From the NCBI RefSeq assembly GCF_041260155.1, contig NW_027248277.1, forward strand, positions 26,796,322 to 26,860,321: a stretch of DNA of 64,000 nt, given 5' to 3'. A program made the position numbers and the translations under genes. The stretch is from Ptychodera flava (taxonomy: Eukaryota > Hemichordata > Enteropneusta > Ptychoderidae). The notes under the pieces were generated by a model, which worked only from the letters and a program-made list of their open reading frames with translations, made no database searches and was not told where the DNA came from. Shown here piece after piece: positions 1 through 64,000 of this stretch; position 1 is the stretch's first letter, and each line of letters opens with the position of its first letter.

Positions 1-430
1 CAGTTTATTTTTCAAAAGACTATGTGCATTCTACTAGTGATACCCTCAAAACGATATTTCATTCATTACTGATCAACCTGTTATGTAACGCATCATTTTC
101 AGTGTTGCTGTTGCATCTTTTGTAATGTTGTATTACTAGCTCTTCTAGTTAGAAGATACACAACTAAGTATTTGCATGTCTGCTTAAAGGCAGTGTTTAA
201 ATTTACAAGCTTTATGGTAAAGCTGAAGCACCATGAATTACTGATTGAACAGCATAAATTTGGCTAAAGAAGACAACCATTGCTACAGGTCACATGAGAT
301 TGCAGTAACATGTAGAACAAATGTGTTAGAATTGTCAGTACTTTGTATCATTAATGCAAAAGGGGCTCAATGAATCATAAAATTAGGTACACTTACATTT
401 CTATCTCTGTGTGTACATGTTCTATATAAT
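1..430. other. Non-coding, nothing recognised
   Basis: AT-rich sequence with no convincing reading frame, splice-flanked exon or repeat shared with the rest of the window. Confidence 0.4.
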
Positions 431-833
431 TGTTCACTATGTAACTCTAAGACTAATGCTAATTTTGTTTCCTTTGGCCAACTCTATTATTATTTTGTAG
501 CAATTTGTAATTTGTGGTGCCTGAGCTGCAACGCATGGTAATGGAAGATGCATTGAACCATGCACACAATTATTCATAAAACCATTTACATAAACTTTCA
601 AAGAAATATTGTTCACTATGTAACTAGATATCGACTCTAAGACTAATGCTAATTTTGTTTCCTTTGGCCAACTCTATTATTATTTGTAGTAATTTGTATT
701 TGTGGTGCCTGAGCTGCAGCGCACGGTAATCGAAGATGCATTGAACCATGCACACAATTATTCATAAAACTATTTGCATCAACTTCCAAAGAAATATTGT
801 GAAGAAGTCCAATAGAAAGTTTACATAGTGAAC
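431..833. repeat. Tandem duplication of a ~180-bp segment
   Basis: Two head-to-tail copies (about 431-610 and 611-797) both begin GTTCACTATGTAACT and run through the same sequence to AAAGAAATATT. They differ by scattered substitutions and a short insertion near the start of copy 2. The opening word GTTCACTATGTAA returns as its reverse complement at about 821-833, so the block ends in an inverted copy of its own start. No coding potential is convincing; short open frames here are not conserved between copies. Confidence 0.75.
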
Positions 834-1270
834 AGAGTAGAGTAGAGCAGAACTGTGAACTGACAAGCAATGAGTTTTTATAAGAAATTCTGAGAAAATA
901 TGGCTTACTACTTTGCCTACTCTTTTATTTGTATATCTGTACAAATACAATACTGGAGTGCATGCATGGTGTGAAAATAAAACTTGCTGGTGTGAGAAGA
1001 ATAGATGTTGTCTTGTAATTTTTCCGCCTCTATAGCTTATCCACTTTGTGTAGAGATAGTTGTAATAAATTCAGTTGAATATTTGTTTTTATATTTTTGT
1101 CAGAGCTCTAATTATTTGATATGTCCACCCAAAATAGAGGTTGAAAACGTAACATGAAAATTACCAGTGAAACATGTACTGCTCCTGGATATACATGAAC
1201 GGGTATTTGATTTAATAATTTGAGTTAGAATGCATGAATATACCTAGATTAGAGTATCATCTTCGTAGAT
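834..1270. repeat. Interspersed repeat copy, related to 9.9 kb
   Basis: About 850-945 (AGCAATGAG, then GAGAAAATATGGCTTACTACTTT and CTCTTTTATTTGTATAT) matches 9898-9975. The same repeat therefore lies on both sides of the transposase-like gene. The rest, to 1270, shows no genes. One motif, AACGTAACATG near 1147, resembles the CATGTTACAT word at about 9429 in inverse orientation. Confidence 0.5.
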
Positions 1271-1621
1271 TTCAGCATAACTTGCCAAAGGCGATTTTTT
1301 TACGCCTGAAAATCATGTTATGTTCGTCACTCATGGTGTCCTTTTTGTTACGAACATAACAACAGCATTTTATTGCAACTACTAGAAATAATTTTTCAAA
1401 TCAGGATTCAAAAATCTGATGATATGCACTTGGGATATTTACATCAGTTTATAGTATTTTACCACTTGCCGAAATGAATGAGTTTGAACGGTTTGAATTT
1501 CAATGAAAGCCATGGTGTCCGTTTTGTGACGAACGTAACTCTTGACTCCAACCCTATTCAGTAAGTACGCTTCGGCAAGCTTGATCTAATTTTAGAAACA
1601 CCAACCAAAGACGCAACATTC

Positions 1622-1663
1622 TGACGTCACGGCATTACTACACTGTACTTGATTGGCGGGAAA
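1622..1663 (+). promoter_or_regulatory. Promoter-like cluster: CRE, CCAAT and E2F-type sites
   Basis: Within about 40 bp there is a full palindromic CRE core TGACGTCA (1622-1629), an inverted CCAAT box ATTGG (1652-1656) and TTGGCGGGAAA (1653-1663), which equals the classical E2F consensus. The following 150 bp is richer in CpG than its surroundings and contains a plausible first exon ending in AAAG|GTAAG at 1793. The arrangement fits the promoter of the gene whose main exon starts at 3709. Transcription-factor binding is inferred from sequence only. Confidence 0.45.
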
Positions 1664-1793
1664 TATTCGCGCTGTCTACGGTGTCCTGAAGTTCATTCGC
1701 GTGTAGCGTACGTCACACTGAAATTTGCTGCCCATTCGAGTGGAGGAAATATGCGTTTGTTGGATGTTTTCCAACATCGTACCACACTCAAAG
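1664..1793 (+). other. Probable 5' exon of the transposase-like gene
   Basis: This stretch is CpG-enriched and ends in a strong donor, CAAAG|GTAAGA (GT at 1794-1795). The next good acceptor on the strand is TTTGTTTTCAG ending at 3708, directly before the ATG at 3710. An ATG at 1751 would be in a different frame from the long downstream frame after splicing and would hit a stop early. I therefore treat this exon as untranslated, or as carrying a short upstream frame. The exon start is not defined. Confidence 0.35.
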
Positions 1794-2069
1794 GTAAGAT
1801 GAAATGTTCAAGTACAGTAAGTGAAATTATTTCTTTCATGTTTTTGAGTCAGTGGCCCGCATTTTTTGAATGATTTACAAGGTGGTATGGCCGGGCAGTA
1901 AATCACAGGTTCACAGACATGTAGTCTCCGTAACGAACGATGCAAATTTCTAGGACACAGTCAGTAGTCCCGTAAGCTTGATCAATAATGGGGAGGATTT
2001 TCTTGCTCGAATGTTTGCTCTTTCATCATATCTTATTTTCTTCTGCCTTCCCTTATTTTTTGAAAATTT

Positions 2070-3420
2070 CGGTATGTCAGTACGCTCGTAATTTGGACTC
2101 CAGAAATTGTAAACAAAGGCGACCCGGCAGTAGTGTCTGTCATGACGAGCGTTGCGAATTTCAAGAAAATGATGCCACTTGCCAACCAAATTTACTCACT
2201 CTGCATTTTTTTCAGGTTTGAATCGTAGGACTTTGATCAGACCCATCATTTGTTTTAGTTTGGCAATTGCTTCCAAAAATACAAATGTTTCATGTACGCT
2301 CGTAATTGGGACTCCAACATTCGTAAAAAAAACTTTGCTTCCGTTGTGACGTACGTCGTGATTTTATATTAAAATGTCAGTAATACGCGCATAAATTGAT
2401 TTGTCGTGAAGCACTTTTTACTTTTTAATCTCGTCTTTGTCATAACTTATTTTGAGATTTGGGCTTCTATGCAGGTTCGAATTTTATGCAATTCCGTACG
2501 TTCGTAATTTGGACATCAACATTTGTCAAAAAAAATGGCTTCAACCATGACGAACGTTTAGATTTCTTGAAAATGGCTCTCGTACCTACAAAACTAACTA
2601 ATACAGGGGTATGTTTTTACTATTTTTGATGTGAACTCTGTCAGAAACTGGGCATTTTGTATTGTGTGGGAGTTCGATTTGGTAATATCGACAGCTGTGC
2701 ACGCTCGTAATGTGGACTCTGAACTTTGTAAACAAACGTGACCTCGATCTAGTCTGTCATGACGAACGTTGCGAATTTCTTGAAAACGACCTATAGATTT
2801 TATTGAATTTGATTACGTTGCAGTATTTTAAAGCTCGAATCTTGCCCTCTCATTCGACTGACTGTTTATTGTTTTGGTGTTCGTTTTAGAAAAAAATACG
2901 TAGTTACGTACCCGTTCGTAATTTGGACACATGCAAGTGTAAAACAAAATGGCGTCCACTATGACGTACGTGGCGATAAAGTTTCTCGGAAACTCGGCGA
3001 TAAGGAGATCCATTTTGGTGATTGACTCTGGAGCTTTTGTGCTGAAATAATTGTTTAGTCGGATAAGTACCAATCTGATTGAGATGGGGAGTTCGTCTTG
3101 TAAATATTAGTAGTTCTGTAGAAGGTCGTGACTTTGAAGTTGGACTCTACAATTTGTAAACACGTGACCATGCTACCATCCCCATCTTGATGGAGGAAAG
3201 GAGAGTGTAGTAGAAAATGACAAATTCACCAAATCATATTTACGTACACTGCTGGGTTTTCATGTTTTGAATATCCTTTCATATCACTCATTTATTTATT
3301 GTTTTTTATTTTCATTTTGAAAAATAAATCCATAATAATGAACACTTGTAATTTGGACTTAGCATTTAAAAAAAAATGGCTTCATCAAGATAATGATTTA
3401 GTACACAGCGTTGTACTCTG
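2070..3420. repeat. Degenerate ~207-bp tandem repeat in the first intron
   Basis: The word TACGCTCGTAATTTGGACTC or a variant recurs near 2081, 2295, 2497, 2700, 2909, about 3127 and 3341, a spacing of roughly 202-215 bp. Each of the first five units has a second shared word about 50-60 bp further on, ATGACGAACGTTGCGAATTT or a variant (near 2141, 2343, 2544, 2755, 2960). Sequence between the words has diverged strongly while these short words are kept. The array fills most of the inferred intron 1794-3708. Confidence 0.7.
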
Positions 3421-3709
3421 TAATAAGTCTTCGTCTTTTTCAAGTTGTGTTTTGAGTTGGTTATTGAAATAACAATGTTTCCTTATGCTGGTAATTTCAG
3501 AATAATTCAGAAATAATTGTTTAGATCATGTATGCACAGAGACAACACCAACCTGAAGGATAAAATTACATTGATAGATAGACATAGATTGACATAGATT
3601 CACTCATTCACATACTCATAGGATAGTAGATTTTTTTATGTAACTGCAGCGTCAGTTACACTTTTCTAACAATAATACTGAAATAGACTGATAATTATTT
3701 GTTTTCAGA

Positions 3710-6590
3710 ATGGAATTTTGGAGCTTGCGGCGGCGACCCTGCTCAGCCCCAACACTTGAAATTAAACCAAAAAGAGTAGCAAAGACACCAGCTGAAAGGC
3801 AACGAGAATACAGAGCAAGGTTAAAATCTAATCCTGAGCTCTACAAAGCACACAGGGCATTTGAATCAGCTCGTCTGAAGGAGTACAGACTGCTACGCAG
3901 TGAAGAGAAGATTGCCCGTGATAGGGAAAAGTGCCGGATTCGCATGCAGCGTTTCAGAGATCGGCAAAAGGATTCAGCGATATCAGTGTCCTCATCACAG
4001 AAGAAAGCTAAAACTAGAGGTGAAGTGAATAAACAAAGAGAGAAGTGGAGGATTCAAAAACGAAAGCAGCGTGAAGCAATGAGCCAGCAAGCCAAACGAA
4101 GACACAATGAAAAACGAAGAGCAAGAAATGCAGAAAAGAGAATGTTGCAGAAACAACGCACTAAAAATACGCCGAATAGTATTAGTAAACCAGCCTCTAC
4201 ACACACTGATAGTCCTGGAATATCTTCTACACATGCTGATACTCATGTATGGCCTTCTATACACACCAATGGTTCTGCATGGCCGCCTTCTCACAGTGAA
4301 AGTCCTGTACAGCTCTCGATACACCATGGTAGTCCTGAAATATCCCCTGCACACAGTGATAGTCCTGAACAATCGTCTAGCAGTATTATACACAGTGATA
4401 GTCCTGAGGATGCACACAGTGATAGCCCTGAAATATCCTCAGCACACAGTAATAGTCCTGTACAGCCCTCTATACACCATGGTAGTCCTGTGCAATCCTC
4501 TACACACAGTGATAGTCTTGTGCCAGTCTCCACACATACAGTCAGTCCTGAGAAAGCCTCCGATAACCCTGAATCCTCAAGACCAGCTTCTGATTTCCGG
4601 ACGCCAGCTGCAAGAAGAATGGCCATCTCTCGCTCTCGAAGAGCACTGCCTAAATCACCATGCAAATTTGCCACTGTAATTTCTTCAATAATTAAAAAAA
4701 GCTCTCCCAGAAAGCGTGCAGCACTTTCAAAGATGTTGATTTTGTCTCCAGAGAAGAAGAAAAGGTTAGACTTTCTAGAAAAGTCTTCAACCAAGTTATT
4801 GTTAAATAACATCAGAGAAAGAAGATCAGCTAATTACCTGAAAGCCAGAAGAGTTCTTTTCGAGGCAATCAAAGTGAAGAACAAGATGAAAAAGAGGGAA
4901 GCCAGAAAACATCTTGGTTTAAGTTGGCGCTTCTTGAATAAAACTGACTCTCAACATAGTGTTGAATACCGGAAGAAGCGCTCTGATGCTTTGGCAGCAA
5001 ATGTCATCACAAAGGTAGTTTCTTTCTATGAGAGAGGAGATATTTCCAGGGAAATGCCTAACCCACGCAGTGTCTCAAATGGTGTACCACAACGGGTAAT
5101 GGAATGCAGCATCCAGAATGCATATCAGGACTTTATCAAGGAGTACCCAAACTTGAAGTTGTCTTTGGCCAAATTTTCAAAATTGAAGCCATCTCATATA
5201 AAGACACAAAGTCATGCCAAGTTCCTGCAGTGTCAGTGTGAGTACTGTGTGAATGTGCAGTTTAAACTTGATGCACTGTCAGTTCGTTGTGCCCAGTTAG
5301 GTTTCCAGATAACTGTTCCAAACAAGTACAGTGCCTCAGCAATGACAACCTGCCCAAATGACGATACCTTTGCCAAGATCTCATGCGTACATCGTGAATG
5401 TGAAGTATGTGGTACTCATCTGCTCCTTGAGCATTTCAAGCCTCTGCTCGAAGACCACTCTGAAAAGCAGATAAAGTGGAAGAAGTGGACAGCTGAGAGG
5501 TATACTAAACCATCAAGTAATACGGAGGACCAGCAGGAAAGCCGCCACATGGTTTTTGCGTGTGAAAAATGGAACCATCAGTGAAATTGTTAATGAGCTT
5601 CTGGCAGAAATGGAACCGTTCACGAAACACCTGTTCAACGCTAAATGGCAAGCAAAGGAGTTTGCAAACATCTGCACAGTTGTTCCTGAGAAGTGGTTAG
5701 TCCTATGCTCAGACTTTGGGGAGAACTATAATTGTCACTTTCAGGATGAAGCCCAAAGTGCTCATTGGTCATATCAGCAAGCCACCATCCATCCAATCGT
5801 TGCGTACTATCGCTGCCAAGAATCCGAATGTGACAAAACAGTGCGTGAATCATGCATGTTTGTTAGCAGTGACACAAAACATGACTACCATGCTGTGCAG
5901 CACTTTCTGGTCTTAGCTGTTGAATATCTACGCTCAAAAGGGATTGAAATTGAACACCAGGTCCACTTCTCAGATGGTTCACCTACTCAGTACAAGAGTA
6001 AAGTACCCTTTTGTGATGCTTCACATGGTAGCACTGATTTTGTTGTACTGTTGAGAAGCATTTCTTTGGAAGCCGTCATGGAAAAGGCCCGTGTGACGGA
6101 GAGATAGGTGTTTTAAAGAAGCGAGCTGTGACTGCTGTCAAGTCCAGACAAGTAATTATAGCAAATGCAGAAGACCTATATGAATATGGTAAAGATCACT
6201 TGTCTCTCCCCAAGGAAGAAAATAGCCATGATCATAAAAGGCGTAAATTCTTCTTTGTCGGAGCGGATGTCATTGATAGGTCAAGAAAGGAACGCACTGA
6301 TGTCAAAGCCATTCCAGGAACAAGAAGTCTGCATTGTTTCAAGGGAATACAGCCATATGTTGTTGCCACCAGGGAGAGAAGTTGCTTTTGTCAACAATGT
6401 GTCAGTGAGTCAGCGGAAAATGAATGTCTTTTCCAAGAATATGCTGGTCCCTGGACTGTGTCGAGTTTGAAACCCTGCAGGGTGATGCGCCAAGAACTTG
6501 CAACCATTCGCAGAAACCTGAACAGAAGGTCTGGGTCCAGTGATTGTGGGCCTACTGGTGAGGGTTCGGGCGTAACAAAAGATAGTGGCT
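3710..6590 (+). pseudogene. Transposase-like protein, main exon (two frame changes)
   Basis: The ATG lies one base after a good acceptor (TTTTCAG, ends 3708). The N-terminus is Lys/Arg-rich (TPAERQREYRARLK and a long basic helix to about residue 150), then a Ser/Pro/His-rich tandem repeat (about residues 165-280). A Cys-rich segment follows (CQCEYC near 505, CVHRECEVCG near 560). The next part, in a second frame, has DFGENY, QDEAQSAHW, HPIV and SDGSPTQYK. After returning to the first frame it reads HFFGSRHGKGPCDG and LKKRAV. These motifs mark a widespread family of uncharacterised animal proteins. The spaced acidic motifs suggest an RNase H-fold nuclease or transposase, which is inference; I cannot name the family. 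Frame changes lie near 5560 and 6045, so this copy looks inactive unless they are assembly errors. The exon ends at a U12-type donor, GTATCCTTTT, at 6591. Confidence 0.7.
4190..4560 (+). repeat. In-frame ~10-residue minisatellite in the transposase-like gene
   Basis: About a dozen ~30-bp units encode variants of HSDSPEISSA, HHGSPVQPS and similar. The repeat is rich in Ser, Pro and His and probably forms a disordered linker between the basic N-terminus and the Cys-rich part. The reading frame is maintained across all units, which argues that copy number changed while the gene was still under coding constraint. Confidence 0.75.
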
Positions 6591-6928
6591 GTATCCTTTT
6601 AATACTGATATTTTATTTATCAAGTATTGGTATATGATTATTGTGTGATCTTGTCATATTCAGAATACAAACTTACCTGCATGTTTTCTATGATGTACCC
6701 GTTTTCCTGTGAAAATGTTTACCGGTACAATGTCCCATGATACAAAATCTGCCTTTGTAATTGCCATTCATCTTGGAATTCCAGAAAATCCAGAAAATAC
6801 TGCCTTGATCAAAATCAACTACACTTGATAAATATAGAAGTCCCCTTAAAAACTTTGCAGAATGTTTTATTATTGGCTATTGATTTATTTTTATTGCAAC
6901 CATTTTATGTCCTTAACCTGAATATCAG
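6591..6928 (+). other. U12-type (minor spliceosome) intron 1 of 3
   Basis: The donor GTATCCTTT matches the minor-class consensus at every position. The branch-point-like word TCCTTAAC lies at 6910-6917, about 12 nt before the acceptor AG at 6927-6928, inside the 10-15 nt window usual for U12 introns. There is no long polypyrimidine tract, as expected. Confidence 0.75.
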
Positions 6929-7059
6929 CTATTCCACACAGCTGCCACCCAGCCCAGCCTGCCCAACAGAGGCCAATACTGAATCTGAGAATGGTACAAC
7001 GAGTGATGTGTGTAATGTGACCACCGGTACAGCTTTGGCCTCGTTTCAAGGTGACAGAC
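6929..7059 (+). CDS. Internal exon of the transposase-like gene
   Basis: A 131-nt exon between two U12-type introns. The open frame reads TEANTESENGTTSDVC and NVTTGTALASFQGDR, a Ser/Thr/Asn-rich linker of unknown role. It resembles the next exon (NVTTGTALAS against DVTTGRVLVS), and the acceptor regions are nearly identical (CTTAACCTGAATATCAGCTA against CTTAACCTAAGTATTAGCTA), so one exon with its intron edge arose by duplication of the other. It is one base short of a multiple of three, although both flanking introns look like phase 1. That fits decay of this copy or a base-call error. Confidence 0.55.
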
Positions 7060-7163
7060 GTATCCTTTGAAAGTTACCTCAATGGTAAAGTTTGTGATAA
7101 TTTCAACTGTGAACTTTTCAATTATCATTTGTGGTAACTATTTTCTCTTAACCTAAGTATTAG
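7060..7163 (+). other. U12-type intron 2 of 3
   Basis: A 104-nt intron with donor GTATCCTTTG at 7060, branch-point-like TCTCTTAAC at 7144-7152 and acceptor AG at 7162-7163, about 12 nt downstream. The branch and acceptor segment is almost identical to that of the preceding U12 intron, which indicates copying of the exon together with its 5' intron edge. Confidence 0.75.
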
Positions 7164-7444
7164 CTACTTCTATACCAGTACCAGTGGAACCAAGTGAAGC
7201 ATCCCACCAGTACCAGTGGAACCAAGTGAAGCATCCACACCAGTACCAGTGGAACCAAGTGAAGCATCCACACCAGTACCAGTGGAACCAAGTGAAGCAT
7301 CCACACCAGTACCAGTAGAACCAAGTGAAGCATCCACACCAGAGATAAATTCTCAGGATGATACCAGTGTAGAGTGTGGTAATTCCAAGTCAGGAGATGA
7401 TGTGACCACTGGGAGAGTTCTGGTCTCATCACCTGAACAGACTT
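7164..7444 (+). CDS. Internal exon with 11-residue repeats
   Basis: A 281-nt exon. Its first part holds five tandem 33-bp units encoding PVPVEPSEAST. The rest reads DDTSVECGNSKSGDDV then TTGRVLVSSPEQT. A base is missing in the first repeat unit (about 7204) compared with the others, which switches the frame there. The exon ends phase 1 at a U12-type donor. It is a low-complexity acidic linker, and repeat number is likely to vary between alleles. Confidence 0.55.
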
Positions 7445-7820
7445 GTATCCTTTATTTAAAAACAAAATCAGCTGTTTTGTATTTATACCTACTTGAGCTA
7501 GAACCAAAAAATGCACTGAACAAGTAGTTCTTGACCAGATCCAAAATTGCTGTTTGAAAACTGAATATTAAAGTCTAATGAAAACATATTTTCACAGTGT
7601 CTGCCAAATTAGTAACTTACCTGCTTATAGCAAAAATATTTGCATTTGTGAGAAATTTTCATGACTAAGTAGCACCTTTATTTTGTTTGTAACAGTGTAA
7701 TTCAAACCATAAATGTACAGATTTGTGGGAGATAGAAGGTTCATGATTTCCATGGAGTTAATTGCTACAGTTGACTTCTCAATTTTTCAATTACCACATG
7801 CTTCCTAAACTCCCTTGTAG
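7445..7820 (+). other. U12-type intron 3 of 3
   Basis: The donor GTATCCTTTA at 7445 again matches the minor-class consensus. Before the acceptor AG at 7819-7820 there is TTCCTAAAC (7802-7810), a good though not perfect branch-point word at about 11 nt. The intron that follows the next exon is ordinary U2-type (CAG|GTTTGT ... TTTTCAG). Confidence 0.65.
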
Positions 7821-7891
7821 GCACCACTAACCAGAATGAACATAATGTCAACAGTGGTGAACCCACTCTCCCTATGGAGAAACTGGAACAG
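7821..7891 (+). CDS. Small internal exon of the transposase-like gene
   Basis: A 71-nt exon that enters in phase 1, stays open (TTNQNEHNVNSGEPTLPMEK) and leaves in phase 0 at CAG|GTTTGT. The next acceptor (8347-8348) continues in phase 0 into the C-terminal exon, so the phases agree with the proposed splicing. Function unknown; another polar linker. Confidence 0.5.
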
Positions 7892-8348
7892 GTTTGTGTC
7901 AAATGATGTTTTGCAAAGGTTGGCTGCCATGGCGCCTGTTGTTTTGTGCTTTGAAGGCAGATCCTTCTACCAGTATTTGCTCCTACGTTACATAAACCAA
8001 CCTGGAGACCATTGAAGTAAACCTTGTTAAATCAAATCTGGTTAATATCTTGCAAAATGAATTAAGCTTGGAGTGTTACACAGACAGACCAAGTAAGATG
8101 CTTTCGGTAGAATCTTTGAAATTCTCAGATAATTACTTGGGATGCATGTCACTTTGCTGAGGTTGAATATTGCGTACTGATCAAAATTGGCTGTGATGTA
8201 TCTATCCAGTAACTATTTTCTTGGTAAAGCTTGCAAGTAAAATACTCTGCTTGAGAGACCTTTTGATGAGCAAAATTCATATACAAATGGCAAGATGATC
8301 ACTCTTATTTTGGCAGTTTTAACATTTAATACTTCATTTCATTTTCAG

Positions 8349-8633
8349 GTCATACAGCTGTTCCAGTTTTATGCTGTATACTACAGCAAAACTTACTATA
8401 TTGGAAAGCCGACAGCCATTCAAGATGGGCTCTTTGTATTCACATTTCTTCACAAGATGGGAGCAAGGGAGTTCGTTTGGCCAAAGCGAGAGGACACTGA
8501 TAATATCAGCAGGGACAGAATTTTTGGGGGACCGATCCCCCTCATTGGTCAGGGATTAAAATTTCAGATTCAAAGACAAACTTTGAATGAACTCCAATGT
8601 CAATATAAGAAACTAAAAAAACAACTGAAGTAG
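8349..8633 (+). CDS. C-terminal exon of the transposase-like gene
   Basis: This exon starts after CATTTTCAG and reads FYAVYYSKTYYIGKPTA, then FTFLHKMGAREFVWPKRED and IFGGPIPL, ending in a Lys/Leu/Gln-rich helix before TAG at 8631. The pattern YYIG, an aromatic-hydrophobic strand, F-x-WP-x-x-ED and a final hydrophobic strand is the usual C-terminal module of the same uncharacterised family as the main exon. It confirms that 3.7-8.6 kb is a single gene. Its role is unknown; DNA or protein binding is only a guess. Confidence 0.65.
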   Translation, partial: VIQLFQFYAVYYSKTYYIGKPTAIQDGLFVFTFLHKMGAREFVWPKREDTDNISRDRIFGGPIPLIGQGLKFQIQRQTLNELQCQYKKLKKQLK

Positions 8634-9560
8634 GGTAAATTGATGGTGTTTGATGATATTGATGGAACATTCATTTGACAATGTGATATGAAACTTCTTG
8701 TTGTGATTGTCTCCATATTTGAAGTGAGTATTTCTTGAGAGTATTAACATGTTTGTTCCTGCCGTTTGCAGGGGGTCTTTGTTTAATTTATTTGTATATA
8801 TTGTAAAGTTGTGTTTGTTTGATTCTGCTTGCAGGGGACGTTTAAATCCACTTCACAGCAAAATTGTTGTGCTTGTTTTTTGTATGATAATTTGGTCTGT
8901 CCAGGGTACAGATGAACCCAATCTTGAGCTGAGAGCCACCACAGAAACACACAAACAGGGCATGTAATCCTGTAATTTTGATGAATTTAATGTAGATAAA
9001 ATATAATTTGAACATTTGTTTAAAAAAGTATGTGTTTGACCCCAGTTGTAGACAAAATTACGAGTTTTAAAGGACTTTGGTGTCCTATGTGTGTACGTAA
9101 CAAATGTCTAAAAGTTGTTATTTCTCAAATATCTCTAGTTTTTGAACAGTGACTTAATGTTCCTCTTGAAACATTCCAATGCCATGCATTAGATGCAGCT
9201 TGTTGTAGAGTTCATAGTTCTATGAAAATGATTTGCTGACATCATGTTCCGTGTCAGTGTTACGTACGTCACGGTGTCTTGATATGTCACCGAATTTTAC
9301 TATTTGAAATTTTTCAAAAAAAATATGAAACTTTTGCAGTTTGCTCTTAAATGTTCCAGTAAGTGTTCTGAGAGATGTTTTCCACAAAATGAGTACTATT
9401 ATTGATGTTCTGCAGTGTGAATGGACACCATGTTACATACATAACGTTTTTTGTATATTGTGATTTATGCTAGACAACTCAGTTATGAACTAGACAGTTA
9501 TCTCCCTTTCTTCAGTTTATTGTAGAAGGATATACAGAGGTCAAAATAAAGTGTTGTTCA
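8634..9560 (+). other. 3' flank of the transposase-like gene with shared motifs
   Basis: No gene seen. Words built from GGTGTC and GTACGTAAC recur near 9078, 9255 and 9421 (TTACGTACGTCACGGTGTC, GGACACCATGTTACATACATAAC). They recall ATGGTGTCC...GTGACGAACGTAAC at 1332-1365 and 1511-1540, on the other side of the gene. An AATAAA lies near 9545. Confidence 0.45.
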
Positions 9561-9599
9561 TTGAAATTACATGTGCTTCATTTTACTGCTTCTTTGTTA

Positions 9600-9978
9600 C
9601 ACTTTTTGTTGCAGTATTGTATTTGTACAGATATATTGCAATATGGTAACCTGACATGTACACACAGCTATGACAATATTATTACTTTAATACACACTGA
9701 GATACAGTATGGCCTGTTTTGTACCAATCTCTACAATACTTTACATCAAACATGCTAAAAGTTATTGTTTATGGTCTACAAGAACTTTGAAATCCATGTG
9801 TAATATTGGTCAACTAGAATATTGACATTAGTTAACTGGCACTCTTTTTCTTTGAATGATTCCACAGAAATTATCCGAAAATCATTCAAACATGAACTAG
9901 CAATGAGGTATTTTAAAGAAACTCTAAGAAAATACAGCTTACATGTATTACTTTACCCACTCTTTTATTTGTATATTT
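9600..9978. repeat. Repeat copy flanking the DIRS-like insertion (left)
   Basis: About 9650-9860 matches 13304-13525 in direct orientation (GGTAACCTGACATGTACAC, CAGTATGGCCTGTTTTGTA, ACAAGAACTTTGAAATC). Its right part, 9895-9978, matches 850-945. The retroelement at 9979 therefore sits inside or between copies of a host repeat. Confidence 0.65.
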
Positions 9979-12969
9979 AGTGAACAATAATACTTGTTTT
10001 ATTGTAGTTTAAATGGGCCGGGTTCGAGGCTGTGAGTGGGACGGTCTCCGGACGAGGCCACTTAATAGTTAATCAGTATTGGCTTCGACCTCAGAGCGTT
10101 CACATGTGGATAACGTTTGTCCACAAAGCTATTGTTCCCGCCAACGAATAGCAACAATGTCAGACAAAGCACAAAGTTTCCGCGAATGGTGTGAGGCAGC
10201 AGGCCTAACGGAGGATACACACGACGTGCTAACTACACAAGGCATCCCATCAACCAATGTCCTGAAGCGCCTCAACAATCAAGACATCATCGGACTTAAC
10301 CTGCCTATAGGCCAACGCGGACTGCTCCGCTGGGCATGGAACAACTTAGACGCAAAACCGGCAAAACAACAGGCACCTCAAGACCAACCTACACACGGAC
10401 AGAAACATCAGGGGCGACTACAAAGTCCCTCGCCAAAGATGAAGAGTTGAACAAACTCCTCGAAGCTTTCAGCAACGACGCGCTAAAAGACACTGTATCA
10501 GACCAGCGCACCACATCCCAAAATCTAACGAAGGATGAGCGTAAACCATTACTGATTCCGGACCATATAACCACAAAGACTGCTTCACTGGACTCTTCCG
10601 ACGAGACGGAACTAGCAGCGGAAGGGGACATGAAGCTAGTTATGCGGACCGCCAAGCGTAGACCGAAACCTGACCAAGTTTCCCTTCCTCAGTGGATATC
10701 AGCCAACGTCCGAATCTTAAAGACATTGATTATTAACCGCGGCATGTCCACGAAGGACACATTGGCGTACCTCGATCACATAATTAACATCGGGGATTAC
10801 GCGCAATCTTTTACGACATCATCAGTTTTATCGTATGATCACGAGTATCGCAAGAAACAGGCGACGGACTCAATCACATGGGGTTCCGTGGACCTCCATT
10901 TATCACTGTATCACCTTGATAAACGACAGGCAAACGGAAATACGCCCAAGAAAAACACTACGAAGGACACTGCGCGCCGCAACTTTGTCACACGAGAAAC
11001 CGAAATCTGCTTTGATTTCCAAAAACCAGCCGGCTGCAACCGCACTTCCTGCCGTTTCGCGCACGTGTGCATAGAGGACGGCTGCCGCAAAGACCACCCA
11101 CACACCGCCACAATTCGCTGCTCAGCCAAGAACTGGGTGGTCAAGCCTAGCATAAGGTAGCTAGCCCTCTGACTGATTGCCTGGAAAAATGGGAAAACGA
11201 ACTCAAATACGACATGGATCGCGACTTCATTCTAAACGGCATAAAATACGGTTTCGACATCATCGACCCTGGCACCCCCCTTCAAAAAGTGGAACGATCG
11301 AACTATGCATCATGCACCGATCCAGCTTACTGCGAGGCGGTTGAACAACAAATTTTACACGAGATATCAGCAGGAAATTACAAGATCACGAACAGTAAAC
11401 CGCACATTATAAGCAGCCTCGGTGCTATACCCAAGAAACAATCAAACAAGGTTAGACTCATTCACGATTGCAGCCAACCTACCGGCAAAAGCGTGAACTC
11501 ATATGCATCTACAAACTCGTTCAATATGAAACTATCGATCACGCGGTCGCTATGTGCAAGCCAGGATCGTATCTGGCCAAAGTCGACCTGAAATCCGCTT
11601 ATCGCTCTGTACCCATAAGTATTGACTCACAGCGTGCTACGGGCCTACGTTACAAATTCACGCAGCGTAAAACTTGGACATACATGGTCGACACACGCCT
11701 TCCATTCGGTGCAGCGCAGAGCCCGGAAATTTTCACTCGCATCACGCAAAGTATTACTAGAATGATGCGCAGGAAAGGGTATGATGTCGTAATCGTGTAT
11801 CTCCACGATTTCCTAATCATCGCAGACTCTAACCTAGCGTGCGAACAAGCATTTAACGCCTTGCAACAACTACTTCAGCAACTTGGCTTTTCCATAAACT
11901 GGGAGATGGTAGTCGAGCCTACGCAATGCTTAACATTCCTAGGGATCGAGATAAACGCGCACACACGGACTTTGTCCCTAGACGGTAACAAGCTACAAGA
12001 ACTAAGCGACCTCCTGGAATATTGGCTTCCAAAGCGGCGAGCGACGAAACGCGAGCTTCAGCAATTAATCGGCAAACTCAACTGGGCGGCAAGAGTTATT
12101 CGCGGCGGGCGCACATTTTTGCGGCGACTCATCGATGTGACAAATTCGGTCTCACGACAGTCTCATCACATACGCCTTAACAGGCAAGCGAGAGCGGACA
12201 TCAGCTGGTGGGCGAATCTCAGCAAATCTTTTAATGGTACGGCATTCTTCATAGAGGAAACTCCGTTGCCCCAGCAGATTTTCACCACTGACGCATGCTC
12301 AGCAGCGGGAGCGGGCATTTACGCAAACTACTGGTTCTACACGCGATGGTCAGCGGACCATCCAACTACTGCGGATGCGCATATCAACCTCAAGGAACTT
12401 TACACCCGTCCTGCTTGCGTGCAGGCGGTGGCATCGTTTCTGGGACAAACGCCACATAGTGGTATACACGGACAATACCACCACCATGTATATAATAAAC
12501 TCTGGCACGTCACGCAATGCAACAGCCATGGAGTGGCTACGCGAACTCTTCTGGCTGTCGGCAATCTCCAACTTTCAGATTACCGCCAGATACGTCAGAA
12601 CTAATGATAACGACGCGGACTCCTTATCGCGCCTGCACGAAATTAAACACTACTTCAGAGCTTTAGACACCCTGCAAAGTCGCGAGGCACACCCTTTACA
12701 GGAGTGGCACTACCATATGTCTGTTTCCACACACTCCTTATTGCTCCAGGACCTTTGTAGTAAGAACTTTACAAACTAAGTAACATGCATGGACTCTTTT
12801 AGCGACAATGACGCTATTTCCAGGGCGCCGGAGGGCTAGCGCCTACTACTAGTGTTGGGGGCTTTTGGCGGAAATCGGCTCATAGCCTGTCAACATCGGA
12901 ATAAAGTTGTTGACCTTGACCCCCAACACTTGTGTCTGTCTGTATGTTGTCAGTATAGGCATCATTTAA
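9979..12969 (+). mobile_element. DIRS-like retrotransposon fossil, about 3 kb
   Basis: Parts seen in order: an N-terminal region with a SAM-like segment (SFREWCEAAGLTED ... LLRWAWNNL) near 10.17-10.36 kb; a gag-like part ending in a CCCH-type cluster (CNRTSCRFAHVC) near 11.04 kb; a reverse transcriptase with KVRLIHDCSQP and LPFGAAQSPEIFTRI (11.4-11.9 kb); and an RNase H-like part with FTTDACSAAGAGIY (12.27-12.7 kb). The RT style and the CCCH finger point to DIRS-type elements. No tyrosine recombinase is recognisable before the end at 12969, so it may be a lineage without one or a shortened copy. It is broken, with a few breaks. Ends almost identical to the adjacent short copy suggest recent insertion. 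An AATAAA lies near the 3' end. Confidence 0.65.
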
Positions 12970-13294
12970 GTGAACAATAATACTTGTTTTATTGTAGTTT
13001 AAATGGGCCGGGTTCGAGGCTGTGAGTGGGACGGTCTCCGGACGAGGCCACTTAATAGTTAATCAGTATTGGCTTCGCCCTCAGAGCGTTCCCCCACCCT
13101 CCCTCCCTATCCTACTAGCTTGCAATTGAATTTTTTTTACTCCTTTCTTCTGCTTTTCATCTTTGAATATGTATCTTATTATGCCTAGAGTGGCGGAAAT
13201 CGGCTCATAGCCTGTCAACATCGGAATAAAGTTGTTGACCTTGACCCCCAACACTTGTGTCTGTCTGTATGTTGTCAGTATAGGCATCATTTAA
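12970..13294 (+). mobile_element. Short internally deleted copy of the same element
   Basis: This copy is joined head-to-tail to the longer one. Its first ~115 bp repeat the left end at 9979 with one difference seen, and its last ~104 bp (13191-13294) are identical to 12866-12969. The ~100 bp between them (CT-rich, 13091-13190) has no match in the long copy. Near-identity dates both copies as young relative to their surroundings. Confidence 0.75.
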
Positions 13295-15355
13295 AATATG
13301 TTAACCTGACATGTACACATAACTGTGACAATATTTTACTTTTAATTCACACTGAGATACAGTATGGCCTGTTTTGTATTAATCTCTATTAGAATACTTC
13401 ATGTCAAACATATTAAAAGTTATCTTTTATTGTTTACAAGAACTTTGAAATCTATTTTACACCCAGTGTAATATTGGTTAGCTAAAACATTGTCATTAGT
13501 TCACTGGCACTATTTTCCTTTGAATGTTTACATGTGAAGTACCAGAAAGTCACAATTTGCACATTTCAAACTCTATGGCATATTTCTCGACAACCTCATT
13601 TAGTTGTAAAATGTACAAAAAATAAGAGACAGAAAAATTGAAAGGGTTCTTTTAAAGATAATCATTTTTGTAAACTACACAAAAGACAATCATGTTGGGA
13701 TGCAGCAATATTTGTTGTGTAGTTATTGTTGGATCATTGAGTTTGCAAGATCTCACAACAATGCTAGCATTTATTTATGTTGTCAAAGTTTTCATCGTTT
13801 TTGGTAAAAAATGTTGTTCCCAAGAACGAATTGAGAATAATTTGAAATTTTTAGTTCCCTAGAGATACTGTTAAAAATAATAATTTGATAAGTAGTATAT
13901 AGGCTAGCATTATTCTGTTATATTATACTGTCTGTCATCTTTTTTGTGGAAAATATGTTCAGTTGTCACTGGTTAATATAGAGAACTGCGAGCTAAATTC
14001 ATTCCTAGTTATTTCTTTGACCCCCCTGTAGAATATAAGTTTTATCAACTTATGTCAACAAAAAACGTTTATTTATTGAATCAGCTGAATAAATATATAT
14101 TTTTTGCGTTTCAAAAAAGGGAACATTTGTTACAAACCTAGATAAATTCCTCCTCAAATACCAAGATGGTTAAATGCAGAGTTGTATTTTGTTTTGTATT
14201 TAAAAGGCCATTGGCCTTATGCCGGGGGTGTATACGGAATAAATGATTATTCATATTCATTCACTGGTTAATATTTGAAATCTTTTTGGTTCCCTTAATG
14301 ATTTACTTATAGATACCATTCTGAAATATGGCACATTGTGAAATACTTTGTGTTTTCTTTTATAGCAATATTTTTTATTTTACTTACAGTACAACTACTG
14401 ATGTTAGAATTTTTAGTAGCACTCAATGAAATACCGGTATACTGTGTTGGTGTCAATATAATGCTAAGTGTATAGTATAAGTGAACAATGGTAAACACTT
14501 TTACAAGTTCATCACAGATAAGATCTAAAAGAATATATAAATCTGTCATTTCATCATAATAAATGCACAGCAGCCAACTGTACTATATTTTCCCTTAAGA
14601 TCAGCTGCAAGTAAGAATATCACAGCATATTGCTCTTGACAGACAAATTAAAACCAAATTACGTACCGATAAATGACCATATTAGATCACAAAATGACCA
14701 TATAAGATCACAAAAAACTGACATACAGTTGTATGCCTGGACAAAATGGTAAAATGAGAATCAAGACCAGGAACATTAAGACTCTGCCATCTTGTGATAG
14801 AGATCTGAAGTGATGCTTTGATACAACCAACAACTTATGAGTCCATGCATATAATGAGCATTACGATGCAGATTGACACAGCAACTCATTTCAAATGCTT
14901 AACCAGTGATATTTGAAGATATTTTCCATTTACACTAAATAACTGCAATATTATGCCGTTTGTGTTGAATGTAACAAACCTTCTTCATGTGCAATTCTTT
15001 GACACACCTTTACCAATGATCTTACAGCTTATCTGAAAATACAGTGGTTTCTTTCCACAGACAATATAAATGAAAACTGTCTGGTTCTCTCTACTGCACA
15101 TTCTTTGATTCTAAGAAGGCCATAATTTATCAACAAAAATAATCGAAAAATGAAAAACTTTGTGATAGTTCATGTGTTCCTTTAATAATTTGGATATAGT
15201 AAATCATACCCTATTTGAGACCCTAGGTAACGTTATCCCAATTGTTTACTGCGTATTTGAAAAAAATACATCCTAAAGGTCAGCATGTTAACAAATTGGC
15301 AAACAATTGAAGTGCACACTTATGTCTTTCAACTGAAGGAGATAGTTACACTTAC
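13295..15355. other. Right flanking repeat, then non-coding sequence
   Basis: 13304-13525 is the direct copy of 9650-9860. After that no gene is evident. At about 14200-14255 a segment with GGCCATTGGCC followed by AATAAATGATTATTCAT looks like the 3' tail of an old LINE or SINE, a weak guess. From about 15355 leftwards this is an intron or 3' part of the ankyrin gene. Confidence 0.4.
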
Positions 15356-15454
15356 CTTTGTGAGAGCTTCTATGTTTGCGTTAGCACCAATGAGAATCTC
15401 TGCAACATCTTTATGGCCATTTTGGGCAGCATAGTGCAGGGCAGTGGCTTCATC
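15356..15454 (-). CDS. Ankyrin-repeat exon (leftmost)
   Basis: Exactly 99 nt, flanked on the minus strand by TTCAG acceptor and GTAAG donor. It encodes one 33-residue ankyrin repeat beginning DEATALHYAAQNGHKDVAEI and ending in ANIEALTK, with the canonical TALHYAAQNGH helix-turn-helix core. Phase 0 on both sides, so it can be joined to or skipped from the other 99-nt ankyrin exons without a frame change. It is the fourth and last such exon seen in the window in the direction of transcription; the protein presumably continues beyond the left edge. Ankyrin arrays bind proteins; the partner is not predictable. Confidence 0.85.
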
Positions 15455-16296
15455 CTGAAGAGTGAAATATGAAAACAATGAAGTACAGGTATTTGTATCA
15501 ATAGTTATGATTATAAATTCAGAAGCCATCAACAATATAAATAATCTGTATCTTTGAAAAGACCACTAGTATTATTGGTAGATCTGAAGGACAAAAATTC
15601 TCACAAACAAAATTATGTAGCATGATTATATAGGAACTAGTCTTTTTTGAACACTATAAAATGTAATGTTACTTGAGTAGGCACAATCCCCTCGTGCAAT
15701 GTATAATTTGATGTCGCATTGTGATTATTTTCTTTTCAAGAACATCTATTGAAAAAAATAATTGTAAAACCAAAGAACTAATCAAAGCAACTCATTCCCC
15801 TCTGGTCAGAAAAAATAGCCTACAAACATTTTCTAGGTGAGTCATGAGAGGTAGCAAAAGAAAACATTATGATGGATCAAGATGCAAACAAGTGCATTTT
15901 GTAAAGGTGGCATCTTCAAAGGTGTTTTGTCACAATGATATAGTACACAAAAGAAGAGTCAAGGATACTTTATCTTCCTTATGTGGGTATTACTTTAGTT
16001 TGGACTGCTATGCACTTTGCTAGTATCAAACATTTAACTTTTGAACAAACCATTACTAGGTTGAACCATTTCACTGCTGTTTTATCATAGTGGTGGGTGG
16101 TAAGATGACAGTATGTTTACTGTTCTACACAGAATGTTCATAATCTGTCATCATTTGAATGATTAGAAAATGAAGATCAACCATAGTAATTGTAATCTTT
16201 CCATTAATATTATTCATTACCAATGCTAGATTGGACTTTGCTTTCTGAATAATATCATCAGAACTAAACAAAAGTACTTTGAAAGGTTTTTATTAA
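15455..16296. other. Intron of the ankyrin gene, nothing further recognised
   Basis: AT-rich sequence between the 15.4-kb ankyrin exon and the TTAA element at 16297. No coding exon on either strand was convincing. Confidence 0.4.
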
Positions 16297-16512
16297 CCCT
16301 TTGAAAGCTGTACTTTTTCCCCACCCAAAATTTTAGTGTAACATTTTACCACTTTTGTGATTTTTTCTGTAATTTTTGAGATAATATTAGACCAAACGGA
16401 CCATATTTTTCATTGGCTACAGTTTTGGATCAAAATTTTGTAAAATCTGAAAGCAAAATCATTGATTATATTTTATTACGGTGACAGAAATTGACTTTGG
16501 TGCTCAAAGGGG
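16297..16512. mobile_element. Old piggyBac-like MITE, same family as 22697-22913
   Basis: The left side is TTAA|CCCTTTGAAAGCTG and the right side reads TTTGGTGCTCAAAGGGG. The interior aligns throughout with the element at 22697 (TGTAATTTTT, CATTGGCT, GACTTTGG). The right-hand TTAA is no longer intact, so this is the older of the two copies. No coding capacity. Confidence 0.65.
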
Positions 16513-17977
16513 TATATTATCAAAAAAGCATTATTAGGCAATGTCACATTTTTGAAAATATTGTTTGGCATTTTTGTTGAACCCTGACAAAGCACTCCTC
16601 ATAGTTCAGCCAGTTTTCTATTTTGATATTTGAAAATAGTGGCATAAATGTGTTTTAATTGTCTCCTCTTTTAGTACAAAAAAAGGCAGTTATTAGTCTG
16701 TCTGTCTGTATGTATAGAAATGAAAATTATAAAAATTAGCAGAAAATAAGCAGTTGTTTATGAGAGTATTTTAGGTTTTGATATACAATCCAAGAAAGCA
16801 CTCCTAAAAGCATTGCCTTCTCTAAATTTGAGTTTTTTAAAACGATGAGTTTAGATGTACATGATACAGTTCACGCTGCAATGTCTGTTAATCCCTCAAC
16901 ATTCATTCACAAATCTTTATGTTAGTGTACCAGGGTATCGTCCAACTCCTCTTACACACATTTGTCATGCTTAAACGTATTTGTTTATAACCAAATGTCC
17001 CCTTAGACAATTGTTCAATTTCTGATGTTAACAAAGTCACTTGACAAATCATTCAATCTCCTACTCAATGAACCCACTGTTTATTGCATTTTAGAACGAC
17101 AATGTTAATATTATTTTTTCTAATAATTGAAAAGTCAAATTGTTTCAGCAAAATTTCAAATCATACAAAGTCCGCCATTTTTACTGTGAATATATTCAAA
17201 TTGTAAGACTAAGCAACTATCTCAATGACCAACGTTTTGAAAGCTTTTTTGCCAGACAAAGGGAAGATGATGATTTTTCTGAATTGAAATAAGGGATAGA
17301 AACAGCAGAATTTGTTTGTTTATTTGACTGAATTTTGTTAATATTTAAATAATTAACAGTCGATGTACTGTAGACCTTGATGCCTGGCAGTGCCTGCCTT
17401 ACTAATGATACAAGTGGCTAAAAATGTAGTCAGCACGTTTGTTTAAAAAATGTAGACTGTAGGATGTTTCAAATTGTGGACCTTGCAACATACGTTTAAT
17501 CTGGGAAACTCATTGTTTTACCAGGACAAATTTGCATTCTTTAGTTTTCTAACTAAATCAGACACATATTAGAGGAAATCTTGCTGTAGTCAGTCAAAAT
17601 GAGTGAATAAACTGTTTGCTTACATGTCAGCTATATTTCACATATTTAATTCAACATGGGGCTGGTTATTAAAACCATTAAATAATTATGTGAATGTTGT
17701 TGTCATTAGGCTCATACAAGCAATTTCATTTCCTAAAATAACTGGAATTTATGCATCTTGACTTAACCTATTCTTCTTATATTTGAACTTCCCATTCTGT
17801 GCATTGCTTATTCAGCAAACTAAGTTTAAGTGGTAAAGAATACCCTCTGATTGTGTCATAAGATTTAAGCTTGTCACTTTATACTTTGCACACACATGAA
17901 ACATTTAATGCATATAATTGATCGTTTCAGTATTCCCTTACAAGTTTATGTCATAATAAAAGAACAACTATATCAAA
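16513..17977. other. Intronic, no gene recognised
   Basis: AT-rich non-coding sequence with a short run of GTCTGTCTGTCTGTATGTAT-like repeat near 16697. No exon or element ends were identified. Confidence 0.35.
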
Positions 17978-19118
17978 ATACTGCCTATGTTGTATTGGAT
18001 ACCTAAACTGCACAAGAACCCTTACAAACAACGTTTTATTGCAGGATCAAGCAATTGCACTACCAAACATCTGTCACAATTATTGACTATAGTTTTAACA
18101 ACCATCAAAAATGGTCTTTTTCGATATTGTGACAAAGTGTATGGTACAAGTGGGTTGAATCAAATGTGGATACTAAAAAATTCGAAGGAATTGTTGCTTG
18201 ATTTAAAAGTCAAGAAAAACAAGTTCAGCTCAATCCGAACATTTGACTTTTCCACATTATACACCACAATTCCCCACGATAAACTTAAAACAAGGCTATC
18301 ATCTCTTATTAAACAAGCTTTCCTGCATAAAAATGGCAGTAGAAGGTACCAATACATTATCATCAAACATAGGACAGGTTATTTCAGTGACAACATGGAT
18401 GCCCAGCACAAATACACAGATGAAGAAGTTATTAAAATGCTTAATTTCTTAATCGACAACATATTTGTTAAGTTTTGCGGTATGACATTTCAACAATCTA
18501 TCGGCATACCAATGGGTACAAATTGTGCACCCCTTCTTGCAGACTTATTTCTGTATTCATACGAAGCAGAGTTCCAGTCTCTCTACAAAGCAAAGTCTAA
18601 AAAACTTGCAAGGCGTTTTAACAGCACACACAGATATATCGATGATCTGATTAGTCTAGACAATCCAGACATATCAAATTACTTACATCATATTTACCCT
18701 GATGAGTTGGATATCAAAGAAACAACAGAGGGTAGGAACTCTGCTTCATATCTTGATCTGTTCCTACAAGTGGGTACTAATTGGCTACACACTAAGCTGT
18801 ATGACAAAAGGGATGATTTTCGATTTTGAAATCATAAATTATCCCCACTTGTCAAGTAATATTCCATCTGCACCTGCTTATGGTGTGTACCTGTCTCAAC
18901 TTGTCAGGTATTGTAGGGCTTGTGATTCCTACACTGATTTTCAACTGAGACACAGCTCATTGGCATCAAAATTAGTGAGACAAGGATACACAACAAAAAG
19001 ACTCGTTAGGACTTTCAAAAGGTTCTACGGTCGATATGACGACATTGTGGCCAAATATGACACCTCGGTCACTCAAATGATTAACGACAGTATTCCTGGC
19101 TTTGACTTATTACAGTGA
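17978..19118 (+). mobile_element. Reverse transcriptase remnant, Penelope-related type
   Basis: The protein pattern is YWIPKLHKNP, RFIAGSSNCTTKHLS, TFDFSTLYTTIPHDKL, GIPMGTNCAPLLADLF, HRYIDDLISLDNP, then KLYDKRDDF and YGVYLSQLVRYCRAC. This is a reverse transcriptase whose finger, palm (YIDD box) and thumb-side motifs are in order. The PKLHKNP opening and STLYTTIPH box resemble Penelope-like elements more than LINEs or LTR elements; the exact clade is uncertain. It is a fossil with about one break in the visible part and lacks a recognisable start and endonuclease. It lies in an intron of the ankyrin gene, opposite to its transcription. The ~150 bp after the coding part (GACGGGTGTAGCATGCTAGC) is probably its 3' untranslated region. 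Confidence 0.75.
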
Positions 19119-20994
19119 TTCATATCCTGTATCTTTTCATACAATATTTAGACAACTTTGGGACCAATCCTGACGGGTGTAGCATGCTAGCAGGGTACAC
19201 TTACCCATTCCGGACACCTGGTACCACCACTAATTATCAGTGGTTCAGGATGGTCCTACTTAAATTTGTACATCACAATTGTCCCATGGACCTGGTAATA
19301 TATTACCTTGAATGGAAATGATTATTGGACCAGTTTAATGTCAGATTGCAGAAATCAGATTCAAAAGCCATGTAGAGAGATTATTTTCCAGTTATTTAAA
19401 GTGATATTCTATATAATAAATAGTCTAAGACAAACAAACAAAGCAACAAACAATCAAAATACAATGGGTATGGAATAAAGTTAAACTGCTTTTTCACTAC
19501 CTTTCATTTAAGCCATTAATGCTTACTTGGTAAATTGTCTTAAAATCTCAGTATTTGTGCCTCTGAGAAAATGATTTAAGGGAAACAATTGTATTTATAA
19601 AAATGCCACTGTTTGTTTATTATTTATTGTTTACGTTTTACAAATTTGCACATTTTGAACTTCAGTTGCATCACTTGCAGTGACATAATTTTTTTTCTCG
19701 CACTACAAAAAATCCTAAATGATTCTGGATTCTAGGTTTAAACTGTAGAACTCTTTTGTAATATCATTACTGTGTCACAGACTGCCTGGTATGGCACAGC
19801 ATAGTCTGCTACCATGTTGCACTGATCTACACCAATAATAAGCTGTAATTTTTCCCTAATCTGGTATTTTTGTCTTCATTCTTTTCTTAATATTTCTTCA
19901 CACCCTAAAATTCATTTTTTTCTCACAAAACAAAAAGTCCTACATGAATTTGCATTGAAACAATTGAACTACTTTTGGAATAATATCATTACCCTGTCAG
20001 CTAATTGCCAATCCTTTCTTTTCTTTGGTCAATTGAGAGGAACAACATTCCCATATACGTAAGAGGCAAATACTGAATGATCACTTGGTCTACACATTAA
20101 TACCTTCCACAAGGTTTTTAGATGAATTACTTTTACTGGTTAAACACTAATTCAACTGACTTTGAGCTCATGTTTACGAAACGATTTTCGTAATTCCTTC
20201 TGACTATACAGACGTTTATACATTTGTGTGTTTTCAAGGCTTGGATGATTATTCCAACAGTTTAGGTCTCAGTATACATCATAGATGCAGCATCGTGATC
20301 CCTGTTGTTGTAGAGGAAACTATACAGTATGTGTATATGTTCTACAGCATGCAAATACTAGCTCATGCGTAAATTGGTAATTCAGGGAGTTGAGTCGATG
20401 TATGCAAATATGAACCTCATTTGGCAACAAAACTAAAACTTAAGGAATCTGCAAATTCGCCAAGTGGATGTAATTTGTCACACATCAATAATTTGAACTA
20501 AATTTTTACAAAATTTTACATCAGGACACAAATTTCAATCATGGGAGAAATACTGGCTTCCATGTTCTTTGTTTACATTGACAGGCACATCGAATATCAA
20601 TGCAAAAATGTTCCAACACACCAAAATTAATGTCATAGACACAGGCTGTAGTGAAATGGAATGACCGACTTATGCATGTGATAATACTTAATGAAATGCA
20701 TGGTTGGATTTAGGGCACTATTGGACTATATAACTCATGATATACCTGCAATTTAGAAGCATTTATACTCTCCAATATGAGACTCTATATGTAATCCACT
20801 GCATGCTTTGTTAACAGAAAAGATTGCATGAAATTGGAGCCTTCTAAAAACTAAAAAAATATTTGCATTGAATCAATTGAAAACATGCAACTTTTTAAAG
20901 TAATTCACAAGTATTCAATTAAATTTTAAAATATAATATCATGAAGAAACCTAACATAAATAGAAATGAAAATTCATTCTAAATTGTTGTTTAA
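19119..20994. other. Intronic, no gene recognised
   Basis: Apart from the probable 3' end of the reverse transcriptase element (to about 19280) no feature is supported. Sequence is AT-rich with short homopolymer runs. Confidence 0.35.
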
Positions 20995-22102
20995 CCCCTT
21001 GACTACCTATGGCGCCGGATATATCCGGCGCCATATTGAATTACCATATACCTTGAGTGCCGGAAATATCCGGCACAGTAAAATACGCGTATTTGCTTCG
21101 TTTTTGTCGCTAAAAATCCCGTAATTTCGGCATCGGCACGCAGCGCGACTAAGATTGATGTATTCCGATCTGGCCTCAATGTGATTGCGCCCCCGTACGT
21201 CCGAGTATGGCCAAAATCCGGAAGCAAATGTCGTGACCCATGACCTCGACCCTGAAAGGTCAGGCTGATCACAGAAGCGTCGTGCTGATTGTTTACAGTT
21301 TTCAGAAGTACGGACAATCGCGAAGATGTTTATGGTTTTTTTTTAATGAAATGAAATGTTTATTTATTGAAAACAAATGATTTATATGTAAATATGTTCT
21401 ATTAACAGCAATATTCGTGAATGAAACTAGAGGAAATCCAATTTTTTACTATAAGCCAGTGAAATTTTATAGCAGCCATATTATCAATATGACTGGTCAC
21501 ATGACTGGTCATGTGTTTGGTCATGTGATATGTTTTTCCCTAAAATGTATTTTTAAATATTGTGAATTATTTTTTGATAAATCATAAGCATTTTAGATGC
21601 ATGTTTCTGCAAGGGAATCATAAAGCAGGTGTTTACAAATATAAAATGTGTTGATTTTCAAGTACAGAATCATGTCAGATGCTGATTTTTGTGGTCCATT
21701 TACTCTGCCTTTTGAGAAAAAATCTTAAATTGGTACATCTATAATAAAGTAAAGGGTAGTTATTATTACATATATGTAAAGACAATGCCATGAAAATTGA
21801 ACTGTATTCAAATTTGCGTCATTTTATGGATTCAAAACACGACCTGATGCTTCAAATATTCATATTTTTTTGCCAACTCTGGTCACATGATGTGTCATAT
21901 GATCAGTCACGTGACTGGAAATACAAAACTTAAGTATGAAAAAGTGGGAAATTTCATGCTGATTCAGAAAATATATGGTTTATTGGTACTTACTTAATTT
22001 TTACTCTAAGCAGTGTTCATGCAATGACCACACCCTAGATTTTACCAATATTTACATAAGGGGCCTGGTATATAGGAATACATTGGCCTTGGTAGTCAAG
22101 GG
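20995..22102. mobile_element. piggyBac-like non-autonomous element, 1.1 kb
   Basis: TTAA target-site copies flank the element (20991-20994 and 22103-22106). Its ends are inverted: CCCCTTGACTACC on the left and GGTAGTCAAGGG on the right. TTAA duplication with ends starting CCC is the mark of piggyBac-type elements. Near the left end a perfect 24-nt palindrome (21010-21033, core GCCGGATATATCCGGC) is followed by a near-palindrome, GTGCCGGAAATATCCGGCAC (21057-21076). Repeated GTCACATGACTGGTCATGTG-type words lie at 21490-21530 and 21880-21920. The interior has no transposase; a 104-codon minus-strand open frame near the left end matches nothing I know. Confidence 0.75.
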
Positions 22103-22696
22103 TTAATAACATGTTCAAGCTGTAAAGGGAACACACAAGTATTTTCTGTAATGTCTTTGTATAATTTGACACCTGTTTGCTCCAAAGGATAGATAAAATA
22201 GAGCCCCTTGGATGGTCATCTAATGACTTGCTTAATATTGAAAGGCCTGGTGTAAAGAGCCAGCAATGACTTAATTTCTTTAGGTATAAGCAAACTGTGA
22301 AATCAACCATACAATCACAATGTGCCAATATTCTCACTAATAAACTCTAAATACCTGATACTGTTTATTGAGACACTAAAAATTACATTCAAGACCTGGC
22401 CTCAACTCACAATTTGACATCAAAGTCAAACACAATGTTAGGATATCAATACCTTTTCAGTAGTCTTGAAAAACTTACACAGAAGTTTATGTTCAATAAA
22501 ATAATCAGCAATTCCAAAGAAAGTAGTCTCTGACAGGTTTCGGTTGTGTTAAACTCTTTAAGTAATCAACTTCCACTTTGTATCAAGATAATCAAAGTCA
22601 GTTCATCAGATAATCCAGGCGACTTGGAGGAATTTGTGCAACATGCAGTTAATATGCTGACATCACAGTATCGTTGAGCAAAGTTATTGAGTTAAC
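22103..22696. other. Intronic spacer, nothing recognised
   Basis: Non-coding AT-rich sequence between two TTAA-flanked elements. Confidence 0.4.
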
Positions 22697-22913
22697 CCTT
22701 TGAGCGCTGCAATTTTTCCCACCAAACTTACTGTGTGCAACATTTTATCAATTTTGTGAATTTTTCTGTAATTTTTTTGACAATTTTGGATCCAATGAAC
22801 ATAACATTTTATTGGCTTCAGATTTTTATCAAAATTTTAGCAAAATTTGGAAAAAAGTTGACTGGTGTATATTTTGATATAGGCGACAAAAACTGACTTT
22901 GGCGCTCAAAGGG
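22697..22913. mobile_element. piggyBac-like MITE, 217 bp, intact ends
   Basis: The sequence reads TTAA|CCCTTTGAGCGC at the left and GCGCTCAAAGGG|TTAA at the right. The terminal inverted repeats are perfect over at least 12 bp and the TTAA duplication is intact. The 217-bp interior is AT-rich and non-coding. It would need a transposase supplied elsewhere. An older copy lies at 16297-16512. Confidence 0.85.
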
Positions 22914-23333
22914 TTAACCAGAGATACATGTTGAAATTTACTGTTTCTCCAAACTCGATTGACAAAAGGATGTATTTGGTTTTTATGGTTTCACCAGATT
23001 TTAAAGATTGCCACAAAATAATTCCATCATGTCAGTTCATGAGTCTAAAGTCTGATATGTTGACTTTAAATCTCTTGATGTCCCAAGCATTCTGTTTATT
23101 AAGTTATTATGTAGAGTTTTAAGTAGACAACAGCATCCATCTTAAGAGAGCTTCTCATCAAGCAATACACTTATAATGGTTTAGCTGCTAATAACTGCAA
23201 AATGGTTTAGAAATATTGAGATGATCCTCATCTGGGAAAATTCAATAGGGCAGGTATGTGATGAAACTAACCAATTTACGTAAATTTTATGTGGCCATGA
23301 AGATGGTGGAAGAAAGTTAGAAAACAAACCAAA

Positions 23334-23609
23334 ATGTTAATGTATAACAGTATTTTGTTTGGTTTGGAAATAGAAAAGTTGGATGCACTGCAAAAAGCTG
23401 GACAAGAAATTACAGATACATTTCTCAAAAGTAGGCATGGATTTGCTGTCAAACATGTGAACTTTGAGCAACATACACATTGGCAATGGCTCACGCACAC
23501 ATCAACAGGAATATGTTGCTGACATCATCAGTATCCCAGTTGGGACCAACTTCAACAATCATTGCAGCTGCTTCATGCACTATTTGTTTCAGTCATAAAT
23601 TTGAGACAA
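23334..23609 (+). pseudogene. Unrecognised coding-like stretch with one stop
   Basis: From the ATG at 23334 the frame reads LFGLEIEKLDALQKAGQEI, then FLKSRHGFAVKHVNFEQHTH and WLTHTSTGICC before a TGA at 23520. The same frame then stays open and protein-like (WDQLQQSLQLLHALFVSVIN) to about 23609. The regular helical spacing looks like a former protein domain, but I do not recognise the family. It could be an exon remnant of a + strand gene in the ankyrin intron. Low certainty. Confidence 0.25.
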
Positions 23610-24016
23610 GCTTGAGAAATGATATTTGTGGGCAACTGCACAGTTGATTGCATTTGCAGCCATATCAATGCCATACGTTTGCTATATGAATCATGAACAA
23701 AATGTGTTGAAAGGAGAGCTAGCATCACTTGTATGATCAGGTATTTTGAATATAAGTGTGAACTGTTCGATAGAAATAGATTAAATAACATTTTTGAGTA
23801 CAAACATGATGAGAGGGGCTTTTGTTAATGGAAATGACTAGTTGAACATTTTGTTACTTCGACAAAAGCTACCAATTTGACTGATCATAATTTGCATGCA
23901 GAAAAAATAGGAGAAGTATAAGGTCTGAAACAAATAGCCACTCACTGCCAGGATAGTGACTTGAGGTTGCTATGGTACTCATCGTAGCATGGTCCCTTCT
24001 CTGCGCTGGAGATTAA

Positions 24017-24182
24017 ATGACTGTGACAAAAGAAAATACTCCTACGGTATGTCAAAACACCTGGGTCTATTATTGCTGTGGTCCATGGACAAACAAAGTT
24101 TTAGAGGCAAAGAAACTGATGTGGTCCGACGATTTCTCTCGTCCAATCACTGTATCCGAACTTGCCTGCCATACCATATTAT
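24017..24182 (+). CDS. Candidate first exon of a small LRR-type gene
   Basis: An ATG at 24017 opens 55 codons (MTVTKENTPTVCQNTW ... ITVSELACHTIL) and the exon leaves in phase 1 at TTAT|GTAAGT. The next + strand exon enters in phase 1, so the two fit. No domain is recognised here. It lies inside an intron of the leftward ankyrin gene, on the opposite strand. The start codon context is unremarkable, and it may instead be an internal exon. Confidence 0.35.
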
Positions 24183-24545
24183 GTAAGTTTGCCGTTGTTG
24201 GGTGTAGGGTAAGAGCCGCCACCAAACAAAGAGCTAAACGGCCCTTTTCAGCGCCGACAAAATGTCCGAAAAGGGAATACCGGATAACAATACATTTTTT
24301 CTTGATAATTATACTAACATTATAGTCTGACTACAGTTTTTGTCACTAAAAATATTGCAGGAAGGTAAAAATGTTGGCCATCGATGAATTGAGAAGGAAA
24401 CTGTTGCACATATTTTTGGACAAATGAAATGTGTTTTATTATATTTATGTTTTGTCAACTTAAGCAGATGAGGGCAAAGCTAATTCACATTCACATTATG
24501 AACTCATCTGGCTGATTTGTGTAATACCATACTTAACTTGCACAG

Positions 24546-24658
24546 GTTTGATTGACAGTGATATTAAAATCACCTTTCTCGCTGGCCACACACAATCACT
24601 AAAATTGCCTCAAAAACTTATCGACTTGAAAAATCTGGAGTCATTACATATTGACGAG
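24546..24658 (+). CDS. Candidate exon with a leucine-rich repeat
   Basis: The acceptor is TTGCACAG (ends 24545) and the donor GACGAG|GTATTC. The exon is 113 nt: phase 1 in, phase 0 out. It encodes LIDSDIKITFLAGHTQSLKL followed by PQKLIDLKNLESLHIDE. The spacing L-x-L-P-x-x-L-x-x-L-x-x-L-x-x-L-x-I is that of a leucine-rich repeat. The gene probably continues to the right, but no further exon was found with confidence. Confidence 0.45.
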
Positions 24659-25680
24659 GTATTCATCCTGCTTTATAAAGCATTGCCATTTCATAATTTT
24701 TCATTAAAAATCAAAACGCCACAATCTTTGTGTTGTTCGTTCATGTTACTTGTATGGCGTCTCTTTGCATAGTGTGTGTCCTTTCTTTTAGTCCGATATT
24801 TACAATGAATGGGCGTCTTTACAGAAAAAAACTTAAACCTGATAAATTAAAGATACAGATATCAAATCATGACTTCCAGTTTATTAATATTCTTTTACCC
24901 TGAATATTTCTTTAGCTTGTACAGTTTGGGATCTGTCTGATACACATCTTCTTTTAAATCTAAAATGTCAAATTTCTTAAGAACAAACACTGCAAACAAA
25001 AGGCTCTCAATTAGGTATACTAAGTTTTGCTATTTTGTTCCAATTGCATTTAGTGTCGTGTTTAATTCATTGTCTCTTAAATGTGTTTTGGTTAAGAATT
25101 CTATAAAATTGCGCAGTAATATGCATGTTCATTCCTTTTGCAGCAAAGTTGATGGAGACCAATTGATACTTTGATATTAGTGTTATATTTACAGTGAAAG
25201 ACCAGCAAGTTTGAGTGAAGTAAATATGTTTATCATTTGAATAATGTTGTCTTTTGCAATATCACCCATCCTGAGTATTTATAAGTATGTTTGGAAGTGT
25301 CACAGTAAGGAAATAATGGGAACCTGTAATCAACATTCAACAATTGAGTTGCATTTGGATGGGGCGGGGGTTGTGCAAAACTTAAAAAAATAACATTTTT
25401 ATCAGACGAATCTTTTGAAGTTGTCCCTGAAACCATGGCACTGCTTTTGAAAAATTGAAAATGCATGACTTCTTTGAGATCTAATTATTTGAACACTACT
25501 ATAAATAGATGCTTCACAGTGCATCTGTATGGTGGTATCCATCAGATAATGAGATTGATAATCGGTTCAAAAACACAGATGTCACGGACAACATTGCATT
25601 TGAAACTAATTTTAAATTTCCGGTTTGAGTATAACTTTTGCATACCGATATGATATAATTCAGTGTAAGATTTTGCTTAC
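24659..25680. other. Intronic, nothing recognised
   Basis: No additional leucine-rich-repeat exon or element ends could be supported here. Confidence 0.35.
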
Positions 25681-25779
25681 CTCTGTAACAGCTTCTAAGT
25701 TTGCCGTTGCATTGATAAGAATCTTCACAAGATCTGCATGCCCTTCTTGAGCAGCACAGTGGAGGGCAGTGAATTCCCT
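25681..25779 (-). CDS. Ankyrin-repeat exon
   Basis: 99 nt between CCTTTCAG and GTAAGC on the minus strand, phase 0 at both ends. It encodes REFTALHCAAQEGHADLVKI followed by LINATANLEAVTE, one complete 33-residue ankyrin repeat. It matches the 15.4-kb exon closely at the start (TALH-AAQ-GH) and in its end (NLEAVTE against NIEALTK), so the two probably derive from a recent exon duplication. The introns on either side are about 10-11 kb. Confidence 0.85.
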
Positions 25780-26021
25780 CTGAAAGGAATAATGCCAAAT
25801 CCATCAATTACTAAAATCATGTACAGTGAGAGTGCTTTTATTTGACAGCCTGTTTTATGAAGATCTGTTCCACGATATGTTCCTTTTCATATTCACCAAT
25901 AGCTGCATCAGGCTCTTCCACTGCTATTTAAATCTGTACTGCTGTGATGACCAGATAGCTATTATCTGGTATCACAAGCTGTTCAGGATGTTCACTTCTG
26001 ATATGAATCCAACAATACTGC

Positions 26022-26862
26022 AATGTAGAATAAAGTTTCTATAACACAAGCAGTCAATGTTTTTCAGCGTATTGAGCTTTCGATCTGTCATGGGCGACGA
26101 TCTTCATCAAGATGACAAAAAACACTAATTTATAGTCGACCACCAGATGGTGGTGTAATCAACGGATTGTAAATATGGACGTATTTCAAGACCCCCGTCT
26201 CTGTGTATTTGTGGATTGTGACATCTAATGTTAATGGCTTCTCGGATCTTCCTTGGCAAGTCATACTGTGCTGAATGAATGATAGTAATGGAATTCAAAT
26301 TGATATCGTGATGGAATTGCTGTGCAAGTTGGGATAAGGTTGATGAAATTGTCTTATGTCTGACAGATTTCCGATGTTCGTCTATTCTTGTTTTAAGTTG
26401 TCTACCTGTCTCACCAATGTAAATTTGGTCACGATCCTCACAAGGTATCTGGTATGTTCTACCACATCACTGTTCCAGGGCTATTTTGTCCTTTGGAGAC
26501 AGAAGAAGGTGTCACAAAGTTTGATTGGGTTTGAAAGCAATGGATATGCTGTGTTTCCTGTAAAATCTGCAGAGTTTCTGTGAGATACCTTGTGCATAAG
26601 ACAGTGTTATCCTGCCTTTTGTTGATTTCTTGACTTTTTGACTATCCCCTGTTTGGGAGGATGAAGTAATCATATGCTGATGTTGTTTTAGTGTCCGTGA
26701 TGGATGACCAGAAATGGCCAGTGCTTCGTCAAGTTCCTTATTTTCCGATATTATTAATTTCTTGTTGTCATTCTGATGAACACTGTTGTCCATGACAGAT
26801 CAAAAGCTCAATACGCTGAAAAACATTAACTGCTTGTGTTATAGAAACTTCATTCTACATTT
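26022..26862 (-). mobile_element. Penelope-like element remnant with inverted terminal repeats
   Basis: On the minus strand the frame reads CEDRDQIYIGETGRQLK then TRIDEHRKSVR, the GIY-YIG endonuclease signature of Penelope-like elements. A GATGAAGATCGTCGCC-type 3' region follows, as usual in that family. About 70 bp at each end (26022-26093 and 26790-26862) are inverted copies of each other (TTTCTATAACACAAGCAG, TTTTTCAGCGTATTGAGC). Penelope-like elements are known for pseudo-LTRs in direct or inverted orientation. No reverse transcriptase lies between the ends, so this is a short, broken copy. Confidence 0.7.
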
Positions 26863-26896
26863 AATCTGCCAAGCTGGTGAATAATCTTTGGACAGT

Positions 26897-27782
26897 CAGG
26901 GCTCGAAATTAGCGGTAGTCCCGCGTCCACAGACTACCAACTTTTCCCTGGGGCTACCAAAGTCCATGAAATGGTAGCCCACACGGACTACCAAAGCCTT
27001 TCGGACGAGCTAAATGCAGTCAACATGCAGTTTCGTTTGTTTGAAGCATTTATCCTTTCATCTGTGAAGAGTTTTTTTCTGGTGACTATTACAATTTTCT
27101 CTTCTATGTTGTTTTTTTCACAAGATGCAGAGCGTTTGATACTAGAATGTTGAGTTGCTTTTCCATGTGCAGTCTTTGCTTGCCAGTTCACACTATATGC
27201 TGTTGATCGGCAGCATACAAGACGTACTTGTGTCAAGTTTTGGGGTTTTGATGCTGAAATTTCACAAAACTGTCACTTCTATATCAAGAGATTGTGTAAT
27301 CAGTTTGATTTGAAATAGTAATATAAAACACTGTGTCAGTTAAGCTTGGCTGAGTTTCGCTGTCTTTTATCTATGGTTGTCGATCAGTATCAATGTATTA
27401 CGTTCTGTATAGAGAGACTCGGATCGGGTGTAACAAGGCACGCCAGTTCATAAAGATCATGAAATAGTTTTTTTTTGTTTTTCTTACTCAAGTAACAATT
27501 TCTTTGGATGTGTAAGCCGATTTTGAAAGTGATAGAAAGTGTTAAAATGTACATAAATTAGCATAAATTAAGCGTCCGTGACACATAACATGGGGTTTCT
27601 CGAGTTAAAGCCCCTAGTTTTACTGCTATTTTGTGTTGCTGAACCGGGGCTTATACTCGGACGAGTACAGTATCCCTAAATTAAAATATTCATGGACTAC
27701 CAGCCATTGTCACTGGGCTACCAACTTCAGAAAATGGTAGCCCAAGTGGACTACCAAGGTAAAAAGTTAATTTCGAGCCCTG
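26897..27782. mobile_element. TIR element of hAT type, non-autonomous, 886 bp
   Basis: The ends are inverted repeats, CAGGGCTCGAAATTA and TAATTTCGAGCCCTG, and both are flanked by ACAGT (26892-26896 and 27783-27787), a 5-bp apparent target duplication. The CAGGG start is hAT-like, although 8 bp would be the usual duplication length. Inside each end lies a ~65-bp direct repeat (GGACTACCAA, GGGCTACCAA, AATGGTAGCCCA) that can fold on itself through GGCTACCA and TGGTAGCC. No transposase is encoded. Confidence 0.75.
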
Positions 27783-27787
27783 ACAGT

Positions 27788-29569
27788 ACTGCTATGAGTT
27801 ACTAGGATTTTCGAGAGAGAAAAAAATTCCAAGAATTTTAGAAGGATGCATACTGCTAAACAGTTTAGGACTGGGTTCATGAAATGTCACCATAACGCAA
27901 AAACAACTTTATAATATAGGTTTCATATTGCTGTACGAAATCAACACAATAGTCTTTACTACATTGAAATATGTATCCAATCACTTTGCAGAACCTGTCA
28001 CAATGGCCCTTTACACATATATTAGCGGGTTTGCTGCTCCAGGAGTTCATGGAAACTTAAAACTGATGAAGAACTTGTTTTGCTCAGATTACAAGTCTTA
28101 CCTGATTGTAAATTAAAATTTAAGTTTTGTAACATTCAAACTTAAATATTCCTTATCAAAGATAGCATGAGAAACCACCTAAAATATATGTTATCAAAAA
28201 GCATTATGGGAAAGCTCAATTAACTTAGGAATACCCTACCTCCCTACTTAGTTATCAGAGGATCAATTTCACAGACCTTCTTTTCCTACAATGGCACTAC
28301 AATGGCACCAGCTGGATTAGATAAACATAACAATGGAACATTCACACCTTGGGGGACTAAAAGTCTTGTGTTTGTCACTCGAGTTGGTCAGGCAAGAGGA
28401 CCCGGGTTTCAGGTAACATGCAAGTTAATGCAGTCTTTCCCTAATGGCATATAATCTAAACTTTAGGATGATCACAAGTATGTTGGTATGAATTTTAGAA
28501 AACCAAAATTTTGATATCAATGAAAAAAGTTAATATCAGTCGAAATATGATACTTCATGAAATGTAATGCCTAATTTGAAAACAGAGTGTATGTAAAACT
28601 TTGGTCATTGACAATGACATATTCCCCACTTGCAATTGGGAACTTGTCAGTGGAAGTAACTAAATTAAAGTCAATATGACGAACATTATAAAAAGAAGGT
28701 ACCAAAGACCTGTCTGTCACTGATGCCCATTTTGGATTGCTTATAAACGAGGAGACATAAGTATGAATGGCTTAGTATTATGCGCTTTAGAATTAGGTTT
28801 ACCATGTGCTGGCTCTTGAAATGTCAAAATTCAATTGATCTGCCAGAAACTGGTATCACATGTCTGAGTAATGGCTCTTTACATGAAAATATCACATTGC
28901 CATACATGAACCAAAACTGCTTGCATGTTCATTACAGAATATACTTACTATAATTAGGTATTGATATTGCTTAATGCCTCTCTTGATTGTTATTTTTTGT
29001 AGGATCAACATCTGCAGCTATTGCCTTCAGTTTTAATGCAGTCATTTAGGATACAGATTGCTAGGAACAAATATTGTTTCCCTGGTTAGATGCCAAAGTT
29101 TACTACAGAAAACAATGGGGTTGGTCTATAACATGGTGGTGAAAAGGTTAAGCCAATCTGGACAGCGACGCTGAACATGAAAGGTTGTTAGGTGGCTCAA
29201 TTTGTACTAAATTGACAGGATGGGGCCAAATGGTTTTGCATCGTACCATAACATTGTAAGATCCTCATCTATACCTAGTTTCCTAGTTTTGCTACAGTAT
29301 TTCTGGACAAATCACATTGTTCTACATGTGGATTGTTTATCAATTAAGGAAATACTGATACATAGCATACATAGCTCAACTGTCAAGTGTAAAGTTTGAT
29401 CAAACGAGAAAAAGTCACCCAAAATATATATAGTTGGTAGGTTTTATCATATTCAACAAACCTGCACATAAAAGCATTGGATAAGGAGAATTAATAGAAT
29501 TTTTGTATCAAAACAGCACGAATTGCCCATAAGTACAATTTAGTACATTACGTCACTTCCGCACAAAAC
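27788..29569. other. Intronic, no gene recognised
   Basis: Non-coding AT-rich sequence. A phrase near 28620-28650 (CCCCACTTGCAATTGGGAAC) recalls the left part of the satellite-cored elements at 30.6 kb but is too diverged to call. Confidence 0.35.
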
Positions 29570-30345
29570 AGATAGATGATCCACACAGAACTTACTTTGA
29601 AATTTCAAAATCCAGATTTAAAACATGGAACTTATTACCCCCACCCCAACCCACCAAACTGCAAATTACTGAAGTCATTCTCAATATCAAGATTCAGAAA
29701 AATGGCAAGTGGTGTCAGAGAGGAAGATTTTTTGTTAAAAAACAGGAAGAATTGCCCCAAACTACAAATACGTAAATTTCATTACAATTTGATAAGAATT
29801 GATTTAGGTCAATCATAGTAACCTGCATATCAAATTCCAAACCAAAAGGACAAGCAGGCTCGGATAATATCTTTCACCAATGAAACACTAAAAATTGCCT
29901 CTTTTACACATTTATGCTAGTTTCACCATGTTTTGCACAAATCATACTGAAAACAATCCAAAGATCTTCAAAACTAAGTTTCAAAGAAGTTAAATAAGTG
30001 GTTTCAGGGAAGATGTTTTGACCAAAACAGGAAACATTGTGCAAAAATTCAAATATTCAAACTCCACATACCAATCTAAAACTCACCTAAATAGTTCTGA
30101 ACAGTGGTTTCAGAAAGAAACCTTTCCTATTATGGGAAAAATTGCCCAACAAGTTCATATTATGATTTTTTGTTTCAAAATGGAACAAGCATACCAAATA
30201 TTAGAGCAATTGGACATGCAGTTTCAGAGATTTTTTTACCGAAAGTGGGGAAATTGCAACCTAAAACGCAAAGTATGCAAATGATGCCAAAATTACTAAG
30301 ATTACCCCTAAGAGACTGCATACTGAATTTCAAAGCAATTTAACA
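29570..30345. repeat. Degenerate satellite related to the 47-kb array
   Basis: Repeated phrases AAAATTGCCC, CAAATATTCAAA, AACCTGCATA and CAAATTTCAAAGCAATT recur roughly every 140-150 bp. They match the language of the 145-bp array at 47.3-48.6 kb and short stretches at 36.3 kb and 58.4 kb. Open frames here are by-products of the repeat. Confidence 0.6.
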
Positions 30346-30631
30346 GTAGTTTCTTGTGGCTCCATGTCATTGTCACGAGCCCTAATAAAACTAAATGGTA
30401 ACAGTGCAAAGCTTAGTACCAGAGGCACAAATTGCCAAATATTTCTGCTCACTTGCAACTCAAAATGACTAATCCTCCCTGTGTCAACTCTAAGGGAAGA
30501 ACAGCATAACAAAACACAATATAAATCTCTTTGTTTACAAAGGAAGACTTATCCTGTTTAACCAATTAAAAAATTACATAAATTTACAATTCATCAATTT
30601 TCTACAGAAGATTCACAACATATCATAACAA

Positions 30632-31913
30632 CAAGTCATCGTTGATGACACAGTCCCCACTTGTTAATGGGTACTTTGATTACAGGTCCTCAGAGAGGAT
30701 AGAGTCCTCTTCATTAGGTCTGTGATCAAAATACTTTTTAATAAATTCACTTGATACATGTCTGAGTTGTGGTTCAGGACATGAAAAAATCGTAATAAAA
30801 TGGCCACACAGTGGCCATATTGGATCGTATCACAAGACAAATCAATGTGCATATGTATGACATAGGTCAATGTCCTTGTACCAACTTTGAATAAAATCGG
30901 TTGAGATATGCCTGAGTTATGGCTTTGTACATGAAAAAATCATAACCAAATGGCTACCATATTGGATCGTATCACAAAACAAATTGACTTGCATATGTAT
31001 GTCATTGGTCAATCTCCTTGTACCAACTTCGAATAAATTCGCTTGATACATGTCTGAGTTATGGTTCTGGACATGAAAAAAACGTAACAAAATGGCCACA
31101 TGGCGGCCATATTGGATCTTATCACAAAACAATTCAATGTGCATGTGTGTGACATAGGTCAAAGTCCTTGTACGAACTTTGAATAAAATCGGTTGAGATA
31201 TGCCTGAGTTATGGCTCTGTACATGAAAAAATCGTAACAAAATGGTTGCATAGTGGCCATATTGGATCATATCACAAAACAAATTGATGTGCACAGCTAT
31301 AACATTGGTCAATATCCTTGTACCAACTTTGAATAAAATCGGTTGAAACATGCCTGAGTAATGGCTCTGTACATGAAAAAATCGTAATAAAATGGCCGCC
31401 TGGTGGCCATATTGGATTGTATCACAAAAAAATTGACGTGCATATGTATGACATAGGTCAATATCCTTGTATCAAGTTTGAATAAAATTGGATGAGATAT
31501 GCCTGAGTTATGGCTCTGTATATGAAAAAATCGTAACAAAATGGCCGCACGACAGCCATATTTGATCGTATCACAAAACAAATTGAGGTGCATATTTATG
31601 ACATTGGTCAATGTCTTTGTACCAACTTTGAATAAAATCGGTTGAAACATGCCTGAGTAATGGCTCTGTGTTTGAAAAAATCATAATAAAATGGCCGCCT
31701 GGCAGCCATATTGGATTGTATCACAAAACAAATTGACGTGCATCTGTATGACATATGAAGTAATCCTTGTACCAAGTTTGAATGAAATCGCTCCAGGCGT
31801 CTCTGAGATATCTGCGTGAATGGACGGACGCACGCACGTACAGACGCACGCAAAACGGACGCACGGACATGACCAACCTATAAGTCCCCCGGACGGTGTC
31901 CGTGGGGACTAAT
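30632..31913. mobile_element. Satellite-cored element I (Helentron-like structure)
   Basis: The left end carries a 15-nt hairpin, GTCATCGTTGATGAC (30635-30649). The core is about seven units of a ~150-bp satellite (30740-31800). An ACGGACGC-rich simple repeat follows, and the right end is a stem-loop with arms AGTCCCC and GGGGACT around CGGAC-GGT-GTCCG, then CTAAT. The layout of end hairpin, tandem ~150-bp core, microsatellite and terminal hairpin is that of the non-autonomous Helentron relatives described in molluscs and flies (pearl, DINE-1). The family assignment is inference, as no Rep/helicase gene is present. Confidence 0.65.
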
Positions 31914-34900
31914 TAGTGATAACGCAAAGCAAACGCAACATTGAGACGTATACAATTGTCACAGATAGCTCAAAAACCACTAATCAAATCTTTCCAAAAT
32001 ATCATAATTACCAAGGCTGTGTCATTGCAACAAAGACAAAATACGTATATTTTTGGTCTAATTATTAATGTTGCAGATTAGCTTTTTAGTTTGCTTTAAA
32101 ACACGCTCTGCATTATGTTAGAGGAAGAAATATAACAAAAGCAAAATTCTACTCAGTTGCACAGTCCCCTGAAATGCAAAAACATATACATTTGAGACAT
32201 AGAAGAGCCCTGATTTGTTTCAAAATAGTCAGTTAAGTATTGCCCTTAATAAATTAACAATAAGTATTGACCTATGATTGGAATAAAAATTGAAAGTATC
32301 ATTGTAGAAAAAACAAGTCATCGTTGATGACACAGTCCCCACTTGTTAGTTGATACTTTGATTACAAGTCCTCAGAGAGGATAGAATCCTCTTCATTAAT
32401 TAGGTCTGTGATAAAAATACTTTGATACAGATGGCGCTCAATGGCCAAGAATGAGTCCATGCTGATGAAAACATAAAACAATGTAGGCCACTATCCTAAA
32501 GGTCATTAATGAGTCAACTAGGAATTAATCGACAGGATGTTGCAAAACATTTTTGCCTACTAACCTTACACTAACAGATAATCACCGGTACCATATTTCA
32601 TAAAGTTTGATGCAGCATTTACAACACTATGAGATCAACATCTGTATCAATTTCATCAAATTTGACGTTGTATTTGTGGATATATCACTCTAATTAGGAA
32701 AGTTCATTACATATGCAATTACAAATTAATTAAAACGACATTGATAAATGTCTTTTTCACTGTTATTGAATGTGAGCTTAACATCCGTACAAAGTTTCAT
32801 GAAATTTGATGCAGTATTTCTTGACAATCAGCCTAATTATGAAACTTCAATAATTGACATGATACTGCTAAATGACATGAAACAAATTGACGAGCATATA
32901 TCCGAAATGGGTCAATGTCCTTGTACCAACTTTGAATGATAGTGGTGGATATGTCTGAGTTATGACTCTGTTTATGAAAAAATAGTAATAAAATGGCCAC
33001 CTGGTGGCCATATTGGATCGTATCAAAAAACATATCAATGTGCATATGTATGACATAGGTCAATGTCCTTGTACCACTTTGAATAAAATCAGTTGAGATA
33101 TGCCTGAGTTATGGCTCTGTACATGAAAAAATTGTAACAAAATGGCCGCAATGCAGCCATCTTGGATTGTATCAAAAACAAATTAACGTGCATATCTATG
33201 ACACTGGTCAATGTCCTTGCACCAACTTTGAATAAAATCGGTTGAAACATGTCTGAGTTATGGCTCTGTACATGAAAATATCGTAATAAAATGGCCGCCT
33301 GGCAGCCATATTGGATTGTATCACAAACAAATCAACATGCATATGTATGACATTGGTCAATGTCCTTGTACCAACTTTGAATAAAATCGGTTGAAACATG
33401 TCTGAGTTATGGCTCTGTACATGAAAAAATCGTAATAAAATGGCCGCCTGGTGGCCATATTGGATCGTATCACAAAACAAATCAATGTGCATATGTATGA
33501 CATAGGTCAATGTCCTTGTACCAACTTTGAACAAGTCATCGTTGATGACCCAGTCCCCGCTTGCTAATGGGTACTTTGATTACAGGTTCTGTGATAAAAA
33601 TACTTTGATACAGATGGCACTCAATGGCCAAGAATGAGTTCCATGGTGATGAAAAACATAAAACCAATGTAGGCCACTATCCTAAAGGTCATTAAATAAG
33701 TCAACTGGGAATTAGTTGACAGGATGTTGCAAAACATTTTTTCATTCTATCCTAACACTAATAGATAACCAGTACCATATTTCATAAAGTTTAATGTAGT
33801 ATTACAACACTATGAGATCAACATCTGTATCAAGTTTCATCAAATTTGACGTTGTATTTGTGGATATATCACTCTAATTAGGAAAGTTCATTACATATGC
33901 AATTACAAATTAATTAAAATGACACTGATATGTCTTTTTCACTGTTAAAGCAATGTGAGCTTAACATCTGTACAAAGTTTCATGAAATTTGATGCAGTAT
34001 TTCTGACATATCAACCTAATTATGAAACTTCAATAATTGACATGATACTGCTACATGACGTGAAACAACTGACGAGCATGTATGAAATGGGTCATGTCCT
34101 TGTACCAACTTTGAATGATACTGGTGGAAATACCGGTATGTCTGAGTTATGGCTCAGTACATGAGAAAATCGTAACAAATTTGCCGCCACGCAGCGATAT
34201 TTGATCTTACTGTTCAAAAAATCAACACGTATATGTATTACATAAGTCAATGTCCAGGTACAAACTTTGAATAAAATCAGTTGAGACTTGCCAGAGTTAT
34301 GGCTCTCGACATGAAAAAAACCATAACAAAATTGCTACCATGTGGCCATATCAGACCATATGGAGAAACAAATCAATGTACTTATGTATACTATAAGTCA
34401 ATGTCCTTGTACCAACTTTGAATAAATTTGCTTGATACATGTCATGAGTTATTGTTCAGGACATGGAAAGTCGTAAAAAAAATGGCCACAAGGCGGCCAT
34501 ATTGGATCGTATCACAAAAACAATTCAATGTGCATAAGTATAACATAGGTCAATGTCCTTGTACCAACTTTGAATAAAATCAGTTGAGATATGCCTGAAT
34601 TATGGTTTTGTACACGAAAAAATCATAACAAAATGGCTGCCTGGCGGCCATATTGGATCATATCACAAAACAAATCCACATGCATATATATGACATTGGT
34701 CAATGTCCTTGCACCAACTTTGAATAAAATCTGTTGAAACATGTCTGAGTTATGGCTCTGTACATGAAAAAATCGTAATAAAATGGCCGCCTGGCGGCCA
34801 TATTGGATCGTATCACAAAACAAATCGACATGCATATATATGACATAGGTCAATGTCCTTGCACCAAGTTTGAATAAAATCGGTTGAGATATGCCTGAGT

Positions 34901-35610
34901 TATGGCACTGTACATGAAAAAATCGAAACAAAATGGCCGCCTGGCGGCCATATTGGATCGTATCACAAAACAATTCAATGTGCATATGTATGACATTGGT
35001 CATTGTCCTTGTACCAACTTTGAATAAAATCGGTTGAAACATGCCTGAGTTATGGCTCTGTACATAAAAAAATCGTAATAAAATGGCCGCCAGGCGGCCA
35101 TATTGGATCATATCACAAAACAAATCCACATGCATATCTATGACATTGGTCAATGTCCTTGTACCAACTTTGAATAAAATCGGTTGAAACATGTCTGAGT
35201 TATGGCTCTGTACATGAAAAATTGTAATAAAATGGCCGCCTGGCGGCCATATTGGATCGTATCGCAAAATAAATCGATGTGCATCTGTAGGTCATAGTGC
35301 TATGCCTTTGTGCCAAGTTTGAACAAAATTGGTTTGGCAGTGTCTGAGAAACTGTTGATGACGGACGGACGGACGGACGGACGGACGGACGGACGGACGG
35401 AACCCAATCTATAAGTCCCCGCCGGACTTCGTCCGCGGGGACTAATAAATTGGTTGAAACATGCCTGAGTTATGGCTTTGTACATGAAAAAATCGTAATA
35501 AAATGGCCGCCTGGCGGCCATATTGGATCGTATCACAAAACAAATCAATGTGCATATGTATGACATATGAAGTAATCCTTGCACCAAGTTTGAATGAAAT
35601 CGCTCCTGGT
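30740..35610. repeat. ~150-bp satellite units with an internal hairpin
   Basis: Units repeat every ~150 bp (for example starts near 31200, 31350, 31500, 31649), carrying GAGTTATGGCTCTGTACATG, ATGGCCGCCTGGCGGCCAT and CCTTGTACCAACTTTGAAT. Because 150 is a multiple of three, the minus strand stays open and shows a 50-residue repeating peptide. This is a by-product with no start context or splice logic. The GGCCGCC/GGCGGCC arms vary together between units (GGCCACC with GGTGGCC). Copies inside elements I-III are 80-95% alike by eye. Confidence 0.8.
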
Positions 35611-35744
35611 ATCTCTGAGATATCTGCGTGAACGGACGGACGGACGCACACACGGACGGACGCACGCACGGACGCACGCACGCACACACGCACGGACATG
35701 ACCAAACCTATAAGTCCCCCCGGACGGTGTCCGTGGGGACTAAT
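32313..35744. mobile_element. Satellite-cored element II, split by element III
   Basis: The left hairpin is at 32317-32331. About 600 bp of unique sequence follows (32350-32900), then satellite units up to 33530, where a second left end begins inside a unit at CCAACTTTGA. The unit resumes at about 35447 (AAATTGGTTGAAACATG). Element II ends with an ACGGACGC repeat and the AGTCCCC/GGGGACT stem-loop at 35712-35744. Without the insert it would be about 1.5 kb. Confidence 0.7.
33531..35446. mobile_element. Satellite-cored element III, nested in element II
   Basis: It starts with the left hairpin (33535-33549), repeats the ~600-bp unique left part of element II (33560-34130), carries about eight 150-bp satellite units, a run of ACGG (about 35358-35402) and the right stem-loop AGTCCCCG...CGGGGACT with loop TTC, then AAT. 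It interrupts one 150-bp unit of element II, so it moved after element II had settled. Confidence 0.75.
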
Positions 35745-36289
35745 AAAACATACGTCAATAAGGAATCTGAAATGAATGAGTACAACAGTATTTTAGCATA
35801 CACTGAGTAGGTTACTAAAAGCACAATGATGTTCCGAATATTGTTATTTTCTCCATGAAAAAACACAATGTAGGTGTGAGTTAGTAAATAAGAAATATGA
35901 TGAGAAGAAGTAGTGTTCCTATTCCACTTTCTGAATTAAGTTCTACAGAATATGCAGTGCCCTTCTGCAGAATAGTTCACACTGCGTAATGATAAATTTG
36001 AGTCATGAAACATGTAAGGTATCAATTAAGACTGGAGCATTGCTATTTCCTTTCAGTGAAAATGAAGTATTACATTACATGTTAATTGTTTATTTGAAAA
36101 ATGAGTATGCTAAATACTAACCAAAGAAGGTACATAATATATTTATCAAAAGAACAACATGTGCTGAATAAGCATTTTTCCCGCAAGCTCCCTACCATGC
36201 TTCTTATATACAAGAATGTTATAAGATTCTGATAAGATTCATGTACTTACTGAGGTAACCCAATGGAATATGCACACCATGTTTCAATG

Positions 36290-36450
36290 CAATTCGATAG
36301 TCATTTCAGGGGGGGGGGGGGGAGATTTTTGACCAGAAGGAAAAGATTACCCAACAAATACAAACATGCAAAATTAGCAAGCCATAAAGAAACCTGCATA
36401 CCAAGGTTCAATCTGATCTGTCCTGCTGTCATGTAGTTTTAGCAATTTGC
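36290..36450. repeat. G-run and satellite fragment
   Basis: A run of 14 G (about 36309-36322) lies within a fragment of the 145-bp satellite family (AGATTTTTGACCAGAAGG, CCAACAAATACAAA, CCTGCATACCAA). Confidence 0.6.
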
Positions 36451-37023
36451 TTATTTTTTACCTCATTTGCATATGTTTGACACTGGCTTGTTCATTTGAA
36501 ATAATTCCCAACTCCAACCCTGGGTTCAACTGTACACCAGATACTACGATTCTAGGTGCTGCGGTTTTTTGGGATTTTGATGTGGATAGACATTCATACA
36601 TACATCCATGCATACTGTACAAACAGAGATACAGACCTGTTGACTTATCATATAAGCTCTCTTTGGTACATATAAATGTGATCTATAAATGACAGATCAA
36701 ATAAGTAATGACTACATTTTAAACATATACATGAAATTGAAGGTAGCACAAGAGATGAGTTGATTTTTATCATTCCTCATACCCTTATTTCAGCATTAAT
36801 TGTAGTGGTGATATGAAACCTTAATTCAGAAAAACAGATCCTACTAAAATGATCCTGTATCAGCGTGTGCCATTTAAGCAGCCAGTGGCTCCTGACATTG
36901 ATATATATTCACATAATAATAACAAGAAAGCATATAAGCTTTGGAAACAAGATTGAAATACTACCCTTAAACATGTACTCTGACCTCCCAAGGCATTGAA
37001 GTATATCCGTAACAAAAACTTAC

Positions 37024-37122
37024 CTGACCACTTGCATTTACATTGGCTCCTGCATCAATGAGACATTTCACAATGTCCACATGCTTCCATAGTGCTGCTA
37101 AAATAATGGCTGTGTCCCCATC
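37024..37122 (-). CDS. Ankyrin-repeat exon
   Basis: 99 nt, minus strand, between TTTTACAG and GTAAGT, phase 0 both sides. It encodes DGDTAIILAALWKHVDIVKC followed by LIDAGANVNASGQ. The repeat is clear in its second half (VDIVKCLIDAGANVN) but has IILAALWKH instead of the usual LHxAAxxGH, so its first helix is diverged. This is expected for a single weakly constrained repeat and does not break the frame. Confidence 0.85.
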
Positions 37123-40100
37123 CTGTAAAAGTCAAATTTTCTTGTTACCATTTGGTAAGCATGCAGTAGTTGTCCTTTTTACCACAAAACTGCACAATTA
37201 CCACTGACATCAGGAAATTGTACTGCAATTGCTTGCTTCATATTTAAATAAGGATTTTAAATATATCCTTATATCATTGCAATACCAATCCACTGAGTCA
37301 AACACCAAAGGCCGGTTGGGTTAAAAACCAAAGTTATTCAAGTTTTTTTGTCCATGAGTCAATCAGAAATTGCATTCTTCCATAAATGAGTCCAACTTAG
37401 GATACCTTGATCAATAAGACATTAAGAAACATTGTCTTTTACATCATATAGAAAGTGGTAAATGTTAAACATACAACATAAAGACACTCTAATCCTGTTA
37501 CCTCGACAACATGTAACAATTATATTATTTTTGTGTAGAATTTGTGAGTGCTTATGTTATACATTTCACTACTGGATATAAGCTTTGTAGGGTATAGAGT
37601 TCCCATGGGAAACCAATACAAGGTCTGTAGGTCATATAGGTCCCTATAATAATCTAGTGCATGCAGTCATGTCAAAAGGGATGCAGATATTAGCATTATA
37701 ATGTTGTTGCAGAAACACCCACATCCATATTTTCATATGACAACCTGCATCTAACTGTCATTGAATTTGTTGTGTTTGAACTCTCTTGCCTCCAACTTCA
37801 GTGTGCTTGTCAATGGTAAACAAATCATTGTAAATGCTTACAGTGTTATAATACAGACTCTAAACTTTAGAGATTGTGCAATGACATGCAGCTTAGATCT
37901 GTTTCTTGCAGTGGCTAACCAGTAGTCTAAGAATAATATGAAACACACTTACACGACAGTCTACCACAATGCCCTAATTGCAGTACGATTGCATCATGGG
38001 TAATCTGGCCCTAATAAAATATGACATTTCCCAGTGAATGAGAGCAAACACTTTGAAGATTACTTTGAAGAGTACTGAAAAACTTGTTCAACTCAGCGCG
38101 TCAACACTAAGCTACATCATTCAGTGATCCATACTTTATACATTTAAGTTTGGTTAAGTCAGAGTATGTCTGAAGTCAATAAGACAAATTATGGACTTGT
38201 ATTGGCATGACCTATGTGCTAATCACCGTCACTGAAAATGCATATTTTGTAAACAAACAAGTTCAAAAATGTGTTTTTTTTGTAAAAAAGTAAAGATGCC
38301 AACATTAGTCTTCAAATTTAATCTGCAGCAGCTTTCTTACTACCTGTTACAGGGTCAGCTCAGTCAGTGACACAGTCTAATGTTTCATTTCCTGGCCATA
38401 AGGCAGGACTGTATTTTGGTCATATTTGCAAATTTCAAAGGGACTTGATGAGATGATTTAGTCTCATCAGAGCATTGATGTAACATCTAATCTAAAAATA
38501 AGATCACAGTTAACATACTATATTTAAAACAAAGTCATCTGTGGTGTATGTCATTTTGCTGGCATGTTGACAATAAAATCCGTAGCACAATTTCCAGGGT
38601 TACAGTCAAGCACAATTTTGCATGCTTGTACTTTTTGTCACAAATGAAATAAATTCAATTTTGTCATCATTGTGTCACATAGATACCATAACCAATGTCC
38701 ATTGCATGATTGCTAAAATTTCAGGTGTAATGAGTAGTTGAATGAGACTTGAATCTCAGGTAAAATCGCTAAACTATGTACTTTCAACCAATTCTGTCAA
38801 TATCTCTGCTCAGCACCATAGATAGTTTGAACGATACCTCTGCTACACAATGCACTTGATATAAATTCCGGCATTTTGTGAATAACGGTATATTAACATC
38901 ATGAAATTGGAATATCCCCTTCTGTAATTAAAGGTACTGCATATGATTGTCATTGCCCATGGTCCAATAAAATTCATGTTACCAGACACATCTCCAAAGG
39001 AGAGGTTCTGGGGTGGACTGAGATACACACTATCTAAGCAATTTAGGTATGAAGGACATATGGAGTTGCTCTAACTTTATTGCATTACATTTACATATGC
39101 AAATGAGCTATTGATCAGTATTTAAAACATCACATATTTCAACTCAACTATCCGTGTGCAGCAGTGTATCTGCTCTGTAAAGTCAAAGGGAGCCCTCTTG
39201 GTGTTGTTATGTGGCTAATTACAAATACTCATCAAATCATCAGATGACTTATCAGTAGGCCTGTCTCTGCAAGTCTCCTTACATTCATTATATTCAGTTT
39301 TTATTTATGGCTTAATTATAGAAAGCATTAATTATGCTACCAAATTACTATGCAGAATCACATAAATTGGACTCTTAGCAAACCTAATGTACACCCATTA
39401 CTATAGAGAAGTGTGATCTAAATCTAGGCATTCAGTTTTATACATGGCTCCATTACATAAAGTCATCAAAATATGCAAATGGCCTTATTATTATCTGTCT
39501 TGATCATAAAACTTTCAGCTAGTGTTACCAGGTATGGCCTGTTAGGCTGAGAAATCTGATAAATTTCAGTACATTCAAGTTTGATGTCTGGCCATATTAC
39601 ATAATTTCATTAAATATAGAAATAAGCTAGTAATTCAAATGTCATATTCAGTTACCTATAGACCTAACCTATCCTACTTAGAGCTAATATGTCTCTGAGG
39701 TTCTTGTAAAATGAGTAATTGTGTTCTTCATGATTTAGTCTGAGTATGTCCGGTTTGGATCCATTAAATTTAGTACCTTCTGCCGGCATTCATAAATTGC
39801 CTAGTTCCAGATAATCATTCAAATATGCAAATGGTTGCACATATAAATTTCATGCTTAACATTGATGTGACTATAGTACCTCTCAGGTCCAATCAAGATC
39901 AGGCCATTCAGTGTTGACGCATGACATAAGGTTGTTGAACATGTAAAACAGCCAATATATGTTATATGGAACACTTATCTTACCAGCAGCATCATATGAC
40001 CAAAAACAGCCAACTACATCAGAGGTATGATGGCATTCAGTGAGTTCAATATTTATGTACAGTCATGTAACATATATTTTTTAGATAAACAGATGAGTCC

Positions 40101-40167
40101 ACATCTGTGAGCCCAACTCACCTATACATAAAACAGTTTGTGTATTTGAGTAATATCATATTTGGTT
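37123..40167. other. Intron of the ankyrin gene, no element called
   Basis: Three kilobases of AT-rich sequence. Short phrases such as ATATGCAAATGAGC recur (39090-39110, 39470, 39825), probably remains of the element family also seen at 54.7 kb. No exon was supported. Confidence 0.35.
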
Positions 40168-40260
40168 CAGTGTTTCATCTGGGATGCTACACCAGGGGAT
40201 TGGTCCCCCTGTACTGGAATTTTTGAGGGGATTTTAAATTTTGGGGGGATTTAACTGAAA
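40168..40260. repeat. Possible hAT-like element end (CAGTGTTTCATCT)
   Basis: The 13-bp word CAGTGTTTCATCT starts here and again at 58657, each time followed by a G-rich stretch. CAGTG at the outer edge is typical of hAT ends, but no matching inverted end was found near either copy, so boundaries are unknown. Confidence 0.3.
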
Positions 40261-41489
40261 CATATAATGACATCTTTATATGTAAGTTTTAATGTTGCAG
40301 TGATGTTACTTGTATCATACATAATAAAATCAATAAATAACTTGCTTACACAATCCAAGCTGCTAGCTCCAACACCATCCTCTAAACGATTTTTTCAAAA
40401 GTCAACAAATTTGCGTATCACTGTTGTGAATGTATAGGGCTTCCAAGAGTGGTGGACAGCTCATTAATACTCATAAGCATTACCATTCTTAAAAAAAAAT
40501 TGTAGCATATTCTGTATGCTGAAATATTCTGTATGTTAGTTTGTACATATTCTGTATGTTTGCTTTTTAGGGCTTAATGTACATTCAAACATAAAAATTA
40601 ACACAGTTAGCCATTCCCACTGTACCTTCAAGGGATTTTTTTTTCCTTTTTCATCAAACTCTCTGCACTACAAAAAGCAAGAAAAATTCTTTTGTAGTTA
40701 TAAAGGAATGTTTTGTAGCTATGAAAAAATAACGTACTTGTTTGTCACGTTTTTACTGTGCTTATATCATCCCTGACTACTATAAGTTTGGATCAACATT
40801 GCCCTATACAAACCAGTTAGCTGTATTTTTCTAGTGACCTAGCTGGTCTTGTAGTTTTGTGCGCAGACTCAGTAGAGTTAAAACGAACAACTTAGAGGGT
40901 TGGACCTTTGTCTGTCGTATTTTGAATGCGGAGTTTCTCGACGTCAGACTCGCTCCAGTTGCTTTTTGTCACTCAGTTTAGAACGGGAAAATAACACACA
41001 GAAAGGTTGGTTGTCACCGACAGTTAACATTAGGGTTTGTGAACACACCACCGCTAAGTTGAGGAAGACAGGAGGGTTTATTGCAAAAGGAGAACGTAAC
41101 GCCAACAAAGTATATAGAATAAAGCACAAATGAAACGGCAAATATAAAGCAGTAAGGGGCATAGAACTAGTGCCCTTGCAGATCTCAAACTAAGTACTAT
41201 CAAAACTTACAATACAAAACAGTCAAAATAGAAGTAGCAGACTAACCTACAATAAAATATGAGCAAAATATATGGGAGAGGGCCCCTTCAGTCAAGCAAC
41301 CGGCAACGGTCATTGGTGACCTTGGGGTCAAGGTCTGAATGACCTTGATGATGAATCCATCCTGAGAGGCCGCAATGTGGGAAAGGAGTGGAATTCCCGA
41401 GAAATGGGGGTCAGGATGGAATCCAAAGCCCAAACGAAGGAAGTATGACTGAAGTGACCCCCAAAAGGAGGAAGAAATCGAGAATGACG

Positions 41490-42600
41490 TTAGTAAAGGG
41501 GTTCTCGCACCCGGGGAACGCCGTGGTGGTGATACGGCCTGGGGAGGGGGTCCTGGGGGACAGGTAAACTGTACGAGCCCAGGTGGAAACATGATGAACG
41601 GAGACGAGGTTCTCGCACCCAAGGGATCACTGCAGTGGCGATACGGCTTGGGGGGGGGGTCCCGGGGACAGGTAAACTGTGCAAGCCCGGGTGGAAACAT
41701 GTAACGAAGACAAGGTTCTCGCGCCCAAGGGATCACCGCGGTGGTGATACGGCTTGGGGAGGGGGTCCCGGGGCCAGGTAAACTGTGCGAGCCCGGTGGA
41801 AACATGGAACGAAGACAAGGTTCTCGCGCCCAAGGGATCACCGTGGTGATGATACGGCTTGGGGGAGGGCGTCCTGGGGGACAGGTAAACTGTGCGAGCC
41901 CAGGTGGATACAACGTACATGTAGGAACGTTAGGTGACAGAACACAGATGTGAAACACGACGAGACATGTAACGTGTGAGTCGTAATGCAATGGAATGAG
42001 GCTGACTTGCAATGACGAATAGGCAGCCGTTAAAAAGTGTTTGAGTGTGCACCCAGTGAGTCCAGATGGCAAAATGCAGACATGAAACACAACAAGACGT
42101 GTAAACGTGTGAGTCTGTTGATGCGGTGAAATAAGGCAGACTTGAATTGACGACATAGACCGCAGTAGATAAGTGTTTGAGTGTTCACACAGTAAGGAGC
42201 TAGCCGTTGAAAGGCCTGACGCAAATTTCTGATGTTCTGATGTACATGTAAGTCGGTAGCAGTTGCTAGACCGTCTACCTAAAAGGTGGTCCGGGATTTC
42301 CATGTAGAGCAGCAGTGAACGGATCAGGCAAAGTGGAACGTCGCTGAAAAGCGTGACGCAGGGAAATTTCTGATGTTCTTATGTACATGTAAAGTCGGTA
42401 GCAGTTGCTAGACCGTCTACCTAAAAGGTGGTCTGCTAGCCATTGAAAAATGTGACGCAGGGAAAATTTCTGATGTTCTTATGTACATGTAAGTCGGTGG
42501 CAGTTGCTAGACCATCTACCTAAAAGGTGGTCTGGGATTTCCATGTAGAGCAGTGAACGGATCAGGCAAAGCGGAACGTCGCTGTTAACTGGAAAAATGT
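41490..42600. repeat. Composite minisatellite block
   Basis: Three different tandem arrays lie end to end. Four ~106-bp G-rich units start near 41500, 41609, 41715 and 41820 (GTTCTCGC, GATACGGC, GACAGGTAAACTGTGCGAGC). Two ~125-bp units follow (about 41950-42200; GACATGTAACGTGTGAGTC, AAGTGTTTGAGTG). Finally there are three partial ~100-150-bp units (42200-42590; TGTACATGTAAGTCGGTAGC, CTACCTAAAAGGTGGTC). A long proline-rich minus-strand open frame across the block follows repeat boundaries and is not taken as a gene. Confidence 0.75.
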
Positions 42601-44700
42601 CCGAGCATGCGAAGCAAAGCCTCTACAATGGCATGTTGCTGGTCGAACGAAGTGTGAAGTCCATGACAGCGTTAAATGTCAGTTCTTTCGATATGAGGAA
42701 ACTGATGTGGGATAAAAGTGGCATTTATGAGACATTACAAAAAACTTTAATACTGCTAAATGCAAAGGATGAAGTATGTAGTCCTTTGCTTTGAAAGTGA
42801 AAGTGTTCTGAAAGAAAGCATGTTACTCCAGTCACACTGATGTGAACTGTACAATCCACAAAGTCAAAGTGCTGATGTGATGCCGTAATGCGGTTTGTGG
42901 TAAGGTATCCATGGGTCTAGCAAATGTTTTTGTTTTCGTATGTTTTCGCTGGGATGCTTGTGAGATTGCCGACAAGTGCAGCTGCAGGGTTCCGCTTCCA
43001 GGGAGTGACACAGTAGTTTGAAACGGTGCATCCCAGCAGACAGAACATGCCAACGAGATGGCAAACATCAGTCTGAAAGGCAATATAGAATGACCGGTCG
43101 TTCTCGATCTCCAGCTGTAGTTTGTTGGTTCTTTCTTGTGGCACCGCAGCGTAATCCAAGGTAGAAGTAAGGAGAGATCATCAGGTGACATCCAGCAGCT
43201 GCACTTGGTGACACATTAACTGACAGGTGAAACTGGTCTGTAAAATCCAATAGGTAGCTGGGAGCAGGTTACGTCCGATTGGTGAGACGAGGCTGAGCTG
43301 GTATGGCATGAACTCAGCGGCTGAATGAATGAATGAATGAATGAATGAATGGGAGCGATGAGACAAAGGCTTGATTATGTAGTGTCATGTGCAAATGTGG
43401 CTGATTGGCTGGGAAGGAGGTTTGATAACAGTCATGGATAGAAGAGCCGATTGGCTAAGGGGACGACAGTGAAGATGTAAGGAAGGCAGATAGCTAGGTG
43501 TAATCACAAAACACATCTGTGATAAAACACAGATTCCACTTATTTACCCCGAAAAATAAGTCAGTGTCTGTTCACTGAATTCAAAAACTGGACCCACTGA
43601 CACCACAGCTTGCTTGTGACTTTCATTGCATGCAGTCTGCACTGAACATGTTTCTGTGACAGTAAAGTCCAACTTTTCGTGTCAATTGTGCTATGAGAAT
43701 TATTTTCACACGATGCATAAAACTTCAGTTTGTCTCCTTTTCTCAATCGTACAGAAATAATGTGACACAGAAACTTTATCAGGCAAGGGCAATGGACTTT
43801 TGTGAACGTAATTAACTCTCAACTGGCAGACAGGCTTTCATATGAGAAATCAGCGTATGGAAATTTACGCGTGGTATTGTTTCAACAGCAATTTATTGAA
43901 GCAGTTCAAAAAGTATCAAAATAAAACTAAAATTAGTCCCTTCCATGTAAATGTTCTTGCAACACTATACAATGCCCGTTGCCACACAATTAACAGGTGC
44001 CAATAACGGGTCAAATGCATCGAAGTGTGACACCCATGATAGCAGCCATTCCAGCCAGCTCAGTGCAGTGCTCGATGGGTCGCCCCTTCTACCTACTGTG
44101 ATTGGCGGCGCGCAGTCCTCCAAGGAGGGGGAATCGCGCAATCGCGCAGCCTAGATGAACACTGTTGGTTCATTAATTCTCTTGAGATATGTTCATTCAT
44201 TATACATGTAAATAGCAATTAAAGATTGAAAAATTCACCAAGAGCTAATCACATCAAAATGTTTCTATGATAATGGTATATGCAAATTTCTATGCAATTT
44301 CGACTAATTGTTTTAAGATATGTCTAGAACAAGCAGGCTGTATGATTACCATGGCCGGTGTAATCCTTTAGATGTAACTTAATCAATTACCAAAACAATA
44401 TAAATTTGATGATGCATCATGTGTACGATGAAGGATTTGTAACCTGGGGTAGGAAAAAGGTTTATGTTTAAGTGAATTTGTTACTTCTTATTTTATGTAA
44501 ATTAACACTATGGGCATGGTAAAAATGAATTACAGAAAGAAAAAGATTTACAATAATGTAAGATCGCATTATCCGTAAAAATAGCCAGCAATCTCAATCA
44601 TTGCCATTTATAATATTTACTATTGCATTTAGCTCCCTAATTAACTTTGTTTAAATAGCTTTCATTATTTACAATATTCTCTTGAATATTTTTCTCTTAC
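42601..44700. other. Relatively GC-rich stretch, no gene established
   Basis: The region keeps the higher CpG content of the minisatellite block. A + strand open frame at 42597-42794 (MSEHAKQSLYNGML ...) contains a good internal donor, GATGAA|GTATGT, and might be an exon. Another at 43951-44154 ends near CGCGCAATCGCGCAGCC. Neither has recognisable homology. A GAAT microsatellite lies at 43323-43351. Confidence 0.3.
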
Positions 44701-44799
44701 CTTGTTTTTTAATTCCACATCAACTCCCGCCTTTATAGCAGCATTCACTTTGTCGATGTCACCAGATCTTGCAGCAGTGTGTAGATAGGTATTGCCGCC
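44701..44799 (-). CDS. Ankyrin-repeat exon (first of four)
   Basis: 99 nt, minus strand, between ATATTCAG and GTAAGA, phase 0 both sides. It encodes GGNTYLHTAARSGDIDKVNA followed by AIKAGVDVELKNK. This is a standard repeat (YLHTAARSGDIDKV). In the direction of transcription it is the first ankyrin exon after the group of 60-nt exons, so the ankyrin domain starts here. Residue GVDVELKNK leads into the next repeat, as expected inside an array. Confidence 0.85.
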
Positions 44800-46030
44800 C
44801 TGAATATAAGATTTATGTTACTTGTTAATATCAAATTTACAACACAGCAAACACATTAGAGGAAAAGCGAAATATTCAAATCTGATAGCCATTGTTGTAA
44901 TGGTTGTTCAAAAATTTTTGATGGAATTGTAAATGTATGACATGCATACTGTTAGAACTCCATAAAATGCTGTGTTTTTCCCAAGGTAAGATGGCCTCCT
45001 GCTCTATAATGCCGGGAACACACAGCATCGTACGCAGGGCTAGCATACTGTATGACCTCACTTGCACATATGAATTCTATGCAAATTTCTTCCTTTGCCT
45101 CTGCCCTGTCCTCGAAGTCATATCTCATGAATGATTAATGGCAACCAAAGTCCTGCAACAGACAACAGTCCCCTTTGTAAATATATGCTTTCAGAACGCC
45201 CAGCGCTACACTTGCAATTCCCCACACTGTCATGTTCAAGACACAACATCAATGAGAGACAGAAAAGGTACAAGGGACTGTCGATAGTCTACTAAATCCT
45301 ATCTGTGCGAAACATAATGACAAAAATTTATAAAATGTATGAAATTACAGTAAATTTTGTTGTCACTCTTGGAATTTATCTGTTGGGACATCAGAATGGC
45401 CCCTGTGATCTATAAGTGCCCATTGGAACACAAAAGTAGAAGCCACATTGGTGCAACTGTGTATTATTATTTTCTGTTGTGTTGTTATTTATCGTTCTTG
45501 TCAAAACTTCTATAGAAAAGTATTTATTTTATGATATTTCTCATTGAACTGACAGATGGGGTGAAAAGAGATGGCATTTTCACAGCTTGGTGAATGAATA
45601 AAATTCTATACCTTTCATGTAGGCTTTGTCACTGTAGCATGATTTATTCTTGCAACTGTCATAACAGTAGTGTTTTGCTACCATGCTTGGCAAACCACAA
45701 ACTTTCAAAACTTGCAATTGGGCATAGCATTGAAAAAAATTAGTCTCCTAGCCACAGTGTGAATGTAGTTTGCGAGCAGTATTTACATAGCTGGCTTTAT
45801 TTGTTGTGCAGATTTACTTAATCCCACTAAGTGCTGTATATTTCCAATTCGATGACATATGCTACATTTGATTTACTGTTTAAGAGTCAACAAAATAGCC
45901 AGATTCCTATAACTTTTTCCAAATGCATTGTGAGTCATTTATCTAGTTGCTTAAAACATTGCTAAACATGCTTAATTTAAAAAAATAGTTGTTCAAAATG
46001 ATGTAAATATTTTGATGGCAGGAACACTAC
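44800..46030. other. Intron, nothing recognised
   Basis: No coding exon or element ends found between the ankyrin exon and the last 60-nt exon. Confidence 0.4.
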
Positions 46031-46090
46031 CTCATCTACTACGCTGAAATCTTCCTTTTCCTCTGGAATGGTAAACCTAGAATCCAGTTT
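46031..46090 (-). CDS. 60-nt exon, copy nearest the ankyrin domain
   Basis: Minus strand, TTTCTACAG before and GTAGTG after; exactly 60 nt and phase 0. It encodes KLDSRFTIPEEKEDFSVVDE, a short charged segment. The same exon with small changes recurs at 49.1, 50.7 and 52.2 kb. It probably forms an acidic/basic linker before the ankyrin repeats. The donor is weak, so skipping is possible without a frame change. Confidence 0.65.
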
Positions 46091-47290
46091 CTGTAGAAAT
46101 AAAATATAGAGCTATTAGGAAAAGTAAAGTTGATTTCATTAGACAGAAAGATAATAGAAAAGGTATTAAATATTTCATCTTGAATTCAGTACCAAAATTG
46201 GTGCCTTACACTTAGGTAGGGCTGTACATCCATGGTTTATAGGAGAGCTGCCTTACACTAAGTGTAGTATCTTCAAGCAATGCTTCAGATGTACCTGAGC
46301 TGCAACCTGTTATTGCTATGGAAAGTTTGTGGGTTTTCAGAGGCAATTTAAAAGGCTACTCTTAAATTTGATTATTTCTACCTGTCATGGAAGTAACCTC
46401 TACAGGCATTTTAAATGGTATGGAAAGCAAATTTGTTTTCAAATATGCCATTCGCTCTGATTGAGCAAACTTGGTTGGCTATAGTGTACTGAACACACGG
46501 CCTAGAATGGCAAGCCCAGATGACAATTTCTTACTACTTTGTGGTAATCTGAAACAAGACCATGCATTACGTGATCGAAATATAATGCAAATTCAACGGC
46601 AACTGTAATGAGAAACAGAGAAGCAGACTAGTTCAATTTAAGCCTTTAGTAGTGCTGTAAATACTTTATATCATTTGCTAATGTGTATTCACAAAATATG
46701 AACATCATTATTGTACTGTTGGCAAACCGTTCTGTAGCAAAAATGGCATTTTGTATGAAAAATGAGGCATCCGTGAGCAGAATTGAAGATTCTCTTCGTA
46801 AGACACTTGAAGCAAAGTCAGCACGTCAAAATATAACTCACTGCAATGCAAATCAATGAAGCAGGGAAGAACATAAGCCTTATCTTGGCAAATTCATTGA
46901 CATTACAAAATAGAGCCCCTCCATTGCATAAAATCCTTGTGGTAGAAGTTCTTCAGTTGTTAATAACTGGTCATGATTGAACAGTAATATTGTCAAAACA
47001 TACAAAAAGCCATTGGTTATTTGAAAAAAATACTTTGCCTACAAAATATATCAAAACAAGCAACCTAGCGGCCGATATAGCTTTGCTGAGTGTATGTAGA
47101 GAATAACTATTTTTGACACATGTTGATGAAGAGGTGGAAATCTTTGATAGCTCAATGCAGTGGCCAGAAAAAAGTAGCTAAAATAGCTGCAAAAATACAC
47201 AATTGAAGATTTCATCATACTTTGAATATATCACATCACATCATCCATATGAACATGTCAGCCAAAGCTATCTGATGAGTAGTTTTTTGA
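46091..47290. other. Intron; holds the empty site of the CACTA element
   Basis: This intron is a paralogue of those after the other 60-nt exons. Around 46895-46930 it reads TTACAAAATAGAGCCCCTCC, the uninterrupted form of the site that carries a transposon at 49.47 kb. No gene otherwise. Confidence 0.6.
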
Positions 47291-48640
47291 GAATAAAATT
47301 TTCTGACCGAAAATGGCAACAATTGCCCCCAAAAATAAAATCGTAGATTTCATCATAATTTCAAAAGATCAAATTAAGTTCATCTATAGGAACCTGTATA
47401 CCAAATTTCAAAGCTATCACATGAGTAGTTTTGGAAATACACATTTTTTGACCAAAAATGGCCAAAATTGCCCCAAAAATACAAAATTACAGTTTTCATC
47501 AGAAATTTAATATATATTACTTAGCTCATCTGTAGAACCCTCATTATCAAATTTCAAAGCTATCAGACCAGTACTTTTTGAGAAACACATTTTTGACAAA
47601 AAATTGCAAAAATTGCCCCAAAATTACAAAATTCGAATTTTCAGCATAATTTCAATAAGTGTCATTAAGGTGATCTGTCAGAACCTGTATACCAAATTGC
47701 AAAGCTATCAGATGAGTAGTTTTGGAAATACACATATTTTAACCAAAAATGGCAAAAATTGCCCAAAAAATACAAAATTGCAGATTTCATCATAATTTCA
47801 ATAAATATCATGTAAATCATCTGTTGGAACCTGTATACCACATTTCAAAGCTATCAGATGAGTAGTTTTGGAAATACATATTTTGACCAAAAATGGCAAA
47901 CATTGCCCAACAAATACAAAATTACAGATTTCATCAGAAATTCAATATATATCATCACTTTCATCAATACAAACCTGTCTACCAAATTTTAAAACTATCA
48001 GATGAGTATTTTTTGAGAAATACATTTTTTCTGACCAAAATGGCAAAAATTGCCTTAAAAATGCAAATTTGCATATTTCTGCACAATTTGAACAAATCTG
48101 AAATAGATCATCCCTGGGGACAAATATCAAAGCTATCTGACTGTTAGTTTTGAAGAAGAAGATTTTTAAAGATTTTTTTACCAAAAATGACAAAAATTGC
48201 CTTAAAAATACAAATATGCAAATTTCACTACAATTTGAACAACTCTGACTGAAGTCACGCTAAGTAAACTGCATATTAAATTTCAAAGCAATCGGACAAG
48301 TGGTTCAGAGAAGAAGATTGTTTTACCAAAAAACCAAAAAATGCCCTAAAAATACAAATATGCAAATTTCACTACAATTTGAACAAATCTGACTGAAGTC
48401 ACCCTAAGTAAACTGCATATCAAATTTCAAAGCAATTGGACAAGCGGTTTCAGAGAAGAAGATTTTTTTACCAAAACACCAAAAAATGCCCTAAAAATAC
48501 AAATATGCAAATTTCACCACGATTTGAATAAACTTAAGTGAGGTCACCAAAAGTGAACTGCACATAGAATTTGAAAGCAATCGGACTTGTGTTTTCAGAG
48601 GAGAAGGCAATTGTTGACAGCCAACGATAGACGACGGAGG
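47290..48640. repeat. 145-bp satellite array, about nine units
   Basis: The word GACCAAAAATGGCAAAAATT or a variant recurs at about 47305, 47451, 47595, 47741, 47885, 48033, 48180, 48324 and 48470, a spacing of 144-148 bp. Each unit carries CTGTATACCAAATTTCAAAG and ATCAGATGAGTAG. The array ends in GACGACGGAGGACGACGG, a GACG-type simple repeat like the one ending the 30-35 kb elements, so it may be a similar satellite-cored element with lost ends. Confidence 0.75.
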
Positions 48641-49090
48641 ACGACGGCGTGTTCAGTGTTCATTCAGTCTTCTGTTTAGTGTAATTGTATCACAATGTTC
48701 ATCTCATTTTGTGCTACAAAGAATTGACTATAGTTCTTTTTCATGTATTTATGCCAAATAGTGGAATTCAGCATATCCAACATCTGCTGTCAGATGTAAC
48801 GCTGCTAAAATCTCAACATCTACACGGGGATATTAATGCATTTTAATATTTCACTCCATGCACTTCAGCTGTGTGGACAGGGGATGCCAGATCATCCAGA
48901 GAGTTTTGCTGATCTAAAACATAATTCTTCCCCAATCAGGATTATTGTCTCAAACAGTTTTCGACAGGCAAGCAGTTGATATTCTGTTTTACAGACAGCA
49001 AAGTCTGCTTTCTATAACTTATTTTCCTAATTCATTGTTAGTCATTTATCAACTTGCTTAAAATATTGCTTAACATGCTAGGAACAATAC

Positions 49091-49150
49091 CTTATCTACT
49101 GCACTTAATTCTTCCTTTTTCTCTGGAATGGTAGACCTAGAATCCAGCTT
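49091..49150 (-). CDS. 60-nt exon, duplicate
   Basis: Minus strand, CAATACAG before and GTATTG after; 60 nt, phase 0. It encodes KLDSRSTIPEKKEELSAVDK. It agrees with the 46.0-kb copy at KLDSR-TIPE-KE and diverges toward the end, as expected for exons duplicated together with their introns and since drifting. Confidence 0.65.
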
Positions 49151-49475
49151 CTGTATTGAAACATAGAGCCGTTAGGAAAAGTAGAGTTGATTTCAACAGA
49201 GAGAAATATACAGAAAAGGCATTAAATATTTGATCATGAACTCAGTATCTACCGGTATATGAACACAATTATTGTTCAGTCAGCAAAACTGTTACATAGC
49301 AAAAAGAGATTTTGTATGAAGAGTGCAGCATCTGTGTGCAAATTGAAGATTCTCTTAATAAAGCACTTAAAGCAAAGTCAGTACTTACAAAAATAACGCA
49401 GTAAATTGAAAATAATTAAAGCAGTCAAGAACATACACCTTATCCTGACAAATTCATTGATATTAGCAAAATAGA

Positions 49476-49866
49476 CACTAGTACAGAAATTTGTGAGAAA
49501 TGGACACTTTCTCGCTGTATTGCAAGAAGTAAGCAAGAATACATACTTTCTCGCAATTGAGCTGCAAGAACTGTGCTTTCTCTCTCTGCATCTGCGAGAT
49601 TTTGTGAAATTTTTGTGAAATGCTTACACAGAAGAATACAATTTCTTGCAGATGCAGAGCGAGAAAACAAATTTGTCGCTGGTTGATTGCGAGAATTCAG
49701 TTTCTCACAGATGCTGAGCGAGAAAACACAGTTTTTGCCAGCTGATTGCGAGAAAATTAAATTCTTGCTAAGTAATTACGAGAAAGTATGTATTCTCGCT
49801 TACTTCTCGCAAAAAGCGAGAAAGTGTCCATTTCTTGCAAATTTCTCGCAAAGTTCTGTACTAGTG
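49476..49866. mobile_element. CACTA-type MITE, 391 bp foldback
   Basis: The ends are CACTAGTACAGAA and TTCTGTACTAGTG, flanked by AGA on both sides (49473-49475 and 49867-49869). A terminal CACTA with a 3-bp target duplication is the signature of the CACTA (EnSpm) superfamily. The two halves form a long imperfect inverted repeat made largely of TTCTCGC/GCGAGAA words. The paralogous intron at 46.9 kb has the site without the element, with a single AGA, confirming the boundaries. No coding capacity. Confidence 0.85.
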
Positions 49867-50687
49867 AGAGCCCCTCCATTGCAAAAATCAGTTGTGGCAA
49901 CAGTTTTTCAGCTTGTTATTATCTAATTAAGTGGTTGTACAATAACATTGTGAAAACATTCAAAGATGATGACTCAGAGAAACTATGTTACTCAGCTTGA
50001 CCTCAGATTTAGAGGAGAGAAATCTCAGAAAAAAAGGCAGAAATGACATTAATCTGATGTTTACACTTGATGATAGAACACTAGTTTACTGGGCTAGCTT
50101 AGCAGGCATTCAACACTCTTTAGTTCTTACATTTTAAACTTCCAGACATTTGCAAAAAAATAGTGTTAGATACTTTGCAAGTTGATATCTTTAGAGCAAT
50201 CTTTAGTTTGTAAATTCAAGGGTTGTGATGCAGTGTCTATTCAGTCTTCTGTTCTGTGTATTTGTATCGTAACTTTCATCTCATAGTGTACCAAGAATTG
50301 TCTGAAGTCGTCAGCATGCATTCAAGCCAAATACAGTCATTTGCATTCAAGCCAAATACTGTCATTTAGCGTATCAAACATCTGCTACCAGATGTTACGC
50401 TGCTAAAATTTCAACATATCCGCTGGGATAGTAATGCATTTTTATACTTCACTTTTTGTACTTCAGCTGTGTTGACTGGGATGTCAGATCATCCAGACAG
50501 TTTTGCTGATCTTGAACAAATCTCTTCTCCAACTGGGATTATTGTCTCTTACAGTTGCTATGAGGCAGGCAGTTGATATTCAGTTTTGGAGCCAGCAAAG
50601 GCTGTTTCCTATAACTTATTCTCCTAATGCATTGTTAGTCATTTATATACTTGCTTAAAATATTGCTGAACATGCTGGAAATAATAC

Positions 50688-50747
50688 CTTATCTCTTGCA
50701 CTAGAATTTTCCTTTTTCTCTGGAATGGTAAACCTAGAATCCAGCTT
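50688..50747 (-). CDS. 60-nt exon, duplicate
   Basis: Minus strand, TTTTTACAG before and GTATTA after; 60 nt, phase 0. It encodes KLDSRFTIPEKKENSSARDK. The ~200 bp of intron at 50.33-50.53 kb matches 48.75-48.92 and 51.93-52.11 kb (CAACATCTGCTGTCAGATGT, CACTTCAGCTGTG, GGGATGCCAGATCATCCAGA), showing that exon and intron were copied together in ~1.6-kb steps. Confidence 0.65.
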
Positions 50748-52238
50748 CTGTAAAAATGAAATATAGAGCTGTTAGGAAAAGTAAAGAGGATTCCATTAAA
50801 GAGAAAGTTAACAGAAAAGGCATTAAATACTTGATTTTGAACTCAGCACCTAGTTTGGTGCCTTATACTAAGGTAGTACTGTACATCAATGTTTTAGATA
50901 TACCAATTTACCAGTTTTGGAAACACTTAGGTACACCTAAGGTCTACCCATACAGTACCCAAAGATTACTACATACCCCATCAAAACCTAAAACATACCA
51001 CTGTGTTAACGGGTGTCTTTTTGGTCTGTAGGCAATCCTACCCTATTTCTACCTCCATGACTAGGTATAATATGAGTGTGCCCCCAAAACATCCGCTTTG
51101 GAAATTTGAGGCATAATCATAAAAACATGGAACAACCCCACTTTGGACTTAATAATTTTAAAGGTATCAGAAAAACCAAGAACACACTTGCTTTGGACTT
51201 TATAGTGCAATTTTTGGTACATTTCTAAATATAAATAATATAATAAGTGCATCATGCTTTATTTTCATGTACAGGGTGTGAGTTGAGCTGTGACAACCAG
51301 AGATTGAGCTCATTTCAATGAGCAGAACCATATAAGTTACACTTCAAAAGAAGACAGAATGCTAAAAAAAAATTCAAAATGAGCAACATTGTCCCTTTAA
51401 AAGTGAACCTAGGCTGCAATTCACCATTGAGCGCATGCATTAGTATGTAACAATTTCAAGGGAAATGTATTGACATTGATCTTTATGATCACATGCCTGC
51501 CTTATGCAACTGAAAACCGTTAATGAACCTAATGTCTCAAAGCAATAAATTGAGTAAACTTCACAATGTTTATCTTAATCATTTACAAAGACTCAGAGAA
51601 CAGCTTGACCTGAGATTTTGAGAGAAATCTCAGAAGAAGGGCTGAAATGGCAATAATCTTGTTTTGACACTTTATGATAGAACACTAGTTTACTGGGCTA
51701 GCTTGGTACGCATTCAATACTTTTCAGTCCTTACATTTATATCATCCCAGATATCTGCCAAAAAGCAGTGTTAGATACTTTGCAATTTTTTTAGGTCTTT
51801 AAAGGAATCTTAGTGTAAGAATACAAGAGTTGTGTTCAGTGTTAATTCAGTCTTCTGTTGAATGTCTTATTATTGTATCACAATTAATGTTCATCTCATT
51901 GGCCAAGAATCATCTTAAGTTTTTTGCAGGTATTCAATGCAAATACTGTTATTTAGCCTATCCAACATCTCCTCTCAGATGTAATGCTGCTAAATTCTCA
52001 ATATATATGCTGGGATGCTAATTCATTTTATACTTCACTTTTGTTCTTCAGCTGTGTTGACAGGGGATGCCAGATGATTCACAGCGTGTTGCTGATCTTG
52101 CACACAATTTCTCCCCAACCTGGATTATTGTCACTTATTGTTGTCTGACAGACAGTTGAAATTCACTTTAAGAGCCATTAAAGCCTGTTTGTCATTTATC
52201 ATTTTGTTTAAAACAGATGAACATGCTGAGACAAATAC

Positions 52239-52297
52239 CTCATCTGCTGCTCTTAATTCTTTCCTTTTTCAGAAATCGTAAACTTAGAAACCAGCTT
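52239..52297 (-). pseudogene. 60-nt exon, decayed duplicate
   Basis: The same flanks and the same opening (AAGCTGGTTTCTAAGTTTAC on the minus strand) are present, but the exon is 59 nt long and the frame runs into TAA. If spliced in, it would truncate the protein; it is probably skipped or dead. It is the first of the four in the direction of transcription and the most diverged. Confidence 0.6.
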
Positions 52298-54686
52298 CTG
52301 TATCGTAGATAATATTCGCCTTGTAAAAGTCTGTGAAGGAAAAGACTCATGTTAGTAACTTTTCAGAAATGTGAAAAGTATATGATTGTATAATCTATTA
52401 ATCTGAAATTAAGCCAGTTTGAAAATTAAGATTAAAGGAATGTGAGTATCACGAGTTGTAGAGGCTGGCAACGCTCATCAATGCTGTCTTTTTCTGCTTA
52501 CAATTTACAATAATAAAGTAACTGATTGTCTCCAGATATGTATCCATTATGTGAAGATATATTTTTGAATTTTTACAGAAAATTGTTATTGAACTTGAAT
52601 ATAACAGCATAATGAATTTTGAACCTAGAAAATGTACACATTGTAATGTTGAATGCAAAGTACTAAGTTAGTGAATATGAACCTTAACGGAGATCCCTAA
52701 CATGCTATGTACAGAATTTTAAAGGTGTAAGACAAGTGGTAACAGGATTAGGAATGTCTTGACAAAAATAATGACAAAATTGGCCTAAAAATTGCATATG
52801 CAAATTTAACCCTTATTGAAAACTAAACAAAGGAATTGCACTAGTGTGGTACAGACTATCATAGAGAAACAGAATTGACAAATATTGGGCAGAAATAATG
52901 AAAACATGTTCTGCAAAATTGTAATATCACAATTGCTTTCAAAATGGTATCCCTAAAATGCAACATAGGTTATTTCAATGGTGTTAGAGCAGTGGTATCA
53001 AAGGAAACAATATTTTGCAACAAGTGAGAAAATTTGCATTAAATTTTATCGTTTTGCCGTTTTAGACTTATTCTATACCTAACAGATGCATAACAAATTT
53101 TTTACAGATATCCTTCGGAGTGATAGAAACATTCAATGAACTTTTGTTTGTTAGGAGTGTTTTATGATCAAAATAAAGATAGGAGCTCTTGTTACCAATC
53201 CATTATGATTGTCATTATTGATGATGCATAAAAATTTTAGAACAGCTATGCCGATTGTTGCAGAATCCTTTTTGAGTAACTGAAGGTCAAAAATCAATAT
53301 TTATTTGAGGAAATTTTGATGCCATGGCATGCTCAGCTGGATGTCGAGACTGATGATCAGAATGTTTGCCTAAATAATACAGAAAAGACATGAAGAAAAC
53401 GCAATATGATTATACACGTGTGGAGACACGGAATCTTCTGATGAGTATGCAAATTAATTTGTATTTACATTCGATAAAATGACAATGTAAATGATCATTT
53501 TTAGCCTTATCTGAAAAGATTTGAATCATAAAGTATCATATCTGATAGAAATCAGATTGCAAATTAATGAACATAATAATTTCCTCTATAACTTTCAAAG
53601 ATGCTAAACTGATTTTTTCATAATGCCATGCTAAACAGAGAAAATAAATTACATTACAATGTTCAGCCAAGAGGATTGTATTGTTGGCTCAAATCAAGTA
53701 TCTCTCAGTTTGTATTTGATGTTATACATACAAAATATAATTATTCTGTGCTTTTTGGTAAGCATGTTAAATGGACATTTACAACACAAAAACAGCAAGT
53801 ATTGTTTGTACAGGGTATGTCGGTTATTAGATACATTTGATGATATAAACTTATTCATGAAACAAAATAGGTAATAATTTGAAGTTTTTTTGGTATCAGA
53901 TATAGTTTAAAGCTTTTGAATCATTATCATTGCATTTTACACAAAAAATTGAATAGTGTTCCAACCTGAATGTGTACAGACAAATATTTAATGATCAGAA
54001 CTGCTTCTTCATTTTGTTAACTTTTAAATCCACATTGAGTTGTGCTTTTTATTATAGGGAATGAACTGTTTTACAGAAGTGAAGCATTGTCAGCTGGCAG
54101 TCATTGTATTCCAAATATTCACAATAAATGTGGTTGAACTGCATAGAAAGTCAGTGCCATTTTATAGATTAAAAGGTTACATCCAGAATAATTTTCATAA
54201 GTATTATTCATTCACACATTCATCTGCATTTTTTGAATGGACAGTATAGAGTAGCACATAAAATCACATATATGCCGTAATGAACAAGATACATGATGCG
54301 TTAAGTTAATGTTCGCGTTGCATGTGAATAAAATGCAAAGTTGATGAACGTATGTTATCATCGGATACTGTGTGTGCCTGTTGTTAACATAATCCAAACT
54401 GATAAAAAATGCTCCGTCTCGGGTGTTGAATTTCCGATGTTTGATCTCTCATACATCTGTTTTTTTGCATTTTGGGCTTAAAGTGACAAAAATACCCAAA
54501 CAAGACAACAAAGACACACAAGTTGATATAATATAATAGCAATAAACCCCTTTGCAGTCGGGTATACACTATATTTTGGTAAAATTCGCTCCATATAGCA
54601 CTCGCCTGTCGGCTCGTGCAATATGTCGCGCATTGTACAGAAATCTTGTGTAAATCCTCCTGCGGCGGGGGTTATTGCTTAATTGA
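52298..54686. other. Intron, no gene recognised
   Basis: AT-rich sequence with no supported exon. Satellite-like phrases (ATATGCAAATT) occur near 52790 and 53445. Confidence 0.35.
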
Positions 54687-55140
54687 ATATGCAAATCAGC
54701 AATTACTTAAAAAGATATTTTAAATGACATTGCAATCTATTACTAAAGCACTGTGAGATCAACATATTAGTAAAACATGTTCTTTAAATTTGCTACTGCA
54801 TTATCACCCTATTTACAAAAGTTTTCTAAATATGCAAATAACCATTACCTTACATGATACTGCTAAAAGTATATGTGCACAATTACAGCACTAAAAGATA
54901 ACATCAGAACACATATGATAAAATATGATGCTCTACTTCTGAATATATTACATAAAGTTAATTAAATGTGCAAATAAATAATTAAGTCTTCTTACATTAT
55001 TACAACACTTTCAGCTCATCTGTACCAAAATTCATTCAGTTGATGCTGTATTTCTTAACATATCAGCTTAATAAGGATCACTAACTAAATGTGCAAATTA
55101 GCAATAAAGTGACGTAATGGTGTTAAATGCTGAACACTGT
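54687..55140. repeat. Degenerate ~125-145-bp repeat, related to element II/III left part
   Basis: The phrase ATATGCAAATNA recurs near 54687, 54832, 54967 and 55091, together with GAGATCAACAT, CAGTATTTC and TACTGCTAAA-type words. These also occur in 32570-32880 and 33770-34060 of the satellite-cored elements. Confidence 0.5.
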
Positions 55141-55197
55141 CAGATATACGTCTATACCACTTTTTAATAAATGACATGCAGTATTTCACAAGATACA

Positions 55198-55491
55198 TCG
55201 AAGGATATGAAAAGGAATTGCATCCCTACAGTCTACATCAAGCTTGAAACATCACCTGTCAATCTTTCAATATCATGCCATTCAAAATGCTGACACGGTG
55301 AAATGCCAGACATAAAGAAATTGGAATGTTCAATTTGGATATAAAAAACTGTATTTTCGAAGGAAATGAAAAGGAATTGCATCCCTACAGTCTACATCAA
55401 ACTTGAAACATCACCTTTCAATCTTTCAATATCATGCCATTCAAAATGCTGACACAGTGAAATGCCAGACATAAAGAAATTGGAATGTTCA
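55198..55491. repeat. Direct duplication of ~133 bp
   Basis: 55198-55332 and 55358-55491 are near-identical (GAAAAGGAATTGCATCCC, CAATATCATGCCATTCAAA, CATAAAGAAATTGGAATGTTC) with a 25-bp spacer. The few differences suggest a recent event. Confidence 0.8.
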
Positions 55492-55727
55492 TGCATCGAC
55501 ATCAGCATGATCAGTGAGCGGCACGGTATCAGCTTATCAATACCATCATTATTATGTCACTAGCAGTACAGCATTCAATTGCAAACGATATCAACAGAGT
55601 TCAACAATGTTATTCAAATGTTTAAATTTCATTCATATTGTGTCTATAAATTTTATCTTCGATGGCTTCTTGATTTCGGGGAACAGAAAAACTTGACATA
55701 AATGGGTGCTTGAAAGGTACAGTTCAC

Positions 55728-56731
55728 CAGGGTTTGAAATACTTTTTTTTGGCAACATGCACTCTGTGCATGTCAGGTTTTGCATCAACATGCACCAGCA
55801 GTCTGAGTACCTGCACTGTCACCCAGGTCATAGTTTGTCAACTAGGTATTCCAAATTATCATCTCCATCATCCCAAGAAAGTTCCTCTAGTCTGTATGCA
55901 TTCGTGGTCCATATGGCCGTGTTTGGGGTCTCCTCTGCGTTTTACTGTCTTTGAACCAAAGTTCAATTGCAGAATCTGGATCTCACGGTACTACGGTCCC
56001 AAGTGACAGTTGAACTTGTAACATGCACTGACGGATGGCATGGCTTGACTACACGACGATTGACGCTTGTCTGATTCCGTCTTGAAACTTTCAGTTTCCG
56101 CAATGCATGGTCGAACATCCATTTCATCAGACTTCTCAGATGACTTTTTAATCCCCAAATCAAGGAGGGTCCGTTGTTTTGACATTTTAGAGGTTTTCTC
56201 GAGTCTCAATGTAAAAAAAATCCACCACAGAGGAAACCAAAACATTGCCATGTGGACGCAATCGAATACAGCCGATGTAAGCCGATAGGTCACGATGGGG
56301 CCCCAGAGGGCATTGTAGCCAAAAACGTTGCCATGTGGACGTAATCGAATACGTCCGAAATAAGCCGAGGGTCTGCCTGTAGGGCATTTTTTGACAAGGC
56401 TATGCAGTCTACTTATATGCAAATGAGCAAATTGTAGAGTTTGGGGCCCTCTAGGCTATGTATACTGGAGAGGCTCATGCGTAGCTTCTAAATTTCCGGT
56501 TTGCGGACTTTACGTAGTTCGATAAATTCACGTCAATATCAACAAAACTGAAAAAATATTTCCAGTCAAAATGTCCAAAATGAGGATGATTTTGCATATG
56601 ATGACAAAGATCTTACTTTTTTTCGCCTTTTTTTCAACATGCACAGTGTGCATGTTGCACTGGCGATCTACCTGCACCACGGTGATATGGACATGCATAG
56701 TGCAGTGTGCACCCGGGTATTTCGAACCCTG
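55728..56731 (-). mobile_element. Internally deleted hAT element
   Basis: The inverted ends are CAGGGTTTGAAATAC and GTATTTCGAACCCTG, next to TGCAC/GTGCA-rich subterminal words (ACATGCACAGTGTGCATG at about 56638). On the minus strand an ATG at 56185 opens 65 codons starting MSKQRTLLDLGIKKS, typical of the N-terminus of hAT transposases of the ZNF862/KIAA1586 type. The rest of the transposase is missing. A ~45-bp direct repeat occurs at about 56240 and 56320. No clear target duplication was seen. Confidence 0.65.
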
Positions 56732-57928
56732 TTGACAAATACTGCTAGTTTTCAATCGAGTTTGAACCCACAACATACGCATCAGTCGCCTAGCGGAGAG
56801 GCCATAAGAGAACCGCTCGGCTAAATCTCCACTCCCATAAAAGAGTAGTCAATAGCCGGCTAAGTTGTTACATTTTTCTGACTGAGACCGCTCCACACGT
56901 TGTAGAGTTCGTGAAGCACTCACGCATGCATGCTCAGTATCACACATTGCACATACAAACATACTGGAGGCTCTCTGTCGCGATATCGAGAACAAGGCTA
57001 GGTGAAACCACAGACAAGGAGAAACAAACGATGAATGAAAGTTATCTCCGATGACAGTCAGTGCATGAGAACTAGGTGGTCGAGATGTTAGATCAACAGA
57101 GAGTCCACGGTCATCATGAGTGTTGGCAGTAGCTGACCTTGGACCGAGCCTTTGAATGGCTCCATAGTAATTTCCGTAGACACTTCCAGTCAAGGTTGGT
57201 GACAGCTTCCGTTGTTGGCCCGTTTACTTTATGGCTGGTTCGAGTATAAAGCCTTCCATGCTTGCATTGTTTACATGGCCAGTGACACATGAGCAGACTA
57301 CGTGTGCACGCGGGAGGACTCAAAAAAATTGATAAATTGTACAGTAAGACACTATTATTGATATTGTGCATCTTTACCAAGATTTATCGTTTTGTGTATT
57401 ACATGGTTCATCCCATACTTTCCCTCCTTTTAAATGTGCAGTCCTTTTTTCGTTTTCCAAAACAAACTTGTATTGCTATGCTTGCTGTGGGGCCGCAATG
57501 CTGAATAATCGGATATATTATCAGTAATCATGTGGGGGTGTGACATCACAAAATTCACTGGTATTATATTGACAAAGCTATCCAATATTGCCGGTTTCTT
57601 GTGTCACATCAACATTTATGTTATTTGTGTGGCATGACACACTTGACGTCATCTCGTATCTGACCAGGACAAATGAAACTATTTCTGATACAACAAAGAA
57701 ACAAGTGATATTGTATGATAAGCTCTGAACATAAATCCTTTCTCCTGTCAATACATGAAATCGCCATATTTCCAAGATGACAATAGTGACTGAAAATTTG
57801 AAAACTGAATGTTCATATAAATGTACTGCAGCTTCTTAAAAGCCCTATTTTAGCAAATTTACATTGCTGAAAAGTATTACAGTCATGTTATGTGATATTT
57901 TGAGAATGATGGACAGCTGCTTCCTTAC
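56732..57928. other. Intron sequence, no gene established
   Basis: 57000-57300 is somewhat richer in CpG and has overlapping short minus-strand frames, none with recognisable homology. It may be another old insertion. Confidence 0.3.
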
Positions 57929-58351
57929 CTTTTTTTCCTTGACTTTAGAGTCCCTTGTGTCTATTGATGAACCGAAAGCCTCAGAAATACCCTTCCTTCC
58001 ATCTTTCCCACCAATGTCTTTATCTGTCGCTGTATCTCTGGAAAATATATCTTTGGTGTCCTTGGTTCCTGTTAATTTTGAATCTCTTGAAGTCAACTCC
58101 CTAGTCATCGGACCTTCCATTGCCGTAACTTCTTTGCCATCTGTAACCCTAGCAATATAGCCAACAGTATCATGCACCTTGGTCACAGCTTTGTTACTTT
58201 CTGCCACCTTTGTATTTTCCCTTGTTCTTTCTGTTGTTGTCGCTGTTGTACTTTGCTCTGATTTAGTGACTCCAAGTTCTGTCTGTTTTTGGTCAGTCAC
58301 ACTCTCATCCACAGTGCCTGAACCAACCAGACTCAAGTCATCCAAAGGAAG
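57929..58351 (-). CDS. Ser/Thr/Lys-rich exon of the ankyrin gene
   Basis: A 423-nt exon, phase 0, acceptor TCTGCAG and donor GTAAGG on the minus strand. It begins LPLDDLSLVGSG and continues with hydrophilic sequence (TKSEQSTTATTTERTREN, TAMEGPMTRELTSRDSKL, DKDIGGKDGRKG) rich in Ser, Thr, Asp and Lys. No folded domain is visible; it is probably a disordered, phosphorylatable linker upstream of the 60-nt exons and ankyrin repeats. A fragment of the 145-bp satellite family lies immediately upstream in transcription (58360-58510). Placement in the same gene rests on strand, phase and order. Confidence 0.7.
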
Positions 58352-59160
58352 CTGCAGACAAAGTTTCAAAGAAATCAAATAAGCAGTTTCAGAGAAGATT
58401 TTTTGACCAAAAATAGGAAAAATTCCACTAAATATACAAACATTCAAGTTCACTGGACAAATTTCATTAGGTTACCTAAAGGAATCATAATACCAAGTTT
58501 AAACTCAATCTGGCCTGTAGTTACTGAGTTTAAGCAAGTTGCAGGATTCTGCCTTGTTTACTTCATTTGCATACTTTTGAAACTAACATGATAATGTGTA
58601 CAAAGTCACATCTTCATTCCTGGGTGCACTTACACATTGAATACTGAGATGAGAGGCAGTGTTTCATCTAGAGGGGGTGACGGGGTGATTCACCCTCTGT
58701 TGACCTTGTGGCATCTGCTAGCAATTGATCAAGGGGCGACCAGCACCGCTTGAAAGGATGTCAATCCAGAATACTCAAACTGAGTGCCTTGACACACAGT
58801 CTGTAGCCACTGTCTTTGTTTCGTAAAAAAATATTGCAACAATGTGTTTCGAAAAAAAAATAGTACCACAATGTACGATACACCCACCTGCGATATGGCT
58901 GCGGGCCCAGGGGAGTCAATGTGACTATTTTTGATACATTCTATTATGTAAAAGCTCTTCCAAGAAATGAGCATTCCCTGTTATCGCATTGTGATAAAAT
59001 GTTGTTTTCAGTATGTGTTTGATATTATTTTTGAGGGGGAACAAATCATTAAAGATCATCTTCATTGGCAAATTTTAAATTTTTCTCATTTCCATGAAAA
59101 CGCCTGTTGTATGAACATCATACCGATGTGAGACGGAGAGTCATAACACATTTTTTTTCA
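58352..59160. repeat. Satellite fragment and non-coding intron
   Basis: 58360-58510 carries CAAAGAAATCAAATAAGCAG, TTTTTTGACCAAAAAT and similar phrases of the 145-bp satellite. CAGTGTTTCATCT at 58657 repeats the word at 40168. Nothing else recognised. Confidence 0.5.
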
Positions 59161-59164
59161 AGTC

Positions 59165-60500
59165 CAGTGTCAATACAGAAGATTAAATATCAACGCGGAA
59201 ACTGTTGCTGGTGAAGGAGTAGATCCAGTAGGAGACAAATCAGACATCAACACTGATCTTGACGACGATTGCGTGACGTTTGAAAATGCCAAGTGGTTGA
59301 AAAAAGCAAGTTCCAAGTGCCGTGGCTCGATCGACCTGAATGGAAAAATTGGCTTGAAGCACCCAGTGATGGTGCTGGAATTAAGTGCAAAATATGAAGG
59401 AAAACCGGTAAACCAACCCATTCACAAGCCTGGATGGATGTTGTAATTATCAAACATCGACATTGGCATTGCATGCAGACAGTGAAATCCATTTGGAGGC
59501 CGTCAAAGACACGTATAAGCGTGTAGATCTGCTAAAAGCCATCTCAGCTGATCTCACTCAAAAAAGATGCCATCATAAGTAAAGGCAATGAAAGCCATGT
59601 ATTGGTTAGCTGAAGAATTTTTTGCTACTGAAAATATGCATCTTTGTTTGAAGTTGCTTGAAGTCTCTGGTTGCGAACACATCGGCCACCTCCATTTTGG
59701 TGCCAATGCAACTTACCAACCAGTCGTCAGCAAGAGCTGAAGATTACGGAATACAGTTTGCGATGTTATTATAAGAAAGTTATCGAAACAAATTCAGAAT
59801 GCTGATATGCATCGCATCCTAACTGACGAAGTAGATATTTCTGTGACTGGGCGACTTGTTGTCAACATCAGGATAGTAACAAAAGTATACCTTTGACTTG
59901 CAGTGTGTCTCACTTTCTCGGCAACTTTCACATCACTGAAAAAAATGCGGCCACAATTACCTCAAAATTACTGAAGGCACTCCAACTTAAACAACTTGAC
60001 AAAAATAAAATGATGGGTCAAGGAAGTGACGGTCATAAGTGATAGTTGGCAGAAGCAATTGTGTCGGCGTGAAACTCAGGGAGATCAAGCCCTTTCCCCT
60101 GAATATCCACTGCGTAACTCATAGATTGGTGTTCTGCACCAGCCAAGCAGCTGGGACTGTCACTTACTTGAAGGAATTCAAGGACATTCTCACTATTTTG
60201 TTTTATTTTAAACATTCTCCCTACGATCTTCAAAATTTAAAGAAATATATCAAACAAATTCTAAATAGCCCCAAACTCAAAATCAAGGATATCCATGCAG
60301 TGATATGGTATGCCTTTTATGACTCCCTACAAACGGTGTACCAATCATTGCACGCATTGGTGATCTACTTCGGTCAATGCGTCATGCATAAAGACCCGAA
60401 AGGGGTTGGACTGTATCAACAAATCATCCAATATAAGTTTGTTGCCATCACCTGGTTCCTTATGTATGTTATCCCCATTGTCACCAAACTGTAACTGAAG
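59165..60500 (+). pseudogene. Decayed hAT-type transposase (ZNF862-like)
   Basis: Pieces in order: an acidic N-terminal part with FENAKWLKKASSKCRGS (59.27 kb), KAMKAMYWLAEEFFA (59.6 kb), a stretch with TDEVDISVTGRL-like sequence (59.82 kb), and GVKLREIKPFPLNIHCVTHR followed by LVFCTSQAAGTVTYLKEF (60.07-60.18 kb). KAMKA-YWLA-E and NIHC-THRL are hallmarks of the hAT transposase fold in ZNF862/ZMYM-like proteins, and the ISVTG stretch is where the first catalytic Asp region is expected. Several frame changes and stops separate the pieces, so it is dead. No terminal repeats were found. It lies 2.4 kb from the internally deleted hAT element and may be a relative. Confidence 0.6.
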
Positions 60501-61065
60501 ACAGTTTGGACTTAGCAGCGATCAAACCAACCGTCAATGCAACATTGGTTGCTTATACATACTCATGCATGCATGCTTTCAAGTTGAAATCCCATAATTC
60601 CATGTTAAATGTTCAAGATTGACAATTACTTATCATTTGATTGGAATGTGCTTTGATGTTCATTGTTCAACTTATAAGCAGATTTGATCTCATCAATTCG
60701 TCGACCTGCGGTACCTGTTGTATTCTTGAGTACGTAGTTATCATACTTCTTGGCTATTGTGCTCATTATATATTGTGTGTGGGCTTTACAAAGTCCTTGA
60801 TCAGTGGTTGTGCTTAATGACTTGGAAAAAAATATGCGTACATATGACAGTTATAGGTAAACATACATATTTTACAGAAATATTATACAAAAGGCCGTAC
60901 AGTTCAGTAAATTTAATGAAAATGACACATTTGACACACAAAGTATTGAAACTAGAGCATACAGTCAGAAGATGTTTGGGGGAATTACATTTACTGCTGA
61001 ATGAAACAAGCTGAATGAAAGGACTAATCTGTAAACTGTGAGTGACAAAAAAGAAGTTTCCTTAC
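60501..61065. other. Intron, nothing recognised
   Basis: Non-coding between the hAT remnant and the 61.4-kb exon. Confidence 0.4.
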
Positions 61066-61412
61066 TCTTTCATCATATCTTGACGTTTCAGACTTTGCAT
61101 ACTTCTTAGAAATATCAGAATCTGCTGTATCTTCAGACACCTTGGAGCCATGATCACTCTTCCACACATCTAAGTCCTTTGTCTTCTTCTGCAAACCAGA
61201 GTCTTCTGTGCTGACCACTTCAGGTTTGTGTCCAATACCAGGCACAGGTCTTGTTTTTTCTGCCTTTGAAGATATATTAGTAACAGCTTCAACTGTACTC
61301 CTCGGCACTCCACCAGTTACAGCACTCTCTTTAATGTGTTGCATAATTGAACTGTCAGCCTGGAGGCTTTTCACTGTTTCTACATCAGTAGTTTCCTCGG
61401 TCTTCTCTACAC
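61066..61412 (-). CDS. Polar exon, most upstream part of the ankyrin gene seen
   Basis: A 347-nt exon on the minus strand. It enters in phase 1 after TTCTAAAG and leaves in phase 0 at GAAAGA|GTAAGG. It reads VEKTEETTDVETVKSLQADS, then VTGGVPRSTVEAVTNISSK and DGS/TAD-type acidic segments ending SETSRYDER. It is rich in Glu, Thr, Ser and Lys, with no recognisable domain. The amino-acid style matches the 58-kb exon, which supports one gene. The start codon and promoter lie further right or outside the window. Confidence 0.65.
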
Positions 61413-61750
61413 CTTTAGAAGGAAATATAACGGAAACATGCATTTCAAAATATATGTTGATCATCATTTTTAGCTGTTCAACTGAATCTAGTAGCTGAAC
61501 GGCAAAAACAGTGACAGAAACAAAATAATGAGAAAACGGGAACCATAGTCTAATTATTGATTCTGTTATTGCTCTTACTTATGCAGGTTAGAGCTTTTTT
61601 CTCTTTAATTACAGGGCTTATGCAGGCTTCCTTCCCGTTTCAATGTCTGGTATGCACAAATTGTGTGCACAGAACACACAGGCTTTTTATCTTACACAAA
61701 CAACAGGATGCTGTACAAGAGATGCCGCCGTAATTAAGAAATTAGGCCTA

Positions 61751-62594
61751 TTAAAGGGGAAGTTCACCAAGGATGATTTTTACATACCGTATGTGGTAGC
61801 TCTGTGGTCATTTACCAAGGGTAAACTGTTTTCACCATTTATAACTCGCAAGATTTTTTACAAAAAACGATAAAAATAGTACAGGAAGTTGCCCATGTAA
61901 TTTGAATCATGGGAAAAAAGCTCCAAGCTTGGAGCTTGCATAATGTGATATGGAAGGGACCATCTCCGGACGAGTATTGCCCCCACATTGTCCACTCAAA
62001 GTAACACAGTAGTACACAGCAACACAAAATCTGATAGTAGACAGTTTATTATAAGTGAATCATCGTTTATGCAAGGATACTCTTTTATTATTATTTACTT
62101 TTAATATTAATACTTTTCTATTATTATTGTTGCTGTGTTTGTTTTTTTGTTTTGTTTTCTTTTGTTTTTTCTGCTTCTTCTCTCTGTACTTGAAATTAAT
62201 TTTTCATCAGTGTTTTGCAGCTCCTAATGTTTTATTTAGTGAGCCCCTGATCTAAAAGGGATGCAGCAAATAAATAAATAAATAAATAAATACTCAGTAT
62301 AAACAAAAGTTATGTATATACGCACAGCCTGGTTTAAACATGGGTGAGTGGACAGTGCCATACCCATGGGAAAATGGTCCCTTCCATATCACATGATGCA
62401 AGCTCCAAGCTTGGCGATTTTTTCCCATGATTCAAATTACATGGGCAACTTCCTGTACTATTTCTATCGGTTTTTGTAAAAAATCTTGCGAGTTATACCC
62501 CCGGTAAATGGCGAAAATAGCTTTTCCACTGAGGGTAAGTGACCACAAAGCTAGCACATATGTAAAAACCATCCTTGGTGAACTTCCCGTTTAA
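61751..62594. mobile_element. Foldback element with ~210-bp inverted repeats and TTAA ends
   Basis: The left arm starts TTAA|AGGGGAAGTTCACCAAGG (61751) and the right arm ends CCTTGGTGAACTTCCCGT|TTAA (62594). The arms (61755-61966 and 62370-62590) are inverted copies through TACAGGAAGTTGCCCATG and GATATGGAAGGGACCA. A perfect 20-nt palindrome, AAGCTCCAAGCTTGGAGCTT, sits at 61919-61938. The middle contains an apparent SINE/LINE tail (GGATGCAGC then AAAT repeats, 62205-62292). The TTAA flanks suggest piggyBac-like mobilisation. No transposase. Confidence 0.75.
62205..62292 (+). repeat. Retroposon 3' tail with AAAT repeat
   Basis: GAGCCCCTGATCTAAAAGGG and GATGCAGC precede about eight AAAT units. 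Such a tail is typical of tRNA-type SINEs or LINE 3' ends. It lies in the loop of the foldback element and so was probably inserted into it. Confidence 0.45.
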
Positions 62595-62767
62595 GCAGCA
62601 GACACATTTCAGATTACAGCTGGTGTGGTAAGAGAATAAAAAACAAGTGACCGCCAGAACATATTACAGTTATCTATTTTTACTAACGGAACACTGAGCG
62701 AGAAATTCATTGAGTATACAAATGTGAATAAAACTTAAAACATATTTCGCCACAGCTTAGAGAACAA

Positions 62768-63404
62768 CTACAGTAACAAATGAACGTTTATATGGTAAGA
62801 GATCCCACTGATCAAAAGAAAGCTAAACACTGTTCCGATGACTGCTCGAAGTATGGCATATTCCAAGTTTTCACTTGCAAGTTGTTGATAGAATGGTTGC
62901 GTAAACACATTCTTTAAACATCTACCAGTAAACGCAAATTCAGCAGCATTAAAGTCTGGCGAGTACGTAGGAGTGACTACCGTTATGTACTCGATCCCTA
63001 AGACATCCAGAAACTCTGACAAAACTGCTCCTCCTCTTTTATGGTGTGTGGGGCAATTATCAACTACAATGACGTCACCTGCGAACAGTGCTGGGACACC
63101 GTTATCCATAACTGTGGACGAAAAATTGTAGAAACATGTCAGTGTTGGATGCACCCCGAATGACATTTGTATGTGAAACACCGAGTGGGCTTATTATCAG
63201 ACTCAATGTAAAAATTGCACCAGCATTGTACCTCTGAATTTCCACTGCACAAAGATAACGTGGAGAGTGTCCATAAATTCTATATGTTCCTTGTAAAGTG
63301 AAGCCACTCTCATCAAAGAAACAAAGTCTCATAGGATTGATGTCAGCTATGGCATCAAGGTAACATGTATACATTAAATTTCTGCATATAGAGTGGACAG
63401 ACAC
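62768..63404 (-). pseudogene. IS630/Tc1-type transposase fragment (DDE)
   Basis: The minus-strand pieces read INPMRLCFFDESGFTLQGTY then RIYGHSPRY, GVSHTNVIRGASNTDMFLQF, and in a second frame DVIVVDNCPTHHKRGG and TPTYSPDFNAAEFAFTGRCL. The catalytic triad is visible: D of FFDESG, D of VVDNCPTHH and E of DFNAAE. By my count 39 residues separate the last two, against 34 in Tc1. One frame change lies near 63125, and the N-terminal DNA-binding part is not recognisable upstream, so this copy is inactive. It belongs to the IS630-Tc1-mariner superfamily; its exact group is uncertain. Confidence 0.75.
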
Positions 63405-64000
63405 AATGGAGAGAGGATCAACTTTTAATTCATTAGTCCTGTTTCATAAGTCAGGTCCATGACATATGTACCAACATCGGTGATTGGTTCATCTGGTAAT
63501 TTAAGGTCCATTTGCGTCACGCTGATTGGTGGGACCTCATGCGTTAGGTCTCATTACTATGTATTATTCAGTTTACAGCTCCCTGATTGGTAAATTTGTA
63601 GGTCCGGTCCTCCAGTGTTCACTGCCTCATTATGCAATGTCCCACGTGCTTGCTGGCTACCGCTGAAGTAATACGTTATTCGTGATGTTCACGGATCGGC
63701 CGAAAGTTACAACGAAAAATGCCCGACAAACCTTCATGCGTTAAATTTCCATGTTTTTACTTATCCCTGTCCCTTTATGCATTACAGGCATGTTGGCTCG
63801 TTGTTTTCCAATTGTTGGTTACGTACAAAGTTCACGCTTTTAATTTTCATTTTGATTTGACGGGGGCATTGGCCGCATCGACAACAGTTAAGCCTGTGAA
63901 TGACAAGAGGAAACAATAGAGCTTCAAGACATTACGTAACAAAATTTACGTAAGGGTTTCAGGCGTCAGTAGCTCATTTCAACCAACTACCGCAGGGAAA
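63405..64000. other. Right edge, no gene established
   Basis: A + strand frame at 63719-63919 (MPDKPSCVKFPCFYL..., 66 codons) includes a hydrophobic stretch (YALQACWLVVFQLLVTY) that could span a membrane and has a fair start context. It has no recognisable relatives, and I rate it a weak candidate. Confidence 0.25.

Follow-up and report, generated by a model that had tools for sequence, protein, structure and literature searches.

Three consecutive predicted U12-type introns, apparently multiplied in part by exon duplication, in the transposase-like gene of a probable DNA transposon

The DNA analysed here, a single stretch of 64 kb referred to as the window, contains a gene on the plus strand that runs from a first ATG at 3710 to a TAG stop codon at 8631-8633. 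Exon 1 (3710-6590, counted from that ATG and preceded by a U2-like acceptor at 3708) is transposase-like, and is followed by U12-type intron 1 (6591-6928), exon 2 (6929-7059, 131 nt), U12-type intron 2 (7060-7163, 104 nt), exon 3 (7164-7444, 281 nt), U12-type intron 3 (7445-7820), exon 4 (7821-7891), U2-like intron 4 (7892-8348) and exon 5 (8349-8633), which encodes the C-terminal domain in an open frame that ends at the stop codon. The G+C fractions of exons 1 to 5 are 0.44, 0.53, 0.48, 0.47 and 0.40, and those of introns 1 to 4 are 0.31, 0.29, 0.32 and 0.36. Exon 3 carries a minisatellite of 33-nt units (7174-7342; 5.2 copies, 98%) that codes in frame for PVPVEPSEAST units. A possible U2-type leader intron, from 1794 to 3708 (AAAGGTAAGAT ... 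TTGTTTTCAG), lies upstream of the first ATG of exon 1.

The gene lies between two terminal inverted repeats, one at 932-955 on the plus strand and the other at 9612-9635 on the minus strand, which match each other exactly over 24 nt; the longest such match between the upstream and downstream flanks in 300 shuffles was 14 nt. Elsewhere in the window there are four exact inverted stretches of at least 21 nt, in each of which under 1 kb separates the arms. Both ends are bordered on the outside by TATA (932-935 and 9632-9635), reading TATA-TCTGTACAAATACAATACTG on the left and the mirror of this on the right. Sequence of the left flank (858-936) is found again at 9889-9976 (80%), and that of the right flank (9640-9858) at 13295-13526 (82%), so the transposon seems to be seated at a tandem-repeat junction. 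The TATA at the ends fits a target duplication but is palindromic, and the empty site for comparison is the paralogous junction, diverged and split by a second element, which by eye reads as a single TATA. Motifs resembling TGACGWACGT occur twelve times inside the element (ten at 1320-2962, within a 5' subterminal region at 1320-2971, and two at 9260-9262) versus four times in the other 55 kb, and in 40 shuffles of the element their mean number was 0.575 and their highest 2; the motif was picked after looking, with both strands counted and two palindromic sites counted twice.

Together, the inverted ends, the TATA and the subterminal motifs make an 8.7-kb DNA transposon likely, and it probably extends from about 936 to 9631, with ends TCTGTACAAATACAATACTG and a TATA or TA target duplication. 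These features strengthen the description of the gene as transposase-like in an earlier, sequence-only reading of this DNA. The gene might instead belong to the host, with inverted repeats that are accidental or part of another element; in keeping with this, no second copy of the element was detected elsewhere in the 64-kb window at E 1e-3, and no transposase family of Pfam matched the gene. A host gene is nevertheless improbable, given exact ends ten nucleotides longer than any obtained by shuffling, the concentration of motifs inside the element and the TATA at both ends.

Several other elements were observed in the window. The one that occupies the paralogous copy of the tandem-repeat junction, at 9975-13294, has split direct repeats (9975-10101 versus 12964-13091, 98%; 12866-12969 versus 13191-13294, 100%) and encloses a frame-broken reverse transcriptase (RVT_1, E 4.2e-16) and an RNase H-like match below the cut-off; we take it to resemble DIRS/Ngaro elements. 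Reverse-transcriptase-like frames lie at 17960-19118 (RVT_1, E 0.00024, below the cut-off) and a GIY-YIG domain at 26125-26466 (E 1.5e-6), 7 kb away on the opposite strand, as in Penelope-like elements. At 30736-31790 and 32880-35334 a unit of about 150 bases is repeated in tandem, with open frames through the unit on the minus strand. A frame-broken DDE_3-like transposase lies on the minus strand at 62768-63443 (Pfam E 0.00022 for one of two frames, below the cut-off). A long inverted repeat at 61840-62497, with exact stretches of at least 20 nt between about 61840-61963 and 62375-62497, is perhaps a non-autonomous foldback element.

The protein encoded between the inverted repeats matched no Pfam family at the cut-off, and exon 5 found no match even at E 1, either in Pfam or among PDB sequences. 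In Rfam, no match to the window reached the gathering scores. A methyltransferase identity for the middle part of exon 1 (Pfam E 0.014, score 16.7 against a cut-off of 26.3) was rejected as chance. The segments SDFGENY, HFSDG and GKGPCDG may hold the residues of a DDE/D-like triad. Similar proteins are widespread in aquatic animals. An animal host is suggested by the introns and by the types of mobile element, and relatives were sought in prokaryote genomes and viral contigs, where a miss is not informative on animals. The first part of exon 1 gave 89 pattern stretches in prokaryote genome contigs, of which none was confirmed; the middle part gave no pattern match in viral contigs; and the last part gave seven pattern stretches in viral contigs, none of them confirmed by tblastn. 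A degenerate HGKGPCDG pattern picked out two viral and 17 genome stretches, but tblastn with four pieces of the gene reached a best E of 0.028, and these stretches were taken as chance.

The donors of introns 1, 2 and 3, at 6591, 7060 and 7445, all read GTATCCTTT, and these are the only occurrences of that sequence on either strand of the 64 kb. By chance 0.57 occurrences would be expected per window, and at least three occurrences anywhere were found in one of 100 shuffles; the three donors are on the same strand, inside 863 bases. In each of the three introns the donor has the RTATCCTT form of the U12 class, and a sequence resembling the TTCCTTRAC branch site lies within the 10-15 nt or so from the exon that are expected of this class. 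The branch sites match the consensus at eight of nine positions in intron 1 (GTCCTTAAC), seven of nine in intron 2 (TCTCTTAAC), which is the weakest of the three, and eight of nine in intron 3 (TTCCTAAAC), and the distances from the branch A to the exon are 12, 12 and 11 nt, respectively. Each of the three introns interrupts its codon in phase 1. Intron 4 looks U2-type because it starts with GTTTGTGTCA and ends in the pyrimidine-rich TTTCATTTTCAG.

A strict scan, which called for a GTATCCTT donor, no more than one mismatch over eight branch-site positions, an AG 9-15 nt further on and a length of 60-600, recovered introns 1 and 3 and missed intron 2 because its branch site has two mismatches. 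On the minus strand the scan gave one further GTATCCTT site and one ATATCCTT site. Applied to both strands of 150 shuffled windows with the GTATCCTT donor only, it gave a mean of 0.29 sites and a highest count of 3. At such rates, chance is not a plausible source of one gene that has two strict sites and another perfect donor inside 1.2 kb, all interrupting codons in the same phase. That the sites are chance look-alikes, or belong to U2-type introns rather than to the minor class, is accordingly very improbable: such a view may appeal to the strict-scan chance rate of about 0.29 per window and to a prediction built on DNA signals, but it has to accommodate three identical nonamers in 863 bases of one strand, a consistent phase, a GC contrast between exons and introns and a downstream open frame that can be reached only by splicing. 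The sequence-only reading had proposed three consecutive U12-type introns from their identical donors and their branch sites at 11-12 nt, with junctions at 6590/6929, 7059/7164 and 7444/7821; these junctions agree with the sequence. As DNA signals the arrangement is confirmed, real and unusual, and splicing at its junctions is strongly predicted.

Exons 2 and 3 are homologous neighbouring exons, by their heads and by their tails. For acceptors 1 and 2 and the adjoining heads of exons 2 and 3, the alignment spans about 65 columns and scores 45, a value reached in none of 5000 randomizations that kept the branch nonamer and the AG in place and shuffled the remainder (mean 20.0, highest 44); in a more severe test, where masking of the branch region also fragments the alignment, 155 of 2000 reached the score. 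The tails of exons 2 and 3 agree at 31 of 60 positions in exact register to the donor, compared with 22 at the best other offset within 12 bases, and this was matched by none of 5000 shuffles and none of 843 in-phase windows of exon 1. Whole-exon local alignments gave 11 of 1000 for exons 2 and 3, 20 of 1000 for exons 1 and 3 and 614 of 1000 for exons 1 and 2, with exon 1 represented by 75 bases. Exon 4 bore no resemblance to exons 1, 2 or 3 in the same test (132, 695 and 674 of 1000). Pairwise comparison of the interiors of introns 1 to 4 revealed nothing significant in six tests, the lowest being introns 2 and 3 (70 of 1000), so whole introns are not claimed as copies; by eye and with no control, the 61 bases after the donors showed no obvious likeness either (17, 13 and 20 of 61).

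Exons 2 and 3 are thus best read as copies that carry their own acceptors and donors, as the earlier reading proposed from the likeness of acceptors 1 and 2; the exon tails are now seen to be alike as well. The copying of one exon flanked by two U12 introns yields one extra intron, which here would be intron 2, and the making of one U12 intron by duplication is well supported by these alignments. The earlier claim had been that two of the introns were created in this way. For the second, the evidence is a moderate match between the tails of exons 1 and 3, which agree at 28 of 60 positions at zero offset (next best 23; five of 5000 shuffles; one of 843 windows with the exon 3 tail fixed and none of 843 with the exon 1 tail fixed). 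This moderate evidence suggests that intron 1 has a copied donor too, in which case one original U12 intron may have given rise to all three. The tails of exons 1 and 2 agree at 23 of 60 positions (173 of 5000 shuffles; 17 of 843 windows with the exon 2 tail fixed and nine of 843 with the exon 1 tail fixed).

Acceptor 3 does not clearly resemble the other two. It shows no likeness to acceptor 1 (3830 of 5000; 433 of 1000 in another test) and at best a weak one to acceptor 2 (256 of 5000; 413 of 1000; six of 2000 in the masked test). These acceptors and the weak resemblance between the tails of exons 1 and 2 would suit a history in which introns 1 and 3 were original and mutually unrelated, and duplication of the exon between them produced intron 2 only. 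That history does not predict the match between the tails of exons 1 and 3 in exact register, and it is entertained here as a possible but less probable account. Creation of two U12 introns by duplication is plausible, with fair evidence from the sequence comparisons.

The reading frames complicate this picture. Exons 1, 2 and 3 each end after the first base of a codon, and retention of intron 1, 2 or 3 would lead to an in-frame stop codon 15, 3 or 27 codons past the donor, respectively. The frame is kept across the intron 3 junction, and exon 4 begins in phase 1 and ends in phase 0, leading into exon 5, which is open to its stop. Exons 2 and 3, however, are each off by one base: both have lengths of the form 3n+2, and therefore the splice form that removes the three introns separately is not one open frame as given. 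In exon 3 the discrepancy falls in the first minisatellite unit, which reads TSIPVPVEPSEAS in the phase-1 frame, while the later units encode that peptide in a frame shifted by one; exon 2 is likewise out by a single base. Exon 1 also changes frame, within 5475-5584 and within 6038-6107, where its open frames (3695-5584, 5475-6107 and 6038-6637) overlap, and the neighbouring reverse-transcriptase element likewise spans several overlapping frames. The frame breaks in exons 1, 2 and 3 imply that this copy may be decayed or mis-sequenced; either the transposon gene and the adjoining reverse-transcriptase element are both decayed, or single-base assembly errors are present.

In the sequence as read, the sole form that keeps the frame is one in which exons 2 and 3 are both skipped, exon 1 being left and exon 4 entered in phase 1. 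The interval 6591-7820 could accordingly be a single U12-type intron of 1230 nt, with the duplicated donors and acceptors and the one-time exons persisting inside it as exons that are optional or in decay. The frame-breaking lengths of exons 2 and 3 agree with such skipping, and the identical donors would be expected to ease it. On the other side, both exons are as rich in G+C as exons are, with long open frames, the 33-nt array repeats one peptide in frame as if it had recently been coding, and each discrepancy is of one base. A single long intron is considered unlikely.

The preferred interpretation, to which a probability of about 0.62 is assigned, is a DNA transposon with one transposase-like gene in which three phase-1 U12-type introns, multiplied by tandem duplication and followed by a U2-like intron, cut a variable linker that connects the presumed catalytic part with the C-terminal domain. 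The sequence itself displays the donors, the branch sites, homology between the tails of exons 2 and 3 and between acceptors 1 and 2, and the inverted ends. Starting from one U12 intron, or from two, tandem duplication would have copied a segment that ran from an exon tail through donor, branch site and acceptor to an exon head, and the phase-1 symmetry would have kept each new copy in frame at its origin. A transcript of the transposon's own gene would then have all three introns removed by the minor spliceosome, so that linking the presumed catalytic part with the C-terminal domain would take the excision of three introns of the minor class and one or more of the major class. With identical donors and matching phases, any donor in an intact copy could be joined in frame to any later acceptor, and therefore the length of the linker could vary. 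At each transposition the element would spread its set of introns. The sequence-only reading had suggested that a transposase-like gene could spread U12 introns; this appears to hold only for copies of the element itself, and not for an entry into host genes. Slow minor splicing may also limit transposase output. That the transposon uses a duplicated U12 intron array to throttle its own transposase, or to restrict it to certain tissues, is a speculative and improbable extension; splicing, regulation and mobility are all predicted from the DNA. If true, the U12 array would be both mobile and of the element's own making, and minor introns would have a means of becoming more numerous, not just of disappearing.

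Losses dominate what has been observed of U12 introns, and duplication of an exon with a full set of minor splice signals offers a concrete and testable route of gain, as well as a simple cause for the clustering of U12 introns in genes. Their location in a transposon could place many copies of the same minor introns in one genome, and such copies would be a natural series for the study of minor splicing and its decay. A single clear-cut U12 gain is reported among the metazoans studied in PMC2831892, and molluscs belong to those protostomes that are relatively rich in U12 introns (PMC10639083). A proposed effect of slow U12 splicing is a lower level of expression (PMC3488318). Among the matches listed in the open-licence literature, the titles and abstract openings described no U12 introns inside a transposon. 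In a paper on a soybean CACTA transposon (PMC2613891), 'minor introns' occurs in a reference title only and the term U12 is absent.

Known systems share several features with the array described here. Minor introns mostly occur singly (PMC6865273), in line with the earlier view that three in a row is unusual, but in one survey (PMC7367187) all 21 genomes that contain U12 introns are reported to have them clustered in individual genes more than chance would predict, and therefore a cluster alone is less surprising than first thought. The clusters of that survey and the present gene have in common more than one U12 intron per gene and a phase other than 0, favoured in the survey; U12 introns are reported to avoid phase 0, with phase 1 the commonest in animals and plants (PMC7367187, PMC10639083). 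Whereas the survey names fission-fusion, splicing speed and late invasion as explanations, the copies here look like local tandem duplicates within a transposon. Several U12 introns per gene are likewise found in voltage-gated sodium and calcium channel genes, and most mammalian genes for the alpha subunits hold two (PMC2831892). Those introns are long-conserved and reside in host genes, in contrast to the three introns here, which are adjacent within 1.2 kb around short linker exons. Genes with mutually exclusive exons resemble this one in having minor signals at alternative exons, and staggered minor and major signals can force the choice of exon (PMC6865273). Those genes mix the two kinds of signal, whereas the junctions of the present array are all of the minor type, so exclusivity is not forced and any donor could pair with any later acceptor. 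In work on intron gain by tandem duplication (PMC2891723, PMC4974935), as here, new introns arise from local duplication; a term search counted no use of 'U12-type introns' in either paper. Clusters of U12 introns within genes were already known; the present addition to the sequence-only reading is the placement of such a gene between inverted repeats, in what is probably a transposon.
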